Shown: one piece after another, positions 1-64,000 of the stretch | Layout: every line of letters starts with the position of its first letter | How positions within the stretch are numbered: the first letter of the stretch is position 1 | DNA from: Corallium rubrum | Taxonomy: Eukaryota; Cnidaria; Anthozoa; Scleralcyonacea; Coralliidae | Direction: 5' to 3' | Assembly (NCBI GenBank): GCA_964035015.1 | Contig: OZ036014.1 | Location: forward strand, 5,616,495-5,680,494 | DNA length: 64,000 bases | The notes under the pieces: generated by a model | What the model saw: only the letters and a program-made list of their open reading frames with translations | Told to the model about the DNA's origin: nothing | Database searches by the model: none | Program-made: the position numbers and the translations under genes

Positions 1-768
1 TCCTAAAGCCTTTTCCTCTCCGCGACAATCGCCAAGTCAATGGCGGTAACTCTGCCTAAATTAACGAGCTGTTCCTGTTGCGGTGTCCCTGCCAGTTTTT
101 ATTATTATACTGTCAGTATTGTTTTCTTGTTTTGTTATCATATTATTGGTGTTTTTTTGTTTCTGAATTTATAAAAAAAACTAATAATTTAAAATAAAAT
201 TGGCATACGGCTCAAATTAAATTAAATTAAATTATAGACTATATTCTTTGAAGACTCTATCCTATCGTTTTCCCAGAGTGAATAAGTATTTTTAAATTTA
301 TATAAAGTTGAGCCATTTTGTGATTAATCATGCAATTTTGCAAACACAAAGTGTTCATAAGTTTCAAATAATAATTTCCCTAATCAATCATTTCATGCTC
401 TGTTCCTTATATAGTATTCTGGGCATGAAACGCCCCTAAGAACCACCGACTTCTATGATCTTTTTGTTTAGTAAAATGACTTGTCAATATCCTGTGATCT
501 TGTTATTCATTTATCGTTGCTACCTGTGACTGATAGTCATTAATCGTCACTCGTTGTACTCCGAATGAGTTGGAACAATGTCAGGATGATGTCTTATCAG
601 TTAACAGCCTCAACGTCTTGGTGAAAAGCTTTTTTAAAGCAAGGGATTAGCGTCAATTAGCGAACATCAAACTGCTGATATACACGCCGGGAAGATTTTG
701 ACGAACCCACGCAGTGAAAGGTGAATATAAAGTCTTTGTTATCTTCAATCTCAAACACGGCCAAATAA
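1..768. other. Intergenic, no gene seen
   Basis: AT-rich non-coding DNA with short AAATT runs near 215-235. No convincing ORF, RNA gene or repeat could be recognised before the SINE that follows. Confidence 0.6.
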
Positions 769-975
769 ACATAGCATATTCTAGGGATTTTTGGTGAAGG
801 AAAATTCGGGTGTAGAATATATACATTTTGAGACCAAACCGGGACCAGTTGCGAAAAATGCAACTACACAGGCCTTCCGGCAGGAATTGAAGCCACGACC
901 TTGCGATTCTAGTGCAATGCTCTGACCACTGAGCCACGGAGGCCGTTGCCGAGAGCTTGATCGCGAGTTCTGTAT
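769..975 (-). mobile_element. tRNA-derived SINE, copy 1
   Basis: On the minus strand a 74-nt tRNA-like head (871-944) has a cloverleaf-like layout: D-arm GGCTCAGTGGTCAGAGC, a 7-nt anticodon loop reading AGA, and a T-arm with loop TTCAATT. The acceptor stem is mismatched (GGCCTCC against GGAAGGCC). A tRNA-unrelated body runs leftward to about 769. The same head plus body recurs on the plus strand at 10660-10855. Two copies with a shared non-tRNA body make this a SINE rather than a tRNA gene. The A and B box regions could still serve RNA polymerase III. Confidence 0.8.
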
Positions 976-1043
976 ACATTAAGGTGGTAATGCCAGGAGA
1001 GAATTGAGTTTATTAGAAGTAATATTGGGCATTTCACTCGATT

Positions 1044-1103
1044 ACATAGCATATTCTAGGGATTTTTGGTGAAAGAAAATTCGAGTGTAGAATATATACA
1101 TTT
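1044..1103 (-). repeat. Duplicated 60-bp tail of the SINE
   Basis: This segment repeats 769-828 almost exactly, in the same orientation. It is the distal body of the tRNA-derived SINE without its head, either a 5'-truncated copy or a local duplication. Confidence 0.7.
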
Positions 1104-2011
1104 AATTGAACATACAATGAACAAATAAACGTACTTGTCTCGCCGAAGACTGGTTAGTTTCTTGGTTGGGGACAGATAAAATGATTCGTTTATACTACAA
1201 AATTTCAAGGGCTCGTTTTTCGGATTCCGATTTGATATTCAATACATAGCATACGTTCCAATCCCGTGTAGTGTTAAATAATTCAGAAAAGTGAGTTTGC
1301 CTAGAAGGACAGACGTAGGTCAGTTTTGTACGTATGAACAGATGTTTGTCTGCCGTTGCGGTCCTGGTGGCATGAACGCTGTTTATGTTAGTTTAACGTT
1401 TTTAAAATCCGTTCATAATTATTTTAACCCCCTAAGTCCAACATCAAATCATCTTGCATTAATTATTTCAACAGCTCTACTCCAAGTCACGAGCTTGAGT
1501 CTTGTGATTTCTGAATCCCCCTCGGGGAAGCGTGAAGGGAAATTTTCATTATTTTCCGTATTTTGTCATTTGCCGTGTACTGCAGCTGCTTGTAAAATAT
1601 TGTATTAAGCTTGTATGACGTATATCAGACGTTTGGTAGACGTCTGTTCATCAAGCTCAATTACTCAGAAAAGATTTCTGAGCCTCAGACAAGGTTCGGA
1701 CCTGCAACCTTCTAATGACCGGTTAGACGCTTTAACTTTTGAATTACTGAGGTTTGCAATGCATGGAGAGCTAAGCTTGTAAATTTATAGTCATTTCATA
1801 TGGAAAGCGTGAGTTACACGTATGGAGTGGTATGGAGCGTCGAAAACCATTCATTTGATATGTTCTCGCTTTCATTATAAGAAACCTATACAAAATACAT
1901 GTATACATGTTTCTACAGTTCTACTCTCAGTTATGTACATGTTTGTTAAAAAGTTGTTCGTCTAGGCCATGTCCAGCGTAGTCATGAGAAAGATTGTTAT
2001 ATTGTTGGGGG
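1104..2011. other. Intergenic, no gene seen
   Basis: Unique-looking DNA. An open frame at 1291-1608 has no recognisable protein character and no flanking splice or poly(A) context, so it is not called. Confidence 0.5.
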
Positions 2012-2516
2012 TGATGTGATTTGGGGGAGTGGTGGTGGCGGTGGTAGTGATAGTGGTGGTGATGATCGTGGTGGTTGTGATGGTGATGGCGGTGGTGACT
2101 GTGATGGTGGTCGTGATGGTGGTGACTGTGATGGTGGTCGTGATGGTGGTGACTGTGATGGTGGTCGTGATGGTGGTGACTGTGATGATGGTGGTCGTGA
2201 TGGTGGTGACTGTGATGATGGTGGTCGTGATGGTGGTGACTGTGATGATGGTGGTGACTGTGATGGTGGTGACAGTGTTGGTGGTGGCTGTGATGCTTGT
2301 CCTGATGAGTGGTGACTGTGGTGATGGTGGTCGTGATAGTGGTGGTGGTGGCTGTGATGGTGATGACGGTGGTGGTGACCGTGATGGTCATGATGGTGGT
2401 GACTGTGGTGGTGGAGGAGGTGATCGTGATGGTGGTAACGGTGACGGTGGTGCTGATGGCTGTGGTGATGGTGATGGTGGCTGTGGTGATGGTGGTCGTG
2501 ATGGTATGGCAGTTGT
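2012..2516. repeat. GGT/GAT trinucleotide satellite
   Basis: About 500 bp of imperfect GGTGAT-type triplets containing a higher-order unit of about 33-36 bp (GTGGTCGTGATGGTGGTGACT and variants). It is open in several frames on both strands, giving Met/Val-, Gly/Asp- or His-rich translations. That is a by-product of triplet repetition. Confidence 0.9.
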
Positions 2517-2825
2517 CTCGCTGTTGCTATTCTTATAATCCTTTCACTGGCAATCGTTTATTTCTGTACGATGAGGAACTAAAGTTTAAAGATCATTATT
2601 TCTTTATAAGTGATTTAAAGTGTTTGTTATCAGTTGCCATGGTTGCTCAGGAAACACTCTTTCGAGAATCAAGAAGGTTTATCAAATATTTACCATAAAT
2701 GTAAACCAGGAAACCACGGTCCTTGATTTAATAGCTATACGTTTTCATTTTCAAGTTTTCTTTGACACCTGTCTTCTCCCGCCCATATTAGTCTACAGAC
2801 TGAGTCATGACGTCTTAAAGAAGCA

Positions 2826-3171
2826 TACCGTAGAATCCCGAAAGTAGCGCCCCCCGCCCCCCCGAAAGTAACGCCCCCTGAAAGTAGCGGCCCCCAAGTC
2901 ATCGCTTGATTAACTCGAAAGTGTTAAGTTTCAACTATCAACGTACCAAAGTGTATAACAGTCAGAGTTGAAATGGCATAAGGAAAAACTAAAGCATATT
3001 AAATGTGGTAAATAGGAAGGAACAAAGAAGAATATTCCCACAGTATGTTAACGTATTTTACCACCCAAAATTAGCGGCCCCCCAAAAGTAGCGGCCCCCC
3101 AAAAGTAGCGGCCCCCAACAGCGGATAAAACCGAAAGTAAGGGGGGCCGCTACTTTCGGGATTCTACGGTA
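2826..3171. mobile_element. TA-flanked MITE (Tc1/mariner-like)
   Basis: Terminal inverted repeats of 22 nt (2828-2849 and 3148-3169, starting CCGTAGAATCCCGAAAGTAG) match perfectly and are flanked by TA on both sides. The interior has more GTAGCGGCCCCC repeats near each end and no coding capacity. TA target duplication with short TIRs is typical of non-autonomous Tc1/mariner elements; the family assignment is inference. Confidence 0.8.
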
Positions 3172-3281
3172 TAGTGATTAGAATGTGTGAGTGGATATAT
3201 TGAAAATAGTAAACACTCGTACTTGTGTTTTGCGAAATATTCATATCACCCCGGGACTGGGCATGTATAGCATATAGCACA

Positions 3282-3389
3282 TTAACTCATTCCTGTCCTA
3301 GGGCTTCCCCAGAGGTGAATAAAATCGTCTGGCGTTGGCTAGAATAAAGTACTATAAAGACCGATTCGGACATGCAGTAAAGAGTTAAA
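3282..3389. repeat. Dispersed CTGGCGTTAG-type repeat
   Basis: The ends are imperfect inverted repeats around TTAACTC/GAGTTAA, and the core carries AATAAAATCGTCTGGCGTTGGC. Relatives occur at about 4080-4110, 6827-6905, 43263-43535 and more weakly at 47210-47300. It is a dispersed non-coding family of unknown class. Confidence 0.5.
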
Positions 3390-3446
3390 TCAAACTGCAG
3401 TATAATCCTAGTGTATACTGACATGCAAACTATAGGAAACTATAAT

Positions 3447-3583
3447 AAAAGTAGCGTGCTGCGTAGGCAGTGTTGAAACAACAATCGAAATATAGTTATA
3501 ATGTTTGATATACTGCTGAAACAGAGAACGTAGGAGTCCAACGTTTCGAGCGAAGGACCTTCGTCAGACCGAGAAACGTGGAA
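3447..3583. repeat. GTAGCGTGCTGCGTAGGCAGT element, copy 1
   Basis: This stretch matches 15884-15990 over most of its length, including the GAGAACGTAGGAGTC block and the ACGTTTC-AGCGAA block. A shorter copy lies at 12107-12157. It is a dispersed element whose 15.9-kb copy has a perfect foldback. Confidence 0.7.
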
Positions 3584-4855
3584 AGGAAATTATAGTTATA
3601 TGTTGTTAACTTGTTATATATAGGATAGTTATATAGATTTTAATCTATACAAACTCTTCCTGTTTTCAACATTATTTTTAATAAAGACAGAAAACACAAA
3701 TGAAATTGCATTTTCCAAATTCTAAGAGCAGCTGTAGAAGTTGAGTTGCCGTCACGTATAGTCGTAGATGACATTATCTTTATAAATATTGTGAACATTA
3801 GGAATGGTTACATATTTCAATTACGACATGCAACACGAATGCGTTCGTCAAACTAAATTCACGATCATAAAGAACGGCTATACTTTTTTAGACTGTGTTT
3901 GCCAGTTGAACAACCACGTACTGACGTACAATGTATTTGTAAACCATATCGTGGTATATCTGTAATTCGATAGTTGGGCGTCTCGCAGGTCAACAGAAGG
4001 TTACGGAATCAAACTAAGTGGTACTTGTATGATTAAAACTCTATTCTATTCACATATATCTTTAGTGTTTTATATATGCCTAACGCCAGACGATTTTATT
4101 CACCTCTCAGAAAAGCCTAGTTGAGTTAAGATTTCAAACGTCAGTTCTGTATTTGAGCCTCCTATCAGCCATCAGAAGGTTACATACGTGTTGTACACCG
4201 TATATTATAAGTAAGTTATATCAACCTTTGCCCTGCTTCTATATAGGCTCGGCAACTCAAACGTTAGAGCGTCTCTCTGGTTACTAAGTTACGACGTTTT
4301 TCGTTTGATCGGCACATTCGTCTATCGCCAATGATCATATATGTCTGTTTTTTGTTTCTTTGTGTTGTTTTTATTTGCCGAATCATTATTATACTGTTGT
4401 TGTTTAATATATATATATATATATATAAACCATATATCCTTGTGAGAGCAATTGCTTGTGTTGTCTTTGGAACATTCTCCGAGTCGCCCGGAGCTAGTAG
4501 AGCTTGCCGGCTGCGTCGGTGCAGATCGCGGAGCTATAATCAGACGAAATCTCCAACAGAGTCAAAAAGCCACCGGAATGACACCTCACTAAACCTCAGC
4601 TGTAGATATTTAGCGATGACAGATGACTTTTTTATCTCCCCATTGCCGTTCAACAAATATTTTTTCAAACGGAATGTTCCAAACGACGTTTAGTCATTCC
4701 TGCTTCTAGTTTTAAACCGGTGTTCCCCGAAATTAGTTTTTGTGCTTTGTTTTGAATATCTGGCGTGGATTTCGCTTCCCATAATGTATTTTAAGCGCAA
4801 TTATATTCACTGATTGAGGTCATGTGAGGTCAGTAGGTAAGGTAATCAAATATAC
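3584..4855. other. Intergenic upstream of gene A
   Basis: Mostly featureless apart from a short (TA)n run at 4405-4427 and a fragment of the CTGGCGTTAG family near 4080. It may include the promoter or a 5' untranslated exon of gene A, but no element can be placed with confidence. Confidence 0.4.
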
Positions 4856-4921
4856 ATGACTCGGTTTGGCTGTCAGAGACGTTCTTCCTGTCTGCTGAAC
4901 TTGTGCATAAACGCTCTTTTG

Positions 4922-4933
4922 TTTTGTCAACAG
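4922..4933 (+). promoter_or_regulatory. Probable 3' splice site before gene A exon
   Basis: A pyrimidine-rich stretch ends in CAG at 4931-4933, 57 nt before the chosen ATG. The position fits an intron in the 5' untranslated region. Confidence 0.45.
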
Positions 4934-4990
4934 ACGGTCCACGAGACAACGAGACTTTGGAAACGGCTAGCTTGGTCGACTTCAGTCATC

Positions 4991-6208
4991 ATGGAAGACG
5001 ATACCAAGCAACGAAGCGATGGAGAACGGGAAATTATCGAGGCAACGACGTTCATGAGGGAGAAGGCAGAACTGATGCAAGGTTTTATGGAGGAGGAGAA
5101 GCGATTAGAATTAGTCCACAGGGAAGAAATGAACGAACTTGTGCGTAATCTTGAACGCGAGAAGGAAAAAATGAAACAAGCGTTCGAATACGAGAAACAG
5201 GAACAGCGGAAGGGTTTCGAAAACGAAAAAGATAAAATCCGACGGGAATTTCAGGGCGAGAAACACGTTCTACAACAAGCTTTTGAAGACGATCGGATCA
5301 ATTTAGTTCACCGACATGAAGAGGAATTAACGAATCTGAAGGAGAGCTTTGAACAGGAGAAAGAGGAAATTCGTGAAGGGTTTGAACAACAGATGAGGAG
5401 CCGCGAGGAGATGTTTCTTTTAGAGAAAAGGAATTTAGAAGAGAGACTACATATCGAGATTGAGCGTGTGGCGGAGATTGAAGGAGAGCTGAAGCAGATT
5501 TTATTAACGGCGTTCAGTCAACTGGGACAGTTATATGAAGACGAGGGGGCAAGAATTGCGAATGAGGTGGCCTGTGATCAAGTAGAAGCCGATCAAGACT
5601 TAAAGGTGTCGAACAGACAAAAGGCAGACCTTACAGTTACAAGCAGCCGTCGAAAACAGTCAGGGCCGCGCGATAGCCACGAAGCGACCGAGATGGGTAG
5701 CATATTGACAAAATGCCGCGCGGCTATCGAACGAGAGTTTAGTTTAGAAATGTACGAAATGGAACATAGGTTTCGACAACAGAAAAGCGATCTCATGGAG
5801 ATCTTTAAACTAGAGAAGCGCGAATTTGAGCGCAAAATGAAACGAGATAAACGCGAGCTCGAACGTGAATACGAAGCGAGATACGCGAAACGGATCCAAC
5901 AGGAAAGATTAAAATTCGACGCGGCCATTCAGGGTTACGAGAACGACATCGCTTTGCTCAAATACCAGAAAGAGAGGCTTGAGAACGAGTTTGGAATGGA
6001 AATGGAGAAACTAAAACTAAGACACGAGCGACAAAGGGTCGAGACGGAGAAGAGAGTCTTGCGGGAAAAACGTGAACTGCGACAGCTGTTGGAGACTGAA
6101 TATAAAGTGAATTTAGCACAGGAAAAGGGTCGCTTGGAATGGTTTGTACGGAAACTCCAAGGAAAGGAGGAGTTTGCTCAAACAAACAGCATTCTCAGAG
6201 AAACATAA
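4991..6208 (+). CDS. Gene A: 405-residue coiled-coil protein
   Basis: The first ATG in a strong context (ATC-ATG-G) is at 4991. The frame is open further upstream, but a likely 3' splice site (TTTTGTCAACAG) ends at 4933, so the upstream part is probably 5' untranslated or intronic. Residues about 10-173 form a charged coiled coil with Phe at 11-residue spacing (AFEYEK, GFENEK, EFQGEK, AFEDD, then SFEQEK, GFEQQM). A polar linker spans about 175-235. A second coiled coil spans about 240-398 and is very rich in Arg, Lys and Glu. No signal peptide, membrane segment or catalytic motif is seen. The second coil resembles the C-terminal modules of genes B and C (KFDAAIQGYENDI against KFEATMAALRREV). 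I do not recognise a named family. A structural role through coiled-coil dimerisation is inferred. Additional 5' exons remain possible. Confidence 0.8.
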   Translation: MEDDTKQRSDGEREIIEATTFMREKAELMQGFMEEEKRLELVHREEMNELVRNLEREKEKMKQAFEYEKQEQRKGFENEKDKIRREFQGEKHVLQQAFEDDRINLVHRHEEELTNLKESFEQEKEEIREGFEQQMRSREEMFLLEKRNLEERLHIEIERVAEIEGELKQILLTAFSQLGQLYEDEGARIANEVACDQVEADQDLKVSNRQKADLTVTSSRRKQSGPRDSHEATEMGSILTKCRAAIEREFSLEMYEMEHRFRQQKSDLMEIFKLEKREFERKMKRDKRELEREYEARYAKRIQQERLKFDAAIQGYENDIALLKYQKERLENEFGMEMEKLKLRHERQRVETEKRVLREKRELRQLLETEYKVNLAQEKGRLEWFVRKLQGKEEFAQTNSILRET

Positions 6209-6567
6209 GGACTATATCTAGCACACATTAGTCTGTCCGTATTGCCGTCTGCGTATACTTTTGTGTACGACGGCGGGAGTCAAATGGGACAGACTTTAGT
6301 TAATTTTTAATGAGGTATCACACGATCTAGTAATTTCTGATAGATAATATTTTCATTCAGGCATCGATTTTCTTCTTCAACTAAAATTGGACGACCCAAG
6401 TTATCTAAATTCACAGACAAATTTCCCGAATATCGGACTCACGGCGACGATTCGTTGATTAGTGAGAAGCTTCCAGAGCTCGTCAAAGAGACGATTAGTA
6501 TTCAATATGTTTATTAAAATGGGTTAAAGAGTTTGCTTGTTAATGACAGTGTGGGAATTGACAAAGA

Positions 6568-6573
6568 AATAAA
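6568..6573 (+). terminator. Candidate poly(A) signal of gene A
   Basis: AATAAA lies 360 bp after the gene A stop codon, with no closer canonical hexamer noticed. It is plausible but unproven. Confidence 0.4.
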
Positions 6574-7146
6574 TACAGCACCCCTAGGATTCAATATAAA
6601 TATATATAACCTACTGGGGGATACACAGAGCTCCCATGAAAGCGCTGGGTTATTCCATAGCGCAAATGCAATACATCGAGTTTACTTTGATTATAGCTCG
6701 TTGGGTGTGCTCAATGCAGTGAAGAATGGAGACTGAGTGTCCCCGCGGGAATCTTTATTCATTGATATTTGTATAACACACGAAGCTATCGTATATGTTC
6801 TCTAATGAATTTACCGCGGGTGCTTTAACCCTCTCAGCCATGAATTCCCTTGTAGTATTTTATTCCAGCTAGCAAGGGTGGAGAAAATAATTTTATTCCT
6901 GGGAGCACGTTTTAAAGTTTAAAACTTTTCTGCAGACTTGCAGGGTATGTTTAATTGAACCAATGCCCCGTATTGAGCGTTATTTAAAATTAAGACTGAA
7001 AATTTCCTGTGTGCGGCGCTCACTTGCTCGACTATATTTTCCTCCGCTGCCAGCTAGCCTGGTCAATCGTGTTTATTACATGGGGGAAACGCTGCCCGAT
7101 TATTGATTCATTCGTGACAGCGCGGACGGCTCTTGCAGACCGTAAC
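6574..7146. other. Intergenic, no gene seen
   Basis: Contains a fragment (about 6827-6905) of the CTGGCGTTAG-type dispersed family and otherwise nothing recognisable. Confidence 0.45.
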
Positions 7147-7678
7147 AACTAACAAGAATAACAGCAACTACGACTACAATAACATCAACAACAACAACAA
7201 CAACAACAAAAATACCAAAAACATCATCAACAACATCAACATCAACATCAACAGAACAACAACAACAGAATAACAACAACAACAACAACAACAACAACAG
7301 CAGCAGCAGCAGCAGCAGCAACAACACCAACATCAACATCAACAGAACAACAACAACACCAACATTGATCAACAGAACAACAACAACAACAACAGCAACA
7401 ACAACAGCGACAACAACAACATCAATATCACCACCACCAACACCAACAACAGCAACAACATCAACAACAACAACATCAATACCACCACCAACAGCAACAA
7501 CAACAACCGCACCAACACCAACAACAACAGCAACAACACCACCACCATCAACAACAACACTACTACCACCAACATCATTATCAACAACAACATCAACATC
7601 ATTAACAACAACACCAACATCAACAGCAGCAGCAACAGCGACGTCGACGACAACAGCAACAGCAGCAGCAGCAACAAT
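7147..7678. repeat. CAA/ACA trinucleotide array
   Basis: About 530 bp of AAC/CAA triplets interrupted by CAT, CAG and CCA triplets. The frames read as Thr-rich on the plus strand and Leu/Val-rich on the minus strand. Both are repeat artefacts. Confidence 0.9.
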
Positions 7679-8287
7679 AGTCTGACTGATGAACTTGTGG
7701 CCTTCTGTCAGTTGCCGCAGACTGCCATAGACTGAGAGGTGACGAACTGCAAGGGAATTGGGCGCTAGATAGTTTACACTTAACCTCTTAACTTCGGAAT
7801 GAGCTTAACTCCGCGTGAATGTCATCCAGTGCCAGCGTGCAGTCTGTAAACTCTGAACGCAGACTAATGTAATTAGACGAGGAACATTTTGTAATGTTTC
7901 TTCACTCCAGGCGAAAATGGCACTGTGATGTGTTAACTGATTTTTGAAACGCCATACTGTTTTTCAACTAATAGTGCAAGTTTTTTGAAGAATAGACAAG
8001 CATGTTTCGCATTTTTTTCAAGTTCACTGGATGTCTCTAATATCTTTTTTTGAGAGTCAAATTATGATTGAAAACTCATGAAATTATGATTGAAAAGTTG
8101 ATCACAACCGAACAAGGTGGCAAAATGAGACAAACAAAGGCTACCACCAAGTGATTAGAATCAAATATATCTACGTTCTATACTCGCAGATTCGAGTCCG
8201 GTTCGATGCAGTTATCATATTAAAATTTCACCTTGTCGCATGTGGAAAGAGTGCACCCATGCAGTTTGACTCTACCAAATGCCACAG
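7679..8287. other. Intergenic, no gene seen
   Basis: No supported ORF or RNA gene. The right edge runs into the 120-bp satellite. Confidence 0.5.
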
Positions 8288-9222
8288 GTTTTCTGTAGTA
8301 ATTACACTGGACCAATGCGAGATGGTCTTTGCTGGACCTCTAGGGAGAACAGTTTAGATATGACTAATAGGGTTATCCAGTATAAATAAAGTTTAGTTTA
8401 CTCTGGTTTCCTCCTGTGGTAACACTGGACCAATGAGGGATGGTTCTTGCTGGACCTCTAGGAAGAACAGTTTAGATATGACTGATAGACTTATATCCAG
8501 TATAAATAAAGTTTAGTTTACTCTGGTTTCCTCCTGTAGTAACTGGATCAATGAGGGATGGTTCTTACTGGACCTCTAGGAAGAACAGTTTAGATATGAC
8601 TGATAGGGTTATCCAGTATAAATAAAGTTTAGTTTACTCTGGTTTCCTCCTGTGGTAACACTGGACCAATGAGGGATGGTTCTTGCTGGACCTCTAGGAA
8701 GAACAGTTTAGATATGACTGATAGAGTTATCCAGTATAATTAAGTAAAGTTAGTTTAGTTTACTCTGGTTTTCTTCTGTAGTAACACTGGACCAATGAGG
8801 GATGGTTCTTACTGGACCTCTAGGAAGAACAGTTTAGATATGACTAATAGGGTTATCCAGTATAAATAAAGTTTAGTTTACTCTGGTTTCCTCCTGTAGT
8901 AACACTGGACCGACGAGGGACGGTCCTTAATGGACCTCTAGGGAGAGCAGTTTAGATATATGACTGATAGAGTTGTCCAGTATAAATAAAGTTAGTTTAG
9001 TTTCCTTTGGTTTCCTTCTGTAGTAACACTGGACCAATTAGGGATGGTTCTTACTGGACCTCTAGGAAGAACAGTTTAGATATGACTGATAGAGTTATCC
9101 AGTATAAATAAAGTTAGTTTAGTTTACTCTGGTTTCCTCCTGTAGTAACACTCTGGACCTCTAGGGAGAACAGTTTAGATGACTGATAGAGTTATCCAGT
9201 ATAAATAAAATTAGTTTAGTTT
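8288..9222. repeat. Satellite of about 120 bp, eight copies
   Basis: Roughly eight head-to-tail units of 115-125 bp share ACACTGGACCAATGAGGGA, GGACCTCTAGGAAGAACAGT and GTTATCCAGTATAAATAAAG. The last unit is truncated. A further diverged unit lies at 9596-9705, beyond an inserted foldback element, so the array was once continuous. Confidence 0.9.
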
Positions 9223-9232
9223 AGTATGTAAT

Positions 9233-9373
9233 ATGTAAAGGCCGGCAATGAGGACTAGACCGGATTTTCAAGTACGAGGAATTCGTTCCATGCAGTCCGA
9301 GGCGAAGCCGCGCACTGCAACGAATTCCGAGTACTTGAAAACCCGGTCTGGTCCGAATTGGAGGCCTTTACAT
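9233..9373. mobile_element. Foldback/MITE inside the 120-bp satellite
   Basis: Inverted ends ATGTAAAGGCC (9233-9243) and GGCCTTTACAT (9363-9373) enclose further inverted blocks (GAATTCGTT and AACGAATTC; AGTACTTGAAAA and TTTTCAAGTAC). The whole stretch can fold into one long hairpin. It sits between satellite units. Confidence 0.7.
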
Positions 9374-9459
9374 GACTTCTCAAAATCACTTAGTGTATTC
9401 CCAAAATGAATTAGTGCATTAGTAATTAGTGTATGGATGAATAACCGATTGTGTGAAGT

Positions 9460-9489
9460 AATATTTCAAGTCCAAGGACTTGAAATATT
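9460..9489. repeat. 30-bp near-perfect palindrome
   Basis: Fourteen-nt arms starting AATATTTCAAGTCC surround a 2-nt centre, and a similar inverted block follows immediately to about 9530. It probably belongs to the same inserted element as 9233-9373. Confidence 0.6.
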
Positions 9490-9595
9490 ATTTCCAGTCC
9501 TTGGACTAGAAATAATATTTCAAGTCTCCCTGCACGTAGTGCAATTCAGCGCTTCTGATTGATTGATTATCTCATGAATTATTAATGAGTTTGAG

Positions 9596-9705
9596 AAAGT
9601 TTCTTCTTGTAGTAAAAGAGACTGAGAGTTCTTGCTGGACCTTTAGGAAGAACAGTTTAGATATATAACAGCTATCCATAAGGTTATCCAGTATGAACAA
9701 GTGAA
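9596..9705. repeat. Detached unit of the 120-bp satellite
   Basis: Contains TTCTTGCTGGACC, AGGAAGAACAGTTTAGATAT and GGTTATCCAGTAT in the same order as the main array, with extra divergence. Confidence 0.7.
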
Positions 9706-9810
9706 ATTAGTGTAGATTTTAGTAACATCAGCTAAAAAAACAAACTAGAGCTATGCCATGCATTAAGCAGATAATTATTGGTATGTTTGAACTGACCTTT
9801 GCAATAGAAC

Positions 9811-9962
9811 TACAGTAAAAACCCACTAACAAGAACCTACACTTTACCAAATCAGCCTGGAGTAGGTTCTTATATTCTTATATATTCTTATATTAATAAA
9901 TTCTTAATTTCAGTCTGAGGTTCTTAATAGTGGTAGGTTCTTCTTAGCGGGTTTTTACTGTA
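9811..9962. mobile_element. TA-flanked MITE, CAGTAAAAACCC ends
   Basis: Inverted ends CAGTAAAAACCC (9813-9824) and GGGTTTTTACTG (9949-9960) are flanked by TA on both sides. More inverted sequence (AAGAACCTAC/GTAGGTTCTT) lies inside. The layout is that of a non-autonomous Tc1/mariner-type element with no coding capacity. Confidence 0.8.
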
Positions 9963-10091
9963 TATATACAGAAGTCAGTTTTTAGTCATTTTATAATATA
10001 TTCTGATGTATGGCTTATTTTAATTCAATTTTCAGGTTTCAACTCTGGCTACAGTCTTCTGTACTATACAGATATAGCAAAACATACAAGC

Positions 10092-10285
10092 TTATTCGCT
10101 AAAGAACATTCCGATACCATCACAAGATGCTTATTTAAGAAACATGATAGAAAAGCAATTGACGTAAGCATCTCAACCAATTTAAGACAGCGCCGAATCG
10201 AAAATCTTCACCCGCCTGAAGATCGCCCAGCGTGAAACTGACAGTAGCGACCATCAAGATTTGAGGTAAACCCACTTATTGTATT
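10092..10285 (+). repeat. Direct repeat of about 195 bp, copy 1
   Basis: Matches 10438-10634 almost base for base, starting TTATTCGCTAAAGAACATTC. The two copies lie 346 bp apart. Confidence 0.85.
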
Positions 10286-10437
10286 TTCGCTCTATCTTTA
10301 CGGTATTGAGCACTTTTCGACATTTCGCGAACAACACTTTGTTTGTTTGAATATAATTGCACCTGTATACAGCAGTTGTGCACTTTCGTTTGCGTATAAA
10401 CCGTACCTTAAGTTAAGATGAGAAAATTTCGATTCGA

Positions 10438-10627
10438 TTATTCGCTAAAGAACATTCCGATACCATCACAAGATGCTTATTTGAGAAACATGATAGAAAA
10501 GCATTGACGTAAGCATCTCAACCAATTTAAGACAGCGTCGAATCGAAAATCTTCACCCGCCTGAAGATCGCCCAGCGTGACGTGAAACTGACAGTAGCGA
10601 CCATCAAGATTTGAGGTAAACCCACTT

Positions 10628-10634
<7 letters not shown>
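10438..10634 (+). repeat. Direct repeat of about 195 bp, copy 2
   Basis: Differs from copy 1 by a few substitutions, a 1-nt loss and a short CGTGA insertion. It runs directly into a (TA)n tract at 10632-10663. Confidence 0.85.

Positions 10635-10663
<29 letters not shown>
10632..10663. repeat. (TA)n microsatellite
   Basis: A perfect TA run separates the direct repeat from the SINE. Confidence 0.9.
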
Positions 10664-10668
<5 letters not shown>

Positions 10669-10855
10669 CTCGCGATCATGCTCTCGGCAACGGCCTCCGT
10701 GGCTCAGTGGTCAGAGCATTGCACTAGAATCGCAAGGTCGTGGGTTCAATTCCTGCCGGAAGGCCTGTGTAGTTGCATTTTTCGCAACTGGTCCCGGTTT
10801 GGTCTTAAAATGTATGATATTCTACACTCGAATTTTCCTTCACCAAAAATCCCTT
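10664..10855 (+). mobile_element. tRNA-derived SINE, copy 2
   Basis: The tRNA-like head at 10692-10765 (74 nt, anticodon loop AGA) is followed by the same body as copy 1, including TTTTCGCAACTGGTCCCGGT and CACCAAAAATCCC at the distal end. The 5' leader ACTCGCGATCATGCTCTCGG is also shared with copy 1, so the element begins before the tRNA-like part. Confidence 0.8.
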
Positions 10856-11054
10856 GAACATATTTTTTAATACGTGTAAGCCTTTCGTCCACACGTAAAC
10901 GATAAAAACAGTCATCGAAAACGCTGGATATTTTGAAAAAAGTGGATATTTTCTTTTGAAAAGTGGATATAATTTTGGAAACACCGTTTACACGTTATCG
11001 TGTGGACGGCATAAACTTATATTCTCGTATAAACGCTTTTCAGCAACAGACTAA

Positions 11055-11894
11055 GTCTACAAAAAACAGCATATATTCAATAATATAGCTTGTACGAAGA
11101 ACTTTCTCAAAGAGAAATGCATGTTTCTCTCGTCATCTTTCGTGTCTACAAAAAACAGCATATATTCAATAATAGCTTGCACGAAGAACTTTCTCACAAA
11201 GAGAAATGTTTCTCGTCATCTTTCGTGTCTACAAAAAGCAGCATATATTCAATAATAGCTTGCACGAATAACTTTCTCAAAGAGAAATGTTTCTCTCGTC
11301 ATCTTTCGTGTCTACAAAAAACAGCATATATTCATGATATAGCTTGCACGAAGAACTTTCTCAAAGAGAAATGTTTCTCTCGTCATCTTTCGTGTCTACA
11401 AAAAACAGCATATATTCATGATATAGCTTGCACGAAGAACTTTCTCAAAGAGAAATGTTTCTCGTCCTCTTTCGTGTCTACAAAAAGCAGCATAGCTATA
11501 TTCAATAATAGCTTGCACGAAGAACTTTCTCAAAGAGAAATGTTTCTCGTCATCTTTCGTGTCTACAAAAAGCAGCATATATTCAATAATAGCTTGCACG
11601 AAGAACTTTCTCAAAGAGAAATGTTTCTCTCGTCATCTTTCGTGTCTACAAAAAACAGCATATATATATTGAATAATAGCTTGCATGAAGAACTTTCTCA
11701 AAGAGAAATTTTTCTTTCGTCATCTTTCGTGTCTACAAAAAACAGCATATATTCAATAATAACTTGCACGAAGAACTTTCTCAAAGAGAAATGTTTCTCT
11801 CGTCATCTTTCGTGTCTACAAAAAACAGCATATATTCAATAATAACTTGCATGAAGAACTTTCTCAAAGAGAAATTTTTCTCTCGTCATCTTTC
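11055..11894 (+). repeat. 83-bp satellite, ten copies
   Basis: About ten tandem units of 78-87 bp each contain CTTGCACGAAGAACTTTCTC, AAAGAGAAATGTTTCTC, TCATCTTTCGTGTCTAC and AACAGCATATATTCA. A 250-codon frame (11090-11842) runs through it, but unit lengths vary with small indels, the frame restarts with different peptides, and no gene context exists. I treat it as non-coding. Confidence 0.9.
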
Positions 11895-12728
11895 GGACTC
11901 TCGCCCATTTTCGGGAAAATGTGCCTGCATGCACGGGTACGCGGAGCTTTGACAAAAGCAAAGTTACTGGCGATATTTTTATTTACAGAAACCTAGAAAA
12001 GGAAAGGTAGGATAAGACTGTAAAAAGGACAAAGTTTGGGGTATATGAGCAACTTATTATAGATCACTGCAGCATCATTGCAGAACAAATATAGAGATGT
12101 CTGAAATCAAAGTAGTATGCTACGTAGGCAGTGTTGAAACAACAATCAAAATATAGCAATATATATATATATATATATATAGTATATATATTATATATAT
12201 TATATTGCAACACAAATTGACGACTGGCATGTTACACAGTTGTCATGCAATTTGTGCGACCGTTGCAAACTTGGGTTGCAAGTTTTCACTCCATATCAAA
12301 GGCTTGTAATACTTCTGCAACGCATAAATCAGCCTTGACTGGGTATTTTCACACCAGTCGACTTACCTCGCATGCAACGCCTTTGCCTAACCCATTACTT
12401 TTAACGACGCTACAGTGTCGCATTGCGTTCACATAAATTACTGACGAACTCAACCTAGTCCCCAGGACCTTTTGCGTGACGAACTCAGCTCTTCGTTGGG
12501 GCAGTCGCTAGAATTGAATTCGTTGAATAAAAACGACGACTTCACGTCGTCTTATTAACATCAACGAAGCTACTACGAATTGAACTTTCCTGACACTTTA
12601 AATTCTCTTTCGTTCCGTGTCTAAGTTATGCATCCTATTTCCATAAATTTGATTTTCTCTTAAATGGGTGCTCCACTGCGTTTGACGCCCCGTTGTATTT
12701 TTTAGCCATTGGCGTTTTGGCCTTCATT
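11895..12728. other. Intergenic with repeat fragments
   Basis: Holds a short copy (12107-12157) of the GTAGCGTGCTGCGTAGGCAGT family followed by (TA)n to 12210. The stretch 12210-12340 shares words with 15700-15800 (CAACACAAATTG, GTTGCAAG-type blocks) and may be another dispersed repeat. No gene is seen. Confidence 0.45.
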
Positions 12729-13323
12729 TTATTATTATTATTATTAATTTTGTGATATGCTCCCTTTCGGGCTTTTCAGCATAAAATTACAAGTTTAACC
12801 ACGTAAAATTATTAAAAATAGTTACCCTTAATACAAATTTCAATTTATTTAATCTAATCTACTATATAAATATTATAAAACCTTTTTAACTATTTAGTAA
12901 AAATTTCTTAAGTCCCAATTTAAAAGTCTTAATGTCCTTTATTGACTTTAGTGTTTGGTCGAGTTTATTCCACAGAGCTACACCACGATAGTAGAATGTT
13001 CTTTGCCCTGTACTTGTTCTAAATTTAGGAATATCCAAATCATGCATGATGCGGGTATGGTGATCATGGGTTTCATACCGATGATTAAATTTCTCACTTA
13101 AACAAGCAGGCGCTAGGCCGTTGATGCACTTAAACATCAATAATATATCTTTATACTGTAGTTGTCGGTCTACAGTTAGCCATTTCAAGTCCGTTAGCGC
13201 TGGAGTTATGTGTTCATATTTATTAATATTCGTAATTATTCTCGCGGCAAAGTTTTGGATCAATTGGAGCTTCTTAATGTTCTTGACTGTGATGTTTGCC
13301 CAGACCGAAGAGCAATAGAACAA
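12729..13323 (-). pseudogene. LINE 3' remnant (reverse transcriptase tail)
   Basis: The minus-strand frame 13323-12886 encodes 145 residues with the order typical of the region after the reverse transcriptase core in Jockey/CR1-like non-LTR retrotransposons: LQLIQNFAARII, then LKWLTVDRQLQYKDILLMF, then ING-AP, then a late WNKL and a Lys-rich end. It starts mid-protein, so the endonuclease and catalytic core are missing, a 5' truncation as usual for LINEs. The sequence beyond the stop to 12729 resembles a 3' UTR and ends in an ATT/AAT triplet tail, the expected terminus. The exact clade is not assigned. Confidence 0.75.
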
Positions 13324-13491
13324 CTTGCTTAAAACCAGAGATTCTATAATAACCTTTTATAGATTCTAGATTTTGTAGATTCTATAATTTACCTTCTTAC
13401 ATCGACTACTAAGGACTTATTAACCGAGTGCGAGGATAAAACCGAGGGCAAATACTTTCCCGTACAGACCGAGCAAACGAGGTTAATAAGG

Positions 13492-13903
13492 AATTTATTA
13501 TATGGCTATTGGTTCCTTTTATTTTTAAGTTTCGGGCCTTGTTTTCGTCTTCGGAGTATGCTGTTTACCTTACCTGTTAACTTTTGTACGTGTCGCTTCT
13601 TGGCCTTCTTGTTTACACCAGTTCGGCCTATATTTGTCGTATTTTTAGATAAACAGCTTTAAAGAGAACCAGCAGTAATGTTCCAACACATTTTATTGTT
13701 CAGAATATTTGAATAAAGATACCTATTTCTCTTTTATTTATATTCAAATCAACTCAGGAATTTTCCCGCCAAAACTTACAGGGCCGAGAAAAAAGCGTAT
13801 TGACCCCGAGGTCAATATCGTAAAATCCCGACCTCTCGGGAACCAATCAGCGTGCGTCGTTTTGCGTACGGACCGGAAATCAAACCCAGCCATATAATAA
13901 ATT
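13492..13903. mobile_element. MITE with 16-bp terminal inverted repeats
   Basis: AATTTATTATATGGCT at 13492-13507 and its perfect complement at 13888-13903 bracket 380 bp of non-coding DNA. Inside, CGGACCGGAAATC and ACCAATCAGCG lie near the right end. The small frame at 13709-13897 is not supported as a gene. Confidence 0.6.
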
Positions 13904-13985
13904 TTCTTATTGCCTTTCCTCGCCGGTCTGCGTTCATTCTGAATTGAACGCGACGATAATTGTTGGACGTATGCATGCGACAGGT

Positions 13986-14866
13986 CTAAGGCCCTGTTTT
14001 CAAGTCAAATCTCGCAATCCACTGCGTGGATTTACTTCAGCCGGAAACGAATGGCTGAAGTCAATCCACGCAGTGGAGTGGATTGACTTGAGATTCAAGC
14101 AAGGATCGCCGATTTGAATGTCTCCAATCTGATTAATCTAAACACGGTTTGACTTAAAAATGACTTGATACGCATGAGTGAAGTTGGTGCGTGTTGTATA
14201 CATGGCGGACATTGAGGAAAGCCCAGAAAATAGTGTTGAAAAACCGCTTACAAAAAGCAAAACCAGATCGGATTCTCCATGTAAACATGTGCCCGGATTG
14301 ACTCAGAGTTGGAAAAAAGCTGCGGGTATGCGGGGACCACCCGGAGGAAGGTTTACTTTAGTGAGGAAGGTTTAAAGTGAAAACACGTGAAACAACACAT
14401 TCGGTAATCTGAGAAAGTTACAACTGACCAAGCAAGGTGTCGAGAAGAAAAGCGATTTGCAGCAAAACATTGGCTAACCAACAATTATGCAGCACTGGCA
14501 GTGGCAGCAGTTACATGTGTGAGACATGTACGCTGATGTCTGCTGTGATGTCTGTATATCTTCGCAGCAGACGAGGGTAGTTAGTAGGCTGTCAGTCAGC
14601 AGCGGTCAGTTATTAGTAGCTCTTGTAGTATGCCAAAGCTTACCTATATAGGAAAACCTAGGAAACCAAGGTACTCTAAAAGTCACGCAGTGTTTATGAA
14701 CGTTGCAAAACACAAAATTCTCGCTATATATTTTGAGGAAGGCTATCTAAACTTAAAAACCCATCCGGAGGAAGGTTGAATACTTTTTCCAACTCAGGAT
14801 TGACTTCACTCGCGTTTTTCGATTCGATTGGACAGTCAACCCCCTTCATGTAAACCGTCTCTAAGT
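13986..14866 (+). mobile_element. Dispersed non-autonomous element, copy 1
   Basis: Begins with AAGGCCCTGTTTTCAAGTC and contains inverted blocks of AATCCACTGCGTGGATT. A shared block (ACGCATGAGTGAAGTTGGTG and neighbours) occurs inverted at 41693-42273. A 65-codon frame at 14178-14375 includes ATGGCGGACATTGAGGAAAG and may be a captured exon fragment, but it is too short and unconserved to call. Confidence 0.6.
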
Positions 14867-15883
14867 GTATTAGCAGGTAGTTGCATTGACATAAAACGCT
14901 GGCGCCACAATTGTCTATAACAAGCCAAGGCGAACATTTCGTGGTTTTGTTGTTTCGGTTTGATTATTTTGATTAACTGCGGTGAAGTACGATAAGATGG
15001 ATTGTTCGAACGACCTAAAGAACCAAACTGGCTATTTTACGATGAAATTCACTGCCACTTTGTGTTCCGTATAGTCTCAATGAGTTTGGCAGGTACCATA
15101 CAAGATATCCTCATTTGAATATTCAACACGGAAAGCATTCAAACAACGAGCTATGTTCCAGCAAGAAAGACGTATCCAAAGGTAAGAAGCATTAAATGGT
15201 AGTATATATTTGTGTTAGGGTACTCCTGATAACAAAACTGTATCACTAATGATTTAATTGCTGTTATTATTTAAATCATTGTAAACGATTGTCTTAAATT
15301 CAAAAGAAGTGTTGTTATATTTTGATAATATGCAAGCTCGCTAGATTTTATCAATCATACTCGGCTTTATGCTTATCTTGTTTGTGATATCTGTACAGTA
15401 AAATACTCGATTATACCGGGTTTAAATAATGAGAAATATAAACCAAGTACATCCATCTTACAGAACAGTTCTATAGTTTTATTACATCTTACAGAACAGT
15501 TCTTTAGTTACATAGTTTTATTCTTAAAGATACATTGTAATATAGCTTGATATTGTTATTGCAACTTTTACTCTAATTGTAAAACACATTGTAATTCATT
15601 TTATGCGATGATGTGTTATTAAACATTATTTATTATTATTATTATTATTATTATATAGTTATTGAATCTTAGTCGTTCAGAACTTGACAATGCTCCTGTC
15701 GCGCGCAACCTGCTTACAGGAGTTGTGAGCAAGTTATATAGGCTTGATTTACACGCCGCAATTTGTGTTGTAGATACGGCGCGAGCAGGTTGCATGTGAT
15801 ATTTGTAGGCAAAAGTTGGGCCGTCTAAATCGGTCCGTTAGTTTTCTAAACGTTTTATGACTGTATCATAATGTTATATGTAG
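14867..15883. other. Intergenic, no gene seen
   Basis: AT-rich DNA with a (TTA)n tract near 15630-15655. No ORF or RNA gene is supported. Confidence 0.5.
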
Positions 15884-16085
15884 TAAAAGTAGCGTGCTGC
15901 GTAGGCAGTGTAGAAACAACAATCGAAATATAGCAAGGTTAGATATACTGCCGAAACAGAGAACGTAGGAGTCTAACGTTTCAAGCGAATGCCCTTCGTC
16001 ACTTGTCAGAGTTTCTCTCTGACGAGTGACGATAGACCCCTACGTTCTCTGTTTCGGCAGTATATCTAACCTTGCTATATTTCAA
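15884..16085. mobile_element. Perfect 45-bp foldback element
   Basis: Arms 15925-15969 and 16039-16083 are exact reverse complements over 45 nt, separated by 69 nt that are partly inverted as well (CTTCGTCACTTGTCAGAG against CTCTGACGAGTGAC). The left flank carries the GTAGCGTGCTGCGTAGGCAGT motif seen at 3447 and 12107. The perfect arms suggest a recent foldback or a young MITE copy. Confidence 0.8.
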
Positions 16086-16401
16086 TAATGTTATATGTGA
16101 TGTGATAAGCCTTGTTACTTCTAAGCTATAGGGGAAGCAGGTGACAAACCTACAGAGCAAGCAGCGCTGAACACTTGCATCAACGTTGAAATATAATCTA
16201 AATTCCATGTACCATAACACACTTATACGGTTCCACATTTGATTACAAAAATATTGAACTTATATATTCTGAAAAAAAGTGTTAATTTTTTTAAAGGAAA
16301 CTGTGTCTTTTGTAACTAAATTATTCGTCAATATTTTTTGTAGACAAAAAAAAACTTTTTCTTAGTTTATATAATTTAGTTTCTTTTATTAATACCACTG
16401 C

Positions 16402-16613
16402 TGTAATACAGTACAGTACAGTACAGTACAATACAGTACAGTACAGTACAGTACAGTACAGTACAGTACAGTACAGTACAGTACAGTACAGTACAGTACA
16501 GTACAGTACAGTACAGTACAGTACAGTACAGTGCAGTGCAGTGCAGTGCAGTGCAGTGCAGTGCAGCGCAGTACGGTACGGTACGGTACGGTACAGTACA
16601 GTACAGTATATGA
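16402..16613. repeat. (GTACA)n pentanucleotide array
   Basis: About 210 bp of GTACA units with blocks of variants (GTGCA, GTACG) clustered at the right end. The block-wise spread of variants is typical of replication slippage. Confidence 0.95.
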
Positions 16614-16930
16614 TTATTAAGAATTACCAAAATTCGAAACGGTCAGCCTTTGCTTCTCCCTACATTTTGACAGCTCTAGAATGAACCTGCAGGGTATTCC
16701 TATAAATCGTATAAAATTTAATTCCGTTTTTTTAGTTATGGTTTCTAAAAACACAGTGCATGTTTTTGTATTTTTACGAATTACCAAAATTCGAAACCAA
16801 CAATCTTCGCCACTCCCTAAATTTTGACAGCACTATAGACTGATGCTTTCGTATTAATATTTAATTCCGTTGTATATTTTTAATTATGGTTTCTAAAAAG
16901 GCAGTGCGTAATGGCTTGTTGTCTTTTTTA
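16614..16930 (+). repeat. Tandem duplication upstream of gene B
   Basis: About 155 bp starting AATTACCAAAATTCGAAAC (16624) recurs at 16779 with moderate divergence. Shared words include TTTTGACAGC, TTTAATTCCGTT and TTATGGTTTCTAAAAA. The second copy ends in a pyrimidine tract plus TAG at 16922-16931, a possible 3' splice site for the gene B coding exon. Confidence 0.75.
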
Positions 16931-17008
16931 GTTATTCAATGCTGTACACATGAAATAATTTTTGCTGGAAAGGAATCCAAGGTAGATTGATTGAAAGTAA
17001 AGGCAAAA

Positions 17009-20000
17009 ATGGAACCCAAAGAGAAGAAGGCATTGTCCAAGGAGACAGACATTAATGATTTCGAAGCAGAGAGGGAACTGATCGAGGAGAAACACAGAAC
17101 TGAAGTACTAAACCTTTTGAAGTGTTTTGAGTTTGAAAGAACGGATATGGAGACAAGATTTCAAGAGCGACTGGAAGAGAAGGACAACGATGGAGTTTCC
17201 AACGAGACAAGCGCGAACCAAAATGAAGTAGACGAACTGAGAGAGAAGCTAGAGCGAGAAAAGGATGAGCTGCAAAAGCAATTTGATAAAGAGAAAGCTT
17301 CCCTTATGGCCAGACTAAAAAAACTCGAAGGAGAGGTGGTTGTTAAAAGGGAGAGCGACTCTGTTGGTCAATATGAAGATGATCATACTTTATCGCGTGA
17401 ATTTGAAGTCGATAAACAGCGTACAGAAGAGAAGGGTTTGGCTGTTTTAAAAGCAACTGATAGTCACCATGAATGGACAGGAGAAAGTTCCGCCCAAGAA
17501 GTACAAAAAGATGAAAGCAAAACAAGCACTTCAATCGCATCACGTAACACCACAGGAGACCAGCAGTTTTATAGCGAAGATTACAACTCAAGGTCGAGCG
17601 AAAACGGCATGAAATCTTTGAGAGAACTAAAAGAGGAAAACCACAACTTAAAACAGGAACTCGACGACCAGTCTAGCGAGATAGGAGAGCTACAAAATCA
17701 AGTAAACCACCTGAGTAGAAAACTTGATGATATCCGAGAGCTGTTCGAAAACGAAGACGTCAACGCCGCAGATAAAAAGGAAAAACTTCGGGAACTTTTT
17801 GAAGGATGTTCCACGGAATTGACCGATGGACGCCATGAAACCAGAAAGGAACACGGAGAGGCCAGTTCTCCTGTTGGACAGCAACACCGGAGTAGCTCTG
17901 AGATGAGTTTTGTATTGGAGGAATTGAACATGGAGAATGATGATCTAAAGAATAACGTTTACGAAATGGAACAGAAGATTCGTAGAACTATTGAAGAAAA
18001 CGAAATGCAGAGGTCCGTTTTTAAAGAAAAACTTGACGGAATTGTAGAAAAATTGATGGAGAGTCAGTCTCAGGAAGGCCAGAATTCTCAACTGAATCAA
18101 AGTGTTGTGGAGAATACAATTAATGAATTGAGAGGTATTACGTTGGAGGAAACTTCACAGAAACTTTTACTAGATTACGTCAACATTGTTCTAAGTCAAA
18201 AGTCTGGTTCCCACTCTTCTGATGTGTTTGATGTTAATTTACTGCACGAAATACAATCTCTTGAACAACTTCTGGATCTCGAGATATTCGATGGACGCGT
18301 TTTCGACGAAGAAATGAAAGACGAAGTCAAACAAGTACTCCACGACAAAGAAAGAGAGTTAATGCTTGCTTACACAGTTGAGAAGCTTCGCGAAGAACTC
18401 CGAAACCGCTTTGCAACTGAGACAGTGCTGGTGGAGTTACAAAAAGAGCGGGAAAAAGATTACTTTGTTAACCAGGCGGTAAACGAGGTCTTGAAGGAAC
18501 ACTTGGGGATATCGACTACGGGAAAGGATAGCGAAGAACTTGAGAAGGCTTTGGCAAACAATTCGCAAGAAGAGCCAAGAATTCCGGAGGAGAAAATTGA
18601 GAACGGAGCAATTGATGTGGATGCTTTGAAGGCAGAGAAAGAAGAACTCGAAGGAACTTTACAGGAATTGCAAGATTATTTCCAAAAAGAAAGACAGGAT
18701 TGGCTTCAGAAGCTTCAAAGTCCACTCCAAGAGGGCTCCACACAAGTTGACAACAAGGATAAAGTTATTCAAAGCCTTCGTGCTCAGAAAGTTATGGAAC
18801 AAGTTTTGAATACCGAGCGGTTTTATTTGAGTCGTTTGTACTATATAGAGATGAAAGAGGAGTTAGATGCGTCCTTGAAGCAGTATCGGTTTGAACGAGG
18901 CGGGAAACTCGAGAAAGAAAGAGTCACCGAAGCTTGGAGACACCATGTCGAAGTAGGAGAGCTTTACCAAGAGATTCTACAAAAAGAAACCGAGAGCATT
19001 GAGAACATGAAAGAGAAAATTAACGAAGAGGAGAGGAAACCAGAAATTTGTGAATCACCGGAGGTCTCTTCTGAAGATGAATTGAGAAGAGAGAATTTGA
19101 GATTAGAGATTCAGCTGCCTATGAAATTAGAACTTGCTGAACTTCAGCGGAAGCGATGTCGTGAGCATAAAGCTGTTAGCTTGATTCTCGAGCAAGCCGT
19201 GACCGCCGTTGAGACGGCTGTACAAGAACAAGACGCCTTTTTGGTCAACAGCGATTTCCTTCAGCGCAGGTCCAGTTGGCCGAGTAGCGATGATGACACC
19301 GCGATGCCGGAAGGAGATTTTACGGAGCCGCGGTTCTCTGGAGCAACGAGAAGCGACAAAGAAAATAAGAATGGAAATGGAGGAGCCGTGAATGAAAGCA
19401 GCATTAACAGCAAGGGTGCACTGAGAAAAGCTTTAGGAAGATTGCTTGAAAAACTACTGAATGAGCAGCCAGTGAAAGATTCTGAACCTGATTCTTGCGC
19501 AAGCGATAGCGACTTCAGCGAGTTGGAGGACTCTCCGAGAAGGGATCAATCCAATGAGGACGAAATCACAGTGAAGAAGAAAAAGTTTGAAACGAGTGAT
19601 GTTTTATCTGACGATAGTCCACGAGGAAGTCTTTCCGACTTAGAAACCGAAGCTGCAAAAGAAGTTGAGACTGAAGGTTTGGAACTCAAAGATACGCCAA
19701 AGATTTCTAAAGTTACGTCGAAGAGTTCCGAAGATGTGTCGAGAGATTCCGAAGATATGTCGAAAGATCCCGAAAGTATGTCGAAGAATTCCGAATATAT
19801 GTCGAAGGATTCCGAATATAAGTCGAAAGATTCCGAGGATATGGCGAAGGATTCCGAAGATATGTCGAAAGATGCGGAAGGTGTATCGAAGGTCTCCGAA
19901 AATATGTCGAAGGATTCCGATGATGCATCGAAGAATTTTCAAGATTTGTCGAAGGGCTCGGTTCCAGAAATCTTCAAACTCTCGCCGAAGATTGATAATC

Positions 20001-23000
20001 TCTTGAATATTGAAAGATTCAACATGAGCCGTTTGCTTCGAGACGAGTACGTCGATAAGATCCGACGAGGGAGACGGAAAATTCGTCGGATGAGGGCACA
20101 GAATTACGACAACAACGAGGAGTTATTGACAAAATTCAAGGAACACGTTGGTTTGTTGCTAGACAAAACGGATTTGGGAGAAGGTGGAGAAGAAAAAGGA
20201 GATGTTGAGAAGAAAAGGTTAGCTTCAACGCCAAGTGATGACAGTGGCATTGCTGATTTCGTCGAATCTGATAAAGACGCCGTAGTTAGAAAATACAAGG
20301 AGCTGTTGGAGAAAGCGAGGAAAGATTTAAACCGGGCTCACACGGCGATGAGGGAAAAACCTGGAAGACGGAATGAGAATGAAATAAGCAACGAACTTGG
20401 AGCGATGAAGAGGAATTTGAAAGAAAAAGAGAACGACTTAAAAGAATTAGGGGATAAGCGCGTTGGACTTGAGAATGAACGCAAGGTCTTGCTTGGTAAG
20501 ATAAAAAGTGCTACAGATCCTACGAATGGAGCGGCTACAGACAGCGAGACAAAAACAGGCGACGATTTTGGACAAGTAGTGAAAGAGCAACATGATTCTC
20601 AATCTCCGTTGGCAATTGAGATTAAAGCTCAAACTGATCAGCAGTTATCTCAATTGGAACCATTCTCGGGAGCGATTGGAGCTGATGATGGTGCAAAGCT
20701 AGCTGAAGCTTCACCAGAGGCTGGTGTTCCTGAAGATCGTCACAACAGAATTGATTTGCGTCATCGAGGTTCAGCCGATAAAGGTTTCGATACTACAACA
20801 GGGAGTGAAGTAGAAAGGGGATTATTGGTGAGAGAAAACGAAGAACTAAAGGGGAAACTAGATGCATTGGAGGAAGAAATGGAAAGCAAAGATAAAGAGT
20901 TTTATGATGAAAATAAAAAGAAACAGGATGAAGTGAACGAGCTACAAAGAAAGTTGGTCGAAGGGACGGGGGGCGAGGATATACTACTCGGCTTACAAGA
21001 AAAATTGAACGAAGCTAACGAAGAGAAAAGGAATTTAGAAGCCAAATGCTCGGAAATTGAAAAGCGTAAAAGACAAGGAGAACTTGGCAGTGAGAAAAAA
21101 TATGAAGAAGACGCTGCAAAAGAGATAACAAGACTTCAAAATGAAAATGCGATTTTGGAGAACGAGATTAAACTGAAGCAAGAGAAAGTCGATGAGCTTC
21201 GAGGGAAGATGATGGAAGGAGTTGACGGAGAAGAAATTGTGAAAGAACTTCAGCTTGAATTGAAAGAACTGAATGAAAAGAATAGACTGTTAGAAAATAC
21301 AAACAAAGAATTGGCCCAAGGAGGCAAGGGACACTTCTCTGAGGTGGACAAGGTGAAAGTTATCGCTGAATTGGAGCGGGAAAATAAAACTCTAGGACTT
21401 GAAAATCAAGAGACGACTAAAAAACTAGAGAAATTACAACAGGATGTATTAGCAGGAACGGGAAGTGAGGCAATACTCGAAGGACTTCAAGACGAAGTGA
21501 AGGACTTGAAAGTTGTAAACAAAGATTTGGAGAAGAAATGTTATGATCTTGAAGAAAACAAGAAAGAAACTTATGGTTTTAAGGGGAAAGATATGAAACA
21601 ATTGGAAAAGGAATTGGAAAGAGCAAATAGAGAAAAAGAAAGATTAGATGTGGAGAACAAGAGTAAGGAGGAAGAAATCGCTGATCTTCAAAAGAAATTA
21701 GTGGAAGGAAGTGGAGGAGAAGAGTTGTTAGAAAATCTGCAACAACAAGTCAAGGAATTGAAAGACAAAGATGCTGAATTGGAAATGCATCGTCAAAATT
21801 TGGAAGATTTGAATGAAGAGCTAAAAAATAAAGAGATTGGTAATGGTGAAATGGGAAATGAGATCTCGAAGATCAAGGAAGAAAATGTTAAGTTAACTGA
21901 CGAGAATAAAACGAAGGACAGTGAAGTACGCGAGCTTCAAAAAGCATTAGTTGAAGGTAGTGGAGGAGAAGAGATTCTTCAAAAATTACAAGACAAGATT
22001 AAAGAAAGTGAAGAGAAAAACAAGATGTTGGAAAAGCAATGTAGAGATGTGAGCAACGATAATGAGGACCTGGAGAAGAAAGAAAACGAAGCCAGAAATG
22101 AAAAGAAAGAAAGGGCAACAGAACTCGCAAGAATAAAGAAAGAGAATGATTATTTGGAGCGTGCAAGTGAAGTGAAGACTGGTGAAATAACTAAACTTCA
22201 GGAGAAGTTGTTGGATGGAACTGGAGGTGAAGAAATTTTGAAAGATCTTCAAGGTCAGATGAAAGAATTGGAAGACATGAACAAGGAGTTGAGAAAGAAA
22301 TGTAATGAAATGGAAGCTCGTGAAGAAACGTCGAAAGACGATGAAGTTAACAAAGAGAAAGAATTGTCTGAATTGAAACGTAAAAACGAACGGTTACTGC
22401 TGGACAACAACGAGAAAGAAAAAGAGGTATCTGATCTTCAAAATAAATTAGTTGAAGGAACCGGAGGAGAAGAGTTGTTAGAAAGTCTGCAACAACAAGT
22501 CAAAGAATTAAAACAGAAGGATACTGAATTGGAAATACATTGTCAAAAATTAGAAGATCTGAATGAAGAGCTAAAAAATAAAGAGATTGGTAACACTGAA
22601 TTGGAAAAAGAGATCTCAAAGATCAAGAAAGAAAACGCTAAGTTAACTGATGAGAATAAAACGAAGGACAGTGAAGTACGCGAACTTCAAAAAGCATTGG
22701 TTGAAGGTAGTGGAGGAGAAGAGATTCTTCAAAAACTACAAGACAAGATTAAAGAAACTGAAGAGAACAACAAAATGTTGGAAAAACAATGTAGAGATCT
22801 GAGCAACGATAATGAGGACTTGGAGAAGAAAGAAAACGAAGCCAGAAATGAAAAGAAAGAAATGGCAACAGAACTCGCAAGAATAAAGAAAGATAATGAT
22901 TATTTAGAGCGTGAAAGTCAGGCTAAGACTGGTGAAATATCTAAACTTCTGGAAAAGTTGTTGGATGGAACTGGAGGTGAAGAAATCTTGCAAGAACTTC

Positions 23001-26000
23001 AAGGTCAGATGAAAGAATTGGAAGACATGAACAAAGAGTTGAGAAAGAAATGTAATGAAATGGAAGTTCGTGAAGAAACGTCGAAAGGAGATGAAGATGA
23101 TGTTAATAAAGAAAAAGAGAAAGAGTTGTCTGAATTGAAACGTAGAAACGAACGGTTACTGGTGGACAACAACGAGAAAGAAAACGAGGTATCTGATCTT
23201 CAAAAGAAATTAGTGGAAGGAACCGGAGGGGAAGAGTTGTTAGAAAGTCTGCAGCAACAAGTCAAGGAATTAAAACAGAAGGATACTGAATTGGAAATAC
23301 ATTGTCAAAAATTAGAAGATGTGAATGAAGAGCTAAAAAATAAAGAGATTGGTAACACTGAATTGGAAAAAGAGATCTCAAAGATCAAGGACGAAAATGC
23401 TAAGTTAACTGACGAGAATAAAACGAAGGACAATGAAGTACGCGAGCTTCAAAAAGCATTAGTTGAAGGTAGTGGAGGAGAAGAGGTTCTTCAAAAACTA
23501 CAAGACAAGATTAAAGAAACTGAAGAGAACAACAAAATGTTGGAAAAGCAATGTAGAGATCTGAGCAACGATAATGAGAACTTGGAGAAGAAAGAAAACG
23601 ATGCCAGAACTGAAAAGAAAGAAATGGCAACAGAACTCGCAAGAATAAAGAAAGAGAATGATTATTTAGAGCGTGAAAGTGAAGTGAAGACTGGTGAAAT
23701 AACTAAACTTCAGGAGAAGTTGTTGGATGGAACTGGAGGTCAGGAAATTTTGAAAGATCTTCAAGGTCAGATGAAAGAATTGGAAGACATGAACAAGGAG
23801 TTGAGAAAGAAATGTAATGAAATGGAAGCTCGTGAAGAAACGTCGAAACAAGATGAAGATGATGTTAATAAAGAAAAACAGAAAGAGTTGTCTGAGTTGA
23901 AACGTAAAAACGAACGGTTACTGGTGGAAAACAACGAGAAAGAAAAAGAGGTATCTGATCTTCAAAAGAAATTAGCGGAAGGAAGTGGAGGAGAAGAGTT
24001 GTTAGAAAGTCTGCAGCAACAAGTCAAGGAATTGAAAGACAAAGATGCTGAATTGGAAATACAGTGTCAAAATTTGGAAGATTTGAATGAAGAGCTAAAA
24101 AATAAAGAGATTGGTAACACTGAATTGGAAAAAGAGATCTCAAAGATCAAGGAAGAAAATGCTAAGTTAGCTGATGAGAATAAAACGAAGGACAGTGAAG
24201 TACGCGAGCTTCAAAAAGCATTGGTTGAAGGTAGTGGAGGAGAAGAGATTCTTCAAAAACTACAAGACAAGATTAAAGAAACTGAAGAGAACAACAAAAT
24301 GTTGGAAAAGCAGTGTAGAGATCTGAGTAACGATAATGAGGACTTGGAGAAGAAAGAAAAAGATGCCAGAACTGAAAAGAAAGAAATGGCAACAGAACTC
24401 GCAAGAATAAAGAAAGAGAATGATTATTTGGAGCGTGAAAGTCAAGCCAAGACTGGTGAAATAACTAAACTTCAGGGGAAGTTGTTGGATGGAACTGGAG
24501 GTGAAGAAATCTTGCAAGAACTTCAAGGTCAGATGAAAGAGTTGGACGACATGAACAACGAGTTGAGAAAGAAAAATAACGAAATGGAAGCTCGTGAAGA
24601 AACGTCGAAAGACGGTGCAGTTAACAAAGAGAAAGAGTTGTTTGAATTGAAACGTAGAAACGAACGGTTACTGGTGGACAACAACGAGAAAGAAAACGAG
24701 GTATCTGATCTTCAAAAGAAATTAGTGGAAGGAACCGGAGGGGAAGAGTTGTTAGAAAGTCTGCAGCAACAAGTCAAGGAATTAAAACAGAAGGATACTG
24801 AATTGGAAATACATTGTCAAAAATTAGAAGATGTGAATGAAGAGCTAAAAAATAAAGAGATTGGTAACACTGAATTGGAAAAAGAGATCTCAAAGACCAA
24901 GGACGAAAATGCTAAGTTAACTGACGAGAATAAAACGAAGGACAATGAAGTACGCGAGCTTCAAAAAGCATTAGTTGAAGGTAGTGGAGGAGAAGAGGTT
25001 CTTCAAAAACTACAAGACAAGATTAAAGAAACTGAAGAGAACAACAAAATGTTGGAAAAGCAATGTAGAGATCTGAGCAACGATAATGAGAACTTGGAGA
25101 AGAAAGAAAACGATGCCAGAACTGAAAAGAAAGAAATGGCAACAGAACTCGCAAGAATAAAGAAAGAGAATGATTATTTAGAGCGTGAAAGTGAAGTGAA
25201 GACTGGTGAAATAACTAAACTTCAGGAGAAGTTGTTGGATGGAACTGGAGGTCAGGAAATTTTGAAAGATCTTCAAGGTCAGATGAAAGAATTGGAAGAC
25301 ATGAACAAGGAGTTGAGAAAGAAATGTAATGAAATGGAAGCTCGTGAAGAAACGTCGAAACAAGATGAAGATGATGTTAATAAAGAAAAACAGAAAGAGT
25401 TGTCTGAGTTGAAACGTAAAAACGAACGGTTACTGGTGGAAAACAACGAGAAAGAAAAAGAGGTATCTGATCTTCAAAAGAAATTAGTTGAAGGAACCGG
25501 AGGAGAAGAATTGTTAGAAAGTCTGCAACAACAAGTCAAGGAATTGAAACAGAAGGATACTGAATTGGAAATACAATGTCAAAAATTAGAAGATCTGAAT
25601 GAAGAGCTAAAAAATAAAGAGATTTGTAACACTGAATTGGAAAAAGAGATCTCAAAGATCAAGGAAGAAAATGCTAAGTTAACTGATGAGAATAAAACGA
25701 AGGACAATGAAGTACGCGAGCTTCAAAAAGCATTGGTTGAAGGTAGTGGAGGAGAAGAGATTCTTCAAAAATTACAAGACAAGATTAAAGAAAGTGAAGA
25801 GAAAAACAAGATGTTGGAAAAGCAATGTAGAGATGTGAGCAACGATAATGAGGACTTGGAGAAGAAAGAAAACGATGCCAGAAATGAAAAGAAAGAAATG
25901 GCAACAGAACTCGCAAGTATAAAGAAAGAAAATGATTATTTGGAGCGTGAAAGTCAAGCCAAGACTGGTGAAATAACTAAACTTCAGGAGAAGTTGTTGG

Positions 26001-29000
26001 ATGGAACTGGAGGTGAAGAAATCTTGCAAGATCTTCAAGGTCAGATGAAAGAGTTGGAAGACATGAACAAGGAGTTGAGAAAGAAAAATAACGAAATGGA
26101 AGCTCGTGAAGAAACGTCGAAAGAGGATGAAGTTAACAAAGAGAAAGAGTTATCTGAGTTGAAACGTAAAAACGAACGGTTACTGGTGGACAACAACGAG
26201 AAAGAAAAAGAGGTATCTGATCTTCAAAAGAAATTAGTTGAAGGAACCGGAGGAGAAGAGTTGTTAGAAAGTCTGCAACAACAAGTCAAGGAATTAAAAC
26301 AGAAGGATACTGAATTGGAAATACATTGTCAAAAATTAGAAGATCTGAATGAAGAGCTAAAAAATAAAGAATTAGGTAACACTGAATTGGAAAACGAGAT
26401 CTCGAAGATGAAGGAAGAAAATGCTATGTTAGCTGACGAGAGTAAAACGAAGGATAGTGAAGTGCGCGAGCTTCAAAAAGCATTGGTTGAAGGTAGTGGA
26501 GGAGAAGAGATTCTTCAAAAACTACAAGGCAAGATTAAAGAAACTGAAGAGAACAACAAAATGTTGGAAAAGCAATGTAGAGATCTGACCAACGATAATG
26601 AGGACTTGGAGAAGAAAGAAAACGATGCCAAAAATGAGAACAAAGGAATGAAAGTAGAAGTCGCAAGAATAAAGAAGGAGAATGATTATTTAGAGCGTGA
26701 AAGTCAGGCTAAGACTGGTGAAATATTTAAACTTCAGGAGAAGTTGTTGGATGGAACTGGAGGTGAAGAAATCTTGCAAGAACTTCAAGGTCAGATGAAA
26801 GAATTGAAAGACTTGAGCAAGGAGTTGAGAAAGAAAAATAACGAAATGGAAGCTCGTGAAGAAACGTCGAAAGAGGATGAAGTTAACAAAGAGAAAGAGT
26901 TGTCTGAATTGAAACATAGAAACGAACGGTTACTGCTGGACAAGAACGAGAAAGAAAAAGAGGTATCTGATCTTCAAAAGAAGTTAGTGGAAGGAACTGG
27001 AGGAGAGGAAATACTAGAGAATATCCAAGGACAGTTGAAGAAATTGGAAGAGAAAAATGAAAAGTTGGAGGCCGACTGTTGTAAGCTAGAGGATGAAAAC
27101 AAAAATCTACGAGGTGATGAAAGTAAAAGGGGGGACGAAAGAGATGAAATTTTAAAATTAAGGAAGGAAAACACAAGTTTAGTTGAAGAGAATGAAGAAA
27201 AAGACATTGAAGTACGTGAGCTTCAGAAGAAGTTAGTTGATGGCAGTGGAGGAGAAGAGATTTTAGAAAAACTGCAAGACAAAGTTCAAGAACTAGAAAC
27301 AAACAACAAAGCACTGGAGAAGCAAAATGGAGATTTGGATATTGCTAATCAGAGAATTGGAAAGAAGGACAAGAGTTTAAAGAATGAAAACAAAGAAATG
27401 AAAGAAGAAGTCGCAAGAATAAAGAAAGAGAATGATTATTTAGAACGTGAAAGTCAGGCGAAGAGTGATGAAATATCTAAACTTCAAAAGAAGTTGTTGG
27501 ATGGAACTGGAGGTGAAGAAATCTTGCAAGAACTTCAAGGTCAGATGAAAGAATTGGAAGACATGAACAAGGAGTTGAGAAAGAAAAATAACGAAATGGA
27601 AGCTCGTGACGAAACGTCGAAAGAGGATGAAGTTGAGAAAGAGTTGTCTGAATTGAAACGTAAAAACGAACGGTTACTGGTGGACAACAACGAGAAAGAA
27701 AAAGAGGTATCTGATCTTCAAAAGAAGTTGGTGGAAGGAACTGGAGGAGAGGAAATACTAGAGAATATCCAAGGACAGTTGAAGAAATTGAAAGAGAAAA
27801 ATGAAAAGTTGGAGGCCGAATGTTTTAAGCTAGAGGATGAAAACGAAAATCTACGAGGTGATGAAAGTAAAAGGGGAGACGAAAGAGATGAAATTTTAAA
27901 ATTAAGAAAAGAGACCACAAGTTTAGTTGAAGAGAATGAAACAAAAGACATTGAAGTACGTGAGCTTCAGAAGAAGTTGGTTGATGGGAGTGGAGGAGAA
28001 GAGATTTTGAAAAAACTGCAAGACAAAGTCCAAGAACTAGAAACAAACAACAAAGCACTGGAGAAGCAAAATGGAGATTTAGATATTGTTAATCAGAAAA
28101 TTGGAAAAGAGGACAAGAGTTTAAAGAATGAAAACAAAGAAATGAAAGAAGAACTCGTAAAAATAAAGAAAGAGAATGACTATTTGGAACGTGAAAATCA
28201 GACCAAGAGTGATGAAATATCTAAACTTCAGGAGAAGTTGTTGGATGGAACTGGAGGTGAAAAAATCTTGCAAGAACTTCAAGGTCAGATGAAGGAATTG
28301 GAAGACATGAACAAGGAGTTGAGAAAGAAAAATAACGAAATGGAAGCTCGTGAAGAAACGTCGAAAGACGATGAAGTTAACAAAGAGAAAGAGTTGTTTG
28401 AGTTGAAACGTAAAAATGCACGGTTACTGGTGGACAACAACGAGAAAGAAAAAGAGGTATCTGATCTTCAAAAGAAGTTAGTGGAAGGAACTGGAGAAGA
28501 GGAAGTACTAGAGAATATCCAAGGACAGCTGAAGAAATTAAAAGAGAAAAATGAAAAGTTGGAGGCCGACTGTTTTAAGCTAGAGCATGAAAATGAAAAT
28601 CTAAGAAGCGATGAAAGTAAAAGTGGAGACGAAAGAGATGAAATTTTAAAATTAAGAAAAGAGAACACAAATTTAGTTGAAGAGAATGAAACAAAAGACA
28701 TTGAAGTACGTGAGCTTCAGAAGAAGTTAGTTGATGGCAGTGGAGGAGAAGAGATTTTGAAAAAACTGCAAGACAAAGTTCAAGAACTAGAAACAAACAA
28801 TAAAGCACTGGAGAAGCAGAATGGAGATTTAGATATTGCTAATCAGAAAATTGGAAAAGAGGACACGAGTTTAAAGAATGAAAACAAAGAAATGAAAGAA
28901 GAACTCGTAAAAATAAAGAAAGAGAATGACTATTTGGAACGTGAAAATCAGACCAAGAGTGATCAAATATCTAAACTTCAGGAGAAGTTGTTGGATGGAA

Positions 29001-32000
29001 CTGGAGGTGAAAAAATCTTGCAAGAACTTCAAGGTCAGATGAAGGAATTGGAAGACATGAACAAGGAGTTGAGAAAGAAAAATAACGAAATGGAAGCTCG
29101 TGAAGAAACGTCGAAAGACGATGAAGTTAACAAAGAGAAAGAGTTGTTTGAGTTGAAACGTAAAAATGCTCGGTTACTGGTGGACAACAACGAGAAAGAA
29201 AAAGAAGTATCTGATCTTCAAAAGAAGTTAGTGGAAGGAACTGGAGGAGAGGAAGTATTAGAGAATATCCAAGGACAGTTGAAGAAATTAAAAGAGAAAA
29301 ATGAAAAGTTGGAGGTCGACTGTTGTAAGTTAGAGGATGAAAATGAAAATCTACGAGGTGATGAAAGTAAAACAGGAGACGAAAGAGATGAAATTTTAAA
29401 ATTAAGAAAAGAGAACACAAATTTAGTTGAAGAGAATGAAACAAAAGACATTGAAGTACGTGAGCTTCAGAAGAAGTTAGTTGATGGCAGTGGAGGAGAA
29501 GAGATTTTAGAAAAACTGCAAGACAAAGTCCGAGAACTAGAAACAAACAACAAAGCATTGGTGAAGCAAAATGGAGATTTGGATATTGCTAATCAGAAAA
29601 TTGGAAAGGAAGAGAAGAGTTTAAAGAATGAAAACAAAGAAATTAAAGAAGAAGTCGCAAGAATAAAGAAAGAGAATGACTATTTGGAACGTGAAAGTCA
29701 GACCAAGAGTGATCAAATATCTAAACTTCAGGAGAAGTTGTTGGATGGAACTGGTGGAGGTGAAGAAATCTTGCAAGAACTTCAAGGTCAGATGAAAGAC
29801 TTGGAAGACATGAACAAGGAGTTGAGAAAGAAAAATAACGAAATGGAAGCTCGTGAAGAAACGTCGAAAGTGGATGAAGTTAACAAAGAGAAAGAGTTGT
29901 CTGAGTTGAAACATAAAAACGAACGGTTACTGCGGGACAACAACGAGAAAGATAAAGAGGTATCTGATCTTCAAAAGAAGTTAGTGGAAGGAACTGGAGG
30001 AGAGGAAGTACTAGAGAATATCCAAGGACAGCTGAAGAAATTAAAAGAGAAAAATGAAAAGTTGGAGGCCGACTGTTTTAAGCTAGAGGATGAAAATGAA
30101 AATCTAAGAAGCGATGAAAGTAAAAGTGGAGACGAAAGAGATGAAATTTTAAAATTAAGAAAAGAGAACACAAATTTAGTTGAAGAGAATGAAACAAAAG
30201 ACATTGAAGTACGTGAGCTTCAGAAGAAGTTAGTTGATGGCAGTGGAGGAGAAGAGATTTTGAAAAAACTGCAAGACAAAGTTCAAGAACTAGAAACAAA
30301 CAATAAAGCACTGGAGAAGCAGAATGGAGATTTAGATATTGCTAATCAGAAAATTGGAAAAGAGGACACGAGTTTAAAGAATGAAAACAAAGAAATGAAA
30401 GAAGAACTCGTAAAAATAAAGAAAGAGAATGACTATTTGGAACGTGAAAATCAGACCAAGAGTGATCAAATATCTAAACTTCAGGAGAAGTTGTTGGATG
30501 GAACTGGAGGTGAAAAAATCTTGCAAGAACTTCAAGGTCAGATGAAGGAATTGGAAGACATGAACAAGGAGTTGAGAAAGAAAAATAACGAAATGGAAGC
30601 TCGTGAAGAAACGTCGAAAGACGATGAAGTTAACAAAGAGAAAGAGTTGTTTGAGTTGAAACGTAAAAATGCTCGGTTACTGGTGGACAACAACGAGAAA
30701 GAAAAAGAGGTATCTGATCTTCAAAAGAAGTTAGTGGAAGGAACTGGAGGAGAGGAAGTATTAGAGAATATCCAAGGACAGTTGAAGAAATTAAAAGAGA
30801 AAAATGAAAAGTTGGAGGCCGACTGTTGTAAGTTAGAGGATGAAAATGAAAATCTACGAGGTGATGAAAGTAAAACAGGAGACGAAAGAGATGAAATTTT
30901 AAAATTAAGAAAAGAGAACACAAATTTAGTTGAAGAGAATGAAACAAAAGACATTGAAGTACGTGAGCTTCAGAAGAAGTTAGTTGATGGCAGTGGAGGA
31001 GAAGAGATTTTAGAAAAACTGCAAGACAAAGTCCGAGAACTAGAAACAAACAACAAAGCATTGGTGAAGCAAAATGGAGATTTGGATATTGCTAATCAGA
31101 AAATTGGAAAGGAAGAGAAGAGTTTAAAGAATGAAAACAAAGAAATTAAAGAAGAAGTCGCAAGAATAAAGAAAGAGAATGACTATTTGGAACGTGAAAG
31201 TCAGACCAAGAGTGATCAAATATCTAAACTTCAGGAGAAGTTGTTGGATGGAACTGGAGGTGAAGAAATCTTGCAAGAACTTCAAGGTCAGATGAAAGAC
31301 TTGGAAGACATGAACAAGGAGTTGAGAAAGAAAAATAACGAAATGGAAGCTCGTGAAGAAACGTCGAAAGTGGATGAAGTTAACAAAGAGAAAGAGTTGT
31401 CTGAGTTGAAACATAAAAACGAACGGTTACTGCGGGACAACAACGAGAAAGATAAAGAGGTATCTGATCTTCAAAAGAAGTTAGTGGAAGGAACTGGAGG
31501 AGAGGAAATACTAGAGAATATCCAAGGACAGTTGAAGAATTTAATAGAGAAAAATGAAGAGTTGGAGGCTGACTGTTCTAAGTTAGAAGATGAAAATGAA
31601 AATCTACGAGGTGATGAAAGTAAAAGGGGAGAAGAAAGAAATGAAATGTCAAGGTTAAGAAAAGAGAACACAAATTTAGTTGAAGAGAATGGAGGAACGT
31701 CGAAAGAGGATGAAGGTGAAATTAACAGAAAAAGGGAAAAAGAGCTAGTTCGAATGAGAAATGAAATTAAGAGAATCAAGCTGGATAACAAAGAAAAAGG
31801 AGAGGAGATTATTGAACTTCAAAATAAGTTGATCGAAGGAACTGGGGCTGAAGAGGTACTGGAGGGTCTTCAGAATCAGGTGAAAAACTTGAAGGGAAAA
31901 AATAATGATCTAGAAACGAATTGTCGCGATTTGGAAGATGTTAATACTAGCCTGAAAGATCTTGAAAGTAAAGAACAAGATAATTTAGAAGAAATTTTTA

Positions 32001-35000
32001 AACTTAGAGAAGAAAACGAGGACTTAGTCGTTGAAAACAGAAAGAAAGACAACGAAATTCTGGACTTGCAAACGAAGTTGATCAGTGGAACAGGAGGAGA
32101 AGAAATTCTTCAACAATTACAGAATGAAGTTAAGCTATCTAAAGAAAAGAATGTTGAATTAAAGAAGCAATGTAGAGATCAAGAGAGAGCTGCTGGAAGG
32201 AGGAAAGAGGATGACAAAATATTGAATGAAATGGATAAAATTAAAAACGAAAGCCAACGTTTGGAAAGAGAAAATGAAGCGAAAACTAAAAAGATTGGAA
32301 AACTGCAACAGAATGTTGTGAAAGGAACTGGAAGCGAAGAAGTGGTAGAGGAACTTCAAAATAAAGTAAAGGAATTAGAAGATGCGAATAAACTGCTAGA
32401 AGAAACAATTAATTCTGAAGAGAACACAAAAGACTCGAAACAGACTATAGTTAAAGAAGGAAGACAGAAAAGAACACAACTTGGTCAATTAAAAAGCGAA
32501 AATGACAAGCTCGCGCTGAAGAACAACCGTAAACCAGAAGAAGGAAATACAAAAGGAACGAAGAGGACAGCTAAGAAAGCGAAGAAGGAAGGCAGGTTAT
32601 TAACAGAAAAGGGTGGACACCATGCAGGTTCGAGTGAAGACACAGCTGGCTTCGACGGAAATTTCGCCACGAAAGGGAACTCTTCAACTGATGACTCAAA
32701 ACCGAACGATAGGGAAGAGTTTGACGAAATTCCTAGCTACGACGAGTGTGTTGAAATTATCCCCAAAATCACAGAAGAACGTGATCATTGGAGGAAAAAG
32801 TATAAAGAGTTGAGGATGAAAGTCGGCGAGCAATTTGTCGATATTATTCCCGAAGTCTGGAGCGAGGAAGTGGAATTGGAGAACGAAAGAGACGAAACGT
32901 TGTCTCGGCTTTCTGAAGTGAAGAAAGAAATCGCTGAACGTGAAAGCTCACTTCTGAAGACAATGGCGGAAAATGAGAGACTTGAAAAAGAACTAGGCAA
33001 TGTTGGGGATCTGTTGGAGGATAATAAGGGACAGTTAGAGGATCTCAGGGGTCTTCAGGAACAAGAGGAGAAGAATACGAAGGAACAGTCAAGATTGAAG
33101 CAGTCTTTGGCAAACTTGGAAAGCAGTTACCTTGGCTTAGAGGATCTTAGTTTAGAAGAAGTGAGTGACGAAGATAAGGATGCAGAGTTTTGTAGTGATT
33201 TGGACGAAAGAAAAGAAAGAGTCGATCAAGTCTGTCAAGAAGTGGAACATCTTTTAGCCGAAGCAGAACAAAATTCGGAGAACAAGCGAAAAGATAAAAA
33301 CGGAGCCAGTGCCATGTTTGATAAAAAAGTTGAAATTAAGAGCGAAATTAAAAAACTAGAACGTGCTATCGAAGAATTACAGCAAGGTTCCTCCATTGGT
33401 AACAACTTAAGTCGGTCTTCGCGATTTTCCAAACATCTTGAAAGCGCCGGGAAACAGAATTCTCAGGATTCCGCCACACAAGATGAACTTGATAAAATAA
33501 GCGACGGAATTAGCGAGCTTCAATCGTCACTTGGGGCGTCAGGTGTTTCTAATGGAAGCGAAGTGGGTAATCTGGTTGCTCTAATGAAAGAAAAATCGAA
33601 ACTAGAAGACGAACTATCCCTCGCTGATAAAGCGTTGAACAAACTAGGCAAACGTGATTACGAGAGTTTATTAAAAGAACGAGAAAAACAAGAGAAAGTC
33701 GCGAAAAAACTGCTCGAACTTTCGCGTGAAAAAGAAACACTCGAAGGGGAATTTCAAGAAATTGAAGAACTTGTTAAAACCAAAGAGACAGATCTTTTGT
33801 CGTATTTTAATTCAAGCAAAGAGAAAGAACAACTTGGGGAGGATTCAACAGGAAAAAGGAAGTCCTCTTTAAGGAAAATGAGCGGCATTGAGGAAGATCC
33901 TGTGGCGATTTCATCTGAAGACAATAGTGTTAAAGATGAAAGAGAAAATTTGTTAAGCTCAGAAGGTGTTCTGGGTGTGAGCGAGGAACTAGGGTCACTG
34001 ATTCAGAAGAAAAGTTCATTGGCTGTTCGTTTAGAGTCTCTTGGTAAAGAGATCACTACGCAATCTCTAAAAGTTGAAAAATCCCTTCTGGGGGTAAAAG
34101 AAGATCCTTCAGTCGAAATAACTCCTGGTTCGAGTTATTCGTCCCTCGATGATCTAAGCCAAAGTCAGTTGTCAATCTTTGATGATTGTAACATGTTAGA
34201 CGAGCTGAGTTTGGCGACGGGGTTGGTTAAAGAGGAGAGACTCAAAAGAAAAGCTTCCCGAAAGACTCCCATGGCGAAACTCCTCAAAGAAAAAGCTGGG
34301 TTGGACAAGAAATTTAAAGATTTGGAGGGGAAAGTATTAGTACAAAATGCTAAAATCAAAAATGCTTTACGTGACGGAAAAGACCCTGGAAAATTTGGCG
34401 GGAAATTTGCACAAGCTGTCGAAGAACGGAAAAAAGTCGAAGACGAACTCACAAATGTCGCCGCCAAAATAGACGAATGTAAGCTGCAAAGCGACGAAGT
34501 CACAAATAAAGGGAAACTGGGTAAGAGGCGAGCGTCAACCGGAAGCCTGGGGAAGAATGCAAAGTCTTCTTCGGAGAAGAAAGTTGGGAAATCGCTGAGC
34601 AAAAACGATAAAAGACTATTGTTGTCACAACGTGAAAGTTTGACAAAGCAATTGGATGATGTGAAAAGAAAAATTGAAGATTTTAGTTTGGACTGTGATG
34701 ATGGTGGTCTCGAAGATTTCCCGGAAATGGCGGAAATGAGAAATACAGGAAGTTCTTATTCTGGCGCCGTGAGTGTTCTTCGAGCAGAGAAGGAAAAGAA
34801 GGAGGCGGTCTTGAGCGGATTGGAGAAAGATATTGAGCGAGAGAAAAATTCTAACAGTACAAAGGACGACGAGAAAGATTTACGAAAGAAAAGGAGAGCA
34901 GTGAAGGAGAAGATGGAAAGAATTCTAGAGGAACTCGAACACGAAAAGCAAAACTTGGATACGTTGAAGGATTCGATAACCAACGAAAATGAAACTAGTT

Positions 35001-38000
35001 TAGAAAAGGAACAACTTCTGAAAGATGATATCGCCGCTTTGGAAAGACTAAAAGAAGAATTAAGTAAAGAATTGATGGCGGGGAAGGATTCCTTACATAA
35101 ACAAACGACAACAAGTGGACAGGATTCAGAACAATTATCCAAAGAGTACCAAGAGTTTCTTAATCTTAAGAACGACGAAGAATATTTAGAGAAGAGCTTA
35201 GAGGATGTAAACAAAAGACTGTTAGCAAGGAAAGAGTGGGTTTCTGATTTTGAACAACCGAAAACCACAGTTGAGGTCGACGACAGTGATTTAGCTCAAT
35301 CGTATGGGGAGATTTTAAAACGGATGTCGGATGAGAAACTTAACATGGCCGACCTCATTCGTGAGCTGGAGGTTACCCAGGAAACGTTATCAAAAGAGCG
35401 GGAAATAACCGGAGAACTACTCGACTTAATTAAGTCGAGGGTTGGGAACGAGTTACTGGGAGCATTGACCGGTGATGGGTTGTTAAGTCCTTTGGCGCGA
35501 ACAGCTGAAATGCATTCCACGGGTGCTGAGGAATACCAAGAAGTAGCGAGCAAAGTCGAACACGATAGTGTTACAGTTGCAGAAATAATTGCCGATTACA
35601 AAAAAATAAATGCACTCTCGCAAAGGGAAAACCAAAAGCTTGTCAAAATGCTGGAATTAGTGAAATCGAAAATCGATGAAGATCTTTTCGAGTCGATTGT
35701 GAACCAAAAGCCATCTGAGGTCGAAGTTTCTAAGAAATACGAACTTTCTAAGATCTTGGAAAACAATAAAACGCTTTTTGAACAAATTGTAGCGAATACA
35801 AAAGCCGTGAGAGTTTTGGAAAATGAAAACGAAACGTTAAAAATGGAATTAGAGGGTGGAAGGGAAGTATTTGAGGAAAATAAGGAAATCAAGGAGAAAT
35901 TAGAAAATGCGAACAATGAAATTGGAATTCTTACGACCGAATTGGATGAAGTGAAGAAGGAGAAGAACGATGAGCTTGAACGAAACGCTGAAGATTTTGA
36001 ACAAATTGAGAAAGAGTTGGTATCGTGCAAAGAAATGCTAGAGGATCTTCAGGAACAGAATAAGTCGATTATGTCAAAGTTTGAAGATGCCACGAAGAGA
36101 CAAGATGAATTGAAAACTAACTTACAATATATGGAAGAAAAGAAGGACAGCTTGGAAGATGAAATTGAGGAAATTAATTCCAAACTCCAGGAAGCTGAAG
36201 AAATAAAAAACGAAGCAAAGAATGAGCTGCAAAAGTTTAAAGAATTAACCGAAGAAACGATAGCTGCGATGGAGACGGAAAAGAATGAAAGTGTTTCTAA
36301 ATTGGAGCTGATTGAGAAACTAAACGATCAAATGAAAAATGATTTAAAGAACGAACAAGAAACGAAAGAGGAGAACAAGGCATTGAAAGAAAAACTGACT
36401 GCTATGGAAAACGAAAACAAAGGTCTAACTACTAAATTGGAGGATGCCGAAAAAGAGAAATACAAAACGAAAGAAGAGTTACAACGGAATCAAGCTGACA
36501 TTGAGAAAGAAAACGAAGAAATACTTTGTAAATTAAAAGAGACGGAGAAAATAAACGAAGGATTGAAAAATGAATTGGAGTTGAACGAACGGTTAAAAGA
36601 GGAGAACATACGGATGAAAGATAAAATCGATACACTGGAAATTGAAGTAGATAACCTGAACAAGGAGATGACAGAAGAATTGGAAGCCATAGATGAGTTG
36701 AAGAAAGAAAATACTTCGATAAAGGAAATGTTAGATGTGTTAGAGAAAGAAAGCAATGAAGTAATTCCAGCGATGGATAGTCTTAAGAGAACGAACAAGG
36801 AGTTAGAAGACGAAATAGAATATTTACATAAAGAGGAAAAAGATTTTGAATCGATTCAAAAGAAGTTGACTGACGCTGAACGCGAAGTTGAACAGTTGAA
36901 AGAAGATTTAAAAGACTTTGAATCGATTCAAAAGAAGTTGGCTGACGCTGAACGCGAAGTTGAACGGTTGAAAGAAGATTTAAAAGATTTTGAGTCTGTT
37001 GAAAAGAAGTTGACTGGCGCTGAACGCGAAGTTGAACGGTTGAAAGAAGATTTAAAAGATTTTGAATCGATTCAAAAGAAATTGACTGGCGCTGAACGCG
37101 AAGTTGGACAGTTGCAAGAAGATTTTGAAGCGATTCAAAAGAAATTGACTGACGCTGAACGGGAAGTTGAACAGTTGAAAGAAGATTTAAAAGATTTTGA
37201 ATCTATTCAAAAGAAGTTGACTGACGCTGAACGCAAAGTTGAACAGTTGAAAGAAGATTTAAAAGGTTTTGAGTCTGTTCAAAAGAAGTTGACTGACGCT
37301 GAACGCAAAGTTGAACAGTTGAAAGAAGATTTAAAAAATTTTGAATCGATTCAAAATAAGTTGACTGACGCTGAACGCGAAGTTGGACATTTGAAAGAAG
37401 ATTTAGAAGGTTTAAAGATTGAAAAGGACGAATTAGATAATTATATTGGAACTGTTCTCCAACGAAACGTAACCGGTGGATTAAAGTCAGCCGTGGAAGA
37501 TTACAGCAATGATTTTAAAGAGATGGAGAAAGAAAATCACTCGTTAGCAATAGAATGTGATAATTTAAAAGAATTAAAACAAATTATCGGCAAAACTCTA
37601 GCTGAAAAGCTACTTAGTCTGTCTAAAGAACACCAAGGTAGCTTGGAAGACACTCAATCCGTTCCGAAATGCGTGGAGAAGGTTGTTAATCAACGAATTA
37701 CGTTGGCACGGGTTTTCGAGGATTACGAGAAAGACCTTGACACTGTAGAGCAACTTTTAGGCCAGGAATTGTTTAGCTGTATTCTAAACACGAGTAGTAC
37801 GTTAGAAAATGACGAAGATAAGAAATCACTGAGGATAATCAGCGAATTAAAAGACGGGAAAGATTTGACACAAATTGTGAAGGCCTATGAGGATTTGATT
37901 GAGTCTCAAGCAAATGAAATAAAATCGGCTGAAGCAGTTTTTGAAAAAGTCAAGACCTTGGAGGCAGAATTGGAAGACGTTCATAAACAGAATCAACGAG

Positions 38001-38962
38001 AGATCGAAGAAGCCGAAGACATGCTTCGTGAACAGCGAAATCAACACGAGTTAGACAAACAGAATTTGTTGGGACGTTTTAATGATGAGAAAAATAACAT
38101 GCAACATCAGATTGAACGAGAGAGGAATTCCATGGAGACAGCGATGCAGAATTTGATCAACGAGATCGTGCGCTTGAAGGAGGAGAGAAAAGAGATCAGA
38201 AGGAACAATCGGTTGGAGAAGGAAAAAATGGATCTGGCTTTTGAAAGGGAGCGAGCTGAATTGTATTCTAATAACGAGATTGTTAAGACGGATATCCAAG
38301 AAAAATTGGAAAAAGCATTTTTCGAAGTTTCACAGAAAGAGAAAGTTATGATGGACGAAAGAGAAAATGGACTAAAAGAAGAAGTGATGAAGTTGAAAAA
38401 TGAGAAAAAGGAGATGGCGGTTAAGGTTAAAGAAATGGAAACTAAATTGGAATACGAGCTGAACTTTTCTAAAGAGTCTGGTCAGGTCTGTGATTTGAAA
38501 GAGAAGGAGAAGGCTCGGGAAGAGATTAAGAATGAGTTCGAAGAAACGATGAAACAGGAGAAGAAGAAATTCCAAGATACATTGGTTTCGTTGAGACAAG
38601 AAATTGATCGGTTACAGCACGAACGGTGTAAAGCTTACGATGAACTCACTAATGATAGTACACTTAACGAGCAAACCGATCACTCTTCGGTACAAGAACT
38701 TCGCATTTACGAGCGACTCGAATCCGATTTCAAAGCAAAAATCCATTCGGAGAGAATCTCAATGGAGAATCGTATCAAAGAGCTGAGGAAGGAGAGGGAG
38801 GATTTGAACAAAGAAAAGCAGGAAATAAAAGGAAGGATGAGAAATCAACGTCTTGAGTTGAACAGGAAACACGAGAAAGAGAAAGAGGAGTTGGTTGAAA
38901 AATATCGAAATGAAATGAGAGCACTTAGAGAGCAACTTCACAAGAAAATGGCCAGGGAAATG
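17009..38962 (+). CDS. Gene B exon 1, 21,954 bp coding
   Basis: A single open exon of 7318 codons ending ...GCC-AGG-GAA-ATG before the donor GTAAGTTGG. Constant Lys/Glu/Leu heptads throughout and in-frame preservation through repeated indels (for example extra Asp-Glu-Asp codons near 23090) support genuine coding. Antisense open frames in this exon are Phe/Leu/Ser-rich shadows of Lys/Glu codons. No internal introns are apparent. Confidence 0.93.
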
Positions 38963-41086
38963 GTAAGTTGGAGTTTTTAAATTTTAGGTTTTTAAGTCTT
39001 TGTCTAGGTCTGGGTATGGATCTAGGTCTAGGTATGGGTCTAGGTCTAGGTCTAGGTATGGGTCTAGGTCTAGGTATGGATCTAGGTCTAGGTCTGGGTC
39101 TAGGTCTGGGTCTAGGTCTAGGTCTAGGTATGGGTATAGGTCTAGGTCTAGGTATAGATCTAGGTCTGGGTATGGATCTAGGTCTAGGTATGGGTCTAGG
39201 TCTAGGTCTGGGTATGGATCTATGTCTAGGTATGTATGGGTCTAGGTCTAGGTATGGGTATAGGTCTAGGTCTAGGTATGGGTCTAGGTCTAGGTATGGG
39301 TATAGGTCTAGGTATGGGTCTAGGTCTAGGTATGGGTCTAGGTATGGGTCTAGGTCTAGGTATGGGTCTAGGTATGGGTATGGGTCTAGGTCTAGGTATG
39401 GGTCTAGGTATGGGTCTAGGTATGGGTCTAGGTATGGGTCTAAGTCTAGGTATGGGTCTAGGTATGGGTCTAGGTATGGGTCTAAGTCTAGGTATGGGTC
39501 TAGGTCTAGGTGGTCTAGGTATGGGTCTAGGTCTAGGTATGGGTCTAGGTCTATGGGTATGGGTTCTGGTCTTGCTCTGGGTTTAGGTCCACGTCTTCGT
39601 CTTGGTCTTTAGGTCTTGGTCTTTAGGTCTTGGTCTTTAGGTCTAGGTATGGGTATGGGTATGGGTATGGGTTTAGGTATGGGTATTTATCTGAGTCTAG
39701 GTATGGGTATGGGTATGGGTTGGGGCTAGGTATAGGTATAGGTTTAGGTATGGGTAACTGGGTCTAGGTAGAGGTCTTGGTCTAGGTTTAGGTAAGGGTC
39801 TGGGTTTAGGTATAGGTCTTGGTCTGCATCTAGGTCTGGGCGTATCTTTAGGTTTAGGTGTAGGTCTAGGTTTAGACTCAAAAGGTTCTAGGTTTGGGTC
39901 CAGACTCTATGTCTAAGTCTTAGGTCTAGGCCGGGGTCTATGTTTTAGGTCAAGGTCTAGGCCTTAAAGCTAAAACTAGATCTAGGTCTAGACTCTAGGT
40001 CTAGAATCTAGGTCTAGACTCTAGGTCTAGACTCTAGGTCTAGACTCTAGGTCTAGACTCTAGGTCTAGACTATATAGGTCTCAGGTTTAAGTCTTAACT
40101 GACAACAGTGCAAAACGATTACGTTTTTCTTAATGCTTTGAACCTGTAGTACCCTGCGAGTCAGAGCCCCTTTCCGACCTACACAAGCTTCGGGGGAAAG
40201 TGGGCTCTGTCAACAAACTCGATATTTCTTTTTGAGCATGCGGGAACGGTTGCCAAGATACTATTTTGGGCCCAGGCTCTAACGCGTTACTTGCTATTTT
40301 CCAGCTTGCGGTGCTCATAAACTATAACTTGTTTGACCAGTTCAAAACCTGACTGACTCGCCCAAATGTTTGGGGCGAAGATCGAGTTTGTTGGCAGAGC
40401 CCACTTTCCCCCGAAGCTTGCGTTGGTCGGAAAGGGGCTCTGACTCGCAGGGTACACACGTAAAAACTCACAGTCTGATCAGCTCTGATATCAGATCTGT
40501 TCAGAGAAATGTAGCGACCCTTGATACAGCCTGACAGCTACAGAATGTACCAGCGCTGATGTATAAACATTTAGTTAGAATTTCTAACAGACTGGAACAG
40601 CTCCGTAGACAACATACCTGTTCAGTCTGTTATATCAAATTGATACAGCACTGACCGTGTCAGGCTGATACAGTTTGACAGAATCTGTTCTGAACAGTCT
40701 GTTGTAGCTGCAGGTATGATACAGATATGTTATCATAGGTGTATCATAGCTGATACTGCAACAGGCTGTATCAGGGATCGCTACATTTTTCTGAACAGAT
40801 CTGACATCATTCTGCATCAGGTCTGACACAGAGTGTGCGTTTTTGCGTGTGTAGATCTGTAGAGGTAGTCATTTCAATTTCTTATTTTTCTCTTTTTCTT
40901 TGTATAATACAGCAAGACAACACGGATGCAAACACTAATAGATCATTTCCTGATTCTCAAAATATCTATGAACTGCGTCGCGTTGTTCGCGAGAAAGAAG
41001 CCAAACTCAGGAGATACGAAACATTCTTTAGAGAACTGAATCAGGAAGCTTCCATCTTCCACCATGATCCAAACATCGCCGTTTAA
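17009..41086 (+). CDS. Gene B: giant coiled-coil protein, about 7375 aa
   Basis: Two exons, 17009-38962 and 40913-41086, join in phase 0 across an intron with GTAAGT and ATACAG borders to give 7318 plus 57 residues. The start chosen is the first ATG after an in-frame TGA at 16988-16990, in a good context (AAA-ATG-G). The protein is almost entirely acidic/basic coiled coil. In order: N-terminal coils; two copies of an ERF-x2-SRL motif region (near 18800 and 20010); a Ser/Lys/Asp heptad repeat (19718-19948); about 46 sub-repeats with glycine hinges (20938-32400); mixed coils with Ser-rich loops; a 24-residue repeat (36839-37408); and a C-terminal module shared with gene C. No signal peptide, membrane helix or enzyme domain is seen. 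Size is roughly 0.85 MDa. I recognise no named family; a long structural filament or tether is inferred. Confidence 0.9.
19718..19948 (+). repeat. Coding heptad repeat SKDSEDM
   Basis: Eleven tandem 21-bp units in gene B encode variants of S-K-D-S-E-D-M. The unit is exactly one heptad but lacks hydrophobic a/d residues apart from Met/Val, so it is more likely a charged, phosphorylatable linker than a stable coiled coil. Confidence 0.85.
20938..32400 (+). repeat. Gene B array: ~46 hinge-punctuated sub-repeats
   Basis: Within gene B, about 46 sub-repeats averaging 83 residues each start with LQ-x2-L-x-[ED]-G-[TS]-G-G-E-E-[IL]-L-x2-LQ. In the core they alternate in a fixed three-part order: [10 protein letters not shown] (about 83 aa), [10 protein letters not shown] or [10 protein letters not shown] (about 87 aa), [10 protein letters not shown] (about 80 aa). 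Together they form a unit of about 250 residues (750 bp). The first three and last three sub-repeats are diverged, for example AGTGSEA and KGTGSEE. The glycines must break the helix or make a loop between coiled-coil rods. The copy count is by eye. Confidence 0.9.
36839..37408 (+). repeat. Coding 24-residue tandem repeat
   Basis: Eight units in gene B of [24 protein letters not shown] type; the fourth unit has lost two residues, giving 190 residues in all. Nucleotide identity between units is high, indicating recent expansion. Confidence 0.9.
39003..40076. repeat. TCTAGG / TATGGG minisatellite
   Basis: Over 1 kb of TCTAGG hexamers interspersed with TATGGG, degrading into TTAGGTCTTGG forms and ending in a TCTAGAC/TCTAGGTC block at 39975-40075. 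It lies wholly in the gene B intron. The hexamer is not the TTAGGG telomere unit. Confidence 0.95.
40149..40455. mobile_element. Foldback element with 75-bp arms
   Basis: Arms 40149-40223 and 40381-40455 are near-perfect inverted repeats (GTACCCTGCGAGTCAGAGCC and complement), separated by about 157 bp. There is no coding capacity. Confidence 0.85.
40453..40853. mobile_element. Second foldback MITE abutting the first
   Basis: Ends TACACACGTAAAAACT and its imperfect complement at 40832-40853 enclose matched inverted blocks (TTCTGAACAGATCTGA, GATACAGCCTG). It begins at the last bases of the preceding element and stops about 60 bp before the gene B acceptor. Confidence 0.75.
40913..41086 (+). 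CDS. Gene B exon 2 (last 57 codons)
   Basis: Follows TATAATACAG and continues phase 0: QDNTDANTN, a polar stretch, then a short coil ([20 protein letters not shown]) and the C-terminus HHDPNIAV with TAA at 41084-41086. Confidence 0.85.
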   Translation, partial: QDNTDANTNRSFPDSQNIYELRRVVREKEAKLRRYETFFRELNQEASIFHHDPNIAV

Positions 41087-41438
41087 TTTCCCTATAGCTC
41101 TTGAGCCTCTTCAAAAAACAAACATCATTTCGATGTTGATTGCACTTATAGTAACTTGTGGTTTGCACGAAAAACTGGGATTTATTTTAAGGATTTAACT
41201 TTTACGAGCTAAAAAATATGTTTACAAATGCTTTAAATATTTAAACAACAAGCATGTATAATAATTAAGGGCATTATTTTAAGTGTCGTGAAGCGCCACG
41301 CCAAGAAACTTTTAGAATGCCAAACTTTTAACAGTAGCTAAATTTTGGGGCTCAGTTGGAGTAACACCCGATCTTGTAAGCAAACTCTGACGACTGTTTT
41401 GTACTTACTTAATATAAAAACCTTTCGCCTTTTGTAAA

Positions 41439-41449
41439 ATTAAATTAAA
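41439..41449 (+). terminator. Candidate poly(A) signal of gene B
   Basis: Two overlapping ATTAAA hexamers lie about 355 bp past the gene B stop codon. No AATAAA was noticed closer. Confidence 0.4.
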
Positions 41450-41692
41450 GAAACTAGAAAATGGTGAAAAAATCTCGTGGTTTTATATATTTTCTTTTCT
41501 AACTTATACGGTAATTCGGATCATTGAGACATTGGAAAGAGTTGGAAAGGATTTAATCTTTTTCCCCACTGTCCTCGATATTTTTTAAACGAGATTGTAT
41601 TGTAGTGAGATACGTCACACGTCCGATGAAAATAATATATCGTATTCCCCCCCCCCCGGCCGAAACTGAGAGACAAAACTCAGGGCATTCTT

Positions 41693-42273
41693 AGGCCCTG
41701 CCATGAAGTGGATTGACAGTTCAATCGGATCGAAAAACGCGAGTGAAGTCAATCTGGGCACATGCTTACATAGAGAATCCGATCTGCTTGGAACATTGTT
41801 TTCGGTTATGGAACACTATTTTCTGTGCTTTCCTCAATAGTCCATGCGATAATGTATCTTGAAATTTGAATGTATAAATACACCTCCATTTAATATCACT
41901 GTTAAACTTTCTACCGTAGCCGTATAGTCTGTTGCCGTGAATCTTAAAGTCCCTATTGTCTGCCATTTAGCACGACACGCACCAACTTCACTCATGCGTA
42001 TTAAGTCATTTTCAAGTCAAACCGTGTTTAGATGAATCAGATCGGAGACATTCAAGTTTAACAACTATTTTAATCGATGAATAAAATCTTTCCTCATTAG
42101 TCGATCCTTGCTTGAATCTCAAGTCAATCCACTCCACTGCGTAGATTGACTTCAGCCATTCGTTTCGATCAGATCGAAAACTTTCAACCTTCTTCGTGTA
42201 AACACAACAAGGAGAAACAACATGGGAGATTTGACTTGAACACTGAATCCACTTCATGTACACCTGGCCTTAA
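41693..42273 (-). mobile_element. Dispersed non-autonomous element, copy 2
   Basis: Ends TAGGCCCTGCCATGAAGTGG and, inverted, CACTTCATGTACACCTGGCC form imperfect TIRs. Internal blocks match 13986-14866 in reverse orientation (CACCAACTTCACTCATGCG, AAACCGTGTTTAGAT, TCAATCCACTCCACTGCG). Confidence 0.7.
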
Positions 42274-43262
42274 TAGGCGAGTTTCAGGGTGTTGCGCGCG
42301 CGTCGTTTTGCAAAGGAATTGGCGGGCTCTCCACAAAGTAAGCAATGGAAAACAGACTTGCTTGCGAGGCCGAACAACAGCAAAATAACAGTGTTAAACA
42401 TCCAGAAACTGTATCTATACTTTGTTGATTTTAAACAGTGCAAAATAACTTATTAACTAACTTTTTTTGCTCTATTTAAATACGTTAAAACCCCACAAGT
42501 GATATAAGCACTTTAAGGCCGTAAACATGTCATGCTGAAAACATGTATCATGTTTACGCCCTAAATTCAAAGTGGTGTACACAAAAAAACAACTATACAG
42601 CCGAGAAACAGAACCGCGAAGGTGTGGTCATCTCACCGAAACATATATAATTGTTTAATATTAGATCAAGCTTTGAACTCTATACACATATAATATGTTA
42701 TCTGTGCCAAAACAGACTCAGACAGACATTTATATATTGTTAAATATAGCCCATTGAAAGAATATGTTTCTGAAGCGTCTCGTGTTGACTTTGAAGTGAA
42801 CCGAATTGGGCGTAACTAACGTTTTAAACAGTACCTCATTGCCGCTGTAGTATACAAAAAGTGTTTTATATCATTCCAAATTTTGTCCCATGCATGTGTT
42901 ACTAGAACGATCAGGTTGCTATGACTGCCAATCGCACCATAACATGGCCATATCCAACGAATCAAGAACATCTAAGCACTAATTTCTATCGTTCTAGAGA
43001 CACAATCATATTGCGGCGAACAACCACAAGTCAAAATGACGCTGAACTTTCAAACCAGACGCTTATTAAAATTTAAGAACAAGGGCAACACCCTTGACGT
43101 TTATTATAACAACAAGGAATACCGTTTATAAACTTCTTTTATTTATTAGTGAGCAAAAAAGGATAGCACTGTGTTCCTTTTAGCAATAATAAATCAATCT
43201 GAATCACAATCTAGAAAACGTCTTTATTGATTGCCGTGATTTAACTGAGTATAGATGCATGC
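42274..43262. other. Intergenic, no gene seen
   Basis: AT-rich spacer between genes B and C with no supported ORF, RNA gene or recognisable repeat. Confidence 0.5.
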
Positions 43263-43535
43263 ATGTTAACACTTTGAAGCCTGACGACGAGTCTTTAGTA
43301 TTTTATTCTGGCTAACGCCAGACGATTTTATTCTGGCTAACGCCAGACGATTTTATTCTGGCTAACGCCAGACGATTTTATTCAGCACAGGGAGAGGTCC
43401 AGGCCTCAAAGTGTTCAAACCTATCTCTTTAACACTTTGAAGCCTGAAGACGAGTCTTTAGTATTTTATTCTGGCTAATGCCATATATTTTTATTCAGCA
43501 CAGGGAGAGGTCCAGGCCTCAAAGTGTTAAGTGAT
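43263..43535. repeat. CTGGCTAACGCCAGACGATT repeat cluster
   Basis: Two adjacent copies (about 43263-43430 and 43431-43535) have inverted ends AACACTTTGAAGCCTG/CAGGCCTCAAAGTGTT. The first carries three tandem 30-bp units containing CTGGCTAACGCCAGACGATT, itself with an inverted core (TGGC-TAAC-GCCA). Confidence 0.75.
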
Positions 43536-44543
43536 TAGACTTTAGCAATAAACAAAACGCGTTTATCCGCCAAGAGAAGACAAACACAACAGTTTTATTT
43601 AACAAGGGTTACGTTTAGTAAGCTAGAAACCTACTTAGAAATACCTTCGTTGCCGTGAAGTGTTTTAAAAAAGCGAAATATGACAAAGCGTTGTTTTTCC
43701 AATGTTTTTGTTTGTGCAACAGGTGTTCGTTGAGATCATGTCGGCCTAACGTAAAAACAAAAGCAAGTATCTTCGACAAATACATTTAAAGTGCTACGTA
43801 TAGAGAGTGTATATGATAAATCTTAGAGCTTATGAACTGTCGAGAATTTAGACAACGAAATACTGACATTTTGAGCCAGTCTTTCACCAAAGTAAAGTCA
43901 GATGGTCAGTATTTCGTTATCTATAAAATCTCAGTATTTCAGAATCTTTGCGTTGTTCATACGTTCAGCACAAAGATAACTTCTTAAGACATTCCCTTAG
44001 TCGTTTCTCAAATGGTATTCAAAAGTTGAATGTACGAACTCGTGCTATACTAGGCCTAGAAAATGGTCTTTGGTACCACATAAGGCGTGTGCCGCAAGAC
44101 AGTTTTTGTTTACCATTTGACCTGTTGTGGGTGAAGTGTTGATGCTAGCTGAAAACAACAAACGAACTTTGCCGGCAACCCTGTGGTCACTTGCTCCATG
44201 ATTACGGCTTTCCAAATATGGAAAATGTTTTAAAAAACATCCGAGGTTTAACCAATAAGGGAGTCGGCTAACACAGTAACCAGGAGCGTCTCTCGTTACT
44301 TCGATCATTTTTAGAGCGCGTCTCTCGATGTTTGTAGCAGAGAAGTAGCTTCGCGTCCTCTATGTGTAGCGTCTAGCCGGCTGGCCGGTGACTGTCGCTT
44401 CGTCACGTTTATTCTCGCCGATTTTTCAAAGCGACGCCGTGTACAGCAAAGTTCAACGCCTTTTAGGGACCAAGCGCCCTTTGTCTATTCCTGCGGAGGA
44501 GCTCGTAGCTGATTACGACGTAGTCTTCAGCTCCACCGAAAAT
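43536..44543. other. Upstream region of gene C
   Basis: Contains a small inverted repeat (ACGAAATACTGAC near 43855 and GTCAGTATTTCGT near 43905). The last 150 bp before the start codon are open in the gene C frame without an ATG, so they are probably 5' UTR; an upstream coding exon cannot be excluded. No TATA box is convincing. Confidence 0.45.

Positions 44544-64000
<19,457 letters not shown>

Follow-up and report, generated by a model that had tools for sequence, protein, structure and literature searches.

A giant coiled-coil exon of Corallium rubrum encodes 46 repeat units, each opened by a glycine-rich putative joint

We describe a giant coding exon of Corallium rubrum whose predicted product carries an array of 46 coiled-coil units, each opened by a glycine-rich hinge at which the heptad register jumps. 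Taking the sequence and the structural models together, the hinge is very probably a structural joint. As an explanation of the whole, we favor a long jointed rod, intracellular and parallel-dimeric, that serves as a scaffold, filament or tether; about half of the protein would belong to this rod. A long coiled coil is often viewed as a stiff spacer, and an insertion of three residues as an uncommon discontinuity under strain. The three-residue insertion in this protein looks like a standard joint, present in 46 copies and provided with a built-in helix stop and restart. If this reading is true, cell mechanics would have in this protein a natural jointed rod of tunable length, and protein design a ready-made part; its stiff helical segments with regular glycine-rich joints resemble deliberate designs of protein engineers.

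Layout of the gene and protein

The window analyzed is the whole stretch of 64,000 nucleotides in which the exon lies. The features of the gene are as follows.

17009..38962 (+): giant coding exon of 7,318 codons (21,954 nt), from an ATG to a splice donor GTAAGT, with no internal stop
17009..20950 (+): N-terminal part without hinges; no Pfam match over the cut-off and no hinge match
19689-19954 (+): short S-K-D-E-D-M repeat within the hinge-free N-terminal part
20951..32560 (+): hinge array, 46 units, the last with a nominal end
20951..21694 (+): first three units of the array, divergent, of 85, 79 and 84 residues
21695..26980 (+): block 1 of the A-B-C higher-order repeat (triplets 1-7), from DNA identity over A+B
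26981..31477 (+): block 2 of the A-B-C higher-order repeat (triplets 8-13), from DNA identity over A+B
31478..32560 (+): trailing units 43-46, divergent from unit 44 on
32561..38962 (+): C-terminal coiled-coil part without hinges, from the sequence; no hinge match
36838-37413 (+): eight 24-residue repeats in the hinge-free C-terminal part
40913..41086 (+): predicted last exon of 57 codons and a TAA stop; acceptor TTTCTTTGTATAATACAG, phase 0

Inspection of open reading frames places the giant exon in an ORF at 16991-38980 with an in-frame stop directly upstream, and splice prediction from the sequence ends the exon at a consensus donor in phase 0 after the codons GCC AGG GAA ATG. Judged from these signals, the giant exon (17009-38962) is probably spliced to the short last exon (40913-41086), and the two together encode a coiled-coil protein of ~7,375 residues. 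By eye, no signal peptide is apparent at the protein start and no transmembrane anchor in the last exon; the protein is probably intracellular. Each unit was counted from four residues ahead of its first hinge Gly, which gives starts from 20951 for the first unit to 32312 for the last. Unit 43 has 116 residues and includes a hinge-free stretch.

The hinge and the heptad register

An earlier note on this DNA had proposed about 46 sub-repeats, each led by a strongly kept G-[TS]-G-G-E-E hinge flanked by LQ, and counting in the coding frame bears this out. There are 46 hinge units, and G[TS]GGEE occurs 34 times in that frame, nowhere else in the protein and not once in any of the window's five remaining frames. 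LQ stands upstream of the hinge in 44 of the 46 units (LR and LL once each) and downstream in 38; the downstream flank is otherwise IQ in seven units and, in the unit with an extra Gly, LQ one residue later. The first Gly is kept in 46/46 hinges, the S/T and the second Gly in 45/46 each, the third Gly in 42/46 and the E in 43/46. Glycine thus fills 134 of the 230 residues (58%) at the five hinge positions G-T-G-G-E versus 2.4% in the rest of the array. Among 17 aligned units of the 46, the columns L(-3), first Gly, E(+8), Q(+15) and L(+28) are invariant.

The jump in heptad register is exactly +3 residues at 45 of the 46 hinges and +4 at the hinge with the extra Gly. With window lengths varied over 18-28, and with the hinge-adjacent residues omitted, +3 still appears at 44 or 45 of the hinges, whereas with shuffled flanks no single shift was found at more than 16 of 46 hinges in 1000 trials. 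Being homologous copies, the units cannot be counted as 46 separate confirmations. A +3 shift is also found away from the hinges, at 391 of 2004 array positions, and outside the array +3 is found at 623 and +4 at 597 of 3140 positions. After subtraction of 3, the inter-hinge lengths fall into six different classes modulo 7 (0 or 3 in 35 of 45), so the unit bodies vary and the hinge shift does not. Within units, the shift is 0 in 13/13 B units, +3 in 13/13 A units and, for C, 0 in 9/13, +4 in three and +5 in one; B has 12 whole heptads, most C units have 11, and A combines 11 with a second +3 break inside the unit. The array is accordingly a segmented coiled-coil scaffold with regularly spaced heptad blocks and a fixed register shift, which denotes a kind of protein and not a homologous family.

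Over the four heptads that follow the hinge, 150 of 184 d positions are Leu and 53 of 184 a positions are Asn. Before the hinge the corresponding values are 112/184 and 74/184, with Lys filling 45/184 d positions. This composition is partly circular, because L, I, V, M, F, A, Y and N raise the register score itself when they stand at a or d. Asn at a with Leu at d is a parallel-dimer pattern, and the frequent Asn at a and Leu at d would favor a parallel, in-register dimer, which we consider the likely state of the chain. In a crude pairing score of our own making, pairing of like units with like is clearly preferred in block 1, and C-C and B-C tie in block 2. The idea that the hinge acts as a register marker is thus weakly supported.

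Repeat evolution and selection on the hinge

The fixed cycling of three unit types that had been noticed earlier corresponds to a core of 13 A-B-C triplets, a higher-order repeat of ~250 residues. Lengths near 83, 87 and 80 had been given for the three types. A is 83 residues long in 13/13 and B 87 in 13/13, but C is 80 in only 8/13, the remaining five being 84, 84, 84, 78 and 81; with 5/13 lengths differing, "near 80" fits the majority of C units and C tolerates indels. The triplets form two blocks of 7 and 6. Between blocks the DNA is 66-69% identical over A+B, as against 88-100% inside block 1 and 92-100% inside block 2, and three triplet pairs are at a rounded 100% over 510 nt. The high identity within blocks indicates recent higher-order amplification, and the C units differ little from block 1 to block 2, which indicates conversion. 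All genome matches scored for the 250-residue higher-order repeat lie inside the giant exon.

Such copying is what would be seen if the hinge were a duplication relic, present in the founder unit and spread by unequal exchange or conversion without a selected role as a joint, and both the near-identical triplets and the little-changed C units speak for this explanation. We nevertheless consider it unlikely. In sixteen aligned units identity to unit 1 is as low as 24-37%, yet the L, G, E, Q and L of the invariant columns are kept; the +3 shift is present in 6/6 of the outer divergent units, and only 1/46 hinges has changed length while body lengths drift. As read from the codons, purifying selection is acting on the repeat units, with pN/pS of 0.25-0.38 over A+B. 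Between divergent units, pN/pS is 0.28 at the hinge versus 0.51-0.52 in the flanks, and the hinge value is below that of the flanks in all three divergence classes; this comparison left out unit 36, which has the extra Gly, and 4/990 pairs outside the identity bands. Synonymous divergence is also reduced at the hinge (pS of 0.46 at GTGG versus about 0.8), so codon bias or conversion may account for part of the hinge conservation.

Capping motif and structure prediction

The hinge motif reads as a helix stop, the Gly, followed by an N-cap, [ST]-G-G-E. The form G-[ST]-x-x-[EDQ] is found at 44/46 hinges, and an S/T with D/E at +3 at 42/46, compared with 52 of the remaining 231 S/T of the array (22.5%). 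Since [ST]-G-G-E-E fits the minimal CK2-type pattern S/T-x-x-E, this enrichment would also suit a hinge that is mainly a recognition or switch site, at which phosphorylation of the looped-out joint sets stiffness or a partner binds every 12-13 nm, as would the retention of a hydroxyl residue while T and S swap. Helix N-capping alone accounts for the S/T-x-x-E pattern, however, and we regard such a site as an improbable main role. That the protein is a secreted or matrix protein with (D/E)GSG(G)EE as a glycosaminoglycan attachment site is highly improbable, because the likeness of the B-type hinge E/D-G-S-G-G-E-E to such sites is offset by Thr in place of Ser in 30/46 hinges and by the lack of a signal peptide by eye.

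Two AlphaFold monomer models, whose alignments contained copies from this gene alone, agree with the expectation of non-helical loops at the hinge. The helix is broken at 7/7 modeled hinges, always over G-[ST]. Model 1 covers four hinges at low confidence (mean pLDDT 58); its B unit is a single uninterrupted helix, and it has two additional breaks away from hinges. Model 2 covers three hinges (mean pLDDT 79) and is located as follows.

31736-32446 (+): AlphaFold model 2, 237 residues in the trailing units

No further break besides the hinges is present in these 237 residues. The earlier proposal of a functional joint in a helical rod thus stands as to a structural joint, given the register jump, the helix breaks and the lower hinge pN/pS, and its function is something that we infer.

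Alternatively, the segments might pair within one chain, as origami- or spectrin-like bundles, and make the array a chain of compact bundles and not an extended rod. Like-with-like pairing mostly outscores unlike pairing in the crude score, which favors two chains in register, and the pattern of Asn at a and Leu at d is that of a parallel dimer. With a pTM of 0.28, neither model predicts a bundle confidently. What speaks for folding back is that a designed triangle, 8P4Y, is the best match to a solved structure, and that, in the available part of its description, its GSG joints allow sharp vertices while the linker partly joins the helix (PMC10416210). On balance, folding back appears quite improbable. 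The sequence match to 8P4Y (phmmer 1.2e-4, profile 9.2e-7) is the sum of four weak stretches with strong composition bias, none of them significant alone (i-Evalues of 0.35 to 11). Foldseek ranks 8P4Y first for model 1 at an E of 0.37, among 274 matches at E up to 10 with none at 0.001, and gave no match for model 2.

Domain, family and neighborhood searches

The earlier note had known of no named domain with this pattern. In Pfam and NCBIfam this holds for the hinge repeat, which none of the matching models describes, but models of helical stretches do exceed their cut-offs over the array: ERM_helical, GAS, PNGase_A_C and SH3_and_anchor. PF20492 ERM_helical scores 148.9 and 87.8 bits on repeated array stretches (cut-off 40) and 54.4 bits on a 498-residue piece, with no match in 2/2 heptad-preserving shuffles, so the match is not due to composition alone. 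NPV_P10 is the sole Pfam model above its cut-off in 36299-38962 (33.3 versus 29.8 bits). We rejected filing the protein under any of these five families because each model covers only a helical stretch.

Pfam searches of the giant exon at an E of 0.01 gave no match to FERM, and hence no ground for ERM membership, nor to the intermediate filament rod (PF00038), Myosin_tail_1 (PF01576) or the GRIP domain of golgins, which could be missed if it lay across the exon junction. The rootletin domain PF15035 was matched neither in the giant exon at 0.01 nor in pieces from both ends and the last exon at an E of 1, and the 57 residues of the last exon gave no Pfam match at an E of 1. A literature search judged by titles and the starts of abstracts found no cnidarian giant coiled coil, and one for capping motifs in coiled-coil hinges found nothing related.

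A profile of the 46 units run against six frames of 184 kb gave, outside the array, weak matches in three ORFs (whole-ORF E of 0.0014, 0.14 and 0.17), all aligned outside the hinge columns. With a hinge PSSM built from 12 of the 46 units, on which the weakest of the 46 scores 15.5, 0/9 sequences (seven neighboring ORFs and both non-array ends of the giant) scored above -5.0; the lowest shuffle counts among the nine were 21 and 42 of 300. A single ancestral hinge, KLAQGSNAENE, suspected in the neighbor exon 47365-49839 was rejected, as the best PSSM score in that exon, -15.6, falls at another place and was reached by 202/300 shuffles. Myosin_tail_1 (PF01576) scores below its cut-off in a neighbor exon (17.4 versus 38.1 bits), and one exon matches the GFP family, which fits a cnidarian but is no proof of one. 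N-terminal likeness among neighboring coiled-coil genes, suspected by eye, was not found by blastp at an E of 0.01. A degenerate hinge DNA pattern was uninformative in the host genome (three matches, one of them in the window, versus 13 for a reversed control), and among 120 pattern matches in viral contigs none was confirmed.

A proposed jointed rod

Under the preferred reading, a jointed rod, the helix would stop at the Gly of each hinge and the next helix would restart at once on the [ST]-G-G-E N-cap. As modeled, an elbow of three to four non-helical residues every ~12-13 nm would replace a strained, continuous three-residue insertion, or stammer. The three unit types may hold both chains in register. 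Fully extended, the array would measure about 575 nm and the whole protein up to about 1.1 micrometre, and the length of the rod would change through gain or loss of 250-residue triplets. Such a chain of stiff rods, long yet bendable or collapsible, could be a cytoskeletal scaffold, filament former or tether; we put forward a mechanical scaffold or tether role tentatively, as a function that we infer.

Comparison with known systems

In the genes for fused-type S100 proteins and mucins, one giant exon carries in-frame repeats that were amplified recently and probably vary in number. The gene described here shares the giant exon and the recent in-frame amplification, but unlike mucins its array has a charged helical composition, and unlike fused-type S100 genes its giant exon has no S100 or EF-hand Pfam match.

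Among coiled-coil filament proteins, it resembles rootletin of ciliary rootlets and the striated-fibre rod of SF-assemblin, the latter also in combining heptad blocks with a fixed insertion. Each SF-assemblin repeat has four heptads and one skip residue (PMC8435291); its skip is a single residue and its period 29, and the available part of that report mentions no Gly hinge. The golgin GCC185, as far as the available text describes it, is a long parallel coiled-coil dimer with an internal flexible region that is needed for function and whose function is kept after Gly-Gly-Ser replacement (PMC4721967). Its two flexible stretches, both central, span 55 and 50 residues, whereas here the joint is periodic and of three residues. 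Stammers, three-residue insertions into heptads, are associated in the accessible portions of two reports, on human L1ORF1p and on alpha/beta coiled coils, with local strain and functional metastability (PMC5940361, PMC4786415). Human L1ORF1p is described there as having a single stammer (M-E-L) that is helical, as a 3-10 turn; the 46 insertions here are periodic, contain glycines and are predicted to stop and restart the helix.

There is also a likeness to designed coiled-coil origami. In 8P4Y (TRI-4SHbGCN), according to the part of the report available, the segments are parallel coiled-coil dimers linked by GSG (PMC10416210), and both proteins set coiled-coil segments in one chain with a short Gly-Ser-Gly-type joint. 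The design is artificial, a 201-residue chain of six segments folded back on itself, whereas the units of the coral protein are natural, number 46 and measure 78-116 residues, and they are probably extended and paired between chains. The likeness is an analogy and implies no common descent. A bolder and rather doubtful extension would make the array nature's version of modular coiled-coil origami, its single evolvable building block being a dimer-forming helix together with a C-cap Gly and a [ST]-G-G-E N-cap. The cell would lengthen or shorten the jointed chain merely by copying 750-bp triplets, and the three unit types would serve as address labels for the register of two chains.

The hinge repeat and its gene

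A single reading frame without a stop (16991-38980) holds the predicted large exon of the giant coiled-coil gene, 17009..38962 on the plus strand. Position 17009 is the first ATG and has an in-frame stop directly upstream; non-coding exons upstream of it are possible. The exon is followed by a consensus donor (GTAAGT, phase 0), and an acceptor matching in phase lies upstream of 40913, from which 57 codons lead to a stop. The predicted protein would have 7,375 residues, of which the large exon alone encodes 7,318. Its hinge array (20951..32560) spans 3,870 residues, high in E, K, L, N and D and with one proline.

The earlier note had described about 46 sub-repeats with a strongly kept G-[TS]-G-G-E-E hinge, cycling in the core in fixed order through three types, and this description was borne out. 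We counted 46 hinge units, of which units 4-42 form 13 triplets of types A, B and C, each of about 250 residues. Conservation per hinge position is 42-46 of 46 (first Gly 46/46, S/T 45/46, second Gly 45/46, third Gly 42/46, next E 43/46). The exact string G[TS]GGEE is found 34 times in the coding frame, and the six frames of the window contain no further copy. A triplet query against the genome (474 Mb in 312 contigs) matched at least 17 places at E 0.001, all inside the giant exon, with 150 of 209 first-look candidates scored.

The internal loop of A-type units also carries RGD (27110, 27128, 27854, 27872, 29354, 30857 and 31607; two each in units 25 and 28, one each in units 34, 40 and 43), probably by chance in a charged loop. 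Elsewhere in the gene, the acidic N-terminal part holds a short S-K-D-(S/P)-E-D-M-type repeat with 21/42/63-nt periods (19689-19954), and the intron 3' of the giant exon opens with about 1 kb of a degenerate GTCTAG-type simple repeat (39002-40072).

Heptad register and predicted structure of the hinge

We assigned the heptad register from hydrophobic positions on both sides of every hinge and observed a jump of +3 at 45 of the 46 hinges, and of +4 at the single hinge with an extra Gly. The +3 count holds at 44-45 for window lengths of 18-28 and when hinge-adjacent residues are omitted, and all six outer divergent units show the shift. With shuffled flanks (1000 trials), no single shift exceeded 16/46; as a control, +3 also occurs at 391/2004 array positions away from hinges and at 623/3140 positions outside the array. 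When 3 is subtracted, hinge spacings fall into six of the seven classes modulo 7 (35/45 are 0 or 3), indicating that a constant period does not explain why the hinge shift is constant. Between hinges, the B body is 12 uninterrupted heptads (13/13), the A body has one further +3 break (13/13), and the C body has a net shift of zero in 9/13.

Near the C-terminus, a 24-residue unit (of the [24 protein letters not shown] type) occurs eight times in tandem (36838-37413). Its length exceeds three heptads by 3 residues, which equals the +3 of the hinge, and most copies lack glycine.

The hinge was also modelled with AlphaFold. Model 1 covers one triplet with flanks (335 residues; alignment of 12 rows of the gene's own triplets; mean pLDDT 58) and has internal non-helical stretches at 44-47, 87-90, 127-130, 214-217, 253-258 and 295-297. 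Its four hinges account for four of these six; stretch 87-90 coincides with the A-unit internal break already found by register analysis, and 253-258 is the middle of C, which is tolerant of indels. The B body is one unbroken helix. Model 2 (237 residues; alignment of 7 rows; mean pLDDT 79) covers the divergent units 44-46; its internal breaks number three and coincide precisely with its three hinges. The non-helical loops that the earlier note proposed to look for are predicted at 7/7 modelled hinges. In five of these seven hinges the break falls on E/D/S-G-[ST]-G, and in one each on GTG and KGT. A helix that stops and restarts is expected to show a C-capping Gly and then an N-capping box, [ST]-x-x-E. 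The breaks follow this layout, which 44/46 hinges show when the last position may also be D or Q.

A three-residue insertion is a stammer, described in PMC4786415 as giving the largest strain then seen in continuous coiled coils, taken up by a 3-10 segment. In L1ORF1p, PMC5940361 reports that removing the stammer stabilises the coil and abolishes retrotransposition. The hinge glycines may relieve stammer strain through a helix break, and we consider it likely that the hinge is a structural joint.

History and selection of the array

Over A+B (510 nt), DNA identity is 88-100% among triplets 1-7 (21695..26980), 92-100% among triplets 8-13 (26981..31477) and 66-69% between these blocks; pairs 3/5, 10/12 and 11/13 round to 100%. 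High identity within blocks and low identity between them point to a probable recent amplification of two diverged founders; triplet copy number is likely to vary among individuals. The pN/pS over A+B (0.34 and 0.25 within blocks, 0.38 between) is as would be expected of a constrained protein. Among unit pairs of the most divergent class (623/990 pairs of 45 units), pN/pS is 0.28 over ten hinge codons versus 0.51-0.52 in the flanks. Since synonymous divergence, too, is reduced at the hinge (pS 0.62, and 0.46 over GTGG, versus about 0.8), codon preference or conversion may contribute to hinge conservation.

Relatives in databases and genome

The earlier note knew of no named domain with this pattern. 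This holds for the hinge repeat, which no Pfam/NCBIfam match describes, but several helical-stretch models score above cut-off on the array. The strongest is ERM_helical (148.9 bits, cut-off 40), which no FERM domain match accompanies in these scans. It scores 54.4 bits in a 498-residue piece and is absent from 2/2 heptad-preserving shuffles, so the likeness exceeds composition. It is confined to the helical part, and repetition of the unit accounts for the repeated matches.

In the PDB, the sole phmmer match at 0.001 is 8P4Y, the designed origami triangle TRI-4SHbGCN. A profile search also places 8P4Y first, at 9.2e-7, a sum of four stretches of which none is significant alone; the other 34 of 35 matches (E up to 1) start at 0.0019 and are mostly coiled-coil pieces. 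Foldseek ranked 8P4Y first for model 1 (E 0.37, not significant) and returned zero matches for model 2.

Queried against the genome, the C-terminal 439 residues matched, besides the two exons that encode them, a single further site, 61568-62377 (27% identical, E 3.6e-13). This site is an exon of the gene that follows downstream, and no other of the surrounding coiled-coil frames showed a detectable relationship to the giant gene. The giant gene and this neighbour are probably paralogues in tandem. A search of seven neighbour ORFs did not turn up the hinge. One exon match to the GFP family is compatible with a cnidarian source.

Surroundings of the gene

The following features lie around the giant gene:

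4841-6205 and 47365-62600, same strand as the giant gene: coiled-coil reading frames
47454-48500: Pro-Met-Gly-Gly-rich tandem repeats (periods 39, 120 and 159 nt) fused to coiled coil, in a neighbour gene exon
57505-58500, 62726-63495, 52278-53053: long near-perfect 4-5-nt simple repeats TTGTC, CAAA, CATTA
871-943, minus strand: tRNA-Ser(AGA) match
10693-10765, plus strand: tRNA-Ser(AGA) match

Outside the window, on the same strand, coiled-coil reading frames lie 4.0-4.8 kb upstream and 18.5-22.7 kb downstream, one downstream being of 1,407 residues. Judged from reading frames, the giant gene is surrounded by a local cluster of predicted coiled-coil genes. The simple repeats, some of them open in several frames, are probably in introns of the downstream gene. 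The two tRNA matches have similar adjoining sequence (read in translation) and are possibly tRNA-derived SINEs; a reading frame at 12886-13356 (minus strand) resembles the end of a LINE-type reverse transcriptase.

Proposed assembly and function

Over the four heptads that follow the hinge, Leu occupies 150/184 d positions and Asn 53/184 a positions; in the four before it, d is Leu in 112/184 and Lys in 45/184, and a is Asn in 74/184. These counts are partly circular, as the register score itself rewards such residues. Parallel dimeric zippers show this combination of Leu at d and Asn at a. A crude a-a'/g-e' pairing score for units 4-42, compared within blocks, was higher for pairs of like units and gave 6.8 (AA), 9.1 (BB) and 6.2 (CC) in block 1, with unlike pairs at 3.5-4.5, and 6.5, 8.5 and 7.7 in block 2, with AB 3.3, AC 4.9 and BC 7.7, equal to CC. 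The upstream g-e' terms, all zero or below, show no preference for like pairs. The score weakly suggests that two chains might lie in register. At 0.1485 nm per residue, the calculated lengths are 12-13 nm per unit, 37 nm per triplet and 575 nm for the array, with an upper limit of 1.1 micrometres for the whole chain.

No domain match indicates a compartment, and we take the protein to be cytosolic, since no signal peptide was seen in it by eye. A long parallel dimer with joints could act as a mechanical scaffold, a rootlet-like filament or a tether; we propose this role of a jointed mechanical rod tentatively.

The segments of 8P4Y are described as parallel coiled-coil dimers with GSG linkers (PMC10416210), and we regard its match to the array as an analogy. 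In GCC185, flexibility inside a long coiled coil can be essential, and Gly-Gly-Ser is able to replace the flexible region (PMC4721967); the proposed joints would be its counterpart in the giant protein. SF-assemblin, which forms a striated fibre and is described as heptad blocks with a fixed insertion (PMC8435291), compares with the giant protein in that insertion, the counterpart of the hinge.
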